Source of the DNA: Asanoa siamensis
Lineage (GTDB): Bacteria > Actinomycetota > Actinomycetes > Mycobacteriales > Micromonosporaceae
DNA: 53,785 nt
Assembly (NCBI RefSeq): GCF_016862555.1
Contig: NZ_BONE01000055.1
Location: forward strand, 1-53,785
Direction: 5' to 3'
A model generated the notes under the pieces. That model did no database searches. It worked only from the letters and a program-made list of their open reading frames with translations, and was not told where the DNA came from. Positions 1 to 53,785 of the stretch are shown here, in pieces (the first letter of the stretch is position 1; each line of letters opens with the position of its first letter). A program made the translations under genes and the position numbers.

Positions 1-3
1 TAG

Positions 4-300
4 CCCAACCGGCCGCAAAGCCACGGTCGAGGACGGAGCCCAAGCGGCCCGCAAGCTACAGGTCCGGACCGCACCCAACCCGCCCGGAAGCTACAAGCCC
101 GAGACCGAACCCAGCCGTGCCGCAAGTTACAAATGCGGACCGAACCCGACCGGCCCGAAACCGACGGGTCCGGGACGGTGCAGATGCGGCCCCGAACCGA
201 CAGGTCAGGACAGAACCCGACCGGCTCACGGGGACACAAATCCAGGACCCAACCGGCCCTCAAGCTACAAGCCCGGAAACGGGAACCTGACCGGCCAGTT
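4..300. repeat. Degenerate tandem repeat, about 35-bp unit
   Basis: Units beginning with CCCAACCGGCC or a close variant, followed by GCAAGCTACAAG and a CCGGACCG-like end, recur at 4-38, 39-73, 74-109 and 110-144. They then decay, with a recognisable copy again near 248-282. Unit length is 35-36 bp in the first four copies. No convincing gene overlaps the array. It ends just before the stop codon of the thpR-like gene, so it is the 3' flank of that minus-strand gene. It continues off the left edge of the window. Confidence 0.7.
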
Positions 301-304
301 CTTG

Positions 305-886
305 TTACAGGAGCCAGTTGGTCAGGCGTTCGTAGGTCGGGTTCGGGCCCAGGTGGCTGCGCATCAGCAGGATCTCGGTGACCGGCCACGTCGGACCCGC
401 GTAGGTGTTCAGGGACTCTCGGTCTTCGTTCAGGTCCACGCGGGGGATGCGGTCGCCCGGTCTCGCGATCGTCAGGTGCGGCTTCCAGGGGCGCTCGTCG
501 TACGGGAAGCGTGCGCGCTTCAGTTCCCGGCGCAACGATCTGTGTAGTGAGCGTATCGGGGCAAGGTCGCCGGTCACGCCTACCCACATCAGGGTGAAGG
601 CACCCCGACCGAAGCGGCCGCCGCCGGCCAGCGCCAGCTCGGGGACAGATCGGGACGACTGGGCCGCGTAACCGTCCACACCTCGGCCGATCGCCGTCTC
701 CACGTCCGCCAGGCGTTCGTCGGCGACATCTCCCAGGAAGGCGAGCGTCAGGTGATAGGTCTCGGGGCGGGCGAGGCGCGTGTTGGTGCCCGCCGCGAAC
801 GCCCGGCCCACCCGCAGCGACGCCACGAACGTGGCCAGGTTGGCCACCGCTTCCGGTGCGGGGTAGGCGGCGACGAACAGCCTCAC
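305..886 (-). CDS. thpR: RNA 2',3'-cyclic phosphodiesterase (2H family, LigT/ThpR)
   Basis: The 193-aa product has both hallmark 2H-phosphoesterase motifs: HLTLAFLG in the first half and HLTIARP in the second, plus the N-terminal RLFVAAYP strand typical of ThpR. The family opens 2',3'-cyclic phosphate ends of RNA and is cytoplasmic. I chose the GTG at 886 because it overlaps the upstream gene's stop codon in a GTGA junction and places RLFVAA at the N-terminus as in homologues. A longer frame up to 1021 exists but its extra N-terminus is low-complexity and overlaps the upstream gene. It is probably translated coupled to the gene at 883-1383. Confidence 0.88.
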   Translation of the reverse strand: MRLFVAAYPAPEAVANLATFVASLRVGRAFAAGTNTRLARPETYHLTLAFLGDVADERLADVETAIGRGVDGYAAQSSRSVPELALAGGGRFGRGAFTLMWVGVTGDLAPIRSLHRSLRRELKRARFPYDERPWKPHLTIARPGDRIPRVDLNEDRESLNTYAGPTWPVTEILLMRSHLGPNPTYERLTNWLL

Positions 887-1383
887 CGCTGCTCGCGGCG
901 TTCCGCGTCCGCGGTCGGGAGCGTCATGCCGGCCAGTTGCAGCTCGCCCTCCACCCGGACGCGTTCGATCTCCAGGTCGACGCCCACCAGCTCGCTCAGG
1001 TGCTCGGTCACGCCCAGGCACGAGCAGGCCAGTCGGAGCTGCTCGTCATAGGCGCGCAGCACTGCCGTCTGCCACACCTGTGAGCGTTGCGCCACCCCCA
1101 GGCGTTGGCGGCCCAGGCGTTGCAGGTCAGCGGCGATCTGCTCGATGGTCGGGCGTTCCGGCTCGTCGGCCGTCGGGAGCTCGACCTCGACGGACAGCTC
1201 GCCCATCGAGCGGTCGAGCCGGCTGATGTCGCGGCGCTCGCGGCGCACGAGCCGAGCCTGGTGAAGCGCGCGGGCCGCGCGCTCGATCAGCTCGTCGGCG
1301 CACACGATCGCGGCGACGATGGCGGGCAGACACAACAAGGTCAGGATCGCCACAGCCAGCACGAGTGTGTGCGGAATCGCCAC
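883..1383 (-). CDS. Conserved hypothetical protein with N-terminal membrane anchor
   Basis: The 166-aa product starts with GTG and carries one strong hydrophobic segment at about residues 6-28, which suggests an N-terminal anchor. A charged, mostly helical region follows, rich in Arg and Glu (about 32-110). There is one Cys pair (CSC, around residue 120) and no motif I recognise. It overlaps the GTG of thpR by 4 bp (GTGA), so the two are very likely cotranscribed and translationally coupled. No function can be assigned. The coupling only shows coexpression with an RNA-end-processing enzyme. Confidence 0.7.
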   Translation of the reverse strand: MAIPHTLVLAVAILTLLCLPAIVAAIVCADELIERAARALHQARLVRRERRDISRLDRSMGELSVEVELPTADEPERPTIEQIAADLQRLGRQRLGVAQRSQVWQTAVLRAYDEQLRLACSCLGVTEHLSELVGVDLEIERVRVEGELQLAGMTLPTADAERREQR

Positions 1384-1481
1384 CCTTCGACGCTATGCGC
1401 GTCCGGCAGCGATCGCCACCGATTTGGGTTTCATTTGGTGCACCGACCGGCCACATTCGCGGGTCGGCGCATTCGTGCTGA

Positions 1482-2228
1482 TCATTGTGTGGCTCCTTCC
1501 AGCAGGGCGCGGAGGCGGGCCACCGCAGCGGCATCTCCCTCCACCCGCACCGCGCTGTCGCCCACCCGGCGCCAAAGCCACAGCAGCACGTCGTGCGGGC
1601 TGCCCGACACCTGGGCCATCGCCTGACCAGCGGTCGGCGGCACCACCTCGACCGCGCCGCCCGCGAGGCGCACCAGCCAGCGGGCGCCCGCGGCGCTGAC
1701 CAGCACGGCCTGGTCATTGGGAGCCGTCAGCAGGTCGCCGAAGTCTTCCGGCCACTGCCGCGTCGCGAAGGACAGGAAGACCTCGAGCACCTCGGCGATG
1801 CCGTCGCCGGCCAGCTCGGCCGGGATCGGCGTGATCGGCCTGCCCGCCGCCAGCTCGGCGTCGACTCGGTGGATCACCGTCTCCTGCGCCATCCGGCGGA
1901 CCCAGAAGCCGACGGTCTGGTCCGGCTCGTGCCACGTCGGACATTTCTCGTCGTCGGGCCGGCGCGCGAACTCGGCCAGCAGCTCGGCGAAGGCCCGGTC
2001 CAGCAACACCAGGGACGGCTCGCCGGTCGGTGACGGCGGCCACCGCTCGGGTAGCGCGCCGCGCCGCATCGTCTCGACCTTGTGCAGGTAGACGTGGGCC
2101 ACGTGGTCGAGCAGGTCGTCGACCGTCCACCCCGGACAGGACGGCACGGCCGCCGCGGGGTCGACGGCGGCCGCGCGCAGTGCGTCGAAATCGGCCTCGA
2201 TGGACCGGAGAAACATCTCGCGGGTCAT
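1482..2228 (-). CDS. Maleylpyruvate isomerase-type, DinB-fold mycothiol-dependent family protein
   Basis: The 248-aa product has the layout of the actinobacterial MDMPI family. An N-terminal DinB four-helix domain contains CPGWTVDDLLDHVAHV (metal-binding His region) and later ETVIHRVDAE (second metal-binding His). A small C-terminal domain follows from about residue 170. Such proteins use a divalent metal and often mycothiol; the true substrate is usually unknown. Start ATG at 2228 opens with MTREMFLRSIEADF, the usual start of helix 1. It lies 32 nt downstream of the MFS gene on the same strand and may share its transcript. Confidence 0.82.
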   Translation of the reverse strand: MTREMFLRSIEADFDALRAAAVDPAAAVPSCPGWTVDDLLDHVAHVYLHKVETMRRGALPERWPPSPTGEPSLVLLDRAFAELLAEFARRPDDEKCPTWHEPDQTVGFWVRRMAQETVIHRVDAELAAGRPITPIPAELAGDGIAEVLEVFLSFATRQWPEDFGDLLTAPNDQAVLVSAAGARWLVRLAGGAVEVVPPTAGQAMAQVSGSPHDVLLWLWRRVGDSAVRVEGDAAAVARLRALLEGATQ

Positions 2229-2260
2229 GGCGGACAGCCAAGCAGACGGGTACGACAGAT

Positions 2261-3556
2261 TCAGGCCCGTTCGGCGCCCGCGACAGCCGGCACGATCTGG
2301 ACCCGCGGCACCGGCCGCAGGCGCATTCGCAGCCGGCTCCCGCTGTGCCGCAACTGCACGACCAGGGCGCCCGACGTCGCGGCCAGCGCGGCCACGCCGC
2401 CCATCCAGATCGCGGGGCCGGCACCGGCGTGATCGGCGAGCCATCCGACCAGCGGCCCGGACACCGGGTTCACCCCCATGAACACGAAAACCCAAAGCGC
2501 CATAACCCGCCCACGGAACGCGGCATCCGTACCCAGTTGGATCCGCTGGTTCGCCGCTTGTGCGAAGAAGACCATGAAGAAACCGGTGGGTACGAGGGCG
2601 ACGACCACCAGCCAGTACAGGGGCAGGACGCCGACCACGATCGCGAGCCCGCTGAACGCCATCGCCGAGCCGATCACGGTGTAGACCGACGGCCGGGCGC
2701 GCCGCGTACCCCCGACGAGCGCACCCACCAACGCGCCCAGGCCGACCGCGGTGGTGAACAGGCCGAACGACGCCGCTCCGGTGTTGAAGCCGGTCTTCGC
2801 CAGGGCCTGCAGCGTCACCGGGAAGTTGAAGAGCGTGAAGGCCAGGATGCTCATCAGCACCATGGGGAGCAGCAGGTCCTGCCGTTGACGGACATACCGC
2901 AGACCGTCGACGACCCGCGCCGGCTCCCGCGCACCGGCCGGCGCCACCTCCGGACGATAGAGCTCCCCGGGCCGCATCCGGAACAGACACACGAGAGGAG
3001 CAATGGCCAGGACCGCGCTGAGTACGAACACCGGGCCCACGTCGAACAGCGCGATCGCGACACCGGCGAGGGACGGCCCGATCACCCGGGCGCTGTTGAA
3101 GGTCGCGGCCGAGAGCCCCAGCGCGTTCGGCAGCAGCCGGGTCTCCACCAGCTCCGAGACGAAGGACTGCCGCACCGGCGTCTCGACGGCGGAGGCCACG
3201 CCCAGCAGGAACGCGAACACGTAGACGTGCCACAGCTCCACGGCCCCGCTGACCACCAGCACGCTGAACAGCACGCACAGCAACGTCCAGGCCGCGTTCG
3301 CGACGAACAGGATCCTGCGCTTGTCGTAGCGGTCGGCGAGCCGCCCGGACAGCAGCGTGAGCGCCAGCACCGGCGTGAACTGCAGGGCCGTGACGATGCC
3401 GAGTTGCGCCGCGGTGCCACCCAACAGGAAGACGAGCCAGTCCTGCGTGGTGAACATCATCCAGACGCCGATCAGCTTCACGAGCTGACCGAGCGCGAAG
3501 AGCCGGTAGTTCCTCACCTGGAGGGACTGGAACGTGGTGTTGAGCCGGGCCCGCAA
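2261..3556 (-). CDS. MFS transporter, EntS-like (MFS_3) exporter family
   Basis: The product of about 431 aa has roughly 12 hydrophobic segments and the MFS loop motif GRLADRYDKRR between segments 2 and 3. The opening FQSLQVRNYRLFALGQ is typical of the EntS/MFS_3 branch, which exports siderophores or drugs. I place the start at TTG 3556 because a perfect AGGAGG (3567-3572) lies 10 nt upstream. An in-frame GTG at 3598 would add 14 residues but has no such ribosome binding site and abuts an inverted repeat. A marR gene lies upstream on the same strand, so this transporter is the likely target of that regulator. The substrate is unknown. Confidence 0.88.
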   Translation of the reverse strand: MRARLNTTFQSLQVRNYRLFALGQLVKLIGVWMMFTTQDWLVFLLGGTAAQLGIVTALQFTPVLALTLLSGRLADRYDKRRILFVANAAWTLLCVLFSVLVVSGAVELWHVYVFAFLLGVASAVETPVRQSFVSELVETRLLPNALGLSAATFNSARVIGPSLAGVAIALFDVGPVFVLSAVLAIAPLVCLFRMRPGELYRPEVAPAGAREPARVVDGLRYVRQRQDLLLPMVLMSILAFTLFNFPVTLQALAKTGFNTGAASFGLFTTAVGLGALVGALVGGTRRARPSVYTVIGSAMAFSGLAIVVGVLPLYWLVVVALVPTGFFMVFFAQAANQRIQLGTDAAFRGRVMALWVFVFMGVNPVSGPLVGWLADHAGAGPAIWMGGVAALAATSGALVVQLRHSGSRLRMRLRPVPRVQIVPAVAGAERA

Positions 3557-3600
3557 GGGTGTTGCGCCTCCTAAGAGATCCGCGTACGCGTCATCCACCA

Positions 3601-3762
3601 GGGCCGATCCGACGGATCAGGGCGAGCCGAGACGGAGTCCAGGAGTCGTCTGGTGGTGGCCCGGGATTGCCCGGATACCGGTGTCGTATCCGGGTGATCC
3701 CGGGACGCCGCCAGGCGGCGCCTGGGCCCGTCGCAGGCCTTGCTGATCCGTCGGATCGGACC
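3601..3762. repeat. Nested long inverted repeats between marR and the MFS gene
   Basis: The outer arms are 3601-3620 and 3743-3762 (19 of 20 bases pair, with a perfect 15-bp core GATCCGACGGATCAG). Inner arms at 3660-3678 and 3686-3704 pair at 17 of 19 bases around a 7-nt loop. Each outer arm is itself nearly palindromic (GATCCG-A-CGGATC). The inner hairpin could end transcription from marR. The outer repeats do not look like a simple terminator and resemble the terminal repeats of a small non-coding element of about 160 bp. The outer left arm stops 3 bp before the alternative GTG start of the MFS gene. Confidence 0.75.
3660..3704 (-). terminator. Strong hairpin, possible marR terminator
   Basis: A 19-bp imperfect stem (two mismatches) with a 7-nt loop lies about 85 nt beyond the marR stop codon. 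No U-tract follows, which is usual in actinobacteria. It sits inside a larger inverted repeat, so it may belong to a mobile or structural element instead. Confidence 0.45.
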
Positions 3763-3787
3763 TGGGACGAAGCGGGCGCGGGCCGGT

Positions 3788-4237
3788 TCAGGCGCGCGCG
3801 ACCTTTTGCAGGATCTCCGCGGCCCGGCGAAGCGTCTCGCGCTCCTCCGGGGTGAGTGCGGCGAGGCGAGGGGCCAACCACTCGTCACGGGCCCGCTCGT
3901 GCTGGGCAAGGATCGCCCGACCCGCCTCGGTGGCGGCCAGGATGACCTGGCGCCCGTCGGTCGGGTGCGGGGTGCGTTGCACCAGCCCGCGCTCTTCCAG
4001 CTTGGCCACGATCTTGGTCATCGTCGGCGGCTGGACTCGTTCGGCGTCGGCCAGTTCCCGGGGGGACAGCGCGCCGGCCAGTTGCAGGCTGGTCAGCGCG
4101 GAGAGTTGGGTAACCGTCAGGTCGCCGACCGGACGGGTCTGCCTGACCCGCCGGTTGAACCGGGTGATCGCGTCGCGCAGCGATGAGGCCAGTTGCGTCA
4201 CCGAGACGCGCTTCGCCGCCACCACCTGCTCCGTCAC
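3788..4237 (-). CDS. MarR family transcriptional regulator
   Basis: The 149-aa product has the winged-helix layout of MarR. A recognition region contains LSPRELADAERVQPPTMTKI, followed by the wing segment GLVQRTPHPTDGRQV with the conserved DGR turn (about residues 96-102). Dimerisation helices lie at both ends. MarR proteins are usually ligand-responsive repressors of neighbouring exporters. Here an MFS exporter is directly downstream on the same strand, which suggests local control. The GTG start at 4237 lies just 5 nt from a palindromic operator-like site, which suggests autorepression. Confidence 0.9.
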   Translation of the reverse strand: MTEQVVAAKRVSVTQLASSLRDAITRFNRRVRQTRPVGDLTVTQLSALTSLQLAGALSPRELADAERVQPPTMTKIVAKLEERGLVQRTPHPTDGRQVILAATEAGRAILAQHERARDEWLAPRLAALTPEERETLRRAAEILQKVARA

Positions 4238-4242
4238 GATCC

Positions 4243-4255
4243 TTAGCTTAACTAA
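4243..4255. promoter_or_regulatory. MarR-type operator upstream of marR
   Basis: TTAGCTTAACTAA is a near-perfect palindrome of TTAG and CTAA half-sites, close to the SlyA/MarR consensus (TTAG-n4-CTAA). It lies immediately upstream of the marR start. Binding here would block transcription or translation initiation of marR. Assignment rests on motif resemblance and position only. Confidence 0.55.
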
Positions 4256-4290
4256 TGAGCCCGGCTAACAACTACGAAGTATGGCCCTGG

Positions 4291-5763
4291 TCACGAGATC
4301 AGCGTCTCGATCGGGCCACGCAGGAAGTAGACCACGAACAGTGCCGCGACGGCGTACAAGATGGGGTGAACCGCACGTGCCTTGCCGACGGCGAGCTTGA
4401 TCACCACGTACGAGATGATCCCGGCCCCGATGCCGACGGAGATCGAGTAGGTGAACGGCATCAGCACGATCGTCAGAAACGCTGGCACGGCGATCTCGTA
4501 GTCGGTCCAGTCGATGCCGCGCACCGCGGTCATCATCAGGAAGCCGACGATCACCAGCGCGGCCGACGCCGCCTCGAACGGCACCACCGTGACCAGCGGG
4601 GCGATGAACATCGCGAGCAGGAACAGGCCGCCGGTGACGAGGTTGGCCACGCCGGTCCGGGCCCCCTCGGCGACACCCGACGCGCTCTCGATGTAGGACG
4701 TGTTGCTGGACACGCTGGCCGCGCCGCCGGCGGCGGCCGCGACCGAGTCGACGAGCAGGATCTCCCGGGTACGCGGGGGCATGCCGTCCTGGTCGAGCAG
4801 CCCGCCCTCCTGGCCCACCGCGACCATCGTGCCCATCGTGTCGAAGAAGTCGGTGATCAGCAGGGTGAAGATCAGCATGAGCACGACCAGCACGCCGGCG
4901 CGCTCCCACGAGTCGAACACGTTGAACTTGCCCAGCAGCGACAGGTCGGGCACGTCGACGATCTTGTCCGGCAGCGCCGGTACGTTCAGCGACCAGCCGC
5001 TCGGGTTGGGCTTGCCGTCCACGAACGACGGGCCGATCTTGCCGATCGCCTCGACGATGATCGCGAGCACGGTCGCCGACAGGATGCCGATCAGGATGGC
5101 CCCGCGGACCCGGCGCACGAACAGCACGATCGTCAGCAGCAGGGCGAACACGAACACGAGCGCCGGCCAGGTGATCAGCCGGCCGTTGATGCCCAGCCCC
5201 ACCGGCACCGTGGTGCCGGCGATGTCGGGGATGCGCCGCACGAAGCCCGCGTCGACCAGCCCGATGATCGTCAGGAACAGCCCGATGCCGACGCCGATGG
5301 CCGCCTTGAGCTGGGTCGGCACCGAGCGGAAGATGCTCTCCCGCAGACCGGTGAGCACGAGTACGGCGATCAGCAGACCCTCGATGACCACCAGACCCAT
5401 CGCGTCGGCCCAGGTCATCTGCGGGGCGATCTCGTACGCGACCATGGCGTTGACGCCGAGGCCGGCCGCCAGCGCGAGCGGGAAGCGGGCCACGACGCCC
5501 ATCAGGATCGTCATCACTCCGGCGACCAGCGCGGTCGCGGCGGCGATCGCGGCGATGGCGAGGTGGGCGCCGGTGGCGTCGGTCGCGCTGCCGAGGATCA
5601 GCGGGTTCAACACGACGATGTACGCCATGGTGAAGAACGTCGCGAACCCGCCGCGGATCTCCCGCCCGACGGTGGACCCGCGGGCGCTGATGGAGAAGTA
5701 GCGGTCGAACCCGCTGCGCGGCTCGCCGGGCGTCGTCGCCTGCGTCGTGGTCGGTGCCGTCAT
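4291..5763 (-). CDS. NCS2 family permease (AzgA/PbuG-like purine transporter)
   Basis: The 490-aa product opens with FDRYFSISARGSTVGREIRGG and then ATFFTMAYIVVLNP, the N-terminal signature of the AzgA/PbuG branch of NCS2. These are proton-coupled importers of adenine, guanine and hypoxanthine. About 12-14 hydrophobic segments fit the fold. The later motif DFFDTMGTMVAVG (about residue 300) matches the conserved substrate-site helix of the branch. ATG 5763 was chosen because it gives the short hydrophilic lead normal for the family. The next gene upstream is divergent, so 5764-5926 must hold promoters for both. Confidence 0.92.
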   Translation of the reverse strand: MTAPTTTQATTPGEPRSGFDRYFSISARGSTVGREIRGGFATFFTMAYIVVLNPLILGSATDATGAHLAIAAIAAATALVAGVMTILMGVVARFPLALAAGLGVNAMVAYEIAPQMTWADAMGLVVIEGLLIAVLVLTGLRESIFRSVPTQLKAAIGVGIGLFLTIIGLVDAGFVRRIPDIAGTTVPVGLGINGRLITWPALVFVFALLLTIVLFVRRVRGAILIGILSATVLAIIVEAIGKIGPSFVDGKPNPSGWSLNVPALPDKIVDVPDLSLLGKFNVFDSWERAGVLVVLMLIFTLLITDFFDTMGTMVAVGQEGGLLDQDGMPPRTREILLVDSVAAAAGGAASVSSNTSYIESASGVAEGARTGVANLVTGGLFLLAMFIAPLVTVVPFEAASAALVIVGFLMMTAVRGIDWTDYEIAVPAFLTIVLMPFTYSISVGIGAGIISYVVIKLAVGKARAVHPILYAVAALFVVYFLRGPIETLIS

Positions 5764-5926
5764 GCCGTTGCCTCTCGCGACGCGTCGCCTGCCGGCCCTC
5801 GACTGAGACTGCCGCGCGCGCTCCGCTCGCTCATGATCGGGATCCCCACGGAGATCATCGATGTGACCTGGGCATACTGCCACAGGCGGTGTTCCACCGA
5901 AAGATCTTCCTGGTTACCCTTTTCGA

Positions 5927-6196
5927 GTGGCTGACCAGCAACAACCGCGCGTCGCACCGCTAGACCCGCCGATGGTGCCGTTCGCGGTGGGCGGGATCAT
6001 CATTTGGGCCGTTATCGGCCTCGTGGTGCTCGCCTTTTTCCGCGACGGGCGCGAAAACTGGCTCTGGACCTGCCTTGCCGGGTTCGTGCTCGGTTTCCCG
6101 GGCCTGGCCGTCATGCTGCGCCACGACGCCAACCGGCGCCGGCGGCGCGCGGCCGCGGCTCAGTCGTCGACCGACTCGACCTCGCCGTCGTCGTAG
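5927..6196 (+). CDS. DUF2530 domain small membrane protein
   Basis: The 89-aa product has two hydrophobic segments (about residues 17-38 and 47-64) joined by a short loop RDGRENW and followed by a strongly basic tail (RRRRR). This matches DUF2530, an actinobacterial family of unknown function, in length and arrangement. It starts with GTG at 5927. The 3' end overlaps the convergent DUF3027 gene by 37 bp. No function is known; the basic tail fits a cytoplasmic C-terminus. Confidence 0.82.
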   Translation: MADQQQPRVAPLDPPMVPFAVGGIIIWAVIGLVVLAFFRDGRENWLWTCLAGFVLGFPGLAVMLRHDANRRRRRAAAAQSSTDSTSPSS

Positions 6197-6903
6197 ACGG
6201 TCGGCAGCTCGTCCGCGGGCGAGGCGCTCTCGGCCAGCGCCTCGGAGTGGGCGCCGCAGCCGTGGTCGGAGCTGACCGCCCGGCCGTCGTCGGGGGCGAA
6301 CATGTTGCCGCACACCCCGAACGACTGACGCAGCGAGCCGGCCAGCGGTAGGTAGAAACCGCAGCTCACGCAGCGGGCGGCCGACGGGGCGGCGGTGGAG
6401 ATGGCCGCGTCGGGACCGTGGTCGCCGTCGTACCAGCGCTGCGCCGTCTCTTCCCGGCCCTCTTTCGACATGACCCGGGGGCGGCCGAGGCCCAGCTCCC
6501 AGGCGACGTCGTCGACCGCCGGGTCGTCGGAGAGCGTGTAGCCGGGGACCAGCCGGTCGTCGTCGGCCGGGGTCAGCAGCAGGTCGCCGACGCCCAGGTC
6601 ACCGGGCTGCAGGCGGTCCTGCCAGGGCACCCAGCCCGGGGCGAGCAGCGCGTCGGGCCCGGGCAGCAGCACGGTGTCGCAGACCGTCACGTGCTTGCTG
6701 CGGGAGACCCGAGTCACAGTGACGGCCCAGCGCCAACCGCGGTATCCGGGCATTTCGCAGGCAAAGTAGTGGGTGACCAGCCGCTCGCCCTCAGCAACCG
6801 CATCGAGGTGGGCGCCGACCTCCGCCGCGTCGACCTCGGTGACCGCCGACCGGGCGAGGTCGACGGCCGCGGCACAGACCTGGTCGAGCTTCGCGGATCG
6901 CAC
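6160..6903 (-). CDS. DUF3027 domain protein
   Basis: The 247-aa product matches the actinobacterial DUF3027 family: an N-terminal KLDQVCAAAVDLAR helix, a middle region with TVTRVSRSKHVTVCD and GWVPWQDRLQPGDLG, and a C-terminal zinc-ribbon-like part with CVSCGFY, CGNMFAPDDGR and HGCGAHSE. Its Cys/His spacing suggests metal binding. Start GTG 6903 is favoured because AGGAG lies 7 nt upstream. Longer upstream reading frames overlap the divergent MFS gene. Function is unknown. The last 37 bp overlap the convergent DUF2530 gene. Confidence 0.85.
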   Translation of the reverse strand: MRSAKLDQVCAAAVDLARSAVTEVDAAEVGAHLDAVAEGERLVTHYFACEMPGYRGWRWAVTVTRVSRSKHVTVCDTVLLPGPDALLAPGWVPWQDRLQPGDLGVGDLLLTPADDDRLVPGYTLSDDPAVDDVAWELGLGRPRVMSKEGREETAQRWYDGDHGPDAAISTAAPSAARCVSCGFYLPLAGSLRQSFGVCGNMFAPDDGRAVSSDHGCGAHSEALAESASPADELPTVYDDGEVESVDD

Positions 6904-6981
6904 GGCGGCACTCCTGGTCACCCTGACATTCTTCACTACGCGTGTGGGCCGCCGACACCGGGATGGGAGAGGATGGGGCGC

Positions 6982-8646
6982 ATGCCGCTGATAAGCCGCA
7001 CCGCGTCGACGCTCGGCCGTTTTCTCGGCACGACCGTCAAGGGTGGCCGCCTGGTCAGTCGGGGTGTGCGACGCGGCGTCGGAACCGCCCGATCCAAGGG
7101 CGCCCGGGGCGAAACCGGCATGATGCGGCTGTTCGACCTGCACGCCGCCTCCTGCGCCGGCGACACGCTGATCACGATCGGCCTGGCCGGCACGATCTTC
7201 TTCGACGTCCCCCTCGGCGAGGCGCGCACCAAGGTCGCGCTCTACCTGCTCGTCACCATGATCCCGTTCGCGTTGCTGGCGCCGGTGGTCGGGCCGCTGC
7301 TCGACCACTTCCGGCACGGCCGGCGGTGGGCCCTGGCGGCCACGTTCCTCGGCCGGGCCTTCCTGGTCTGGGCGGTGGCCGACAACACCGACTCACTCGC
7401 GCTCTATCCGGCCGCGTTCGGCGTCCTCGCCCTTTCCCGGGCGTACGGCGTGGCCAGATCGGCGGCCGTCCCCCGGCTGTTGCCGGAAGGGCTCGGCCTG
7501 TCCCAGGCGGGTGCCCGGGCGAGCATCTACGGCACGGTGGCCGGTGCGATAGCCGCCCCGATCGGTGTCGCCGCGTTCGCCATCGGCCCGCAATGGCCGC
7601 TGCGGATCGCCGCCGTGATCTTCCTGGTCGGCATGGTGATCTCGCTGCGGCTGCCCGGCCGGGCCGACTCCGACCCGCCGGAGCAGGTGCCGCGGCCGAT
7701 AGCGGCCGTCTTCGGCGCCCTGCGCCGCAACGGCGACCGGCCGCTCTCCGGCCGGCTGGTGATCGCGACCCTGATCGGCAGCGCCACCCTCCGGCTGTTC
7801 TACGGCTTCCTCCTGCTCTTCCTCGCGTTCGCGGTGAAGGGCGGCTATCTCGACACGACCCTGTTCGGCCGCGACATCAGCGACGGCTTCGCGCTGAGCG
7901 TGATGGGCGCCGCGCTCGGCGTCGGCACGTTCCTGGCCACCGCCGTCGGCACCCGGCTGCGAATACACCGGCCGGTGGCCCTGCAGTCCAGCGGCCTGGT
8001 CATCACGGCGGGCCTCGCGGTGCTCACCACGATCGGCTTCTCGCTGGCCATGGTGGCCCTGCTCTGCCTTGTCACGGCCGTGATGAGCGGCATCGCGAAG
8101 CTGGCCAACGACGCGACGATCCAGGAACGGGTGCCGGAGCGGCTGCGGGCCAGCGCGTTCGCACACTCCGAGACCGTGCTGATGCTGGCCTTCGTGGCCG
8201 GCGGCGGGCTGGGCCTGGTGCCGGTCACCGGCCGGGTCGGCGTGGGCCTGCTGGCCGCCCTGATGGCGCTGGCGGCGCTGCGCGGGGTGATGGTCGCCGG
8301 CAAGCTGCGCAAGGAGCGGCTGCACGGCCGGTTCGACGTGGGTGACGCGGTGGTCGAGGAGGCGCTCGACGAGCCGCCCACCCGCCCGATGCCGACCGAA
8401 CCGCGACGGCCGGCCCCGCAGACCCCGCCCGCGCCGCGGGCCGAGGCGCCCACCGCCGAGATGCCCCGTGCCGGGGGCCGGCGCTGGTGGCGCCGGTCGC
8501 GGCCCGAGGAGGAGCGGGCCGAACCGGCCGAGAGCGGCAGCACCACCGTCGTGGCACCGCCGGGCTACCACGTCTACCGGCCCAGCAACCCGGTCGACGG
8601 GCCCGGCGAGGACCCGTGGCGCGACACCGCGGGCCCGCCGGCGTGA
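6982..8646 (+). CDS. MFS transporter with long Pro-rich cytoplasmic tail
   Basis: The 554-aa product has a short amphipathic basic N-terminus, about 12 hydrophobic segments between residues 55 and 440, and a tail of about 110 residues rich in Pro, Arg and Glu. It lacks the canonical GRLADR-type loop but has FRHGRRWAL in the equivalent place. Start ATG 6982 has GGGAGAGG 9 nt upstream; ATG 6973 in the same frame is an alternative. Its stop codon overlaps the start of mqnB (GTGA). That makes it the first gene of an operon with menaquinone genes. Substrate unknown. Confidence 0.82.
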   Translation: MPLISRTASTLGRFLGTTVKGGRLVSRGVRRGVGTARSKGARGETGMMRLFDLHAASCAGDTLITIGLAGTIFFDVPLGEARTKVALYLLVTMIPFALLAPVVGPLLDHFRHGRRWALAATFLGRAFLVWAVADNTDSLALYPAAFGVLALSRAYGVARSAAVPRLLPEGLGLSQAGARASIYGTVAGAIAAPIGVAAFAIGPQWPLRIAAVIFLVGMVISLRLPGRADSDPPEQVPRPIAAVFGALRRNGDRPLSGRLVIATLIGSATLRLFYGFLLLFLAFAVKGGYLDTTLFGRDISDGFALSVMGAALGVGTFLATAVGTRLRIHRPVALQSSGLVITAGLAVLTTIGFSLAMVALLCLVTAVMSGIAKLANDATIQERVPERLRASAFAHSETVLMLAFVAGGGLGLVPVTGRVGVGLLAALMALAALRGVMVAGKLRKERLHGRFDVGDAVVEEALDEPPTRPMPTEPRRPAPQTPPAPRAEAPTAEMPRAGGRRWWRRSRPEEERAEPAESGSTTVVAPPGYHVYRPSNPVDGPGEDPWRDTAGPPA

Positions 8647-9272
8647 CCGGGTTGCTCCTGGTCACGGCCGTCGAACCCGAGGCCGCGGCCGTCCGGGCCG
8701 GCGTCGACGGCCGGCTCACCGTCGCCGCCGTCGGGGTCGGTCCCGCCGCGGCCGCCGCCGGCACCGCCCGGTTGCTCGCCGTGGCCGAAGCCGGCGGTCG
8801 CCCGTACACCGGCGTGGTCTGTCTGGGCATCGGCGGCGGCTTCGCCGGGCGCGTCGAGGTCGGCGGCACGGCGATCGCCACCCGCAGCGTCGCGGCTGAT
8901 CTCGGCGCGGAGAGCCCCGACGGCTTCCTGCCGATCGACGATCTCGGCTTCGGCACGGCCGTGGTCGAGGCCGACGCGGGTCTGGTGAAGACCTTGCGCG
9001 CCGCCCTGCCCGGCGCCGCCGTGGGCACCGTGCTGACCGTGAGCACCGTCACGGGCACGGCCGCGTCGACCGAGGCGCTCGCCACTCGGTTCCCCGACGC
9101 GGTGGCCGAGGGCATGGAGGGCTACGGCGTCGCGTGCGCGGCCGCCGGACTGCCGTTCGCCGAGGTCAGGACCGTCTCCAATGTGATCGGTCCGCGCGAT
9201 CGGGCGGCCTGGCGGATCCCGGCGGCGCTGGCCGCCCTCACCGAGGTGGGGGAAACCCTGGGGCTAGCGTGA
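8643..9272 (+). CDS. mqnB: Futalosine hydrolase (MqnB)
   Basis: The 209-aa product belongs to the nucleoside phosphorylase/hydrolase fold. It starts with LLLVTAVEPEAAAV, has the glycine-rich CLGIGGGF strand, and carries EGMEGYGVACAA, the family's conserved active-site segment. Futalosine hydrolase removes hypoxanthine from futalosine on the alternative menaquinone pathway. GTG 8643 overlaps the stop of the MFS gene by 4 bp, and its own stop overlaps a GTG for mqnD. Physical coupling to mqnD makes the MqnB assignment much firmer than sequence alone. Confidence 0.92.
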   Translation: MTGLLLVTAVEPEAAAVRAGVDGRLTVAAVGVGPAAAAAGTARLLAVAEAGGRPYTGVVCLGIGGGFAGRVEVGGTAIATRSVAADLGAESPDGFLPIDDLGFGTAVVEADAGLVKTLRAALPGAAVGTVLTVSTVTGTAASTEALATRFPDAVAEGMEGYGVACAAAGLPFAEVRTVSNVIGPRDRAAWRIPAALAALTEVGETLGLA

Positions 9273-9277
9273 CCCGT

Positions 9278-10111
9278 ATGGCGCTCTCGCTGGCCTTCTC
9301 GCCGTGCCCCAACGACACCTTCGTGTTCCACGCGCTCGCCCACGGGCTGGTGCCTGGCGCGCCACCGGTCGAGGTCACCTTCGCGGACGTCGACGTCACC
9401 AACACGGCGGCGGAGACCGGCGCGTACGACCTGGTGAAGGTCAGTTACGCCGCACTGCCCTGGCTGCTGGACGACTACGAGTTGCTGCCGTGCGGCGGCG
9501 CGCTGGGGCGCGGTTGCGGCCCGCTGGTGCTGACCCGGCAGGACGGCCCGCGCGACCTCGACGGCGCCCGGGTCGCGGTGCCCGGCGACCGCACCACCGC
9601 CTACCTGCTCTTCCGGCTCTGGGCGCAGGGCCAGCGACCGGCCGCGATCGAAGTCGTCCCGTTCCACGAGATCATGCCGGCGGTGGCGGCGGGCCGGTAC
9701 GACGCGGGCCTGGTCATCCACGAGGCGCGGTTCACCTATCCCCGGCACGGCCTGACCGCCCTGGTCGATCTCGGCGAGTGGTGGGAGGGCGACACCGGCC
9801 TGCCGATCCCGCTGGGCGCGATCCTCGCCAAGCGCGGCACCGTCGACCCGGCGGCCGCCACGGAGTGGATCCGCGCCTCGGTGCGCCAGGCCTGGGCCGA
9901 CCCGTCGGCCAGCCGCGACTACGTGCTCGCCCACGCCCAGGAGATGGAGCAGGACGTGGTCGACCAGCACATCGGCCTCTACGTGAACGAGTTCACCGAG
10001 GACCTGGGCACCGAGGGCCGCCAGGCCATCGACGCCCTGCTCGGCCGGGCCGCCGCCGCGGGGCTGGTGCCTCAGATCTCCAGCTCGCGGGCGACCGCGT
10101 GGAGTAGTTGA
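9278..10111 (+). CDS. mqnD: 1,4-dihydroxy-6-naphthoate synthase (MqnD)
   Basis: The 277-aa product has the MqnA/MqnD motifs SPCPNDTFVFHAL at the N-terminus, VKVSYAALPWL, and GRYDAGLVIHEARFTY near the middle. It has a periplasmic-binding-protein-like fold and converts cyclic dehypoxanthinyl futalosine to 1,4-dihydroxy-6-naphthoate. HExRF(T) and its position after mqnB favour MqnD over MqnA. ATG 9278 begins right at ALSLAFSPCPND; a GTG at 9269 adds three residues and overlaps the mqnB stop (GTGA), so either may be used. The 3' end overlaps the convergent cold-shock gene by 40 bp. Confidence 0.92.
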   Translation: MALSLAFSPCPNDTFVFHALAHGLVPGAPPVEVTFADVDVTNTAAETGAYDLVKVSYAALPWLLDDYELLPCGGALGRGCGPLVLTRQDGPRDLDGARVAVPGDRTTAYLLFRLWAQGQRPAAIEVVPFHEIMPAVAAGRYDAGLVIHEARFTYPRHGLTALVDLGEWWEGDTGLPIPLGAILAKRGTVDPAAATEWIRASVRQAWADPSASRDYVLAHAQEMEQDVVDQHIGLYVNEFTEDLGTEGRQAIDALLGRAAAAGLVPQISSSRATAWSS

Positions 10112-10458
10112 GCGACCTGCTGCGAGGTCTTCTTGTCGGGGAAGCGACCGCGGCGCAGGTCAGGCTGCACCCGGGCCTCGAGCACCTTGATCATGTCTTC
10201 GACCATGCTCTGCAGCTCGTCGGCGGGGCGGCGGCGCAGCTCGGTCATCGACGGCGGGGCGTCGATCAGCTTGACGCCCATCGCCTGGGCGCCCTTGCGG
10301 CTGTCGACCAGGCCGAACTCGATCCGCTGACCGCCCTTGAGGTCGGTGACACCAGCCGGCAACGCGGCCTTGGGCAGGAAGACGTCGCCACCCTCGTCAC
10401 TGGTGACGAACCCGTATCCCTTGGTCGCGTCGAACCACTTCACTCGACCGGTCGGCAC
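10072..10458 (-). CDS. Cold-shock domain protein with C-terminal extension
   Basis: The 128-aa product has a full cold-shock domain in residues 1-66 with the RNP motifs KGYGFVTS and DVFL. It then has a helical extension of about 60 residues (LRRRPADELQSMVEDMI and so on), seen in an actinobacterial CSD group longer than the usual 67-aa CspA. The domain binds single-stranded RNA or DNA. It starts with GTG at 10458. It is convergent with mqnD and overlaps it by 40 bp, so antisense transcription across the two 3' ends is possible. Confidence 0.9.
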   Translation of the reverse strand: MPTGRVKWFDATKGYGFVTSDEGGDVFLPKAALPAGVTDLKGGQRIEFGLVDSRKGAQAMGVKLIDAPPSMTELRRRPADELQSMVEDMIKVLEARVQPDLRRGRFPDKKTSQQVAQLLHAVARELEI

Positions 10459-10495
10459 TGCAACCTCACTGACATTCGTACCCGACTAACTGACG

Positions 10496-11107
10496 TCACA
10501 AGGCTAGCTGGACCAGACCCGGAAGCGCCGCCGGGAATTCCCGGAGATCGGGTAGAACCAACCGGGCGCCGGCCGCGGTCAACTCTTCGGGGGAGCAGGG
10601 GCCGGTCGTCACGGCAACACCGGGCACCCCGGCCGTACGCGCGGCGACCATGTCGGCGACGTGGTCACCCACGTACACCCCGCAGTCGTGCTCGGTGATC
10701 GCCGCCGCCTTGCCCTCCGCGAAGAGGTCGCCCGCCACCGCGTCGACATCCAGGCCCAGGTGGCGCAGGTGCAGTTCGGCCAGCCGACCGAGCTTCGACG
10801 TGACGACCACCACACGACCACTTCCCGCGCGTACGGCCTCGACGGCCGCCCGGGCACCCGGCAGCAGGACGGTCGGCTCGATCGCGTGGCGCTCGTACAG
10901 GGCGCGGTAGGTGGTGACCGCCGACTCGATCTCCTCCGGCGGGAACCAGTAGGCGAGCTCGGTCCGCAGCGGCGGGCCCAGCCGCGCGATGGCGGCCTGC
11001 TCGTCCACATAGGTGCCCGTGACGGCGGTGAGCTCGCGGAAGGTCGCCGCGATGCCGGGGCGGGTGTCGGCGAGGGTCATATCGAAGTCGAACCCGACGT
11101 TGATCAC
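10496..11107 (-). CDS. HAD family hydrolase (phosphatase-like)
   Basis: The 203-aa product has HAD motif I as DFDMTLADT (nucleophile Asp near the N-terminus), motif II VVVTSK, the lysine of motif III in the GK region after DLFAEGK, and motif IV VYVGDHVADMVAA. The helical insert at about 20-75 fits a C1-cap phosphatase of the phosphoglycolate or pyrophosphatase type. GTG 11107 starts directly at INVGFDFD; the upstream extension of the frame is not protein-like. It is divergent from the helicase-associated gene, and 11108-11166 is the shared promoter stretch. Substrate unknown. Confidence 0.87.
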   Translation of the reverse strand: MINVGFDFDMTLADTRPGIAATFRELTAVTGTYVDEQAAIARLGPPLRTELAYWFPPEEIESAVTTYRALYERHAIEPTVLLPGARAAVEAVRAGSGRVVVVTSKLGRLAELHLRHLGLDVDAVAGDLFAEGKAAAITEHDCGVYVGDHVADMVAARTAGVPGVAVTTGPCSPEELTAAGARLVLPDLREFPAALPGLVQLAL

Positions 11108-11166
11108 CTGCCCGATGGTCGCACACGCTCGGCGGCGCGGGCCTCGGCGTATAGCGTGGGAAGGCG

Positions 11167-13578
11167 ATGACCACCATGCTCGTCGACCAACTCCGGTCGC
11201 TCCCCGACGAGGCGCTCGCGGCTTTGCTGCGCATGCGTCCGGATCTGGTCGTCCCGGTGCCGTCCGACCTGGCCGCCCTGGCGCTGCGTGCCCAGTCACG
11301 GATGTCGATCGCCCGCGTGCTCGACGGCTTCGACCGGTTCACGCTGGAGATCCTCGACGCGGCGCGGCTGAGCCGGGCGGCCTCCGACGGCACCACGAGC
11401 CTGGAGGCGATCCACACGCTGGCCGCCGGCGCCGACCGGGCGGCCGTCCGCGCGGCGGTCGACCGGCTCCGTGCCCGGTTCGTGCTCTACGGCCCCGAGA
11501 ACGCGCTCTCCGTGGCCACCGGGGTGGACGAGGTCAGCTCCCCGTACCCGGCCGGGCTCGGGCGGCCCGCCGCCCTGCTCGACGCCCCCGCCGCCGAGCT
11601 CGTCGCCGACCCGGCCCGGCTGCGCCGCACGGTGCTCGCCGCCCCGCCGCAGGCCCGCGCGGTGCTCGACCGGCTCGCGGCCGGCCCGCCCGTCGGCACC
11701 CTGGCCGGTGGCGGCGAGGCCGGCTCGCCCGTCCGCTGGCTGGTCGACAACGCGCTGCTCGTGGCCGTGCCCAGCGGCGGCTTCGAGCTGCCCCGGGAGG
11801 TCGGGCTGCTGCTGCGCCGCGACACCGGCCCGCTCGGCCCGCTGCACCCCGCGCCACCGGCCGTCGACGCGACCTCCCGCGAGCCCAAGGCCGCCGACTC
11901 GGCCGGCGCGGGCCAGGCGATGGACGCCGTCCGGCACGCCGAGTCGCTCTTGTTGGCCTTGGAGGCCGAACCCGCCGCGGTGCTGCGCTCCGGCGGCCTC
12001 GGGGTCCGCGAGCTACGCCGGCTGGCCCGGTCGGCCGGCGTCGACGAGGCCACGGCGGCGACCCTGCTGGAGGCCGCGTACGCCGCCGGGCTCACCGGCG
12101 AGGCCGAGGCGCACGCGGCGCCGGTCGGCCGGCCCGCCCCGGAGACCCAGGTGCTGCCGACCGCCCGCTTCGACGCGTGGCGCGCCTCGTCGATCGCGCG
12201 CCGCTGGACCGACCTCGCCACCGCGTGGCTGACCATGACCCGCCAGCCGGGCCTGGTCAACCAGCGCGACGAGCGGGACCGCCCGATCACCGTGCTGGCG
12301 CCCGAGGTCGAGCGGTCCGGCGCGCCGGCCGCCCGGCGGGCCGTGCTGGGCATCCTGGCCGAGCAGAAGCCCGGGATCGCGCCGAGCGCCGACGAGCTGC
12401 TCGCCCGGCTCGACTGGGCGGCGCCGCGGCGCACCCGCGGCCGGGAGAGCGCCTACCGCGAGGTGCTGACCGAGGCGGCGCTGCTCGGCGTCACCGGCCT
12501 GGGCGCGCTGACGGCGCAGGGCCGGGCGCTGCTCGCCGACGACGCCGCCGAGCTGGGCCACGACGAGCGGGCGGCGGCCGATCCGCTGGGCACGCGTACG
12601 CCCGGGGTGTCACCCGACGACCCGCCGAGCGCGGTCGCGGTGCTCGACGCCCTGCTGCCCGCGCCCGTCGACCACTTCCTGCTGCAGGCCGACCTCAGCG
12701 TCGTGGTGCCCGGCCCGCCGGAGCCCGACCTGGCCGCCGAGCTGGAGGTCGTGGCCGAGCCCGAGTCGGCCGGCGGGGCGAGCGTCTACCGGGTGACGCC
12801 GGAGGCCGTCCGGCACGCGCTGGACACCGGCTTCGCCGCCGACGACCTGCACGCCCTGTTCCGCCGCCGGTCGCGTACGCCGGTGCCCCAGGCCCTGACC
12901 TACCTGATCGACGACGTGGCCCGCCGCCACGGCGGCCTCCGCGTCGGGGGCGCCGGGTCCTACCTGCGCAGCGACGACGAGGCGCTGGTCGCGGAAGTGC
13001 TGGCCGACCGCCGGCTGGCGGGGCTGGTGCTGCGCAGGCTGGCGCCGACGGTGCTGGTCACCCCGATGGCGAGCGCGCGGATGCTGCAGGAACTGCGGGA
13101 GGCCGGGTACGCGCCGGTGCCCGAGGACGCGACCGGTGCGACGGTACGGGGGCGGGCGAAGGTCCGCCGGGCGCCCGCGCGCGGCACGGGGTTGGCCCGG
13201 CTGGGCGCGGCGGGGCCGGTGGACGCGATCGCGGGGGTGCAGCTCACGCCGCCGCGGCTGCTCGGCATCGTCGAGCAGATCCGGCGCGGCGACGCGGCGG
13301 CCCGCACGGCGCGGCGGGCGCCGGCCGCGGTGCGACCGGGCAACGGCAGCGGGCCGGTGGCGGTGCAGACCCACACGCAGGCGTTGGCGGTGCTGCAGCA
13401 GGCGATCCGGGACAAGGCGCTGGTCTGGGTCGGGTACGTCGACGCGCACGGCTCGACGACGTCACGCCTGGTCCGCCCGGTCTCGATCGGCGCGGGGTAT
13501 CTGCGGGCCGAGGACGAGCGCACGGAGATGCTGCACACGTTCGCCCTACACCGCATCACGGCGGCGGTCTTGGACTAG
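11167..13578 (+). CDS. Helicase-associated protein (Helicase_C_3 family, XPB partner)
   Basis: The 803-aa product matches the large actinobacterial family annotated as helicase-associated or helicase C-terminal domain protein. It opens with a helical repeat (LRSLPDEALAALLRMRPDL) and has Ala/Arg-rich winged-helix-like modules. A segment at about 560-580 reads YLIDDVARRHGGLRVG, and the end (about 735-803) resembles a WYL-type small barrel with YVDAHGSTTSRLVRP and LHRITA. It lacks Walker motifs, so it is not itself a motor. In other actinobacteria this gene often lies beside the XPB helicase gene; here XPB is 4 kb away. Confidence 0.82.
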   Translation: MTTMLVDQLRSLPDEALAALLRMRPDLVVPVPSDLAALALRAQSRMSIARVLDGFDRFTLEILDAARLSRAASDGTTSLEAIHTLAAGADRAAVRAAVDRLRARFVLYGPENALSVATGVDEVSSPYPAGLGRPAALLDAPAAELVADPARLRRTVLAAPPQARAVLDRLAAGPPVGTLAGGGEAGSPVRWLVDNALLVAVPSGGFELPREVGLLLRRDTGPLGPLHPAPPAVDATSREPKAADSAGAGQAMDAVRHAESLLLALEAEPAAVLRSGGLGVRELRRLARSAGVDEATAATLLEAAYAAGLTGEAEAHAAPVGRPAPETQVLPTARFDAWRASSIARRWTDLATAWLTMTRQPGLVNQRDERDRPITVLAPEVERSGAPAARRAVLGILAEQKPGIAPSADELLARLDWAAPRRTRGRESAYREVLTEAALLGVTGLGALTAQGRALLADDAAELGHDERAAADPLGTRTPGVSPDDPPSAVAVLDALLPAPVDHFLLQADLSVVVPGPPEPDLAAELEVVAEPESAGGASVYRVTPEAVRHALDTGFAADDLHALFRRRSRTPVPQALTYLIDDVARRHGGLRVGGAGSYLRSDDEALVAEVLADRRLAGLVLRRLAPTVLVTPMASARMLQELREAGYAPVPEDATGATVRGRAKVRRAPARGTGLARLGAAGPVDAIAGVQLTPPRLLGIVEQIRRGDAAARTARRAPAAVRPGNGSGPVAVQTHTQALAVLQQAIRDKALVWVGYVDAHGSTTSRLVRPVSIGAGYLRAEDERTEMLHTFALHRITAAVLD

Positions 13579-13677
13579 GCGGTGCCGCCGTACTGGCCGG
13601 CGAGTGGTCCGCAGCCGTCGCCGACGGGGTGGGCGCCCACCCCAACCCACCGGCCGAGCGGTGTCCGGAGAGGCGCG

Positions 13678-13707
13678 AGCCCGGATGCCGTCACCGGCAT
13701 CCGGGCT
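13678..13707. terminator. Bidirectional hairpin terminator
   Basis: A perfect 13-bp stem (AGCCCGGATGCCG and its complement) closes a 4-nt TCAC loop. It sits between the convergent helicase-associated gene (+) and ABC permease gene (-), 99 bp and 17 bp from their stop codons. A GC palindrome at 13626-13643 (GGGTGGGCGCCCACCC core) lies just before it and could help. No U-tract is present. Confidence 0.8.
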
Positions 13708-13724
13708 ATGCACGCAAGGACGGC

Positions 13725-15617
13725 CTAGTCGCGGGCCGCGACCAACCGGATCGCCGGCGTGCGGGTCGCCGACAACGACGTCAGCACGCTGGTCAAACCC
13801 ACCACAACCGTCGCCAACACCACCACCGCGCCGATCATCGACCACGGCACCGTGACCACCCCGACCCCCACCATGTCGCGGACCGCCGAGGCCATTCCGA
13901 AGATCGTGCCGATCGCCGAGACCGCGCCGAGCAGCACCCCGATCGCCACCACGGCCAGCGACTCCGCCAGCGCCGCCGCTACCACCTGGCCGCGGGTCAA
14001 GCCCGTGACCCGCGCCGCCGCGAACTCCGCGCGGCGGTCCGAGGCCGCGATGACCACCGCGTTGATCATTGCGATCACCGTGTAGACCATCGCCATGCCC
14101 AGCAGCGCCACCATGATGTTCGTGCTGATCTTCTGTTGCTCGCTGTTGGCCTCCGCGATGAACTGCGCGGTCGTCGACACCTGGCCGACCCCCGCCAAGG
14201 CCGCGCCGGCCGCCGCCGGGTCGCTCGTCCGCACCACGTAGCGGCGCGGGCCGTCCGGCATCAGGTCGGCCGGCAGCAGCGCCGCCGGGCCGACCAGGGT
14301 GTCCGGCAGCAGCGCGACCACCCGCAGCGAAGCCGGGCCACCCGCGAGACGCACCGGCACGAGGTCACCCACCCGGAACCCGCTCGCCGCGCTCGGGGTC
14401 AGCGCGATCGTCGCCCCCCGCAGGTCGGCCACGTCGCCGGCCGTCGGCGCCACCCTGTGGGTGACCGCGTACGCCGCCGGGTCGACCGCGATCCCGCTCG
14501 TCGACTCCCACTCCAGGCCGTCGGGATCCCCCGTCTCCGCGATGTCGAAGCTGACCGGCGCCTCCTCGGACACCGCGGTCACCCCCGGCGCGCCCACCAC
14601 CCGGTCGAGCGCCGACCCGGGGGTGTCGAGCACCAGATCGGCCCGCAGGTCCCGAACCGTCTCCAGCCGCCCCGCCTCGCTCATCGTCCCGGTCATGCCG
14701 GCCATGCCCACGACGAACGCGACCAGCACCATGATCGGCGCCGCCGTCGACGCGCTGCGCCGCACGCCGTTGCGCAGGTTGGCGTGCGCCAGCACCCCGA
14801 GCCGACCGCGGAACAGGGCACCGAACGGAGCCGCCACCACGGGTACGACCAGCGGTGCGAACAGCGCGAACGCGGTCACCAGCGTGAACGTGGCGTTGAT
14901 CGAGAGCGGCAGGGCCGCCTCACCGCCCACGGCCGGCACCAGGATCAGCAGCGCGATGCTGCCGGCCAGGAAGATCAGGCCGATCACCCACCGGGACGCC
15001 GTCATCACCCGCGCGGCCCCGCCCAGGTCACGCAGCGCCTCCAGCGGCCGCACCCGGGACGCCCGCCGCGACGCGGTCAGCACGCCGAGCACCGCGACGC
15101 CGATGCCCGTACCCGCGGAGACGTAGACGATCCAGGACCGCCATTCCCCCGTGAACCCGGGCGGCGCGAGTTCGAACGTGGTCAGCATCGTGCCCTGCAG
15201 CCGCATGACGGGCAGGCCGAGCGCGATCCCCAGCGCGGAGCCGATGATGCCCAGCAGCAAGGCCTCACCGACCAGCAGCGTGCGCACCTGACCTCGGCCG
15301 GCGCCGGTCATCCGGAGCAGGGCGAGGTCGCGGCGGCGCTGCGCCACGGTGAACGCGAACGTCGAGCTGACCACGAAGATCGCGACGAAGAAGGCCAGGC
15401 CCAGCGTCATGCCGAGCAGCGTGATCGCGGCGGCGTACCCGTCGCCCGTCGCCCGCGCCTCGGCCGCGGACAGCCCGGGCGGCACCTTGGCCGTGGCCGC
15501 CGACACCAGCGTCAGCAGCGACGACTGCACCAGCGCCACACCCAGGCAGACGGTGACGATCGCGCCGACGAAGACCGGCCAGCGGTCGCGGAACGTACGC
15601 AATGCCAGCAGCAGCAT
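13725..15617 (-). CDS. ABC transporter permease, FtsX/MacB type
   Basis: The 630-aa product has the duplicated FtsX-like layout. There is an N-terminal membrane segment (about 14-40), a first FtsX core (about 62-185) with FTVAQRRRDLALLRMTGA, a middle membrane pair, a large extracytoplasmic domain (about 310-500), and a second FtsX core (about 510-625) with AASDRRAEFAAARVTGLT. Such permeases pair with a LolD/MacB-type ATPase to expel lipids or peptides or act on the envelope mechanically. The ATPase gene is directly upstream with a 3-nt gap. No lone regulator is adjacent. Confidence 0.9.
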   Translation of the reverse strand: MLLLALRTFRDRWPVFVGAIVTVCLGVALVQSSLLTLVSAATAKVPPGLSAAEARATGDGYAAAITLLGMTLGLAFFVAIFVVSSTFAFTVAQRRRDLALLRMTGAGRGQVRTLLVGEALLLGIIGSALGIALGLPVMRLQGTMLTTFELAPPGFTGEWRSWIVYVSAGTGIGVAVLGVLTASRRASRVRPLEALRDLGGAARVMTASRWVIGLIFLAGSIALLILVPAVGGEAALPLSINATFTLVTAFALFAPLVVPVVAAPFGALFRGRLGVLAHANLRNGVRRSASTAAPIMVLVAFVVGMAGMTGTMSEAGRLETVRDLRADLVLDTPGSALDRVVGAPGVTAVSEEAPVSFDIAETGDPDGLEWESTSGIAVDPAAYAVTHRVAPTAGDVADLRGATIALTPSAASGFRVGDLVPVRLAGGPASLRVVALLPDTLVGPAALLPADLMPDGPRRYVVRTSDPAAAGAALAGVGQVSTTAQFIAEANSEQQKISTNIMVALLGMAMVYTVIAMINAVVIAASDRRAEFAAARVTGLTRGQVVAAALAESLAVVAIGVLLGAVSAIGTIFGMASAVRDMVGVGVVTVPWSMIGAVVVLATVVVGLTSVLTSLSATRTPAIRLVAARD

Positions 15618-15620
15618 CGC

Positions 15621-16391
15621 TCAGCCCTCCCAGCGGGCGAGCCGGTCGGCGACCTCGCGGGTGGTCGGCCGGTCCAGGGCGTCGACGACGCGCCCGTCGC
15701 CGAGGAAGACCACCCGGTCGGCGCTCGCCGCGGCGGCCGGGTCGTGGGTGACCATGACGATCGTCTGGGCGCGGGTGTCGACCATCTCGCGCAGCATCCG
15801 CAGCACGACCCGCGCAGACTTGGTGTCCAGCGCCCCGGTCGGCTCGTCGGCGAAGAGCACGGCGGGCCGGGTGACCATCGCGCGGGCGATCGCGACGCGC
15901 TGCTGCTGGCCGCCGGACAGCTCGGCGGGCCGGTGCCGCACCCGGTCGGCGAGGCCGACGGCGGCGAGCACCTCGCGTACCTCGCGACGCTTCGGGCGCC
16001 GCCCCGCCAGCCGCAGCGGCATCGCCACGTTCTGCTCGGCCGTCAGGGCGCCGATCAGGTTGAAACTCTGGAAGACGAAACCGACGCCGGTACGGCGCAG
16101 CCGGGTCAGCTCGGCGTCCGAGGCGCCGGTGATGTCGTGGCCCGCGATCCGCACCTGCCCGGAGCTGACCGTCTCGAGCCCGGCGGCGCAGTGCAGCAGC
16201 GTCGACTTGCCCGACCCGGACGGCCCCATCACCGCTGTCCAGGAGCCGGCCGGGAAGCTGATGTCCACATTGTCCAGAGCGCGCACGGCAGCGGCCTGCT
16301 TGCCGTACACCCGGGAAACTCCCTGCAGCTCGACCGCCGGCGCGGCCGCGACCGGCGAGTCCGCCGGCACTCGTGTCGTCTGTGTGTCCAC
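15621..16391 (-). CDS. ABC transporter ATP-binding protein, MacB/LolD type
   Basis: The 256-aa product has Walker A GPSGSGKST (56-64), Q-loop FQSFNL, signature LSGGQQQRVAIARA, Walker B VLFADEPTGALD and the H-loop TH of VMVTHDP. The set DEPTGALDTKS is typical of the FtsE/LolD/MacB subfamily, which fits the FtsX-like permease that follows 3 nt later. The start is GTG 16391, with about 20 extra residues before the core strand VELQGVSRVYG. The two genes form a self-contained exporter operon. Confidence 0.94.
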   Translation of the reverse strand: MDTQTTRVPADSPVAAAPAVELQGVSRVYGKQAAAVRALDNVDISFPAGSWTAVMGPSGSGKSTLLHCAAGLETVSSGQVRIAGHDITGASDAELTRLRRTGVGFVFQSFNLIGALTAEQNVAMPLRLAGRRPKRREVREVLAAVGLADRVRHRPAELSGGQQQRVAIARAMVTRPAVLFADEPTGALDTKSARVVLRMLREMVDTRAQTIVMVTHDPAAAASADRVVFLGDGRVVDALDRPTTREVADRLARWEG

Positions 16392-16461
16392 GCAGACAAT
16401 TCCACCGGCGGAAACGCCCGAAATCAGTCACGCGTCCCGGCATCTTGCCGGTAGGGCTGGC

Positions 16462-16680
16462 CTAACCCTTGGCTCGCCGAATGCTGCCGATGATCGAGAT
16501 GACGACCAGGGTGGCGAAGCCGGTGCCCGCCGACTCGCCGATCGAGGCGATCAGGCCCTGGCGCAGCACGAGCCAGCCATAGAAGAACCAGGCGATCAGG
16601 AACACGACCAGCAACGCGTACGACACGACGGCGAGCCGGGAAACGGGCTCGACCACGCGCTCCGACTCATCGATGTCCAT
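16462..16680 (-). CDS. Small membrane protein, hypothetical
   Basis: The 72-aa product has two hydrophobic segments (about residues 16-37 and 48-66) separated by a short loop with GLIASIGES and ending in a basic RRAKG tail. Start ATG 16680 (MDIDESERV) is preferred to a GTG 15 nt upstream. It lies between the ABC exporter and L,D-transpeptidase genes on the same strand. No family is recognised. It may be a small envelope protein, judged only from hydrophobicity and neighbours. Confidence 0.6.
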   Translation of the reverse strand: MDIDESERVVEPVSRLAVVSYALLVVFLIAWFFYGWLVLRQGLIASIGESAGTGFATLVVISIIGSIRRAKG

Positions 16681-16711
16681 ACACCAGAGTGACACCCGCG
16701 CAGCCGGCCCG

Positions 16712-17572
16712 CTAGGTGCCGGGGCGCCGCCCGTACACGTGGACCGGTGTGCCGTTCTTGCCCAGGCTCCACAGTTTGCGGGCGTCGGACGGGAGCAGGT
16801 TGACGCAGCCGTGCGAGCCGATCGCGCCGTTGTGGATGTAGGTGGTCGTCTCGTGGAAGCCCATCCCGGCCACGAAGTGCTGCCAGTACGGCAGCCAGAC
16901 CTCGTACGGGTCCGACCATTCCTTGATGTTGCGGAAGTTGATCTTGTAGTTGCCGGCGGGCGTCTGGTAGCCGCCGGCCATCCCCGTGCGGGTCACCGTC
17001 GGCCCGAGGATGACCTTGCCGTCGCGGATCGCGAGCACGGTCTGGTTGGTCAGGTCGACGCAGAAGGTCAGGCCCTTGCCCGCCTTGCACTTACGCGGGT
17101 CGGTCGCCGCCAGCCGCTTCGCGACGCTCGCCGTGGTCGGGCCGGCCCGGCCCTCGGCGGGCGAGATGCCGAACCGCTGCTGGAAGCGCTTGATCGCCGC
17201 GCAGTCGGAAGCCGACTGCTTGCCGTCGACGGTGAGCGTGCCGAACGAGCCAAGATCGGTAAGGGCCGTCTCCACCTCGCGCTGCCGCTCACCCGTGGGG
17301 CAGCCCGCCGGCTTGGGCTTGGGCTTCGTCTTGGGCTTGGCCGGCGGCGGCTTCGGCTTTTGGGTGGTTTTCTCCGGAATTGGGGCCGGCGTAGGCGTGG
17401 CAGTCGGGTCCGGCGGGCCGCTCGCCCCCGTTGCGCCCGTCGCACTGACCGGCACCGGATCCCCACCCGCCACCGGCGACTGCGACGGCGCGAACGAACA
17501 CGCGCCGGCACCGACCACCGCGACGACAGCGACAGTGACGAGACGCATGGTCGTTGCGCGCACACCGTGCAT
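16712..17572 (-). CDS. L,D-transpeptidase with peptidoglycan-binding domain (YkuD)
   Basis: The 286-aa product has an N-terminal export signal (hydrophobic 11-25, ending GAGACSF, a weak lipobox). A Pro/Lys-rich wall-spanning linker (about 64-90) follows, then a PGBD-like helical domain (about 95-155) and a C-terminal YkuD domain with catalytic SHGCVNL (Cys 256; upstream His 247). It would crosslink peptidoglycan stems outside the membrane through 3-3 bonds. The start ATG 17572 has an AGGG stretch just upstream. Two Cys pairs in the PGBD/YkuD junction (Cys 91/124 and 162/171) could form disulfides. Confidence 0.92.
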   Translation of the reverse strand: MHGVRATTMRLVTVAVVAVVGAGACSFAPSQSPVAGGDPVPVSATGATGASGPPDPTATPTPAPIPEKTTQKPKPPPAKPKTKPKPKPAGCPTGERQREVETALTDLGSFGTLTVDGKQSASDCAAIKRFQQRFGISPAEGRAGPTTASVAKRLAATDPRKCKAGKGLTFCVDLTNQTVLAIRDGKVILGPTVTRTGMAGGYQTPAGNYKINFRNIKEWSDPYEVWLPYWQHFVAGMGFHETTTYIHNGAIGSHGCVNLLPSDARKLWSLGKNGTPVHVYGRRPGT

Positions 17573-17700
17573 CGAGGCCCTCCCCAGAGCTGTCGTCGTT
17601 TCATAGACGTGCGGGAACCTTCGTTGGTTGCGGATCGCCCGGCGATTTCTTCCGTGCAACACTGGAGGGTCGCCTTCCAGCCATTCCGGGGAGTGCCCGC
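17573..17700. promoter_or_regulatory. Divergent promoter region, L,D-transpeptidase / XPB helicase
   Basis: This 128-bp gap separates two divergent starts (17572 minus and 17701 plus) and must carry both promoters. GGGGAG lies 7 nt before the GTG of XPB and is its ribosome binding site. I see no confident -35/-10 pair or operator palindrome. Confidence 0.4.
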
Positions 17701-19341
17701 GTGAACGACGGCCCGTTGATCGTCCAGTCCGACAAGACCCTGTTGCTCGAGGTCGACCACCCAGACACGGTCGCCTGCCGGATGGCCATCGCGCCGTTCG
17801 CCGAGCTCGAACGCTCACCGGAACACGTACACACCTACCGGCTCACCCCGCTGGGCCTGTGGAACGCCCGGGCCGCCGGCCACGACGCCGAGGGCGTGGT
17901 GGACGCGCTGATCAAGTTCTCCCGCTACCCGGTGCCGCACTCGCTGCTGGTCGACGTCGCCGAGACGATGGACCGCTACGGCCGGCTGCGCCTGCTCAAC
18001 CACCCCACCCACGGCCTCGTGCTGCAGGCCACCGACCGGGTGGTGCTGATCGAGGTGGCCAAGAGCAAGAAGCTGGCCGGCATGCTCGGCAACAAGATCG
18101 ACGACGACACCATCGCGGTGCACCCCTCCGAGCGCGGCCGGCTCAAGCAGGCGCTGCTCAAGCTCGGCTGGCCGGCGGAAGACCTGGCCGGGTACGTCGA
18201 CGGCGAGGCGCACGAGATCGGCCTCGCCCAGGACGGCTGGCACCTGCGCTCCTACCAGGAGGAGGCCGTCCAGTCGTTCTGGGCCGGCGGCTCCGGCGTC
18301 GTCGTGCTGCCCTGCGGCGCCGGCAAGACGCTGGTCGGCGCGGCCGCGATGGCCGAGGCCAAGGCGACCACGCTGATCCTGGTCACCAACACGGTCGCGG
18401 GCCGGCAGTGGAAGCGCGAGTTGATCGCGCGGACGTCGCTGACCGAGGAGGAGATCGGCGAATACTCGGGCGAGCGCAAGGAGATCCGCCCGGTCACCAT
18501 CGCGACCTACCAGGTGCTGACCACCCGGCGCAACGGCCAGTTCGCCCACCTCGACCTGTTCGGCGCCCGCGACTGGGGGCTGGTCATCTACGACGAGGTG
18601 CACCTGCTGCCCGCGCCGATCTTCCGGTTCACCGCCGACCTGCAGGCCCGCCGCCGGCTCGGGCTGACCGCGACGCTGGTCCGCGAGGACGGCCGCGAGG
18701 GCGACGTGTTCTCGCTGATCGGCCCGAAGCGCTACGACGCGCCGTGGAAGGACATCGAGGCCCAGGGCTGGATCGCGCCGGCCGAGTGCATCGAGGTGCG
18801 GGTCACCCTCACCGACGAGGAGCGCATGGCGTACGCGACGGCGGAGACCGACGAGCGCTACCGCGCGGCGGCGACGGCGCGCACCAAGCTGCCGGTCGTG
18901 CGCGCCCTGGTCGAGAAGCACCGCGGCGAGCAGACGCTGGTGATCGGGGCCTACATCGAGCAGTTGCACCAGATCGGCGACTACCTCGACGCGCCGATCG
19001 TGCAGGGCGCCACCACCAACAAGGAGCGCGAGCGGCTGTTCGACGCGTTCCGGTCCGGCGAGATCCCGACGCTGGTCATCTCGAAGGTCGGCAACTTCTC
19101 GATCGACCTGCCCGAGGCGGCGGTGGCGATCCAGGTGTCGGGCACGTTCGGGTCACGCCAGGAGGAGGCGCAGCGGTTGGGTCGGGTGCTGCGACCGAAG
19201 TCCGACGGGCGGCAGGCGCACTTCTACACGGTGGTGTCCCGGGACACGATCGACACGGAATATGCCGCGCACCGGCAGCGATTCCTGGCCGAGCAGGGCT
19301 ACGCGTACACCATTGTGGACGCCGACGACGTGCTCGCCTAA
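17701..19341 (+). CDS. DNA repair helicase XPB-like (SF2)
   Basis: The 546-aa product has Walker A LPCGAGKT (about 203-210), the DEVH box in IYDEVHLL (298-301), motif III LTATLVRED, and SF2 C-terminal motifs including ISKVGNFSIDLPEA and QRLGRVLRPK. The N-terminal 180 residues form the XPB damage-recognition-type region. Bacterial XPB unwinds 3'-5' and is thought to work in DNA repair. GTG 17701 was chosen for its GGGGAG site; the frame upstream is not protein-like. The stop overlaps the convergent ligD polymerase gene by 4 bp. Confidence 0.93.
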   Translation: MNDGPLIVQSDKTLLLEVDHPDTVACRMAIAPFAELERSPEHVHTYRLTPLGLWNARAAGHDAEGVVDALIKFSRYPVPHSLLVDVAETMDRYGRLRLLNHPTHGLVLQATDRVVLIEVAKSKKLAGMLGNKIDDDTIAVHPSERGRLKQALLKLGWPAEDLAGYVDGEAHEIGLAQDGWHLRSYQEEAVQSFWAGGSGVVVLPCGAGKTLVGAAAMAEAKATTLILVTNTVAGRQWKRELIARTSLTEEEIGEYSGERKEIRPVTIATYQVLTTRRNGQFAHLDLFGARDWGLVIYDEVHLLPAPIFRFTADLQARRRLGLTATLVREDGREGDVFSLIGPKRYDAPWKDIEAQGWIAPAECIEVRVTLTDEERMAYATAETDERYRAAATARTKLPVVRALVEKHRGEQTLVIGAYIEQLHQIGDYLDAPIVQGATTNKERERLFDAFRSGEIPTLVISKVGNFSIDLPEAAVAIQVSGTFGSRQEEAQRLGRVLRPKSDGRQAHFYTVVSRDTIDTEYAAHRQRFLAEQGYAYTIVDADDVLA

Positions 19342-20303
19342 CGCGTGCGGCCGGCCGACGGGCGCTCGGGGACCCGGGGGCCCGTCGCCGGCGGGCTGTT
19401 GGGCACCCGTGGGCCCTTCTCCAGCAGTGGGGCCAGCAGGTCGCCGAACTCTTCGACGCGTTCGAGCACCTCGCTCGCCGTGAACTGGCGTACCGCGCCG
19501 TCCTCGATCTCGTCCCAGGTCAGCGGCGTGGAGACGGTCGGTGTCGGCTGCGCGCGCAGCGAGTAGGGCGCGACCGTGGTCTTGGCGGCGTTGTTCTGGC
19601 TCCAGTCGATGAACACCTTGCCGGGGCGCAGGTTCTTGGCCATCTTCGAGGTGATCACTTTGGGATGGGCCTTCTCCAGCTCCTCGGCGATCACCTTCGC
19701 GTAGCCGGTGACGATGTCGGCCGGCTGCGTGCCGGCGATCGGGCAGCAGAGCTGCATGCCCTTCTTGCCCGACGTCTTGGGGTAGCTGTCGATGCCGTCC
19801 TGGGCCAGCCGCTCCCGCAGCAGCGCCGCCACCTCGGCGCACTCGGCGAGGCCGGCAGGCGCACCCGGGTCGAGGTCGACGACCAGCAGGTCCGGCTTGG
19901 GCTCCTTGCTCCGCCCGATGCGCCACTGTGGAGTGTGCAGCTCCAGGCCGGCCATGTTGGCCACCCAGACCAGCGTGGCGAGGTCGTCGCAGACCACGAA
20001 GTCGATCGTCTCCCGGCCCTGACTGGAGCCGGGCGTGGGCAACCGCTTGAGCCGCACGAACTTCGGGGTGCCGGCGGGCGCATTCTTCTCGAAGAAGCTG
20101 GGCCCGTCGACGCCGTTGGGGTAGCGGATCCGGGTCAGCGCGCGGTCCCGCAGGTGCGGCAGGAGATAGGGCCCCATCTGGGTGTAGTAGTGGATCACCT
20201 CGCCCTTGGTGAACCCGGCCGCGGGAAAGAGCACCTTGTCCAGATTGGACAGCTCCACCTCCTGGCCCTCGACGTCGACCCGGATCCGGCTCTGCTTAAC
20301 CAT
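19338..20303 (-). CDS. ligD: NHEJ DNA polymerase/primase LigD domain, standalone
   Basis: The 321-aa product matches the LigD polymerase (AEP primase) domain: LSNLDKVLFP near the N-terminus, FFEKNAPAGTPKFV, the catalytic DLDPG (Asp 143 and 145), and SGKKGMQLCCPI. It fills gaps with ribonucleotides during non-homologous end joining. In Mycobacterium this is the N-terminal part of a three-domain LigD; here it is a separate gene overlapping the ligase gene by 8 bp. The last 35 residues are a Pro/Arg-rich tail. No phosphoesterase domain is seen in the locus. Confidence 0.93.
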   Translation of the reverse strand: MVKQSRIRVDVEGQEVELSNLDKVLFPAAGFTKGEVIHYYTQMGPYLLPHLRDRALTRIRYPNGVDGPSFFEKNAPAGTPKFVRLKRLPTPGSSQGRETIDFVVCDDLATLVWVANMAGLELHTPQWRIGRSKEPKPDLLVVDLDPGAPAGLAECAEVAALLRERLAQDGIDSYPKTSGKKGMQLCCPIAGTQPADIVTGYAKVIAEELEKAHPKVITSKMAKNLRPGKVFIDWSQNNAAKTTVAPYSLRAQPTPTVSTPLTWDEIEDGAVRQFTASEVLERVEEFGDLLAPLLEKGPRVPNSPPATGPRVPERPSAGRTR

Positions 20304-21240
20304 CCGTCACGTCCTCCGCCGTCAGGTCGGGGCGCAGGCGGAGGTACCGCGGGAACCGGAGGCGTCCGTCGGGTGTCCGCTGGCCATATCGCACTTCTAG
20401 CACGATGTCAGGCTTTACCCAGATTGCGCCGCGGGCATCCTCGCGCGGCACGGATTGGTCACCGGTGACGAACGGGCTGGCCTTCGTGACGCGCGGCTCG
20501 AGCACCGTGAGCAGCGCCCGCTCCGCCGCGGCGCTGATCCCGCCACCGACCCGGCCCCGGAACGCGAGGCCGCCGTCGGTCGGCGTGCCGACCAGCAGTC
20601 CGCCGATCTTACGGACCCCGGGGCGCCAGCCGCCGATCACGAACTCGGCGGTGCTCTCCAACTTGACCTTGACCCAGTCGGGGGTACGGAGCCCCGCGCG
20701 GTAGATCGACCCGGCGCGCTTGGCGACCACGCCCTCCAAGTGGTATTCCTCCGCGGCGGCCAGCGTCGCCTCGCCGTCGGTGAAGGTGGGCGGGACGGCC
20801 CAGCGGGGTGCGCCCAGCCCGAGGCCGTCGAGCGCCGCGCGGCGCTGCGTGAGCGGGAGCCCGGTGAGATCCTCGCCGTCGAGGCGGAGCAGGTCGAAGA
20901 TCATGTAGGTGATCGGGAGAGTGGCGGCCAGCCGCGCGGCGCGGGCCTTGTCGCGCACGTGCATTCGCTCGGCGAGCTGCGTGAACGACGGAATGCCCTG
21001 TTGATCGAACACGACGACCTCGCCGTCGAACAGCGCGTCGCCGGTGGCGTCGGCGAGCCCGGCGAGCTCCGGATAGGCGGCGGTGATCTCCGCGCCGGAG
21101 CGTGCCCACAACCGCCGATTCCCGTCGGAGATATCGGCGATCGCGCGTACGCCGTCCCATTTGAACTCGTAAATCCAGTCGCCACCGGCCGGCAGCTCAC
21201 CCGTGGTGGCCAGCATCGGTTTGATCGGTGCCCCCGGCAC
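20296..21240 (-). CDS. ligD: ATP-dependent DNA ligase, LigD type, standalone
   Basis: The 314-aa product has the nucleotidyltransferase motif I as EFKWDGVRA (catalytic Lys 27), motif III VFDGEVV-like (FDGEVVVF), motif IV EGVVAKR and motif V WVKVK. An OB-fold follows from about residue 205. It seals breaks in non-homologous end joining. The start is GTG 21240. It is cotranscribed with the polymerase gene (8-bp overlap) and divergent from ku. The split-gene arrangement is common in Streptomyces and Micromonosporaceae. Confidence 0.93.
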   Translation of the reverse strand: MPGAPIKPMLATTGELPAGGDWIYEFKWDGVRAIADISDGNRRLWARSGAEITAAYPELAGLADATGDALFDGEVVVFDQQGIPSFTQLAERMHVRDKARAARLAATLPITYMIFDLLRLDGEDLTGLPLTQRRAALDGLGLGAPRWAVPPTFTDGEATLAAAEEYHLEGVVAKRAGSIYRAGLRTPDWVKVKLESTAEFVIGGWRPGVRKIGGLLVGTPTDGGLAFRGRVGGGISAAAERALLTVLEPRVTKASPFVTGDQSVPREDARGAIWVKPDIVLEVRYGQRTPDGRLRFPRYLRLRPDLTAEDVTDG

Positions 21241-21354
21241 GCCCTTTACCTTAGGGGCAAGCCGCGCTGGTCAGAAGCATGGCAACGGTGCGAGCATGGT
21301 CCGTGACTGGGCTGCTATCCGGCGGCGGGGGTTCCGGAGCACGATGGGAGCGAC
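21241..21354. promoter_or_regulatory. Divergent promoter region, ligD / ku
   Basis: This 114-bp gap lies between the divergent ligase and ku start codons. GGGAGCGAC precedes the ku ATG and is a likely ribosome binding site. No clear operator is seen. The layout implies shared regulation of the end-joining genes. Confidence 0.4.
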
Positions 21355-22326
21355 ATGCGCGCAATCTGGAAGGGCGCCGTATCGTTCGGCCTAGTGTCGA
21401 TCGCGGTTCGGCTCTATTCGGCGACCGAGGAAAAGGACATCCGGTTCCACCAGGTGCACCGGGACGACGGCGGCCGGATCCGCTACAAGCGCACCTGCTC
21501 GGTCTGCGGCGAAGAGGTCACCTACGACGACATCGCCAAGGGCTACGACATCGGCGGCGGCGAGATGGTCATCCTCAGTGACGAGGACTTCGCCGACCTG
21601 CCACTCACGACGTCGCGGGCGATCGACGTGCTGGAGTTCGTGCCGGCCGACCAGGTCGACCCGATCCTCTACAACAAGGCCTATTTCATGGAGCCCGAGG
21701 GCACGGCGACCAAGCCGTATGTCCTGCTCAGGGACGCCTTGTCCGACTCCGACCGGGTGGCGATCGTCAAGGTCGCCCTGCGCCAGCGGGAGCAACTCGC
21801 GACCCTGCGGGTCCGCGACGGCGTGCTGCTGCTCAACACCATGTTGTGGCCCGACGAGATCCGCAAGGCCGACTTCGGGTTCCTGGACGAGGACATCTCG
21901 GTACGCCCGCCGGAGCTCGCGATGGCCAGCTCGCTGATCGACTCGATGGCGGGCAACTTCGTCCCGGACGCCTTCACCGACGACTACCGCGCGGCGCTCC
22001 AGGAGGTCATCGACGCGAAGGTCGAGGGCCGGGAAATCGTCGCCCCGGAGGAGGCCGAGGAGGCCCCGTCGGCGGCGGTCGACCTGATGGCGGCGCTGAA
22101 GGCCTCGGTCGAACGCGCCCGCGCGGCGCGCGGCGAGGCCCCGGCCGACGAGGAGGACGAGGGCGAGGCCCGCCCGGCCACCCCGATCACGGCGGCGAAG
22201 AAGTCGGCCACGAAGAAGGCCGAGCCGGCGGCGAAGAAGGCGACCCCGGCGAAGAAGGCGGCGGCCAAGAAGGCGGAGCCCGCGAAAAAGACGGCAGCGA
22301 AGAAGACGACCCGCAAGTCCGCCTAG
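21355..22326 (+). CDS. ku: Ku DNA end-binding protein
   Basis: The 323-aa product begins MRAIWKGAVSFGLVSIAVRL, the classic bacterial Ku opening, and keeps the Ku core to about residue 255. It has CSVCGEEV (a zinc-like Cys pair) and YYF-type LYNKAYF. The C-terminus (about 278-323) is a repetitive Lys/Ala/Pro tail, as in the Lys-rich extensions of actinobacterial Ku that help DNA binding. Ku homodimers thread onto double-strand ends and recruit LigD, encoded divergently next door. Confidence 0.95.
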   Translation: MRAIWKGAVSFGLVSIAVRLYSATEEKDIRFHQVHRDDGGRIRYKRTCSVCGEEVTYDDIAKGYDIGGGEMVILSDEDFADLPLTTSRAIDVLEFVPADQVDPILYNKAYFMEPEGTATKPYVLLRDALSDSDRVAIVKVALRQREQLATLRVRDGVLLLNTMLWPDEIRKADFGFLDEDISVRPPELAMASSLIDSMAGNFVPDAFTDDYRAALQEVIDAKVEGREIVAPEEAEEAPSAAVDLMAALKASVERARAARGEAPADEEDEGEARPATPITAAKKSATKKAEPAAKKATPAKKAAAKKAEPAKKTAAKKTTRKSA

Positions 22327-22363
22327 GCCGGCGGAGGGGCCGACGCGCGTGTAATCCGGGGAC

Positions 22364-22384
22364 CGACGCACTCGTAATGCGTCG
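22364..22384. terminator. Hairpin between convergent ku and GNAT genes
   Basis: A 7-bp perfect stem (CGACGCA/TGCGTCG) around a 7-nt loop lies 38 nt past the ku stop. It is placed to end transcription of ku and, from the other side, the toxin-antitoxin operon. The stem is short, so confidence is moderate. Confidence 0.5.
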
Positions 22385-22491
22385 ACCGCGGCCGAAGCCT
22401 GCGCGAAGCTGCGGCCTATGCGGCGAGGTAGGTCAGCAGCGGGCAAGGCAGGCTACCGTCACTTGCCGGTTGAACCGCACGCCCGAGCGAT

Positions 22492-22989
22492 TCAGCGCCG
22501 CAGGGCGAGGTGGAGGTCCTTGACCGATAGCAGCAGGTGCATCGGGTTGGTGGGGCTCGGCTCGAACGCCGCCAGGTGCAGGTAGAAGTCGCGGGCCGCG
22601 ATCGAGTCGCAGCGGAGCAGCGCCGCGCGGATGCCTGTCGGCTCCGCCGCCGCCGCGATCCTGTGCAGTGCGTCCGCTACCAGGGCTCGTCCCAGGCCCG
22701 TGCGGCGTACCGACCTGTCCACGCCGAGGCGCGTCACCATCAGCACCGGGTGGCGAAAGCGGGCCCGGTCCCGGGCCAGCCGCCGCGGCACCGACGCCGG
22801 TGCGACGCTGCCCGCCGCCAGCGCGTAGTAGCCCACCACCCGCTGCGCCCCCGGGACCACGTAGACCCGGCACCGGCCGGCCCGTTGCTGCAGCAGCGCC
22901 TGCTCGACCAGCCACCGTGACTGCCCGGCCGATCCGCAGTCGAAGCCGCCGACCGGGTGCGCCGCGGTCAGCGGCACCGCGACGCTCAC
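22492..22989 (-). CDS. GNAT acetyltransferase, TacT/AtaT-type toxin
   Basis: The 165-aa product has the GNAT core with VVGYYALAAGSV (strand 4), MVTRLGVDRSVRRTGLGRALVADAL (acetyl-CoA loop of R-x-x-G-x-G type) and YLHLAAFEPSP near the end. Its opening, FDCGSAGQSRWLVEQAL, is typical of toxins that acetylate aminoacyl-tRNA. The start GTG 22989 overlaps the stop of the upstream DUF1778 gene by 4 bp. That pairing is the normal TacA/TacT gene order and strongly supports toxin function. Confidence 0.87.
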   Translation of the reverse strand: MSVAVPLTAAHPVGGFDCGSAGQSRWLVEQALLQQRAGRCRVYVVPGAQRVVGYYALAAGSVAPASVPRRLARDRARFRHPVLMVTRLGVDRSVRRTGLGRALVADALHRIAAAAEPTGIRAALLRCDSIAARDFYLHLAAFEPSPTNPMHLLLSVKDLHLALRR

Positions 22990-23237
22990 CGGCGGTCGGG
23001 GTCGAGCAGCTCGGGCGGGCCCCAGACGGCCACCGCCGGGCGGGCGAGCGCGTCGTCGAAGACCCGCCAGCCGGCCTCGTCCAGCAGGAACAGCCGCGGG
23101 TCGGCGAGCATGGTGGCCGCGGCCTCGGTGGCTGCGGACACCACGAACGTCTCCAGCGACGTGCCGGTGGCCTCGCTCGCCGCCTCGAGCAGCGCTTTCT
23201 GCCCGGGCTCGACGCGCAGGTGCAACCGCTCGCTCAT
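22986..23237 (-). CDS. DUF1778 antitoxin (TacA-like, ribbon-helix-helix)
   Basis: The 83-aa product starts MSERLHLRVEPGQK, a ribbon-helix-helix strand, and continues with LLEAASEATGTSLETFVVSAATEAA, the DUF1778 core. The C-terminal part with FLLDEAGWRVFDDALARP is the toxin-neutralising segment in this family. ATG 23237 gives the standard start; a GTG 27 nt upstream adds an unusual lead. It overlaps the GNAT toxin gene in a GTGA junction. Such antitoxins repress their own operon when bound to the toxin. Confidence 0.87.
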   Translation of the reverse strand: MSERLHLRVEPGQKALLEAASEATGTSLETFVVSAATEAAATMLADPRLFLLDEAGWRVFDDALARPAVAVWGPPELLDPDRR

Positions 23238-23273
23238 GCGGGAAACCCTTGCACAGGAGCGCAACCCCTCACG

Positions 23274-24893
<1,620 letters not shown>

Positions 24894-24932
24894 AGCATCA
24901 ACCTAGTGGCGCAGCTCACACCCGGCCACAGG

Positions 24933-26552
24933 TCAGATCAGAGTTTCGGCGCGGGCTTCCATCTCCTCGGGCGTCGGCGTCCGCTGCTCCGGCGTCGCGG
25001 CACCGCGCAGCTCCCGGTCGGGCATCAGCACGGTGAGCACCACGGCCACGAGCGCGACGAGCCCGGCGACCAGGAACACGGTGTGCAGCGAGTCGACGAA
25101 CGACACCTGGATCGCGTTGCGCACCACGTCGGGCAGCGCGAGGATCTTCGACGGCTCGTTGATCGAGATGCTGCCCGTACCCAGGGATGACTGGACGCCC
25201 GCGGCCTGCTCCGGGCTGAGCTGGCCGACCGCACCGGGCACCCGGGCGGCCGTCTCGGTGGCCAACCGGCTGCTCAGGATCGTGCCGAGGATCGCCACGC
25301 CGAACGAGCCGCCCAGCGACCGGAAGAACGTCGCGGCGCTCGTACCCGCGCCCAGGTCCCGCAGGTCGACCGTGTTCTGCACGGCCATGACCAACGACTG
25401 CATGGAGGCACCGAGGCCGACGCCGATCACGATCATGAAGATGAACGCGACGCCGAGGGACGTGCCGACGCCGAGTTGGGTGAACAGCAGGATGCCGACG
25501 CCGAGCAGCGCCGCCCCGACCACCGGGAACCACTTGTAGCGGCCGATCCGGCTCATCGCCCGGCCGACCAGCACCGAGGTGACGATGATGCCGGCCATCA
25601 TCGGCAGCATCAGCAGGCCGCTCTCGGTCGGCGAGGAGCCCTTGACGATCTGCAGGTAGAGCGGGATGAAGATGATCGACCCGAACATCGCCAGGCCGAG
25701 GATGAAACCGGCGCCGTTGGCCAGCGCGAACGTCGGCCGGCGGAACAGGTGCAGCGGCAGGATCGGCTCGGCCGCCCGGCTTTCCTGGAGGAGGAAGAGC
25801 ACCGAGAAGACGGCGCCGACCGCGAACAGGGCGATGATCGTGCCGGAGCCCCAGGCGTACTCGGTGCCGCCCCAGCTCAGGGCGAGCAGCAGGGCGCTGA
25901 CGCCGATCACCAGCAGGATCGCGCCCAGCCAGTCGATCTTGTGCTCGCGCTTCTTGAACGGGATCAACCGCATCACCTTGTACGCGACGACGATCGCGAT
26001 GATCGCCAGCGGCACGTTGATGTAGAAGATCCAGCGCCAGTTGGTCTCGGCGAAGTAGCCGCCGGCCAGCGGACCCGCGACCGAGGCCAGGCCGAACACC
26101 GCGCCGAACAGGCCCTGGTAGCGGCCGCGCTCGCGGGGCGAGACGACGTCACCGATGATCGTGAAGGCCAGCGTCATCAGGCCGCCGGCACCCAGGCCCT
26201 GGATGGCCCGGGTGAAGATCAGCTCGGTCATGTTCTGCGACAGGCCGGCCAGGAGCGAGCCGACCAGGAAGGTGCCGATCGAGAACAGGAAGACCGGCCG
26301 GCGCCCGATCAGGTCGGAGATCTTGCCGTACAGCGGCGTCGAGGCCGTCGAGGCGAGCAGGTAACCCGTCACCACCCACGAGTAGTGGTTGATGCCACCG
26401 AGCTCACCGACGATCGTCGGCAGCGCGGTTCCCACGATCGTCTGGTCCAGGGCCGCGAGGAGCATGCCGAGCATGAGGCCCGACATGAGCAGCAGGATCT
26501 GACGATGCGTGAGCTGGGGTCGGGTGGGGGTGGTGGCGGGGGCGGTGCTCAT
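24933..26552 (-). CDS. MFS drug exporter, DHA2 family (14 TM, EmrB/QacA type)
   Basis: The 539-aa product has about 14 hydrophobic segments. It has the DHA2 motif [16 protein letters not shown] in segment 1, [11 protein letters not shown] in the first loop, and [22 protein letters not shown] at segment 5, the antiporter motif C region. These pumps use proton exchange to expel drugs. Start ATG 26552 gives the usual MSTAP lead; a longer frame to 26609 is not protein-like. An inverted repeat TTCTTC-n4-GAAGAA (26561-26576) overlaps the ribosome binding site and may be an operator. No TetR gene is adjacent. Confidence 0.92.
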
Positions 26553-26560
26553 TGCGCAAA

Positions 26561-26576
26561 TTCTTCTCCGGAAGAA
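26561..26576. promoter_or_regulatory. Inverted repeat over the DHA2 exporter ribosome binding site
   Basis: TTCTTC and GAAGAA half-sites are separated by 4 nt. On the minus strand the centre reads CCGGAG, which is likely part of the ribosome binding site. A repressor bound here would block expression of the exporter. It is short and could be chance. Confidence 0.3.
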
Positions 26577-26624
26577 CCTGCATCTGCCACGGATTGTGCA
26601 GTGAAACACCTCCCCCGATGAGCG

Positions 26625-27158
26625 CTAGCCGGCGAACCTCTCCACGATCGTCTTGTTGAAGGCGGGGATGTCGCCCGGGTTCCGGCTGGAGATCAGGTTG
26701 CCGTCGACGTGCACCTCCTCGTCGACCCAGTCGGCGCCGGCGTTGACGATGTCGGTGCGCAGGCTGGGGTACGAGGTGAGCGTGCGGCCCTGGAGCACGC
26801 CGGCCTCGACCAACGTCCACGGGCCGTGGCAGATCACGCCGATCGGCTTGCCGGCGTCGGCGAACGCCTTCACGAACGCCACCGCGTCCTCGTCCATCCG
26901 CAGCTTGTCGGGGTTCTGCACACCGCCGGGCAGCACGAGCGCGTCGTAGTCGGCCGCGTTCGCGCCGGCGACCTCACGATCCACCGCGTACGTCCGGGAC
27001 TTCTCGGTGTGGTCCATCGACTGGATCTCACCGGATTTGATCGAGATCAGCTCGGCGGTGCCGCCGGCCTTCTCCACCGCGTCGCGGGGCTCGACGTACT
27101 CGGCCTCCTCGACCCCGTCGGTGGCCAGGAACGCTATCCGCTTGCCATCGAGGCCCAT
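26625..27158 (-). CDS. DJ-1/PfpI family protein (YhbO-type)
   Basis: The 177-aa product has the nucleophile elbow VICHGPW (Cys 110) and the acidic residues EEAEY at 17-21 that pair with it. It also has LVLPGGVQNPD at about 75-84 and the C-terminal SSRNPGDIPAFN. This matches the PfpI/YhbO group, described as proteases or as repair/glyoxalase-like enzymes under stress. Start ATG 27158. It follows an hsp20 gene by 17 nt on the same strand, so the two look like a stress-response pair. Confidence 0.92.
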   Translation of the reverse strand: MGLDGKRIAFLATDGVEEAEYVEPRDAVEKAGGTAELISIKSGEIQSMDHTEKSRTYAVDREVAGANAADYDALVLPGGVQNPDKLRMDEDAVAFVKAFADAGKPIGVICHGPWTLVEAGVLQGRTLTSYPSLRTDIVNAGADWVDEEVHVDGNLISSRNPGDIPAFNKTIVERFAG

Positions 27159-27175
27159 GGTGATGGTCCTTCCTC

Positions 27176-27646
27176 TCAGCTGTGGGTGTCGGGGCTGTGC
27201 ATCTCGCGGGCGGCGTCCGGATCGGCCGGCGACGGCGGCGTGCCTTCCAGCGACCCCTGCGGCCCGAGGGTGATCGTGCGGCGACCGGCCTTGACCACCC
27301 GGGGCAGGGTGACGGTCAGCAGGCCGTGGTCCATGGTCGCGTCAACCCGGTCGGGGTCGACGTCGGCGGGCAGCACGACGCGATATTCGAAGGCCCGCCG
27401 GGCGCCCTCCTGCGGCGCGGTGCGGGCCCGCACGACGACCTCGCGCACGTCGACGTCGAGCGCCACCTCCTCCGGCGCGACACCCGGCAGGCGGGCGGTC
27501 ACGGTGAAGGCCTCGTCGGTCTGGTCGAGATCGATGTCGCCGGACGCGCCGCGGTTGCCGAACCCGGATCCCACCAGCCGACTGATCTCGGCACGCAACG
27601 ACTGCAGTTCTGCGAAGGGATCCCAACGCCGCTCGGGACTGTTCAT
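27176..27646 (-). CDS. Hsp20/alpha-crystallin small heat-shock protein
   Basis: The 156-aa product starts with a WDPFAELQSLRAEI helix typical of bacterial Hsp20. It has an alpha-crystallin domain at about 37-125 with FTVTARLPGVAPEEVALDV and ends with GLLTVTLPRV. A short acidic/proline tail follows. It holds unfolded proteins in oligomers. The ATG 27646 lies only about 38 bp from the tRNA 3'-end copy at 27684, so its promoter may overlap the inferred island boundary. Its upstream region may have been replaced when the element integrated. Confidence 0.92.
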   Translation of the reverse strand: MNSPERRWDPFAELQSLRAEISRLVGSGFGNRGASGDIDLDQTDEAFTVTARLPGVAPEEVALDVDVREVVVRARTAPQEGARRAFEYRVVLPADVDPDRVDATMDHGLLTVTLPRVVKAGRRTITLGPQGSLEGTPPSPADPDAAREMHSPDTHS

Positions 27647-27683
27647 ATAACCAGCGCTACCCGGCGCCCGGGTGGCGAAACAT

Positions 27684-27720
27684 TGGAGCCGCCTGACGGA
27701 ATCGAACCGTCGACCTACGC
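27684..27720 (-). repeat. tRNA 3'-end fragment, probable island attachment site
   Basis: Read on the minus strand the segment contains a perfect T-arm (GACGG-TTCGATT-CCGTC), the 3' acceptor strand AGGCGGC, a discriminator base and CCA. The 5' half, D-arm and a valid anticodon arm are missing: beyond GCGTAGGTC the sequence is not tRNA-like. The acceptor would pair with GCCGCCT, as in many actinobacterial tRNA-Thr genes. Such partial 3' ends are left at the distal end of elements that integrate into tRNA genes. The minus orientation places the element to the right. Confidence 0.75.
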
Positions 27721-27943
27721 TCTTCGAACGGTGGATGCTTGACCATGTCGTCGCTTTTCATTGCCCGTCGTTGAGCTGCGGAAACGCCAAGACAGGGTGA
27801 TCATCACTTGTCACCGATAGTCGGCCTTTGGCAGGGGTTTTCGGGGGGTTAAACGGGGGCGACATCTGGTCGATGGGGACCCCCGAGCCGTCAGGCCGCA
27901 GATCCGTGCTTCCAACCAGCCCACCACGGGGATGGCGTGGACT
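27721..27943. other. Island left-end non-coding stretch
   Basis: About 220 bp between the tRNA fragment and the stop of the ImmA gene. It contains no protein-like frame. It is less GC-rich than the backbone and has G-runs (TTTTCGGGGGGTT near 27838). It may hold integrase arm-binding sites, but none can be identified by eye. Confidence 0.35.
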
Positions 27944-28864
27944 TCACACTTCGAGGGAGACGCGTCGTGGAGCGATGATTCGGGCTCGTCGGAACAGCTC
28001 TCGACGGGGCAGCCAGATAAGAGCAAAGTTCTTGTACTGGTTGCAGTACACCTCGGTAGCTAGCGTAACCGATTCGTTACGCAGGTCCGGGAGGGCTAGG
28101 GTTCCTGGGACAGCGTCGTTTCCTCTCCGTGCGGGTGGGATCGACTCGATGAACAAGTAGGGCCGTGCCTCCAACTGGTGGGGCCAGCCGGCGGCATCTC
28201 CAAAGCGTTTCTGCCACTTGGCTGAGTAGACAACCTCACGTCGGCGATAGCGAAGCGGGTTTGTGCCGCACGGAGACAGGTCTAGGACCACGCCGGCGAC
28301 CGTGGCTCGGTGGGTTTCGACGTATCGAACAAAGGCGGCGTGGCCAGAGGAGCCGACGATCGAAGCGAGTTCCAGAACAGTGGCCATCCCGACGCGGTAG
28401 TCGTCGGCCATGTCCGCGAAGACGTCGCCTTGGAAGAGGAGTTCTGCGGCGCCCTGGTTCGCTTGCCACTCGAAGGTTCTGCGCACCGAGGGAGCGAAAC
28501 TGGCGGCGTCGTCCGCGTACGCGAGCGCCTTCTGCCATGGCAGAGCGTCATGGACGACCTCGTGTAGCTTCCTGTAATCGATCTTCGCTTGGTTCTGAAT
28601 CGAAGGGTCGATGTGGATCTCCCGCGCCTCGCGGTCCAGGAGGGCATGAACCTTGCCCTTGAGTTTGCGCATGGCTCGTTGGATGTGCGCTGGGGCCTTC
28701 TCAACGACCAGTTCCGAGAGCATCGAGTGGGCGGGTTGGGTCAGGCCGGCGGCGGCGACAATGTCGTCGACCGGCGTGGGGAAGCGGCCACTCGCCGATG
28801 CCGCGCGCAGCAGCCGGTCTGTCGCCTTCCGGATGGCGGGGCCGTCCGGAGTGTCGCGGAGCAT
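27944..28864 (-). CDS. ImmA/IrrE family metallopeptidase
   Basis: The 306-aa product has the zinc motif HEVVHD within KLHEVVHDALPW, about residue 100. The lead-in ADREAREIHIDPS-like region (REIHIDPSIQNQAK) is characteristic of ImmA/IrrE. A large C-terminal part (about 170-306) with CGTNPLRYRRREVVYS may be a sensor region. ImmA proteases cleave a partner Xre repressor when the element or cell senses stress. Its Xre-type partner lies 8 nt upstream on the same strand. Together they probably control the divergent ubiquitin-like operon. Confidence 0.85.
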   Translation of the reverse strand: MLRDTPDGPAIRKATDRLLRAASASGRFPTPVDDIVAAAGLTQPAHSMLSELVVEKAPAHIQRAMRKLKGKVHALLDREAREIHIDPSIQNQAKIDYRKLHEVVHDALPWQKALAYADDAASFAPSVRRTFEWQANQGAAELLFQGDVFADMADDYRVGMATVLELASIVGSSGHAAFVRYVETHRATVAGVVLDLSPCGTNPLRYRRREVVYSAKWQKRFGDAAGWPHQLEARPYLFIESIPPARRGNDAVPGTLALPDLRNESVTLATEVYCNQYKNFALIWLPRRELFRRARIIAPRRVSLEV

Positions 28865-28872
28865 GGATCCCC

Positions 28873-29244
28873 CTAACTGTTGGGGTTACGCGTCCGGTAC
28901 CAATCGAGATACTTCGATAGCTCTTCGGCCTCATCCTCGGTGAGTTCTTCACTACTCAGCGCGTAGGTGAGCTCGTTGCGACGGCGTTCGGTCTCGTCGA
29001 CTCGATTCGGGACGACGTAACCTGCCAGACGCATCAACTCTGCGTAGTCCAGGTCAAGCGCTTCCGCGAGCTGGAAGAGGATGTTGGGCGATGGCTGTTT
29101 GACCCCGCCGGATTCAAGTTTTTGCAGGTATGCAGTCGAGATGTCAGCCGCGGTCGACACCGCGCTGAGCGGCATGTTCCTGCGGTCACGCGCTCTGCGT
29201 AGTCGCCTTCCTAGCTCATTGTGTGCGGGCGCGGAGTCGGTCAC
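28873..29244 (-). CDS. Xre family transcriptional regulator
   Basis: The 123-aa product has a Cro/C1 helix-turn-helix at about residues 8-65: LGRRLRRARDRRNMPLSAV, then DISTAYLQKLESG and the stabilising NILFQLAEALDLDYAEL. The C-terminus is acidic and helical (SSEELTEDEAEELSKYL). Start GTG 29244 is favoured by a GGAGGG site 7 nt upstream; an in-frame start at 29313 would add 23 residues that run into the promoter region. It is paired with the ImmA-type peptidase downstream and is the likely repressor of the divergent Ubl operon and of itself. Confidence 0.85.
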   Translation of the reverse strand: MTDSAPAHNELGRRLRRARDRRNMPLSAVSTAADISTAYLQKLESGGVKQPSPNILFQLAEALDLDYAELMRLAGYVVPNRVDETERRRNELTYALSSEELTEDEAEELSKYLDWYRTRNPNS

Positions 29245-29372
29245 GCATCTGCCCTCCTCGGCCTCGGTCAGCAACGGTTCTACCGTAGTGGACGCCACCA
29301 CCTCGGTTGACACGGACTCGATCTCCGTGTACTTCTTCTATAGTAGTGTTCGTCCTCTCTAGGAGAAGAACA
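29245..29372. promoter_or_regulatory. Divergent control region, xre / ubiquitin-like operon
   Basis: This 128-bp gap carries both promoters. A consensus-like TTGACA (29307-29312) and a TATAGT (29339-29344) face the plus operon but are 26 nt apart, so they are not one ordinary promoter. Imperfect direct copies GTGTACTTCTTC and GTGTTCGTCCTC (from 29327 and 29347) could be Xre sites. AGGAGAAG at 29361 is the ribosome binding site of the Ubl gene. Confidence 0.4.
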
Positions 29373-29657
29373 ATGACTCAGCTTGAGACATCCAGCAAGA
29401 AGGACACCAAGACCGTGAAGGTGACGTTCGCGGTCAGCCCGCGCGGCCCCTACACCGCCACCGAACCGGGCGGTACGACCATCGCGACGGTTCTGGCCGC
29501 CGCGAAGAAGCACTTCCGCGTGGTTGACGACCCGCAATTCGTCTATGTCCTGGCATTCGACGGCCAGGACGCGGCCGGTGACGCCACCCTCGACGATGTC
29601 GCCGGCGACGCCCGCCACGTGAAATTCACCTTGGTCAAGAAGATCACTCAGGGATGA
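29373..29657 (+). CDS. Ubiquitin-like modifier protein (Ubl)
   Basis: The 94-aa product has a beta-grasp-like pattern. Strand 1 (KVTFAVSPRGPYTA) leads to the helix TIATVLAAAKKHFRV, then strands QFVYVLAFDGQDAAG and HVKFTLVKK, and it ends exactly at a Gly (KITQG). A single C-terminal Gly with no further tail suits direct E1 activation without trimming. It resembles small DUF2604-type bacterial ubiquitin-like proteins. AGGAGAAG precedes ATG 29373. Its stop overlaps the E2 start (ATGA). The flanking E2, JAB and E1 genes make the assignment much stronger. Confidence 0.8.
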   Translation: MTQLETSSKKDTKTVKVTFAVSPRGPYTATEPGGTTIATVLAAAKKHFRVVDDPQFVYVLAFDGQDAAGDATLDDVAGDARHVKFTLVKKITQG

Positions 29658-30115
29658 GCCTCGACCTCGAGTCGCAACTGAACCTCGTACGTGACGAGGC
29701 CGACGTCGTTTCTTTCCTCACCAGTCACGCTGGCGGGATCGATCGCGACGACCGGCTCGGGGACGGGAAGGGTGACGCGGCCGTGTACTGGGCGACAGTC
29801 CGGCCGCGCACCCACCCAGACGAGACCTACTTCGCGCGCTTCGAATGGTTCACCTACCCGTACGAGCCACCGTCGATCAAGTTCGCCACTTCGGTCCGCG
29901 GCTCGCTCACGGCGCCGACGGCCTGGCCGGTAGTTGTCGGCTACCGACCGCAGAGCCTCGACATTTGCCGGCCGATGTGCCGCGAAGGCTTCGCCACACA
30001 CCCGGAATGGAACCAGGGCTCAACAGCGTGGCCCAGCACCGGCAACCCGTTCCTCTGGGTCGTGGAGCTTGTCCAGTACCACCTTGACAACGAGTACGAA
30101 AGCAGGTTCGCGTGA
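29654..30115 (+). CDS. E2-like ubiquitin-conjugating enzyme fold protein
   Basis: The 153-aa product has the UBC-fold landmark FARFEWFTYPYEPPSIKF (61-78), equivalent to the YP-PP strand of E2 enzymes. It is followed by YRPQSLDICRP with Cys 105 (or Cys 109) in the active-site position and a Trp-rich stretch before the C-terminal helix. It would accept the Ubl from E1 as a thioester and pass it to a target. Coupled by ATGA to the Ubl gene and by GTGA to the JAB gene. No E3 gene is seen. Confidence 0.8.
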   Translation: MSLDLESQLNLVRDEADVVSFLTSHAGGIDRDDRLGDGKGDAAVYWATVRPRTHPDETYFARFEWFTYPYEPPSIKFATSVRGSLTAPTAWPVVVGYRPQSLDICRPMCREGFATHPEWNQGSTAWPSTGNPFLWVVELVQYHLDNEYESRFA

Positions 30116-30603
30116 GCGACTCAACCCTGATCATCCCGTCCGCGGCCGTAGCTGCGATCGCCTCCGAGACGGGCGCGCTCGGGCGGCTCCGGGTAGAGAC
30201 TGGTGGATTCCTCCTGACGCCTGTTGGCGATCCGACGATCACGGTCGTGGCGTTCACCGGGACCACCGGGATCATTCGGCATCGCAAAATGCTGCAAATC
30301 AGCGCGCGGGCTCTCGGCCGTCTGTTCGACTACGCCGACGGCCACGACCTACACGCGCCCGCGCAATTCCACTCGCACGAAACAACCGCGTTCCTGTCTC
30401 GCACCGACGCCACGCACGGCCTCCGAGTTGACGGCTTCACCTCCGTGGTGATTCCCCGCTTCGCCTCTCCGCCGGGCGATCCCGCCGCCTGGGGCTGGTG
30501 GACCTTCCGCGACACCGCCTGGGAGACCATCACGCCAGCCCGGCCCAGCACCGGCAACGCCCATCTAATCCGCTTCGACGAGGACGGTATCCATGCGTAC
30601 TGA
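30112..30603 (+). CDS. JAB/MPN domain metalloprotease (deubiquitinase-like)
   Basis: The 163-aa product carries a JAMM motif: Glu 29 in RVETGGFLL, then HSH at 87-89, Ser 96 and Asp 99 in FHSHETTAFLSRTD. The spacing from the second His to Ser is 6 residues, one fewer than in the textbook motif. Such peptidases mature or remove ubiquitin-like proteins. Because the Ubl already ends in Gly, removal of conjugates is the likelier role. GTG 30112 overlaps the E2 stop. The 3' end overlaps the E1 gene by 11 bp. Confidence 0.82.
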   Translation: MSDSTLIIPSAAVAAIASETGALGRLRVETGGFLLTPVGDPTITVVAFTGTTGIIRHRKMLQISARALGRLFDYADGHDLHAPAQFHSHETTAFLSRTDATHGLRVDGFTSVVIPRFASPPGDPAAWGWWTFRDTAWETITPARPSTGNAHLIRFDEDGIHAY

Positions 30604-32065
30604 ACACTCTCGCGCCCAGCGCCTCGCCGAAGGGGTGACGGCCGTAACCGCTAACGAACTAGCCCTCCGGCTCGATGAAGCCACAATCATGATCACTATC
30701 GACCCGGACATGCCCAACGCCGCCCTCGTCGCACGCGTCCTGACCACCACGCTGCGTCGAGGACCGGGCAACCTGGTCCTGGTAAACAACCGCCTCCCGA
30801 CCACCCTGATCGACACGATCGACGCCGCCACGGCCGCGATCGATCCGACCCGACCCATACGCGTCGCGACCAGCAACCCAGACACAAGCATCCGAGTACA
30901 CGTCGGTGCCGAAGCACCCGGCCACACGATCCGAGTCGTACCCGAGGGATGCGGCGCCCACATTGCCTCGACCCCCACGGCACGCATCCGGCCCACACAA
31001 CCCGGCAACGCGCTGGGCGCGATCTATGCCAGCGCGCTCGCCGCCGCCGAGATCTTCAAGCACACCGCCGCCGTGGTTGACGACCGTAGGGTCATACACC
31101 GCCACCTACGCTTCTGCCCCGTCACGCTATCCACCAACCTGACCCGAAGCCCGGCACTCGATGACGTGACGCGCCTTGCTCTCACTCTCGTCGGCATCGG
31201 CGCGATCGGCACCGCCATCGTCCTCATCATCAGCGAACTCAACGCCGAAGGAGTCCTCCTCGCCGTCGATCGGCAGCACTTCGCTCTAGAGAACCGGGGA
31301 ACCTACTCCCTCGGCGGCGACAAGGACACCAGAACCAAACCGTGGAAGACCGACCTCGCGAAACGAACCCTCAGCCGCTTCGACGTCACCCCATGCAACG
31401 ACGACATCGACGCCGTAGTTCAGCGCATCGACGCCGGCCAAGCCCCATGGCACCCAACCGTGCTCACCGCCCTCGACACCCCGGACGCCCGCCGGAGCGC
31501 ACAACGACTCTGGCCCGACCGTCTGATCGATGCCGCCACCGGCGACACCATGCTCGGACTCCATGACCACCGTCACGGCATCGACCCCTGCATGGCCTGC
31601 CACTTTCCAGTTCGGACAGACGAGCCCTCTGGGGTGCAAGCGGTCGCCGACATGCTGGGCCTCTCTGCCCACCTTCTCGCCAACGGCGAAGCCATCCTCC
31701 AAGAAGCCCACCTCACAGGACTGCTACCCGCACAACGGGCACGGCTTGCGCCCCACGTCGGCAGTCGGATGTGTGGACTCGCCCGCGCCACTGGGCTGAC
31801 CGACCTCAACGCCGACGGCTACATGCCATCCATCCCTTTCGTCTCCATGCAGGCAGCATGCCTAGCCGTCGGACGCCTCATCGCTAGCCAGCTCAATCTC
31901 GACGTCCCTGGCAACCTCGTCCAGTACGACAGCCTGATCGGACCTCACCAGGCGACTACTGAAACCATGCGCATCCGGCCAGGCTGCATCTGCGTCAGCC
32001 GCGCCACCACCATCAATCAAGTCCGAACCTATCGACGGAGCGCAGCGGCTCCTCTTGCTCACTGA
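30593..32065 (+). CDS. E1-like ThiF-fold Ubl-activating enzyme
   Basis: The 490-aa product has an N-terminal region (1-190) of unknown fold, then a ThiF/MoeB core. The nucleotide loop is GIGAIGT (201-207), Asp 226 sits at the end of strand 2 (LLAVD), with ENRGTYSL nearby at 233-240. Cys 333/336 (CMAC) and Cys 466/468 (CIC) look like a zinc site; Cys 394 or 423 could be the thioester Cys. It would adenylate the Ubl C-terminal Gly and load it onto E2. The gene order Ubl-E2-JAB-E1 identifies a complete conjugation system lacking an obvious E3. Confidence 0.82.
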   Translation: MRTEHSRAQRLAEGVTAVTANELALRLDEATIMITIDPDMPNAALVARVLTTTLRRGPGNLVLVNNRLPTTLIDTIDAATAAIDPTRPIRVATSNPDTSIRVHVGAEAPGHTIRVVPEGCGAHIASTPTARIRPTQPGNALGAIYASALAAAEIFKHTAAVVDDRRVIHRHLRFCPVTLSTNLTRSPALDDVTRLALTLVGIGAIGTAIVLIISELNAEGVLLAVDRQHFALENRGTYSLGGDKDTRTKPWKTDLAKRTLSRFDVTPCNDDIDAVVQRIDAGQAPWHPTVLTALDTPDARRSAQRLWPDRLIDAATGDTMLGLHDHRHGIDPCMACHFPVRTDEPSGVQAVADMLGLSAHLLANGEAILQEAHLTGLLPAQRARLAPHVGSRMCGLARATGLTDLNADGYMPSIPFVSMQAACLAVGRLIASQLNLDVPGNLVQYDSLIGPHQATTETMRIRPGCICVSRATTINQVRTYRRSAAAPLAH

Positions 32066-32129
32066 ACCAGTCAACACCTCCGATCCAGAGACCTGTCCAC
32101 GCGGCCGTCTCTGCCAAGCACGCTGTGGA

Positions 32130-33470
32130 CTACCTCCTAGTCGGTACGGCAACATGTTGAACGCGCGGATATGCGTGAGGCGCCGTGACATCGTTCGGCA
32201 GAGTCGCGGCCGAAGCTGCGTGATGTCCGGCCTGGACCAGGGCGACACTGTAGGTGCCTGCACCCAAGTTCTCCGCGTGGCACTCACCGCACGGTCCGTT
32301 CCGCTGGCACCCCGCGCGGGTGACGAGGTTGCGAACGTGGTGGTATGCGTCGTTGGGGTGGTCGGCCTTGACCGCGTACCAGGTGCCCGCGCGGTCCTGG
32401 TCTGCCAAGGCGGCGGCCACCGACGGACGCATCGGTAGGCAGAGGTCCGTCCCGTCGTGGCGAATCAAGAAGGTCCGGTCGAGGTAGTCGCACTCGTCCG
32501 GCTCGGGCTCGTGTTGGGCGAACCACGCGGCGGCGTCGGTAATCTTTCCTGGCCCCCAGAGCAGGTCGGCCGGGTAGTGGGTAACTTCTACGCGGGAGTC
32601 GTAGTGGCGCAGCTCGGGGTCGCTGACCCGCTCGTCCGGGCGGAAGACGGCGCGCAGGACGACACATTCCCAAGGGCGGTCATCGGGATCGACAAATTCG
32701 GCGAAGGCATCGGCGGCGACCGCGGTGCACGTCTCGCTACCATCGGTCGTCCAAGCCATCACGACGACCTCGCGCCGGAGCGGCGACGGATAGAGCCGTC
32801 CTCCAGGGGTAGGCACGCCCCACAGCTGGTTAATGATCTCGGCCAGGTCGCGAAGCGTGCCCGCTGCCTCCACCGGACCGATGAGGTGGTAGGCGGTGGG
32901 GTGGGCAACAAAGTTGCGCAGGTTCGACAACGCCTGCTCGATACCGCGGTTACGCTGCCCACGCAGCAGCCCAACCTTCCGCGCCCAAGCCCACAGATCA
33001 CCGAGCATCCCGCCGTTGAACGCCATCGAGCTCCCGCCCGAAAGGCTGAGCCACCAGCCGCGCCGAGGGCGCGAGCGGCGACCACGAAGAAAATCCTGCA
33101 CCTGGTCGTACCTCGAAACGGCCACCTGATGATCGACACCCGCGTCGTCGACGAACGTCACAGTGCCCCGGTGGAAGTCAACGAACCGGTCCCGCAGCGC
33201 CTGTTCGATCACCAGCAGGGCGTGATCGTGCACCAGCGTGTACACCTCGTAGCACAACACACCATAGGCGTAGACAGTCCGCAGGTGCTCGAAGCTCTGC
33301 CGCGTCCCCTCGACGACGCGCGGATCGAGCTCCAACTGGGATGCGACCTGTTGCTGGTACTCGGCGGCGTCCTGGGCGCGCATCTGCACGCCCAGGCCCA
33401 ACCCCACGGGGGTAAACCGCAGCGTGCGGTCGTCTGGTTGGCGTAGCTCATCGAGCGTCTTGATGATCAC
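32130..33470 (-). CDS. Uncharacterised protein with HEPN-like segment
   Basis: The 446-aa product is not a family I can name. Residues about 60-200 are helical with LVHDHALLVIEQALRDRF, and later LSNLRNFVAHPTAYHLI. There the R-x4-H pattern (Arg 185 to His 190) matches the catalytic motif of HEPN ribonucleases. The C-terminal half is beta-rich with CGECH near the end. Start GTG 33470 has GGAAGG 7 nt upstream; an upstream start at 33596 lacks a site. It is convergent with the E1 gene, and could be a toxin-like effector of a defence locus. Confidence 0.6.
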   Translation of the reverse strand: MIIKTLDELRQPDDRTLRFTPVGLGLGVQMRAQDAAEYQQQVASQLELDPRVVEGTRQSFEHLRTVYAYGVLCYEVYTLVHDHALLVIEQALRDRFVDFHRGTVTFVDDAGVDHQVAVSRYDQVQDFLRGRRSRPRRGWWLSLSGGSSMAFNGGMLGDLWAWARKVGLLRGQRNRGIEQALSNLRNFVAHPTAYHLIGPVEAAGTLRDLAEIINQLWGVPTPGGRLYPSPLRREVVVMAWTTDGSETCTAVAADAFAEFVDPDDRPWECVVLRAVFRPDERVSDPELRHYDSRVEVTHYPADLLWGPGKITDAAAWFAQHEPEPDECDYLDRTFLIRHDGTDLCLPMRPSVAAALADQDRAGTWYAVKADHPNDAYHHVRNLVTRAGCQRNGPCGECHAENLGAGTYSVALVQAGHHAASAATLPNDVTAPHAYPRVQHVAVPTRR

Positions 33471-34048
33471 TCCAGCGCCTTCCTTAGTGTGGTGAACCGA
33501 GCAGAATAGAGCCGGCACCTCCGGCAGGCGAACTGTTTCGCTGCAGACCACACCGGACACGTGATGGAGGTCTTTGGTAGCGGCTTGCCGAGTCACTGCG
33601 GACTTAGGTCAACGGCTGCTTGGCCAGGCTGAGTCGCGAGGCCCGTCAGGCTCGCTAGGCGCCGGCACCGGTGACTTCTGGAGACGAGCAGTCGGTCGTT
33701 CAAGGCAGCGACCGCTCGCGGCCAAGGTCACGTGGCACGTGCGGGTGCTCCCGCAGTGCGAGGGAGCGACGGCTCTGCGAGAGGTCGTTAGTCCTCAGCG
33801 TGCGCGGTTGCCGACCAAACTGGAACGGATCGGTGCGCGAGAGCTTGCTGCTGCGTCGAGTTCGGCAAGATCGGTTGGTACATCAGAGCCGTCATCCTGG
33901 CCGGGGGGTCGCGAAGGCAAGGCGGGACTAGACCACTACACAGTCAGGTCTAGTCGCTTCACCCGACTCACTTCACCCAGCCAAGGCTAGGGCGCCGCAC
34001 CGAGGGTCGTACCCAACCGCCACGAGACGGTCCGATCAATGGGCGGCG
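33471..34048. other. Non-coding stretch between HEPN-like and HNH genes
   Basis: About 580 bp between two divergent genes. The overlapping frames have compositions that do not look like proteins. The only structure I see is the inverted repeat at 33926-33955. Promoters for both flanking genes must lie here. Confidence 0.4.
33926..33955. promoter_or_regulatory. Inverted repeat upstream of HNH gene
   Basis: GACTAGACC and its exact complement GGTCTAGTC (9 bp each) are separated by 12 nt, about 95 bp before the HNH start. It may be an operator for a dimeric regulator or a weak hairpin. No regulator gene is adjacent on this side. Confidence 0.4.
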
Positions 34049-35809
34049 ATGCACAATAGTGCGGTGACGGAAGGCACGGCGACGAAGCCCAAACCTATTT
34101 CGCACAGGAAGCCGGATCTGAAGACGGTTCGCGAGCTGTACGGGACGGCGTTCAGGTGCGGTAAGCCTGGCTGCGGCAAGCCGCTCTACACGATGAACAA
34201 CGACACCGGCGAGACGCTGCTCAACAGCGAAGTGGCCCATATCTGCGCGCGCAGCGAAGGCGGCCCGCGGTGGGATGCGGACATGACCGAGGCGGAGAAC
34301 AGAAGCGCGTCCAACCTCATCCCGCTTTGCCTTGACCACGCCCGCGAGATCGATGCAACGCCGGAGCACTACTCCGTGGAGCTCTTGCACGGGTGGAAGC
34401 GAACGCAGCTCGATGAGCACGCCAAGATCCAGAAGGCTTGGCCACTGACGGAGGATGAGGCCCAGCAGGTCAGCGACGCCTCGTTCCGACCGGACGACTA
34501 CGGCACCGCCATCGCTGCCGCCTCCAGCGTGACCGCAGCCGCCCGCGCCGTCGGGCACCTAGTGGAGACGGCTCGTCAGCAGCGTCGTGTCCCTTTTGAA
34601 GCAGCAGCGTCGTGGCATGCGATGCGCACGCGCGTCCACCGGAGCATGCCCCGTCCCTGGAACGCCACCACGGGGGAGCCGCTGCCGCCGATCGAGCCAT
34701 CCCACATGGAGACGGTGCCGTACGCGCGGCGGCTCGATGAAGCGCTTGATCAGGTTGTGAAATCCCTTAGCCCGCTGGCAGCGACGCTGGTGGCCGAACT
34801 GCATGCCGTACGCGCTGCCGTCACGCGGGTCGCGGCCTGGTGCGACTGGGTTGAGACTGCCGCATCGGCAGTGCTGGTCGCCGCTGGCAGATGGCCCGGC
34901 CGGCCGCCCGAGAACGATGACCAGGTGCACGCCGATGCGATCGCAGAGTTGGTCCGGGCGTCGGAAGCGTTGAGCGCGGTTTGGCGGGGCCAGCAGGCGG
35001 AGCAGCCTCCTGAACCGCCGGAACCGTCGCCCGAACCTGTCGAGACCGACCTACAGCGGCTGCTCCGGGAGCACTCGCAACTCCTGGACCGTTCTCGTCC
35101 CTGGGCGCGGGTCACCGGGCGCCAGTACGACCCCGACCTGTACGCCGAACTCCTGCACGCGGCGCAGTTCGCCGTGGCCCTACCACCGCTTCTGATGTTC
35201 CTCCATCTCGATCTAGAAACGACGGCCGCATTGGCGTCCAAGGTCGCCCGCAACGCCGACGACGCGACGTTCGCCAGTCTCATCGACGATGCGGCTGCGC
35301 AGGAGCCACTCGCCATCGCCGTAAGGCTGACGCAGCAGCTCATGTTCGTCGCGCAGAAGAAGGAGCGGGCGGATCTAGAAGGGAAAGCACGTGAGCACGT
35401 GACGCGGCTACTGCTAGACGCCGACTGGACCGACCAGGCGCTCTGGGTCGACAACCGGCACCACGTAAGGGCGCTGTTGTCAGGAACGGCGTCGATCAGC
35501 ACCGACGACGAGGTCCGCGACCGCCTCGCCTCCGCCATAACCCGCCGGCCAGAACTCCTCGACGCGATCCTGCTCGGCGTCAGCGAACAGTCCGAACAGC
35601 ACGACCACCACGATTTCAGCCGAGTGGTCGGCATCAACGTCCACATCAAGAGACCGCCACGGTGGTTTCCAGCGGCAGTCGTCGCGGCCGAGATCCGACG
35701 CCGACACCCGGAGCTGCAACCGGCCGACCCGGATGACGATCACAGCGACGAGGACGACGTGCGACATCTGGCCGCCCAGGTGCTGCACATCGAGACCCAC
35801 GCTCCCTGA
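34049..35809 (+). CDS. HNH endonuclease domain protein with large helical C-terminus
   Basis: The 586-aa product has an N-terminal HNH nuclease: Cys 37 and Cys 42 (CGKPGC), EVAHICARSEGGPRWD with His 64, Asn 89, then NLIPLCLDHAREID with Cys 94 and His 97. This AHI/GPR/NLI-LC-H pattern is the one found in HNH effectors of defence systems such as CBASS Cap5. The remaining 480 residues are helical with an acidic Pro-rich linker (about 325-345), and I do not recognise a SAVED or STAND domain. Start ATG 34049 or GTG 34064. No cyclase gene is nearby. Confidence 0.78.
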   Translation: MHNSAVTEGTATKPKPISHRKPDLKTVRELYGTAFRCGKPGCGKPLYTMNNDTGETLLNSEVAHICARSEGGPRWDADMTEAENRSASNLIPLCLDHAREIDATPEHYSVELLHGWKRTQLDEHAKIQKAWPLTEDEAQQVSDASFRPDDYGTAIAAASSVTAAARAVGHLVETARQQRRVPFEAAASWHAMRTRVHRSMPRPWNATTGEPLPPIEPSHMETVPYARRLDEALDQVVKSLSPLAATLVAELHAVRAAVTRVAAWCDWVETAASAVLVAAGRWPGRPPENDDQVHADAIAELVRASEALSAVWRGQQAEQPPEPPEPSPEPVETDLQRLLREHSQLLDRSRPWARVTGRQYDPDLYAELLHAAQFAVALPPLLMFLHLDLETTAALASKVARNADDATFASLIDDAAAQEPLAIAVRLTQQLMFVAQKKERADLEGKAREHVTRLLLDADWTDQALWVDNRHHVRALLSGTASISTDDEVRDRLASAITRRPELLDAILLGVSEQSEQHDHHDFSRVVGINVHIKRPPRWFPAAVVAAEIRRRHPELQPADPDDDHSDEDDVRHLAAQVLHIETHAP

Positions 35810-35925
35810 CAAGCCGGATCGTCCTCGGCAATTGGCTCGTCAATCCAGCGGAGTGGTACGCGGCAGCACGACAGTGTTCGGTTGCGACCCCCAACAGTGA
35901 AATACCTCGGGGGCTGCCATTCCGC

Positions 35926-36837
35926 TCACGAGCCGGCCTCTGGGCTATCGGGCTCCTCCTCGGCGACCGGGATGCCTCGACGTTCGAGGCGAGATCGGAC
36001 TGCGACGTGGTGGACCACGGGCGTGACTGCGAGGACGTGCTCGACCATCGTCGCCAAGAACTGCGCAGGTCCGATGTCTGGCGGCACAGCGTCGGTGTCT
36101 ACCTTTACTACTGCACCGTCTGGTGAGTCCGTCGTCCAGTCGACCAACGCAAGGCCAGTCGCGGTGTATCCGTTTGCTTCACCTAGCCCCCGGAGCTTGC
36201 GGATCATGTCGACGGTGCGCTCGTAAGCATCCGGCTCCTCAGCCAGGATCGTCGCTCGTTGGACGAAGAAGAAGCCGACAGCGGCGAGCGGATACCGGCC
36301 GCGCAAGTTTGCAGCGTCGCCGTATGCCTCCTCGAACCGATTTGGCAAGTTCTTACCGAAAGAGGACAGTTGGGCCTTTGTGCTGATCAAGAGTTCGGGC
36401 CCTCTATCCCACCGTGAGATGCACACATCGACCTGCTTGTAGTAGGCCCGGCCAAGCACCTTGGCGTCCGCCGGCCCAACTGCCGATATTTGCGGCAGCC
36501 TTCGACGCAGGTCATCTGCTAGGGCGCGAGGTAGCTTACTTAGGAGCATAGAGATCTCCCTTGGTAGGACGCGCGGACGAGTGGCACGTGGCCAGACCTC
36601 GTCCCCGTCGAACCCGCACCGCCGCAATTCGTGAGCGAGCCAGGCGTCGATTCCCTTGGCGAACCTCCCGCTCTCGGATGCCTCGTTACCTCGAACGGGA
36701 ATGGAGAGCAAGTTCCCTAGGAGACCGAAGTCTGGGAGGTAACGGGGCTCGTCTCCCCTGGTATGCGCCCATGGGTCGTTCGGAGCGGCCTCCGCAAGAA
36801 CCGCGTCATACGCGCTAAAGGCATCTTGCCTGCTCAA
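35926..36837 (-). CDS. Uncharacterised protein, possible restriction endonuclease
   Basis: The 303-aa product contains KQVDVCISRWDRGPELLISTK (split here: KQVDVCI, then PELLISTKAQ), which resembles a PD-(D/E)XK nuclease core with Asp 137, Glu 148 and Lys 154. Then comes FEEAYGDAANLRGRYPLAAVGFFFV, as in several type II restriction enzymes. The spacing Glu to Lys is non-canonical. TTG 36837 is the likely start, with GAGGAG 4 nt upstream. It lies downstream of a DNA methyltransferase and another unknown gene on the same strand, which is the best support for a restriction role. Confidence 0.55.
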   Translation of the reverse strand: MSRQDAFSAYDAVLAEAAPNDPWAHTRGDEPRYLPDFGLLGNLLSIPVRGNEASESGRFAKGIDAWLAHELRRCGFDGDEVWPRATRPRVLPREISMLLSKLPRALADDLRRRLPQISAVGPADAKVLGRAYYKQVDVCISRWDRGPELLISTKAQLSSFGKNLPNRFEEAYGDAANLRGRYPLAAVGFFFVQRATILAEEPDAYERTVDMIRKLRGLGEANGYTATGLALVDWTTDSPDGAVVKVDTDAVPPDIGPAQFLATMVEHVLAVTPVVHHVAVRSRLERRGIPVAEEEPDSPEAGS

Positions 36838-36961
36838 AGCGCTCCTCTGCGAGGCTTGGGCTGTGACCTGATGAGTTCATCGTTCCGAAAGCTAAGCCGG
36901 CAACTTATCGAAGCGCCGACACGCTTCTCCGCGTCAAGACAGGATCGGCCAGGCAGACGAA

Positions 36962-37861
36962 TCATGCCTCATTTTCGCTGTCCTGGTCAGCCCGATGACC
37001 GGCGGGCTCAGCCTCGGTGATCGCAGTCGCCAATGTATCGAGAACCGTGTCGACCGTTGTCCAACCCGACGCGGCAGCCGGGGCAAGCGGCTGATACTTC
37101 CGATCGTCAGGAGCCGCCGCGTAGGCGAAGACGCCGACGCCGTCGAGGTACGTGTCGTGGAGTTCCGACGCTTCCTCGGCGATCGTGGCCAATCGCGCCT
37201 TGGCGCCCAAGCGCGCGCCCCACAACAGGTAGACCTTCGGCGGCTGCACACGGCGCCATTGGTCCCATGTGCCCATCGGACGTGCCGGGTCGTGCTGGGA
37301 AAGTTTCAGGTCGGTGGCAGCGAACTTGAGCTCCTTCCGACGTGTCACCCAATCCGCCATCGCCTTGCGCTCGGGGATATCGCCCTGCTGGGCGGCGCCG
37401 CTCATGCGTGTGAGCAAGCAGATTCGCGGAGCCGCGAGCGGCGGCGTGCCAGAAGGCCATGCAACGTCGATGGTGTGATCCTGCGAGAAGCCGCGGACCC
37501 GGACCCGCGCTTCCAGCCTGGACGATGTGCGATTCTCCACCAACAGCGAAATCAGCTCTGCCCACCAGTGGCCCTTGGAACGGTATACAGCGTTCAACCG
37601 AGTTGCGGGATCCTTGCCCTGGTCTCCCATGCCGCGCGGCGGGACCCCTGCCGCGCGGTAACGATCTAGGCACCAGAGGATAGCGAGAAACTGCCCCTCA
37701 ACAGCCGAAAACTGGATCATGACGTCGTCCTGGATCTTGTTCTTCAGATCGGACCACATGTCGCCGGGGTGGCCGGCCTCGTCCTCCAGCGTCTGTGCAC
37801 TGCTCACCTGGTGGTGCCCTCCGAATGCAGAGCGTGGGGATGCAACCGTTCCGTCGGCCAT
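36962..37861 (-). CDS. Uncharacterised protein of a restriction-modification locus
   Basis: The 299-aa product is not a family I can name. Visible points: WSDLKNKIQDDVMIQFSAVEGQFLAILWCLDRYRA (helical, about 35-70, quoted in part: DVMIQFSAVEGQFLAILW), HTIDVAWPSGTPPL with an acidic residue before a strand, then RRKELKFAATDLKLSQ. The latter could be part of a PD-(D/E)XK site. A C-terminal strand region contains PPKVYLLWGARLG. The start ATG 37861 follows the methyltransferase stop by 7 nt, so the pair are cotranscribed. Role as restriction subunit is inferred from position. Confidence 0.6.
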   Translation of the reverse strand: MADGTVASPRSAFGGHHQVSSAQTLEDEAGHPGDMWSDLKNKIQDDVMIQFSAVEGQFLAILWCLDRYRAAGVPPRGMGDQGKDPATRLNAVYRSKGHWWAELISLLVENRTSSRLEARVRVRGFSQDHTIDVAWPSGTPPLAAPRICLLTRMSGAAQQGDIPERKAMADWVTRRKELKFAATDLKLSQHDPARPMGTWDQWRRVQPPKVYLLWGARLGAKARLATIAEEASELHDTYLDGVGVFAYAAAPDDRKYQPLAPAAASGWTTVDTVLDTLATAITEAEPAGHRADQDSENEA

Positions 37862-37868
37862 GAGAAGG

Positions 37869-39596
37869 CTAGACGGTCGCTGCGTCTTCCGCACCCATTC
37901 TTCTCGAGCGCAACGTGCGAGCGGCTTCCTGGACCTGGGCCACATCATCGGAGGGAAGCTTGAGCACTTCAAGCAACAGAGCCTCATCGACTCGTTTGAC
38001 GACATTGGTCCATCGTCCGCCCTGCAGTTGCCGATCGATGCGGTGACGATCATCTGCCAGGATGGCCCACGCCTGCTGCATCGCCTTGAAATTCGGCACT
38101 GGCAGGACAGCCGCTTCGCTGGGCTCCATCTTGAGGATTCCGCCGCCGTAGGACCGACCAAAAATCTCCGCGCCGAGCATCGTCACGCTATTGAATGCCA
38201 GCAGCGGCAGTGCGAACCTTGCCGATGCGGGCGCCTCCTCGCGAAGCCGGATTCCGTGCATCGAGTTCAAGAACGTGCAGCCGATGGAGTTCGTCACCAT
38301 GCGCGGGTAGCGATGACTCATGTAGGTGAAGAACAGGTCGGGCGGGCTCACAGCAGGAGGCCGCCACCACGGTGTCCGAATCCTACACTTGTACGCTTGG
38401 TCGACCCCTAGGTCTTTGCCATGCTTGATGTAGGACCGCAACTCTGGGGAATCGTCGTCCGGGTCCGGACACAGAAGCCAGACCGCTTCGCCAGCATCGC
38501 GAAGCCTCCGCCATTGGGGCTGCGAGAATGAAAGCCCTTTCAGATGCTTGGACCCAGGGGGAACGATCTTCCGCAGTTGACCGGCCATCTCAGTTAGGCC
38601 AAATTCGTTTGCAGTGGCATCGGTGAGGGCGAAGAATGAATTAGCACCGGTTACGGTGCCGAGCTCCGGGCTACCGTACCGCGAAAGCGGAATCATATGC
38701 TCGTCGTTGATTTTTTTGAAGATCCGGCGCTGCCTGTTTGGGAGTAGGAGATCGGTCCACTTGCCGCCGCCGGTTAGCGCGGCAGTCAAGTTCTCCATCG
38801 TCCGGACGCGACCAAGATCCTCGGCATCATCGAAGTAGTACAGCGAGAAGGAGTCGCAGCCCCCGCTGCCCGCCGCCAGTACTAGAACGACCTTTTCAAC
38901 GGCGTCGTCGAACTGAAGGCGATCGAATAGAACCAGATGGACCTGCTCGAAGCGATTACGCAGCCAGACGCGAATCGGTTCGGCATAGCCCACCGTCAGC
39001 AACTCGGCCGGCAGTACCATCGCCAACCGGCCTTCGGGCTTAAGGAAAGCGCATGCATGAACGAGAAGTGGTGCCCAGGACGACGCCAAGCCCGACAAGC
39101 GAACGCCCTGACGCAACGCGGCCTGCCTAGCCTTCGCCTGAGCCTCGGCGCCATGCTTCTGATATCGCACGAAGGGTGGATTGCCGATAACCGCGTCCAT
39201 CAACGGCAACGTCGAGCCTAGTTGATCAGGCGTCGGAACATCGAAGAAGTCGGCTTTAACGAGTTGGGCATCCATGCCCTCATCGCGCAGCAGCTGCCGG
39301 GCCCAATCGAGTGAGGTTTGGTGAAGATCAACGCCGAACAAGTGCCGGCCCAACTCGCCATCGGCAGGAACCTTACCCCGCAACCTCCGGCCTGCCGCAA
39401 GGAGAAAAACAGCCTCCCCGCATGTCGGGTCCAGCACGCGGATATCTCTGGACCCCTCGGCTGAAGGCGCTCGAGCCGAGCCCATCTCACCGCGCACCGC
39501 CCATTCAGCCAGATAATCCGCGATAGCCAGGGGCGTGAAGAACGCTCCACGCTCCTTACGTAGAGGCGCGCTATCGCCAGGCCGGATCACTAGCAA
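37869..39596 (-). CDS. N6-adenine DNA methyltransferase (type II, Eco57I-like)
   Basis: The 575-aa product has GAFFTP (17-22), SAM motif I DPTCGEAVFL (56-65), GVDLH at 88-92 and catalytic motif IV NPPFVRYQ (139-146). That places it among gamma-class N6-adenine methyltransferases. The 350-residue C-terminus is the target-recognition region, as in Eco57I/type IIG-like enzymes, but no nuclease domain is evident. Start TTG 39596 or GTG 39590; neither has a strong ribosome binding site. Two cotranscribed downstream genes may provide cleavage. Divergent from the AIPR gene. Confidence 0.88.
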   Translation of the reverse strand: MLVIRPGDSAPLRKERGAFFTPLAIADYLAEWAVRGEMGSARAPSAEGSRDIRVLDPTCGEAVFLLAAGRRLRGKVPADGELGRHLFGVDLHQTSLDWARQLLRDEGMDAQLVKADFFDVPTPDQLGSTLPLMDAVIGNPPFVRYQKHGAEAQAKARQAALRQGVRLSGLASSWAPLLVHACAFLKPEGRLAMVLPAELLTVGYAEPIRVWLRNRFEQVHLVLFDRLQFDDAVEKVVLVLAAGSGGCDSFSLYYFDDAEDLGRVRTMENLTAALTGGGKWTDLLLPNRQRRIFKKINDEHMIPLSRYGSPELGTVTGANSFFALTDATANEFGLTEMAGQLRKIVPPGSKHLKGLSFSQPQWRRLRDAGEAVWLLCPDPDDDSPELRSYIKHGKDLGVDQAYKCRIRTPWWRPPAVSPPDLFFTYMSHRYPRMVTNSIGCTFLNSMHGIRLREEAPASARFALPLLAFNSVTMLGAEIFGRSYGGGILKMEPSEAAVLPVPNFKAMQQAWAILADDRHRIDRQLQGGRWTNVVKRVDEALLLEVLKLPSDDVAQVQEAARTLRSRRMGAEDAATV

Positions 39597-39756
39597 ATCA
39601 TACCGGCGTAACTCTCGCTTGCGCCGCCCAGGGGAGCGTGTCGCACCAAACGTCTACATTTATCCATATTTTCCAGTGCCCTACGAATCGCCTAAAACAG
39701 CGGAACCCGGACTAGCATTCGCGCCTCAGTATCCTGACTCGTGCAGTGCACCGCTG
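39597..39756. promoter_or_regulatory. Divergent promoter region, methyltransferase / AIPR
   Basis: About 160 bp with an AT-rich patch at 39651-39674 (ACATTTATCCATATTTTCC in part), unusual in this genome and a plausible promoter. I see no confident operator. Divergent control would tie methylation to the AIPR gene. Confidence 0.4.
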
Positions 39757-41490
39757 ATGCCCGGTCGACGGAACGCGAGGAAAGCCTTGCCCGACAGTGC
39801 ATATGACCTGCTCACCGATGAAGTGGCGCCGTTCCGAGTCGGTACCCGGACGATGTCCGCGGCGATGCTTGCGTGGTTCCTCACCACCGTCTGGCGTCTC
39901 GAGCCCGAAGATCTTGCCGAGGCCATCTGCGATGGTGGCGGTGACAAGGGGATCGATGCTCTTGTCGTGGACGATGACCTGGCGGAAATTACGATCTTTC
40001 AAGGCAAGTGGCGTGAGACGGCGGTAAAGACTCAGGGGGACAACGACTTGCGGTCCTTGGTCGGCGCTGCCGACTACTTTGCGTCGGCCGCCGCCGTTGA
40101 CGGACTCTTGGCCGCGAAGCCTAACGCTGAACTTCGTAACCTTCTTGTCCGTCAGGAGGTGCACAGGAAGATTGAAGATGGCTCACATTTGGTCCGCTTA
40201 GTTTTCGTGACAAATGCACACCTTGATGCCGCCGGGGCCGACTTCGTAGCGGCTCGTAAGACCGCGGAGCCGGAGCTAGACGTGTGGGACCGTGACCGGC
40301 TCGCCTACGTCGCCGATCGCGCGCGGCGAGCTGAACTTCGTCCAGAGACTGTACGGCTCACCGCCGTCACAACGCCTACTACCGTGTCCCTGACAGCGGA
40401 AGAGCAACTCTCTGTGGCTGTCGTGCCAGCGCAGCAACTCGTGGACGCCCTCCCTGGCATTTCTGATTACACACTCTTCAGCCGTAACGTCCGGCTCTTC
40501 GCTGGCCGCACGCGTATAAACAAAGACCTCCGCGAGACCGTCCGCAAGGCCGACGAACATGAATTGTTTCCCGCCTACCACAACGGATTGACCATCCTCA
40601 CCGAGCGCCTGGCGGTCGAGGGATCGGTACTCACTCTCGATAGAGTCGGTGTCGTCAACGGCTGCCAATCCCTGGTTACCCTGTTCGAAAACAGCAAGGT
40701 CCTCACCGACAAGTTACTTGTCTTGGTGAAGGTCGTCGAAGTACATGACGACAGCTCCGTTGCTGACAAGATTACCTTTCGCTCAAACAACCAGAACCCT
40801 GTCACAATGCGCGACCAGCGCTCTAGTGACGTCGTGATGCGAGACCTCCAGAAGTCGGTCCGTGCCCAATACGGGTCTACATTCGCCCTGCGGACACGAG
40901 TCGGAGAGAACATCGCTGCCGACCGTATCCTCGATAACACTGAAGCAGCCCAGCTCATCATGGCTGCATACCTGCGCGAGCCATGGGCGGCAGTTCGCAA
41001 GGTCCGCCTTTTCGACCAGGACTACCGTCGTATCTTTAACCGCTCGATCACTCCATCGAAACTGTATTTGGTAGATCTGATTGACTCTGTCTCTAGCACC
41101 GAAAGAGCGCGCCTTCGCGACGATCTCCGGTCTAGCTTTGCGTCCATCCGATTCACGTTAGTTCACTTGATCACGCAAGTTCTACGTGAGACCGAGCTTG
41201 GAACCGACTTCATCGAAACGCCCGAAAACTGGCTCCCGGATCTGGAGGGCGAAGTCCGGGCGGCCCTTACCTCGATTGCGGAGGAGGTGGTCGACTCAGT
41301 CAACTTCTACGTGGGAGAACAAGAGCAAGAGCGAGGAAGCGAGTTCGATCCGAAGGTGGTGTTCAAAAGCCAAAGCGGCGTGACCGGCCTCGAATACGAC
41401 GTTTTGCGGCAGTCGCGACGCCAGGCTAAGCGCGATGCAACAATCTTGTTCAACATTCCGTCACAGACCACTGCGCGAGATTCCGATTGA
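39757..41490 (+). CDS. AIPR family abortive-infection protein
   Basis: The 577-aa product shows AIPR hallmarks: LFSRNVRLFAGRTRINKDLRET, FPAYHNGLTIL, VNGCQSLVTLFE and ITFRSNNQNPV (about residues 245-355). It is commonly found beside restriction-modification genes and linked to phage resistance; the biochemical role is unclear. The N-terminal region with GGGDKGIDALVVDDDLAEITIFQGKW looks like a PD-(D/E)XK-type core (GIDA, then IFQGKW), so it may be a nuclease. ATG 39757 is one start; TTG 39787 has a stronger site (GAGGAAAG) and may be the true one. Confidence 0.85.
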   Translation: MPGRRNARKALPDSAYDLLTDEVAPFRVGTRTMSAAMLAWFLTTVWRLEPEDLAEAICDGGGDKGIDALVVDDDLAEITIFQGKWRETAVKTQGDNDLRSLVGAADYFASAAAVDGLLAAKPNAELRNLLVRQEVHRKIEDGSHLVRLVFVTNAHLDAAGADFVAARKTAEPELDVWDRDRLAYVADRARRAELRPETVRLTAVTTPTTVSLTAEEQLSVAVVPAQQLVDALPGISDYTLFSRNVRLFAGRTRINKDLRETVRKADEHELFPAYHNGLTILTERLAVEGSVLTLDRVGVVNGCQSLVTLFENSKVLTDKLLVLVKVVEVHDDSSVADKITFRSNNQNPVTMRDQRSSDVVMRDLQKSVRAQYGSTFALRTRVGENIAADRILDNTEAAQLIMAAYLREPWAAVRKVRLFDQDYRRIFNRSITPSKLYLVDLIDSVSSTERARLRDDLRSSFASIRFTLVHLITQVLRETELGTDFIETPENWLPDLEGEVRAALTSIAEEVVDSVNFYVGEQEQERGSEFDPKVVFKSQSGVTGLEYDVLRQSRRQAKRDATILFNIPSQTTARDSD

Positions 41491-41814
41491 ATCCGGTAAT
41501 ATGCGGAGGCGCAAGCCGAGACGGTGCCGACGCGGACACCGCCGCACGGTGCGGCCAGCTGGCATGAATTCGCCGAGGTGTCGGCCTGCTTCATGCCGGC
41601 GTCGCATCCGCCCGCGCGGTCAGACAACGGTGAAACGCCCGCCGGAACCCGGCCAGCCGCCCAACCGCTCCGGCCCGATCGGTGTCGTGCACACTGATCA
41701 CCAGACAGCCCTTGGTTTGAGATCTTCTCCCTAGACAAAAGAAATGATCAATCAAGGGCTGTCCGCATGATCAGCCGGGGTCGATACCACCCCACCGCAG
41801 GTTAAAGCTCAAGC
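41491..41814. other. Non-coding stretch between AIPR and PIG-L genes
   Basis: About 320 bp between two convergent genes with no convincing coding frame. The inverted repeat at 41704-41763 is the main feature. The sequence before it may be a worn remnant of a mobile element, but no transposase can be recognised. Confidence 0.4.
41704..41763. repeat. Inverted repeat, 11-bp arms, AT-rich centre
   Basis: GACAGCCCTTG (41704-41714) and its exact complement CAAGGGCTGTC (41753-41763) flank a 38-nt AT-rich centre. It lies between convergent genes so could be a weak bidirectional terminator. The long loop fits fused terminal repeats of a lost insertion sequence better than a hairpin terminator. Confidence 0.55.
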
Positions 41815-42432
41815 TTAGAGACCGCTTGCAGCAGGCACGCGTCCCAGAATGGGCAGAACGTGAAACGCTTCGGCGTGAGACTTACCGATCCGTAGTCCGT
41901 GCAACCGCGCCAGACTTTCGGCCATTGGCCCAAAGTGGTTGCGAATCGGTTGCGAATTGTGAGATTGCAGCGCGGCGATCTTAATCTGCCATTGGTCAGT
42001 GATGTCGATGATGGTGGGGAGGTCGAGTGGTACACCACGTTGGCCGAGGTTGTTGTAGCCGTCGCAGTGGTAGGCCCGGCTTGGGTGCCCGGTGGCGATG
42101 ACCATTTCGGGTAGCGCGGCGAGGACGCGTTCGGCGCACCGGCGATGCTCGGGGTGGATGTCGTCGGTCGAGTGTGTGATGACGATGTCGGGCCGGACCT
42201 CGGTCAGCAGTGTGCTGATGGCAGCGGCCGTCAGTTGGTCAAGGAGGTAGAGGTCCGCGCCGAGGATCCGCGCTCCGGCTGTGGCCTCAGCGGTCCGGGT
42301 CGGGTCAAGCTTTGGGACGGCGATTGTGGCTGTCCCGCCAGTCTGGATGTGGCGGGCGATCGTGCCGCCCGCCCAGAGTTCGGCGTCGTCGGGGTGGGCC
42401 ATCACAGTCAGCAGGACGGGTGAGGTCACCAT
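41815..42432 (-). CDS. PIG-L family deacetylase (LmbE-like)
   Basis: The 205-aa product has the zinc motif VMAHPDDAELWAGG near the N-terminus and THSTDDIHPEHRRC at about residue 95, the two signatures of PIG-L/LmbE deacetylases. These remove acetyl from N-acetylated sugars, as MshB does in mycothiol synthesis. Start ATG 42432 overlaps the exonuclease stop by 7 bp. It is the last gene of the 13-gene operon. With the GT4 gene two positions upstream it recalls the MshA/MshB pair, suggesting an amino-sugar unit on the product. Confidence 0.88.
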   Translation of the reverse strand: MVTSPVLLTVMAHPDDAELWAGGTIARHIQTGGTATIAVPKLDPTRTAEATAGARILGADLYLLDQLTAAAISTLLTEVRPDIVITHSTDDIHPEHRRCAERVLAALPEMVIATGHPSRAYHCDGYNNLGQRGVPLDLPTIIDITDQWQIKIAALQSHNSQPIRNHFGPMAESLARLHGLRIGKSHAEAFHVLPILGRVPAASGL

Positions 42433-43298
42433 AGATCGAGGGCCTCGACAACGTCGGCTGGACGCGGAAGGTCCGGGCTGGCTCGCTGCGTCGGAACAAC
42501 GGCCACGGCAGTGGTGTGGTCGAGGCGGATCATGTCGCGCCATTTGAGCGCGAGCTCGAACTGGTCTCGGACGGCCTTTCCTCGGCCGCTGGTGAGACGA
42601 CCTGCTTCATGGAGCTTGTCGAGGGTGAGTCCGTCGGCGAGGAGGGCGGCGGCGGTTTTGGCCCCGATGCCGCGAACGCCGGGGATGTTGTCTGCGGGGT
42701 CTCCGGTCAGGGCGCGGTAGTCGGCCCATTGTGTTGGGGTGACTTGGTATCGGGCGTAGACCTCGGCGGGGCCGATGTGGCGGTGGCCGGAGCGCATTTT
42801 GGTATTGAGGACGCTGACGCGGTCGGTCACGAGTTGGTAGTAGTCGCGGTCTCGGGACATGAGCAGGATTTGCCGCGAGGGTGGGGTGGTGTGGACGAGG
42901 GCGGCGATGACGTCGTCGGCTTCTGCGTGGTCGAGTTCGGTCCAGGTGATGCCGCAGTGGTCGAGACCGCGTTTGACGTCGGGTAGGAACTGGATCGGGG
43001 CGAGTGCGGCAGCGTCGGTGGGGCGTTGGGCCTTGTATGAAGGGTCGATCAGTTGGCGGTCGGTGCTGCCGTACTGGCCATCAAACACGACGATGACTTC
43101 GGGTGGTTCGGACAGATCTTCTCGGATGGCGACGCGCAGGAGAGCGAAGAATCCGAACAGACCGGTGAGCAGGCGGGTCTTGTCGCGGGATCGGATTTCG
43201 GCGGGGAACCCGAAGGTCGCTCCCCAGAGGAGGTTGTGCCCGTCAACAAGGAGCAGCGGGGGCGTTTGCGGCGCGGAGGGCAGGACTCTACCGCCCAT
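42426..43298 (-). CDS. 5'-3' exonuclease (FEN/PIN domain, standalone)
   Basis: The 290-aa product has the FEN-type layout: LLLVDGHNLLWG at the start, DFDGQ-type VVFDGQYGSTDRQ, HAEADDVIAALV (acidic cluster) and LMSRDRDYYQLV. The helix-hairpin-helix follows as GDPADNIPGVRGIGAKTAAALL. It resembles the N-terminal exonuclease domain of DNA polymerase I without the polymerase. It should cleave flaps or degrade 5' ends. Its ATG 43298 overlaps the GT4 stop by one base (TGATG). A nuclease inside a biosynthetic operon is unexpected and argues for a nucleic-acid substrate. Confidence 0.9.
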   Translation of the reverse strand: MGGRVLPSAPQTPPLLLVDGHNLLWGATFGFPAEIRSRDKTRLLTGLFGFFALLRVAIREDLSEPPEVIVVFDGQYGSTDRQLIDPSYKAQRPTDAAALAPIQFLPDVKRGLDHCGITWTELDHAEADDVIAALVHTTPPSRQILLMSRDRDYYQLVTDRVSVLNTKMRSGHRHIGPAEVYARYQVTPTQWADYRALTGDPADNIPGVRGIGAKTAAALLADGLTLDKLHEAGRLTSGRGKAVRDQFELALKWRDMIRLDHTTAVAVVPTQRASPDLPRPADVVEALDLW

Positions 43299-44398
43299 CA
43301 GCTCACCACCTTTAACAGTTGGTTAGCGACAAGGGCGGGCCAATAGTCCCGCGAGCGGTAGTACGCGGCCCGTGATGTTCGTCGGTACTTTACCGCGTCG
43401 TTCAGCAGTTGACGGGAGGCGCGCCAGAGGGCAGCCGAGCCCTGGCTGCGGGGCACGATGGCCCCGCCGTCGCGGATGAGGTCCGGTAGGTTTCCGACAT
43501 CGTGTGCGATGACCGGTGTTCCGGCGGCCATGGCCTCGAGCGCGACGAGGCCGAAGGTCTCGGCGTGGGAGGGCACAATGACGATGCTCGCTGCGCTGAG
43601 CCAGGGCAGCACGTCGTCCCAGTTCAAGCCGGCTCGGATGGTGACGCCGGGCGCTTTGGCGGCGAGTGCCTGACATCGGCGAAGCACCTCGTCTTGGCTG
43701 CCGGTGGCCTTCTCGAATGGGGCCGAGGCCAACGCCACCTCGATGGGACGGTCGAGTTGGTTGCGGGGCGCGAGCAGGGCGGCGACGCCTTTTTCCGGGC
43801 CGAGTCGGGCGAGCACGCGAATGGGGCCGTGTTGGTGAAGTTGGTCGCGGACGCGTTGCGGTTGCGGTGCGGGGTCGGCAAGCAGCGTGTTCGGGACGAT
43901 CGTCCAATCGGCGCTGTGGTAGCCGCGTTCGGCGGCCTGCGCTAGAACCGTCGCGGATGGGGCGATGACCGCCGCGGGTTCGAGGGCGAGCGCGGTGTGA
44001 AGGTCGGTGTGGTGGCCGACAACGTGTGCCGCGAGGATGTTTCGGACTTTTTGGTGCGCGGGCATGATGCTGCCCAGCCCCCAGAGCGAGTCAACGTAGA
44101 CTGCGGCCTCGACGCGTTCACGGGCGAAGATGGTGACGAGCTGCTCTCGTATCGCGTCGGTGCTGTTGTGGATCGCAGCCCGGAGGGTGTCGTCATCGCA
44201 GGGGAAGGCCCCAGTGAGCGTGCTGAGGATAGCCACGGTCGCGCCGCGGTAGGAGCGTGGTGCGGTTGGATCGGCGGTGACGATGACGGCTTTGTGTCCG
44301 GCCGCCACGAGCCCGGCGGCGTGCGCGGCAACGGCACGCTCCATGCCGGCGGGGACGTCGGGCCGCCAGGACACCAGGATGAACGCGACGGTGGTCAT
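43298..44398 (-). CDS. Glycosyltransferase family 4
   Basis: The 366-aa product has a GT-B fold pattern. The N-terminal half ends near residue 190; the second half opens with [17 protein letters not shown] and carries the retaining-GT4 E-x7-E motif in [27 protein letters not shown]. There is no signal peptide or membrane segment, so it acts in the cytoplasm. The start ATG 44398 overlaps the phosphoribosyltransferase stop (ATGA). Donor and acceptor are unknown. GT4 members include MshA and, in animals, the queuosine mannosyltransferase QTMAN, of interest beside preQ0 genes. Confidence 0.88.
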
Positions 44399-44976
44399 GC
44401 CGGTTCCAGTTGCTCGAGGATTGGCAGCTCCTCGATTGTGGCTGCGGGTGGTGCGGCCGTGGTTGGTTCCCAGGGGAAGCAGACCCAGTCGTCCACCGTC
44501 CATGCCCACAGGTCCGGATCGAGGCTGGTGCCAGCGTTGCGGCACAGTGCCACGGTCCGCACGACAGCGTCGCGCCGCAGGTAGGGATCTAGCGCGGGTA
44601 GCACGGAGGCGAAGGTTGCTCCGCTGCCACAGATGTCGTCGACGAGCAGGACGGTGCCGCTGAGCTGGTGGCCGTTGAGCTCGGCGGACAGGGTGCTCAG
44701 GTCGTGCGTGACATGGCCGGTGGCCTCGGTGTAGATCGCGTCGGTGGGGTTGTGTTTCGCGGTGAGGCGGTAGTTCGGGAGGTTAAGAACGCCTGCGATT
44801 CCACTGGCGGGGGCGAGCCCGCCGTTGGCGATGGCGATGATCGCGCTGATTGGTGCGAACCGGGTCTCGGCAGCGGCGGCGAGTAGTTGAATGGATTGCT
44901 CGTATGCGGGCAGGGTCATGACGAGGAGGCGATCGTGGCGGAACCGTCTCGGGGTCGTGGCGATGTCGTCGGTCAT
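44395..44976 (-). CDS. Phosphoribosyltransferase family protein
   Basis: The 193-aa product has the PRPP-binding loop [19 protein letters not shown] (about residues 112-130) and an upstream PPi loop in [16 protein letters not shown]. It matches the type I PRTase fold of Gpt/Hpt-like enzymes. It may attach ribose-5-phosphate to a 7-deazapurine base such as preQ0, as proposed for the PRTases of the toyocamycin and tubercidin clusters, or to another base. Start ATG 44976 overlaps the radical SAM stop (ATGA), and its stop overlaps the GT4 start. Confidence 0.85.
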
Positions 44977-45905
44977 GCTGTGCCGTCCCTGGTGGTCAGG
45001 ACGAGATCTGTAACCCCGAGCAAAGGGTGGAGCCCGCCGATACTCAGTGCGGTAGGGGTGTTGCGCCATACCCGTCCGTCGGCCCGGATGACGGTGAAGT
45101 TGCCCGCCGTGGTCCGGGTGCGCAACCTGACGCGCAGTCCTGTCGGCACTCGGAGCGCGGCGAGCAACTGCCGAGCGTGGTCGTCGGAAAGCATCTCTGT
45201 GGGAAGGGCTGCGCCGGCCCCGATGGGCAGCATCTGCAAGGCCGTGAAGCCGCCCGCGCCGATGCTGTGCGCCAGGTCGACCAGGTCCTGGAGGTCTCCG
45301 GCGGTTCGGCGCATGAGCACGGCCTGGATCTGGACGGGGATGCCCTCGGCGATTGCGGCGCGGATGCCGTTGACAGCTCGGGCGAAGCTGCCGATGCCTC
45401 GGATGGCGTCGTGACGTGCCTGGTCAGGGCCATCGATACTGACTCGGATCGCATCCAGGTAGGGGGCTAGCTCTGGCGCGCGGCGGGTAAGATGCCATCC
45501 GTTGGTCGTCACCGAGACGACACTGCGCCGACCATTGCGGATGATCGACAGAAGCTGTGTCAGGTCGCGCAGTAGCAGCGGCTCGCCGCCGGAGATGTCG
45601 ACGCCGAGAATGTCAGCGTCCGCCAGTACGCCGGCGATCCGGTGACGCTCGACGGCGGAGAGTTCCGACACGGTGGTGTCATCGAGGCACTGAGGGCAGT
45701 GCAGATTGCACCGCACGATCGGCGACCAGCACACGCTCGCGGGTGTGCGGCGGTCCAGGTCGGCCGGTGCCACAACCGGCCAGGAGAGGACGATCGTGTC
45801 GTCCAGCTCGAGGCGACCATTGGGTTGCGGGTCGGGGGCGCGGTGGGTCATCCCGGTGGCGGGGTCGTGGACCAAGCAGCAGTTGGCGGCGAAGGCGCGT
45901 CTCAT
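44973..45905 (-). CDS. Radical SAM enzyme
   Basis: The 310-aa product has the 4Fe-4S motif CxxxCxxC as RCNLHCPQC (Cys 66, 70, 73), the SAM-site GGE in DISGGEPLL, and IRVSIDGPDQARHDAIRG typical of MoaA/PqqE-like enzymes. About 60 residues precede the motif. The C-terminal part lacks an obvious Cys-rich SPASM domain. Substrate is unknown; position in the operon suggests late tailoring of the deazaguanine or sugar. ATG 45905 overlaps the GT2 stop (ATGA). Confidence 0.9.
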   Translation of the reverse strand: MRRAFAANCCLVHDPATGMTHRAPDPQPNGRLELDDTIVLSWPVVAPADLDRRTPASVCWSPIVRCNLHCPQCLDDTTVSELSAVERHRIAGVLADADILGVDISGGEPLLLRDLTQLLSIIRNGRRSVVSVTTNGWHLTRRAPELAPYLDAIRVSIDGPDQARHDAIRGIGSFARAVNGIRAAIAEGIPVQIQAVLMRRTAGDLQDLVDLAHSIGAGGFTALQMLPIGAGAALPTEMLSDDHARQLLAALRVPTGLRVRLRTRTTAGNFTVIRADGRVWRNTPTALSIGGLHPLLGVTDLVLTTRDGTA

Positions 45906-46942
45906 GTCAGCGTGGTCGCCTCTCGGATAAGGGCCGTGGCCCGGCGGGTCAGGTCTTCCTCTCCGGCGGTCGGCGCGGGCTGGGTCAGCAGGTGCCGCAG
46001 CAGGGCAACTCGGGGTGGGAATGTCGCGAACTTGGCTTTCCACGCGGTGTCGGCGTCGGGCGGGTCCAGGTGCCATCCTCGGGCCTGCCGCAGCGGGATG
46101 ACCTTGCAGCCCTGGCCGATGAGGGCGGCCCCGAGGTACGTGTCCTCGCAGCCCCACCCCTCGGCGCTGAAACCGGGGTGGAAACCGCCGACCGCCGTGA
46201 AGGCGGCGTGGGGTACGGCCACGAGCGCGGTCACGACCATGCGCGGCAGGTCCCAGTCGTGATAGGTGCGGCCGTTGCCCAGGTCGATGAAGTCGCGGGT
46301 GTCATCGAGCGGGTGACCGATGAACTCGGTGTCGTAGACCTGGCCCGAGTAGAACATCGGCACACCGGCGGGCGCTCTCCATCGCACACGGTGGTCGGCT
46401 TCCAAATCCGGCTCCCCGGTGGGAAGGATCGGTCGATTGTCGGTGCCGAGAGGGTGCGTCAGGTTGTGCCGGAAGCCGACCAGTACCGCATCAGGGCGGG
46501 CGCGGACGGCGATGTCGGCGAGAACGTGGTTGGTCAGGACCATGTCCGCGTCCATGTGGACCAGCGTGTCTCCGCTGGCCAGGTACGCGCCGACGTTGCG
46601 GGCCGCTGGACCGCCGATGTGGCTGGCGAGCCGTACTGCTCGATCAACGGCCGGATGCTCCGCGATGATCTGCGGTGTGCTGTCTGTGGACGCGTCGTCC
46701 ACGACGATCACCTCGACGTCGACCTCGGTAGCTGTGGTCTGTGCGGCGAGCGCGTCGAGGACCGTCGGCAGGCTGTGGGTGTTGTTGCGAGTTGGTATCA
46801 CGACGCTGAGCCGGCTGTCAGTCGCGAGGTGGGCCGGGGTGGGCGCGTGCCAGTCGAGCCCGGTGCGCTCTTGGAAGTCGCGGGTGATGGTGGTGTGGTC
46901 GTTGTCCTGGGCGGCGATGACTTGCGCGAGGGGCTTGGCCAT
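45902..46942 (-). CDS. Glycosyltransferase family 2
   Basis: The 346-aa product has the GT-A opening LSVVIPTRNNTHSLPTVLDAL, VIVVDDASTD, and the metal-binding DxD as HMDADMVL. Later GWGCEDTYLG resembles the ED region of galactosyl/GalNAc-transferase-type GT2 enzymes. The first 45 residues are an extra helical lead. There is no membrane segment. It starts 3 nt after the DUF6884 stop. GT2 members include the animal queuosine galactosyltransferase QTGAL, a suggestive but unproven parallel. Confidence 0.9.
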   Translation of the reverse strand: MAKPLAQVIAAQDNDHTTITRDFQERTGLDWHAPTPAHLATDSRLSVVIPTRNNTHSLPTVLDALAAQTTATEVDVEVIVVDDASTDSTPQIIAEHPAVDRAVRLASHIGGPAARNVGAYLASGDTLVHMDADMVLTNHVLADIAVRARPDAVLVGFRHNLTHPLGTDNRPILPTGEPDLEADHRVRWRAPAGVPMFYSGQVYDTEFIGHPLDDTRDFIDLGNGRTYHDWDLPRMVVTALVAVPHAAFTAVGGFHPGFSAEGWGCEDTYLGAALIGQGCKVIPLRQARGWHLDPPDADTAWKAKFATFPPRVALLRHLLTQPAPTAGEEDLTRRATALIREATTLT

Positions 46943-46945
46943 GGG

Positions 46946-47410
46946 CTACCACTTCCAGTGGTCGAGGATGGCGGCGGCGTGTGGCCAACCGTGGGCGTGG
47001 TCCGGGATCCAGTGCACGCGCGGCCGTTCAGGGGCCGCGAGCAGATCGGCGATGAGGACGAGGTAGAGCGGCTCGGCCATGACGAGAATGTCGGTTGGCA
47101 TGCCGGTCTCTAGCAGCTCGGTTTGCAGCCGATCCCACACCGTTGGGCGCAGCTCGGCGGCGCGGGCCGGGTCGAGGGGCCGGTCGTAGGTGCGCAGCGG
47201 GGTGTCGGCCGTGATCAGGCCGTGTTGTGCGGAGAGGAACCGCACGCGTGCGCGGAGCCGGGGTTCCTGACCCAGGCGCACCCGCAATGGCGGTATGCAT
47301 CCACCGTCGTAGAGGTCGATTGCGGCCAGGGTTTGTTGCGTTGGAGTCTTCTCGGCCGAGCAGCCGACGAGGACCAGGTGTCGGGTGGGGTCGGCGGGTT
47401 GTCGGCTCAT
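46946..47410 (-). CDS. DUF6884 domain protein
   Basis: The 154-aa product has LVGCSAEKTP at the N-terminus, FLSAQHGLITADTPLRTYD in the middle and VMAEPLYLVLI after it. The set Cys-Ser-x-x-K, SAxHGL and YD is that of DUF6884, a small family with resemblance to the C-terminal accessory domain of archaeosine tRNA-guanine transglycosylases. That link is from memory of motif similarity and is unproven. It could bind nucleic acid or a deazaguanine substrate. ATG 47410 overlaps the FGE-like stop (ATGA). Confidence 0.78.
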   Translation of the reverse strand: MSRQPADPTRHLVLVGCSAEKTPTQQTLAAIDLYDGGCIPPLRVRLGQEPRLRARVRFLSAQHGLITADTPLRTYDRPLDPARAAELRPTVWDRLQTELLETGMPTDILVMAEPLYLVLIADLLAAPERPRVHWIPDHAHGWPHAAAILDHWKW

Positions 47411-47970
47411 GCGGTTCTCACCGGCCGAACGGAGATGCCGGGGCTGCGACGTTCAGCGGGCGCGGCGTTGAGGAACGTTGTCCGGGCGTAGAGCGGTCTG
47501 GAGGCGTACGACCCGCCGCGGATGATGTGGCCGCCGCCCATGACCCGGCTCGCCGTCCATTCCCAGACGTTGCCCGCGAGGTCGAGCACACCGTGCGGGG
47601 TGGCTCCGGCAGGATGCTGGCCGACCGGTTGCGGCCGGGGCGGCGTACAGCCCTCGGCGGTCAGCACCGCTCTGTCGGGCGTCCAGGATTGCTCGCCCCA
47701 TGGGTACGGTCGGCGATCTGGCCCCGCGGCTATCCACTCCCACTCGACCGACGTGGGCAACCGCCCGCCGATCTCGGCCGCCAGGCCCTCGGCCTCCGCG
47801 TGATCGATGGCCGTGACCGGCAGAGCGCCTTGACCTGGCTGAGGCAGCGTCAGCGTTGTCTGAGCGACGAGCAGGTCAGCGACCGCGCGGGGTTTGGCGG
47901 CGTCGCCATAGCGGCAGGTCCCGCCGGGAACGAACACCCAGCAGACCGTCTCGGCTGCGGATTCGGGCAT
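47407..47970 (-). CDS. FGE-sulfatase (SUMF1) domain protein, short form
   Basis: The 187-aa product shows the FGE/C-type-lectin fold series VFVPGGTCRYGD, GGRLPTSVEWEWIAAG, YPWGEQ, PVGQHP and GVLDLAGNVWEWTASRV, RGGSYASRP, ending GISVRPVR. It is shorter than ordinary FGE (about 280-300 aa) and the region of the two catalytic Cys near the C-terminus has none. It is therefore unlikely to make formylglycine; a binding or iron-dependent role is possible. GAGG lies 9 nt before ATG 47970. It follows the RT-like gene by 15 nt. Confidence 0.85.
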   Translation of the reverse strand: MPESAAETVCWVFVPGGTCRYGDAAKPRAVADLLVAQTTLTLPQPGQGALPVTAIDHAEAEGLAAEIGGRLPTSVEWEWIAAGPDRRPYPWGEQSWTPDRAVLTAEGCTPPRPQPVGQHPAGATPHGVLDLAGNVWEWTASRVMGGGHIIRGGSYASRPLYARTTFLNAAPAERRSPGISVRPVRTA

Positions 47971-47985
47971 TAGGCAACACCTCTT

Positions 47986-48945
47986 TCATCCGTCGATGAG
48001 GAAAAGGTCTTCCGGGTTGGCGAGGTGCGGTGGCCGGATGCTGCTCTTGCGTGCGTTCGGTGCCAGGTCGACATGGGCGAGCGCGGCGGTGATCGCGTCG
48101 AACGCTTCGGCGGCATGGCTTCGGCTGCGGGTGAAGGCGATGTAGTTGTCGGCGAACCGGATCAACGGTCGGCCGTCGAGGATCGTGTCGACCTGCGAGA
48201 GTCGCAGGTGGAAAAGCACCGGCCACAGTCCACTACCGGGCACCAGGGGCGTGGGGAGCCCGAGCAGGGCACGGCGGAACACCGCGAGGAATGTCCCGTC
48301 CGTGACGTGCTCGGCGAGCCAGCCGACGAACTGCTCTGTGTCACCGCCGGCCGAGGCTCCAGCGACGTCGATGTCCGCGAGCCACGCTCGTCCCGCACGG
48401 ACATGTTCATCGGCTTGGCGCAATGCGGTGATTCGATTGCGACCGGGCCGGTACGCCGACACCCAGTCGCGCAGCACGCGGTGTTCTAGAATCGGTTCGA
48501 GTGCGAGCCGAATCGCTCGGTGCACGATGCGGTCCTCGACCGTGGGGATCGCCGCGGTGAACACCTTGCCGGCGAACGAGGTGATGCCGACCTCGCGGGA
48601 CGGGTGGGGTGTCCATTCGCCGGACCGGAGCCGCTCGGCGAGGATGGTTAGCCGGTCACGTAGCCCCTGCCGGTAGCCGGCCCAGGTGAGCCCGTCAACG
48701 CCGGGAGCTGCTGCACGACGCATGCACAGCCGTGCGGCAGTCATCAGGTGCCGAAGGTCGACGAGGTACGGCATCAGGGAGTGCGCGGCCGGCGGACGAT
48801 GCTCTATCGTGGAGGGTGCTTGGACGGCAGGAACGATCCCGCCAAACCGCACCTCTGAAGGGCCGCTACCCCACACGCGCGGCCCGGTACGGCGGGAACG
48901 ACGGCCCCGTCCAAGCCCACCCGGCGAGACGATGTCAGCGGCCAC
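47986..48945 (-). CDS. Reverse transcriptase-like protein with altered catalytic box
   Basis: The 319-aa product matches RT domains: APGVDGLTW, IPTVEDRIVHRAIRLALEPI (133-152), SAYRPGRNRITAL, WLADIDVAG (Asp 191 and 193 in motif A position), and IRFADNYIAF (Asp 266, Asn 267) where active enzymes have YxDD. Motif 4 (the region of SPLL or GQ) reads GLPTPLVPGSGLWPVLF, also non-canonical. DLAPNARKSSI matches motif D. It resembles group II/retron-type RTs most. The start GTG 48945 has GGAGG 6 nt upstream and overlaps queE by 11 bp. It may be catalytically weak, dead or repurposed. Confidence 0.82.
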   Translation of the reverse strand: MAADIVSPGGLGRGRRSRRTGPRVWGSGPSEVRFGGIVPAVQAPSTIEHRPPAAHSLMPYLVDLRHLMTAARLCMRRAAAPGVDGLTWAGYRQGLRDRLTILAERLRSGEWTPHPSREVGITSFAGKVFTAAIPTVEDRIVHRAIRLALEPILEHRVLRDWVSAYRPGRNRITALRQADEHVRAGRAWLADIDVAGASAGGDTEQFVGWLAEHVTDGTFLAVFRRALLGLPTPLVPGSGLWPVLFHLRLSQVDTILDGRPLIRFADNYIAFTRSRSHAAEAFDAITAALAHVDLAPNARKSSIRPPHLANPEDLFLIDG

Positions 48946-49651
48946 GAGCGTCCTCCCACAGCAGCACGTGCAGCCGCGTCGTGAGGTTCCAGCCACGGGC
49001 CACCACCGCATCCGCCAGTTCCCGCATCCGGGACACGATGACCTCGCTGGTCGAACCTTCGGGCATCACCCACACCGGGGCCAGCTCGAACCGCGTCACC
49101 AGGTCGCTGACCTCCTCAAGATCGGCAACCCCACTGGCCACAAACTTGAACACGGCTTTCCCAGAGGTGACCAGCGTCGATAACGCGGCCGGATTGATCC
49201 GACGGTCGGCATCCCGCTCGCTGGCGAAAGCTGCCAGCTTGGGTGAGACGTTGAACGCCGCGACCTGAGCCACGAGCTCAGGCGACGGAGTCACGGCGCC
49301 GTTCGTTTCGATCTCGACCCGCCGTCCCGCAGCCGTCAACGCGGCCACCACGGGAAAGATGCGGTCCTGCTGGAGGAGCGGCTCGCCACCACTGATCACC
49401 ACCAGCGGCGTCGGGTGCTCCAACACCCAGGAAACGAGTGATGCCGCGGAGTAGCGCCGCGTGTGCTCTCGAAGGTCATACCGCGACCTGTCCCAGGTGA
49501 AGGGAGTATCGCAGCCAGGGCAGGACAGGTTGCAGCGCGACAACCGCACGAACAACGCCTGTTGGCCGCAGCTCGGCCCTTCCCCCTGCAACGTCGGCCC
49601 GAACACCTCCGCGACCAGCACCGGCGGGCTCTGGACGGTCAACGGGGTCAT
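48935..49651 (-). CDS. queE: 7-carboxy-7-deazaguanine synthase (QueE)
   Basis: The 238-aa product is a radical SAM enzyme with CxxxCxxC as RCNLSCPGC (Cys 40, 44, 47). It has LQGEGPSCGQQALFVRLSRC before it and VISGGEPLLQQ and VEIETNG after it. It turns 6-carboxytetrahydropterin into 7-carboxy-7-deazaguanine. The lead EVFGPTLQGEG is diagnostic of QueE. ATG 49651 overlaps the queD stop (ATGA). Together with folE, queD and queC it completes a GTP-to-preQ0 path. Confidence 0.94.
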   Translation of the reverse strand: MTPLTVQSPPVLVAEVFGPTLQGEGPSCGQQALFVRLSRCNLSCPGCDTPFTWDRSRYDLREHTRRYSAASLVSWVLEHPTPLVVISGGEPLLQQDRIFPVVAALTAAGRRVEIETNGAVTPSPELVAQVAAFNVSPKLAAFASERDADRRINPAALSTLVTSGKAVFKFVASGVADLEEVSDLVTRFELAPVWVMPEGSTSEVIVSRMRELADAVVARGWNLTTRLHVLLWEDARGR

Positions 49652-50028
49652 GACAGAGCTGGCGCGAACTCGGCGAACGTCGACGCTGTCTCCGACACCC
49701 GAACTCGTTCCACCGCAACGGCGGCGGGCAGGTCGAGATGTTCGACGCACCAGCAATAGAGGTGGCGGGCCAGATTCTCGCTGGTCGCCGGCACGTCAAG
49801 CACCGCGTTCAGGTCGCGGTGGTCGAAGGACTCGTTGAGATAGGCGCCGAGCCCGGCCAGTCCGGCGAAGTCGACCACGAATCCCGGATCGGCCAGCTCG
49901 CTGGCTGTTACCAGCGTGACCTCGACGGTGTAGCTGTGCCCATGCTGCCGGCCGCACTTGTGGCCCTCTGGCAGGCCGGGCAATGAATGCGCGGCCTCGA
50001 ACCGGAATTCCTTGCCAATCCGATACAC
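49648..50028 (-). CDS. queD: 6-carboxytetrahydropterin synthase (QueD)
   Basis: The 126-aa product has FEAAHSLPGLPEGHKCGRQH with zinc ligands His 14, 29 and 31 and the catalytic Cys 25, and a later FDHRDLNAV and PTSENLAR-like ATSENLARHL segment. Length and motifs fit QueD, which makes 6-carboxy-5,6,7,8-tetrahydropterin from dihydroneopterin triphosphate. GTG 50028 starts directly after the queC stop codon (TAGGTG). No membrane or regulatory extension. Confidence 0.94.
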   Translation of the reverse strand: MYRIGKEFRFEAAHSLPGLPEGHKCGRQHGHSYTVEVTLVTASELADPGFVVDFAGLAGLGAYLNESFDHRDLNAVLDVPATSENLARHLYCWCVEHLDLPAAVAVERVRVSETASTFAEFAPALS

Positions 50029-50751
50029 CTACCCCACCCCCGCACCGTACTCGGTCGGATCGAGGATTCGGGCGTGCTCGAACGCTTCTCGGCGTTCCAC
50101 GCACGTCCCGCAGGTGCCGCAATGCACCCCACCGCCCTTGTAACAGGACCAGGTGTCGGAGAACGGCACGCGCAGTTGTGCTCCGACCCTGACGATGTCG
50201 GACTTGGCCTCCGCCATGAACGGTGCCAAGACCCGAAACCGCGGATCGGCAAACCCCTCGTTCGCGGTCACCGCCATCTGCTCGAACGCCTGCACGAACA
50301 CCGGTCGGCAGTCGGGATAGATCGGATGGTCACCTGCGTGAGCGCCGAACGCCACCGCATCCGCGCCGGCCGAGACCGCTCGTGCCACCGCGATATCGAG
50401 CATGATGGCGTTGCGGTTCGGCACGACGGTCGCCCGCATCGCCTCGTCGGTGTAGTGGCCGTCGGGAACGTCGACCGTGCGGTCGGTCAGCGCCGAGCCG
50501 GTAAGTAGCGGTAAAACGCCACTCAGGTCGACCACATGGTGTTCGGCGCCCAGTGCCCTGGCAGTCCGGCGGGCGTAGGACAGCTCGGTGCGGTGTCGTT
50601 GGCCGTAGTCGAAGGACAGCAGGGTCAATCGGGTTCCGCTGCGGTGCAGCAGGTAGGCCAGGACCGTGCTGTCGAGTCCGCCGGAGAGGATCGTCACCGC
50701 ATGCGTGACCTTCGGTCTCACCAGGTCGTGGTATTCGGTCATGGCGGTCAC
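50029..50751 (-). CDS. queC: 7-cyano-7-deazaguanine synthase (QueC)
   Basis: The 240-aa product has the PP-loop LSGGLDST (22-29), YGQRH, and VVPNRNAIMLDIA. At the C-terminus it has the zinc site in WSCYKGGGVHCGTCGTC. It converts 7-carboxy-7-deazaguanine to preQ0 using ATP and ammonia. GTG 50751 overlaps the folE stop (GTGA); ATG 50742 in the same frame is an alternative. A longer frame to 50871 is not protein-like. Confidence 0.94.
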   Translation of the reverse strand: MTAMTEYHDLVRPKVTHAVTILSGGLDSTVLAYLLHRSGTRLTLLSFDYGQRHRTELSYARRTARALGAEHHVVDLSGVLPLLTGSALTDRTVDVPDGHYTDEAMRATVVPNRNAIMLDIAVARAVSAGADAVAFGAHAGDHPIYPDCRPVFVQAFEQMAVTANEGFADPRFRVLAPFMAEAKSDIVRVGAQLRVPFSDTWSCYKGGGVHCGTCGTCVERREAFEHARILDPTEYGAGVG

Positions 50752-51350
50752 CGGTCCGCTGCCAGAGCAAGGAACTCCGCCCGGAGTGATGCACTGCGGG
50801 CGAGTTCGCCGCGCCAGGCCGTGGTGACCGTTGTCGCGCCCCGAGCCGCTGCCCCTCGCAGAGTCATGCACAGATGCTCGGCGGTGATGACAACTCCTGC
50901 CCCGCCGTGGTCGGGCAACGTCTCATCCAGCCAGCCGGCAATCTGCTGAGTTAGATCCTCCTGAACTTGCAGACGGCAGGCGAACATCTCCACGACACGA
51001 GCGAGCTTCGACAAGCCCAGCAGTCGCGCTCCTGGCTGGTAACCGACGGTGGCAGTGCCGATGAAGGGGAGCATGTGGTGTGCGCACAACGAGGCGAACG
51101 GCACCGCCCGGCTAATGACCCAATCGAGGTGCTGCTCGTCATTGGGAAATGTGGTGGCCTCAAACGGCCGAGGGGTCAGCAACTCCCGGTAGGACGCGAC
51201 CATTCGTTCTGCCGTGCGACGTGTGTGTTCCGTGTCGTAGTCGATGCCGAGCATGGATAGCAATGACTCCGCCGATGCGACAGCGCCATCGACTCCGGAA
51301 GCGTCCGGTGCCGCGACGTCTGTGGGTGCCTCGGTTTGAGCGACGGTCAT
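50748..51350 (-). CDS. folE: GTP cyclohydrolase I (FolE)
   Basis: The 200-aa product has the zinc site SLCAHHMLPFIG (Cys 89, His 92) and TAEHLCMTLRG with Cys 161, plus LGLSKLARVVEMFACRLQVQE, all typical of type I GTP cyclohydrolase. It makes dihydroneopterin triphosphate, the entry metabolite for preQ0 (and folate). The N-terminal 25 residues are a variable lead. ATG 51350 is preceded by AGGAGG 8 nt upstream. It is the first gene of the 13-gene operon. A second, housekeeping folE is expected elsewhere in the genome. Confidence 0.94.
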   Translation of the reverse strand: MTVAQTEAPTDVAAPDASGVDGAVASAESLLSMLGIDYDTEHTRRTAERMVASYRELLTPRPFEATTFPNDEQHLDWVISRAVPFASLCAHHMLPFIGTATVGYQPGARLLGLSKLARVVEMFACRLQVQEDLTQQIAGWLDETLPDHGGAGVVITAEHLCMTLRGAAARGATTVTTAWRGELARSASLRAEFLALAADR

Positions 51351-51842
51351 GTGGGGCTCCTCCTGTGAAGGTCCGAGCGGTAGCGCTGCGGAGTCCGTTA
51401 TGGGTTCACGTCTGGCGCTGCAACCCGTGTGGCAGGGTTCGGTGGCGCTCAGGGGAAGGCCGTTGGGCGCGCCTCGCTGAAGAGATGTAGTTCAGGTGGT
51501 CTGCAGAGCTGAACGCGGCCGTCAGTAGCCAATGGTCTGAGGACCTCGGCTCGCCAGGTCTGGGATGTGGGGCCCGGTAGGTGTCCGCGATTACGTGGCA
51601 CGCCATCGCGTCGTCGGCGAAGAGCCAGTCGATGAGCAGGCCACTACCCGCATCGACATCAGCGTTGACAGTCGCCAGGATCGAGTTTCTCGGTCCGTCC
51701 GCCAAGCCATCTCGGCCAAGGGCTTGAAACCCGCAACCGTCGTGGCGGTCCCTGCCCACTTCGCGGCCAGTTGCACTTCGGCGAATCGACGGCGACGCCA
51801 TTTAGCGGCTCGCTGGCGACGGTTCTGGCAGGCGCCTCGGGG
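51351..51842. other. Leader region of the preQ0 operon
   Basis: About 490 bp. AGGAGG at the folE end is the ribosome binding site. I see no preQ1-type riboswitch, but folding was not possible. A frame on the minus strand (about 51591-51850) has protein-like sequence such as QLAAKWAGTATTVAGFKP and good codon use for about 45 codons, but degrades afterwards. It may be a gene remnant or a short unannotated protein. Confidence 0.35.
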
Positions 51843-52250
51843 TCAAGGCGGCCGCTTCTGGATGTTGGCTGGATGACGACGGAGGGTTGACCGGAGGCGG
51901 TGGCGGAGTATCCGCCGTCGTTCTTGCTCGTGCGCTCGGGTGAGGGCGTCGCGGACGTGGTCGATGATTTGGGTGCGGACGATGTTCATCTGGGCCTGGT
52001 CGCACCAGAGCACCGCGCCGTCGATGGCGGAGTGCACAGCTGCCCACGATTGGTCCGGTGACCAGTGGACGTATGCCGGCCACGTTCTCGCGAGAGTTGC
52101 CCAGGTGAGTTCCACGAACTGTTCGCGGCTGAGACGGATGGATGATTCGTTGGGCGTCAGGGAGGTGACGGTGCATTCGCGGCCTTCGCGGTGGACGCCC
52201 CAGCCGCCGGCTCTCGGGCGGATTGTCGTGGGGGTGCGTCTAGTGATCAT
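51843..52250 (-). CDS. Hypothetical protein
   Basis: The 135-aa product is not recognised. A middle block, FVELTWATLARTWPAYVHW followed by SWAAVHSAIDGAVLWCDQAQ, looks like a folded domain. The C-terminus is very basic (about 110-135), which suggests nucleic-acid contact. ATG 52250 overlaps the upstream gene's stop in an ATGA junction, so the frame is likely real. It is the last gene of a short operon that lies upstream of the preQ0 operon on the same strand, with 490 bp between. Confidence 0.55.
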   Translation of the reverse strand: MITRRTPTTIRPRAGGWGVHREGRECTVTSLTPNESSIRLSREQFVELTWATLARTWPAYVHWSPDQSWAAVHSAIDGAVLWCDQAQMNIVRTQIIDHVRDALTRAHEQERRRILRHRLRSTLRRHPANIQKRPP

Positions 52251-53149
52251 CGGCCCGTCCCGTCCGTGGACGATCTCTGGTTGGCATTACTGCCGGCCTC
52301 GGTTGGTGGGCTGGTGGCATGTCCGATATGGGCGGTGCGGTGGCGGGCTTCGGCGGCGCCGCGTTCGGTGATTTCGAAGCGTTTGCGGTCGCGTAGGCCG
52401 CGTCCGTCTCGAGATGGCTTGATGAGTTTGGCGGTGCGTAGCGTGTACAGGTCGCGCATGGAGTAGCGGCGCCCGCCGACTCGGACGATTCGGTCGACGA
52501 TCCTGGCGTGTGTGTGGGTGTCGATCGCGGTGAGCAACTCGGCCTGCGCCAGCGAAAGGTTCAACGCCGCCGGGCCTGCGTCCTGATGGCTTGGCCCGTC
52601 AGGCGCCGGCTTATCCGTCACGGCGTGCGTGACATTGACGCGCGGCGTGGGAGCCGCTGCGGCGGCCGGCGACGACCCCCATCGCCGGGGCGTCCGACCC
52701 TCTGCCGCGCCATCGGCAATGGATCGTTCCGTGGTGTGGGCGGCCTGGGCTCGGTGCCCCGTTCGCAGTTCGTGGGCGAGCGCGGCGATCTCGTCGCGCC
52801 ACAGGTAAAGCGCGTGGTGTTCTTGCCCGGGTGGGGCGATTCGAGTGACCCAGGAGTTCCGGAGTTCGACGGCGAAATCGGGTAATTCGCCTCTGACAAG
52901 CCTGCTGCGAAGTTCGACCCACTGGTCGTGGGTGAGGACGATTCCGGGTTCGAGGGGCACACGGCGGCATCTGACCCGCACACCGTCGGGCAGCGCTTCG
53001 ATGTCGCAGTACGACTGCCCAGGCCCAGGCGGTGTGATCGCGGCCGGGCCATCCTGGGCGGCTGCGAGATCCGCGGCTGCGATCACCTTCCTGCTGGTGG
53101 TCGGATGGGAATGTGTGTGGGTGGCGGGTTCGCCGGTAGTGGTGGTCAT
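52247..53149 (-). CDS. Hypothetical protein with C-terminal winged-helix-like part
   Basis: The 300-aa product has no family I can name. The first 20 residues are Thr/His-rich. A beta-rich block (about 45-120) contains LPDGVRVRCRRVPLEPG and FAVELRNSWVTRIA; a low-complexity linker follows (150-185). Then a helical part (195-275) with AELLTAIDTHTHARIVDR, YSMRDLYTLRTAKLI and RFEITERGAAEA resembles a small winged helix. Coupled by ATGA to the gene downstream. A plausible role is DNA binding for the element; this is inference. Confidence 0.55.
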   Translation of the reverse strand: MTTTTGEPATHTHSHPTTSRKVIAAADLAAAQDGPAAITPPGPGQSYCDIEALPDGVRVRCRRVPLEPGIVLTHDQWVELRSRLVRGELPDFAVELRNSWVTRIAPPGQEHHALYLWRDEIAALAHELRTGHRAQAAHTTERSIADGAAEGRTPRRWGSSPAAAAAPTPRVNVTHAVTDKPAPDGPSHQDAGPAALNLSLAQAELLTAIDTHTHARIVDRIVRVGGRRYSMRDLYTLRTAKLIKPSRDGRGLRDRKRFEITERGAAEARHRTAHIGHATSPPTEAGSNANQRSSTDGTGR

Positions 53150-53167
53150 CCGCGTGCCCTTCCGCCG

Positions 53168-53479
53168 TTATCGGGTGCGCCGGGGTGCGTCAGGTTCGGT
53201 TCTCGGCCAGGTGATCGCTGCCATGACCTCCCGTGGTTCCGGACGAAGGTGGTTGGCGGGCGCTGGTTGGAGGCCGGCGATCTGGACGAAGATCGACCGC
53301 CGCTGCACGATGCGGCCCTGCGGGGACAACTCCCAACCGTCTAACCAACGCCAATTGGTGTAGGTGCTCCACCGATGAACGCCGAGGAGCAGAAACGCGA
53401 ACGGGCGTTGGGCGAACTGGACACTCGCGGGCCGGTCGATCCACAACACCTGGCCGGGTTCGAGCGATGTGTGGGGCAC
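53168..53479 (-). CDS. Hypothetical protein, first gene of right-end operon
   Basis: The 103-aa product is not recognised. It opens VPHTSLEPGQVLWIDRPAS and has a compact aromatic block GVHRWSTYTNWRWLDGWEL followed by GRIVQRRSIFVQI, which looks like a small beta-fold. GTG 53479 is chosen because AAGGA lies 6 nt upstream; GTG 53500 is an alternative, and the frame beyond it is low-complexity. It ends 18 nt before the next gene's ATG, so the three genes likely form one transcript. Confidence 0.5.
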   Translation of the reverse strand: MPHTSLEPGQVLWIDRPASVQFAQRPFAFLLLGVHRWSTYTNWRWLDGWELSPQGRIVQRRSIFVQIAGLQPAPANHLRPEPREVMAAITWPRTEPDAPRRTR

Positions 53480-53785
53480 GTGCGGTCCTTGCCTTGCCAC
53501 ACACCGCTTCGGCGACGCCGGTTCAGTGTTCGGCTCGCGGTGATCGGCCCCGGTCGGGCGGTGGTCATGGCCCGGGACGACGGGCGTGCCCTGCCCGGGA
53601 GCGCGGTAGTCGGGCGTGGGGGGTGTGGTGCGCCGCCGTGGGGGGCGTTTGTGGGCGGCGGCGCACCACACTGTCGGCGCCGCACGTCCGTGCCGTGGAG
53701 GTGACACGAGCGTGTGGTGCCGGTCCAGGCCCTCGGGTTCCGGCCCGGAGCACGGGCGCGCGGTGGGGGCTGCGCGGCCCGCGAC
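53480..53785. other. Right-edge stretch without a supported gene
   Basis: About 300 bp of GC-rich sequence. Frames here have repetitive Pro/Arg content and no protein-like segments. The perfect inverted repeat at 53623-53671 is the only notable structure. A gene running off the edge cannot be ruled out. Confidence 0.35.
53623..53671. repeat. Perfect 16-bp inverted repeat with 17-nt loop
   Basis: GTGTGGTGCGCCGCCG (53623-53638) and its exact complement (53656-53671) enclose a G/T-rich loop. On the minus strand it lies about 145 nt upstream of the 53479 GTG. It could be a terminator for a gene beyond the edge, an attenuator, or a replication or transfer hairpin of the element. Confidence 0.7.

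Follow-up and report, generated by a model that had tools for sequence, protein, structure and literature searches.

Known uses of 7-deazaguanines comprise tRNA bases (queuosine and archaeosine), bases exchanged into DNA, and free nucleosides. The toyocamycin and huimycin gene clusters contain FolE and QueC/D/E homologues plus a sugar-attaching gene, as does the operon described here; beyond these shared genes, the toyocamycin cluster is not known to resemble the operon in content. In huimycin, preQ0 is coupled to N-acetylglucosamine, and the available portion of the source names no reverse transcriptase (RT), nuclease, DUF6884 protein, or RNA element among the seven genes of the cluster (PMC7439116). 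Dpd islands, in the portions of their descriptions available, lack the operon's gene set, and no description of that set appeared among the matches listed in the titles and abstract openings of open-licence PMC articles.

Organization of the operon

The operon was found in Asanoa siamensis (GCF_016862555.1, contig NZ_BONE01000055.1, positions 1 to 53,785 of the forward strand; this whole stretch of 53,785 nt is referred to as the window). Its 13 genes lie on the minus strand at 41815..51350, all open with start and stop codons checked, and Pfam profile searches matched named domains in every one. The tight packing described in the original prediction was confirmed: with the chosen starts, 9 of 12 junctions overlap (1-11 bp), and the other three are separated by 0, 3, and 15 nt. 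Equally, the predicted folE-queC-queD-queE order at the operon start is upheld by the domains GTP_cyclohydroI, QueC, PTPS (QueD), and radical-SAM QueE. These genes encode GTP cyclohydrolase I (folE, 50748..51350; PF01227, 3.7e-50), preQ0 synthase (queC, 50029..50751; PF06508, 2.3e-63), 6-carboxytetrahydropterin synthase (queD, 49648..50028; PF01242, 8e-27), and the radical SAM enzyme 7-carboxy-7-deazaguanine synthase (queE, 48935..49651; PF04055, 1.1e-8; TIGR03365, 2e-27, at 96 bits under that model's 206-bit cut-off).

Downstream follow a gene for a 319-aa RT-like protein with group-II-type fingers and palm (47986..48945; PF00078, RVT_1, 3e-8), a 187-aa FGE-sulfatase-like protein (47407..47970; PF03781, 3.8e-21), and a DUF6884 protein carrying CxxxK and LSAxxG motifs (46946..47410; 30.3 bits against a 30-bit cut-off), a family to which DpdC is reported to belong and whose fold is YaaA-like. 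Next come a GT2 glycosyltransferase (Glycos_transf_2, 45902..46942; PF00535, 2.2e-18), a radical SAM enzyme (rSAM, 44973..45905; PF04055, 5.2e-16), a type I phosphoribosyltransferase-like protein (PRT, 44395..44976; PF00156, 9.2e-11) with a ten-residue loop, and a GT4 glycosyltransferase (Glycos_transf_1, 43298..44398; PF13692, 6.2e-19), whose best NCBIfam match is MshA (TIGR03449, 1.8e-17), far under cut-off. A FEN/PolI-type 5'-3' nuclease with 5_3_exonuc N and C domains (42426..43298; PF02739, 1e-28; PF01367, 6.9e-17) and a PIG-L deacetylase (41815..42432; PF02585, 4.8e-14) complete the operon. As in deazapurine clusters, preQ0 genes and a sugar-attachment gene are thus found together.

Conservation across actinomycetes

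Relatives were found by alignment-based contig search, a single-protein query of genome contigs having given none, and 49 actinomycete loci were collected through their RT-like gene. L072, L090, L095, and L100 were omitted because the same genomes were already present; the set still contains near-identical loci (L098/L099/L103 and L083/L112), and four of its members look decayed or cut (L096, L110, L112, and L113). At these loci the RT-like gene is accompanied by queC (47/49), FGE (48/49), DUF6884 (48/49), PRT (46/49, undetectable in the Embleya locus L034), GT4 (46/49), PIG-L (46/49), and the FEN-type nuclease (44/49). Because the gene set recurs in other genera, the operon is more than a chance assembly, and gene-content comparison indicates that it is a real, widely conserved unit. 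The prediction that the preQ0 genes and the remaining genes belong together therefore stands on the 47 loci that pair queC with this RT, and the opposite case, in which the two groups are never found together, does not apply.

Most of the nine downstream genes, to which the original prediction gave a joint role, are co-conserved, but eight of the 49 loci carry WbqC plus another GT4 where the rest have GT2 and rSAM, so not all nine are obligatory. Similarly, the statement that no methyltransferase is present needs qualification, as one occurs near 8/49 related loci; a DegT aminotransferase lies near 11/49 and a Gfo/Idh oxidoreductase near 10/49, the Pfam identity of all three neighbours being taken from one representative each. 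Cluster carriers include Micromonospora lupini, Streptomyces griseus NCTC13033, and several Amycolatopsis; since the cluster is present in such named strains, its function is open to experiment. In three genomes the cluster is present two or three times.

Across nine whole cluster genomes, no full-length QueC occurs besides the copy in the cluster. The predicted lack of a DpdA/TGT-type transglycosylase extends to the same genomes: PF01702 matched in 0/9, against 14/14 controls, with the proviso that divergent DpdA2 types might escape the model. Queuosine- or Dpd-type base exchange in trans was rejected on this basis.

The RT-like protein and the nuclease

GTG 48945 is the most probable start codon of the RT gene and gives it an 11-bp overlap with queE. 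The RT protein matched the group-II-type model TIGR04416 at 1.1e-30 (107 bits against a 300-bit cut-off), and the best structure match by profile search was PDB 5hhj (8.3e-38). An AlphaFold model (pLDDT 89.7) was matched by Foldseek to 5irg (E 1.8e-16, TM 0.81). Together, sequence and predicted fold indicate that the protein is a shortened group-II-type RT. In an alignment of 41 rows, which excludes L034 as well as loci that are split, cut, or near-duplicates, the two main metal-binding Asp residues are kept, motif A has Ser at the position of the second Phe of group II RTs, and at least 90% of rows show ADN instead of ADD. A thumb/X domain is not recognisable in the protein. Because of this and the ADN motif, the protein may be a non-catalytic RNA binder. 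One RT clade in the tree has modest support (62/82). Models of DRT/UG enzymes matched weakly (best RT_UG17, 3e-6). A diversity-generating (DGR) arrangement, in which a template/variable repeat pair beside the RT would serve a C-type-lectin (FGE-like) target, appears unlikely, as no long near-identical direct repeat occurred inside three operons among the 20 largest families of each, the longest direct repeat being 50 nt at 70%.

The partner enzymes have likewise kept their motifs. The Asp/Glu residues of vDG, VFDg, EaDD, SxDxD, and GDxxDnIPG in the nuclease are retained in 40/40 rows that passed a length filter, and the PRT keeps its loop D-D and G-x-G-x-T in 41/41. The FGE protein is also conserved across 41 rows.

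A structured RNA element within the coding sequence

About 40 codons near the RT gene start contain a conserved RNA element that the earlier reading of the sequence had missed. Located at 48802..48924 on the minus strand (covariance model R1, 100.9 bits), it spans about 120 nt, is structured and covarying, and is translated shortly downstream of the start codon as the N-terminal extension of the RT. It thus sits at the junction of the preQ0 genes and the later genes, and consists of a closing stem P1, a conserved internal loop, P3, a variable P4, and an apical hairpin P2. The covariance-model search took in 44 loci, and elements were seen separately in L036, L099, L103, L112, and L126; a second, weak match in L102 (16.7 bits, E 0.46) was taken as chance. 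The element lies in an open frame in 43/43 cases, preceded at a distance of 6-30 nt by an in-frame ATG or GTG, and the idea of an untranslated RNA was accordingly rejected. In eight loci of a Streptomyces-type variant, it lies within the FGE gene and not the RT gene.

Compensatory changes in P1 are non-synonymous in both strands of the stem, so the element is not only a peptide. Two of five pair-count measures fail to exceed shuffles: pairs with change on both sides number 8 against 6.9 in shuffles, the repeat count gives 9 against 9.0, and further pair types fall below shuffles in both counts. The wobble comparison rests on nine sufficiently conserved amino-acid columns. Single-sequence folding of six elements gave z-scores of -3.85 to -0.70, and P1 is absent from the minimum-energy fold of the L085 element.

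Rfam gave no match at gathering in the window, nor in 48600-49100 up to E 5. The element, a dual-coding RNA of about 120 nt with no Rfam match, is newly recognised here. Among 394 genomes of the order, it was found only in the nine cluster genomes, and samples of 394 and 396 genomes yielded no match outside clusters under strict filters that weak copies could escape. A generally used riboswitch was rejected on these grounds.

Possible functions of the locus

The RT, FEN-type nuclease, DUF6884 protein, and RNA element suggest a product that is placed on nucleic acid. Tentatively, the operon may encode a dedicated 7-deazaguanine pathway that would attach a preQ0 unit to nucleic acid by polymerisation, not by base exchange, and tailor it there; the comparative findings, namely the co-conserved genes, the lack of TGT-family genes in nine genomes, the conserved active-site motifs, and the structured in-frame element, are consistent with this reading. 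FolE and QueD/E/C would make preQ0, and the phosphoribosyltransferase would turn it into its ribotide. The RT-like enzyme, putatively recruited by its own structured RNA and with the motif A Ser replacing the usual bulky gate residue, would attach this nucleotide to a strand of RNA or DNA. DUF6884 would then act on the nitrile, GT4 would add an aminosugar for PIG-L to deacetylate (by MshA/MshB logic), GT2 and rSAM, or WbqC and the second GT4, would represent tailoring variants, and the nuclease would trim or release the product. Against this stand the want of a known activity for any member, the RT's missing thumb/X domain and its ADN, the undetected PRT in Embleya, and the eight loci with the element in FGE. 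We consider it equally probable that the operon is a natural-product cluster for a secreted, aminosugar-decorated preQ0 nucleoside of the deazapurine type, the RT-like and FEN-type proteins having been taken over for self-resistance, regulation, or some step of small-molecule chemistry. Such a product would suit the PRT, GT4, PIG-L, GT2, and WbqC genes, the actinomycete distribution, the flanks, where helix-turn-helix regulators are the commonest class (HTH_31 in 10/114 ORFs), and the aminotransferase, oxidoreductase, and methyltransferase neighbours, of which the aminosugar-type genes beside 11 loci also count against a nucleic-acid product. The available text on huimycin offers a precedent in preQ0 joined to N-acetylglucosamine, but its seven genes include no RT or nuclease (PMC7439116). 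Moreover, no exporter family recurs in the flanks (about 10 kb each side, best 25 of 65 families), the nuclease persists in 44 loci with its acidic residues kept, and small-molecule chemistry hardly accounts for a covarying RNA element.

The element itself could well be a cis-acting translation control of leader or riboswitch kind, or an N-terminal peptide, on which the RT does not act; we rate this somewhat below an even chance. Its position between the two gene groups, its start codon and open frame, and its presence in FGE at eight loci fit such a role, and its being translated weakens the polymerisation reading to that extent. The P1 changes argue against a peptide alone, and the lack of off-cluster matches is unlike widely used riboswitches, yet both remain compatible with a cluster-specific regulator. 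It is unlikely that the operon is an anti-phage or conflict system deploying 7-deazaguanine nucleotides or an RT product against phage. Homologues of capH/capP, BilD, HNH effector, Type II MTase, and AbiU lie next to it in the window, cas3, cas6, and cas7 matches adjoin one or two related loci, and the multiple copies in three genomes would also fit; nevertheless, PADLOC matches of ten operon proteins were general (RT, 3e-32; viperin-like rSAM, 2.4e-17; QueC) or weak (DUF6884, 1.8e-4; PRT), and defence matches are scattered over the flanks of 14 other loci (114 ORFs), with no family in more than three among the matches listed. The whole cluster occurs on one putatively viral IMG/VR contig (L126). 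A viral home was rejected: the RNA pattern hit three stretches in viral_contigs, none clear by the model (best E 0.034), and a DUF6884 search there gave no match. Also improbable is RNA-scaffolded biosynthesis, a variant of the polymerisation reading in which the RT would attach the preQ0 ribonucleotide to the element, or to RNA held by it; base and sugar would be tailored while RNA-bound, and the nuclease would release the completed nucleotide or oligonucleotide. Such a scheme would be the equivalent, on nucleic acid, of peptide biosynthesis on a carrier.

Comparison with known systems

In sequence and fold, the best match of the operon RT is the group II intron RT/maturase, and the element at its gene start recalls the DIVa maturase-binding site of such introns. 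The operon RT differs in having no matched maturase or endonuclease domain, in its motif A Phe-to-Ser and ADD-to-ADN changes, and in its fixed operon partners; as to a catalytic intron RNA around its gene, the window has no Rfam match, and at either end of the gene a protein gene overlaps it or is 15 nt distant. Retrons and DRT systems also pair an RT with a dedicated structured RNA, but the operon RT is closer to the group II type, and its RNA lies inside a coding region and matches no Rfam family (retron msr-msd RNAs were compared through Rfam). The GT4 and PIG-L deacetylase pair finds its best NCBIfam relatives in MshA/MshB and BshA/BshB, yet scores far under the model cut-offs and belongs to another operon, presumably with another acceptor.

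An RT-like enzyme and a nuclease are thus near-constant partners of preQ0 synthesis in a cluster whose nine tested genomes have no TGT-family gene. Either a polymerase would synthesize modified nucleic acid, or small-molecule work would have been taken over by an RT, both apparently new, and the dual-coding element offers a putative direct way to find the binding partner of the RT. Dpd islands share with the operon a DUF6884 (DpdC-type) protein and, often, nearby preQ0 genes; where they rely on the TGT-family DpdA, the operon has an RT, a FEN-type nuclease, PRT, GT4, PIG-L, and an RNA element instead, a combination that hints at a use of 7-deazaguanine beyond the known pathways.

Conservation of the operon

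Domain and ORF checks confirmed the thirteen-gene minus-strand operon of the original prediction (41815-51350), in the order folE, queC, queD, queE, RT-like, FGE-like, DUF6884, GT2, radical SAM (rSAM), phosphoribosyltransferase-like (PRT), GT4, 5'-3' exonuclease (EXO) and PIG-L. The genome (8.78 Mb, 219 contigs) holds two more folE copies (G000:C27:49974-50489 and G000:C65:24095-24631).

A search with the RT protein gave some match in 49 of 397 genomes of the order and close orthologues (at least 50% identity over nearly the whole length) in nine, our own included; the module is present in all eight others. Three of these, from the same family (L035-L037), carry all thirteen genes in identical order, with an insert in two, and the other five have queC-RT-FGE-DUF6884-GT2-rSAM-PRT-GT4-EXO-PIG-L, with queD and queE about 4-20 kb outside the cluster. 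Scanning named genomes with the RT alignment yielded 42 loci, four from genomes already in the set. The resulting 49 loci, among them our own, a plasmid record (L034), an IMG/VR contig (L126) and some near-duplicates, all contain the RT by construction, this being the gathering criterion. The predicted association of the RT, FGE (48 loci), DUF6884 (48) and PIG-L (46) genes with preQ0 synthesis recurs, queC being present at 47 loci; PRT and GT4 are found at 46 each, EXO at 44, and GT2 and rSAM at 39 each, and within the stretches retrieved queD and queE were counted at 27 and folE at 16. Of the two loci lacking queC, L073 lies on a contig that begins at the RT, and in L109 none was detected. 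Truncated or decayed loci (L096, L108, L110, L112 and L113) account for most remaining losses, and the Embleya locus (L034) has no detectable PRT. At eight loci, from Streptomyces, Nocardiopsis, Actinomadura and Embleya, WbqC and a second GT4 replace GT2 and rSAM (the Streptomyces-type variant); in four of these (L034, L106, L107 and L108) the queD matches are about 680-705 nt long, a length that would suit two fused or tandem PTPS domains.

Three genomes hold two or three clusters or parts, some cut short or decayed: Sciscionella marina (L083, L089, L096), Saccharomonospora sp. CUA-673 (L085, L112) and Prauserella flavalba (L103, L113). Nearby genes include a DegT-type aminotransferase (11 of 49 loci), a Gfo/Idh oxidoreductase (10) and a methyltransferase (8), and an opposite-strand flavoprotein-family gene recurs near several clusters (L084:17039-17602 and similar loci).

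Left of our operon lies a defence-island-like stretch (27944-41490) with capP/capH, a BilD relative, an HNH effector-like protein, a Type II methyltransferase, AbiU and two weak REase_II matches. The flanks of 14 other loci were surveyed through 114 ORFs, not all true genes, picked by script with a length limit and with recurring cluster families excluded. Defence matches are scattered there (among 25 of 76 families listed); among 25 of 65 families listed, helix-turn-helix proteins are the commonest class (HTH_31, 10 of 114 ORFs) and no exporter recurs (MFS_1, 2), which weakly favours retention of the product in the cell.

A polymerase-like protein and a preQ0 supply

A TGT-type transglycosylase, noted as missing from the operon, was not detected genome-wide either: no TGT-family (PF01702) gene was found in any of nine cluster genomes, with control genomes positive in 14 of 14. 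In all nine, the sole full-length QueC is the one encoded by the cluster, any further QueC match being weak and incomplete (E 7e-8 at best). Production of preQ0 in these genomes thus appears to be dedicated to this cluster.

The best profile matches of the RT are group II RTs (5hhj, E 8.3e-38; GsI-IIC, 2e-37). Its AlphaFold model (pLDDT 89.7) aligns with 5irg and 6ar3 at TM 0.81 and 0.84, normalised by the model, and stops shortly past the palm; no further domain was matched. Profile alignment with group II RTs shows the motif A Asp retained, and D144 (motif A) and D217 (motif C) are invariant. Five residues after the motif A Asp, at least 90% of 41 rows carry Ser (S149; Ala in Embleya); group II RTs have Phe here, presumably the steric gate. 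Motif C reads ADN (N218) in at least 90% of these rows and ADD in L038. Because ADN recalls the GDN of some viral RNA polymerases, activity with this motif is possible. A tree of 12 cluster RTs and 17 other RTs of the order requires one origin for the cluster RTs, with modest support (62/82).

A translated RNA element

In loci outside the Streptomyces type, the RT match is separated from queE or queC by 121-190 nt, unusual for an otherwise tight operon, and the DNA of this interval is strongly conserved. The interval contains a structured element (48802-48924, minus strand, in our operon). Trained on 36 sequences, all from these loci, a covariance model detected the element in 43 of the 44 clusters examined; the exception, L073, starts at a contig edge. 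The eight Streptomyces-type loci, absent from model building, score 56-80 bits, with the element between folE or queE and FGE. A scan of 394 genomes of the order gave a single copy in every one of the nine cluster genomes and no match elsewhere; in 396 genomes of the phylum, the only match was in our own. It is also present in L126 (IMGVR_UViG_2896115756_000003), a contig catalogued as viral, which has all thirteen genes and DNA 77-80% identical to L076 (Kitasatospora), L075 and L079 over about 9 kb.

In the closing stem, P1, pairs are formed in 90% of cells, and both sides have changed in six of ten pairs. When the cells of three helices are counted together, double-sided change is seen in 77, against 25.0 (sd 3.8) in shuffled alignments, none of 500 shuffles reaching as high, but two of five measures were no higher than shuffles, as they also were in the set used for model building. 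The element is also translated: in 43 of 43 cases its length (114-129 nt) is divisible by three, its reading frame is uninterrupted and in phase with RT (35) or FGE (8), and 6-30 nt upstream an ATG or GTG occurs in that frame. Among non-redundant rows (33 and 30), third codon positions carry 0.97 bits against 0.72 in the RT body, the wobble majority is 0.86 at nine conserved residues against 0.65 at 81 in the RT body, one arginine is CGT in 30 of 30, and a codon ends in TA in 33 of 33. Since third positions are conserved, the frame is kept and compensating P1 changes alter amino acids, both the RNA and the reading frame are under constraint. In group II introns, the RT binds DIVa, an RNA located where the RT's own coding sequence begins; by analogy, we prefer to view the element as a putative RNA of this kind. 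Translation control would account for it equally well.

Proposed pathway and comparison with known systems

In the scheme that we consider most likely, preQ0 synthesis would be followed by conversion of preQ0 to a ribotide by PRT, and the RT-like polymerase, with the RNA element as guide, would transfer the ribotide to a nucleic acid. DUF6884 may perform the nitrile chemistry, GT4 may glycosylate, PIG-L may deacetylate and the FEN-type nuclease may trim. About as likely on present evidence, the operon would make a small molecule instead of modifying a nucleic acid.

Searches of open-licence papers listed no description of the gene set. Term searches of the accessible parts of two RT surveys did not find GTP cyclohydrolase or folE (PMC4244168), or queuosine or PIG-L (PMC8934634). 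Unlike this operon, neither the huimycin cluster nor the Dpd islands have an RT, a FEN-type nuclease or a dedicated RNA named as partner in the portions of their accounts available. On the strength of these comparisons and searches, we consider this combination of genes to be of a new type.
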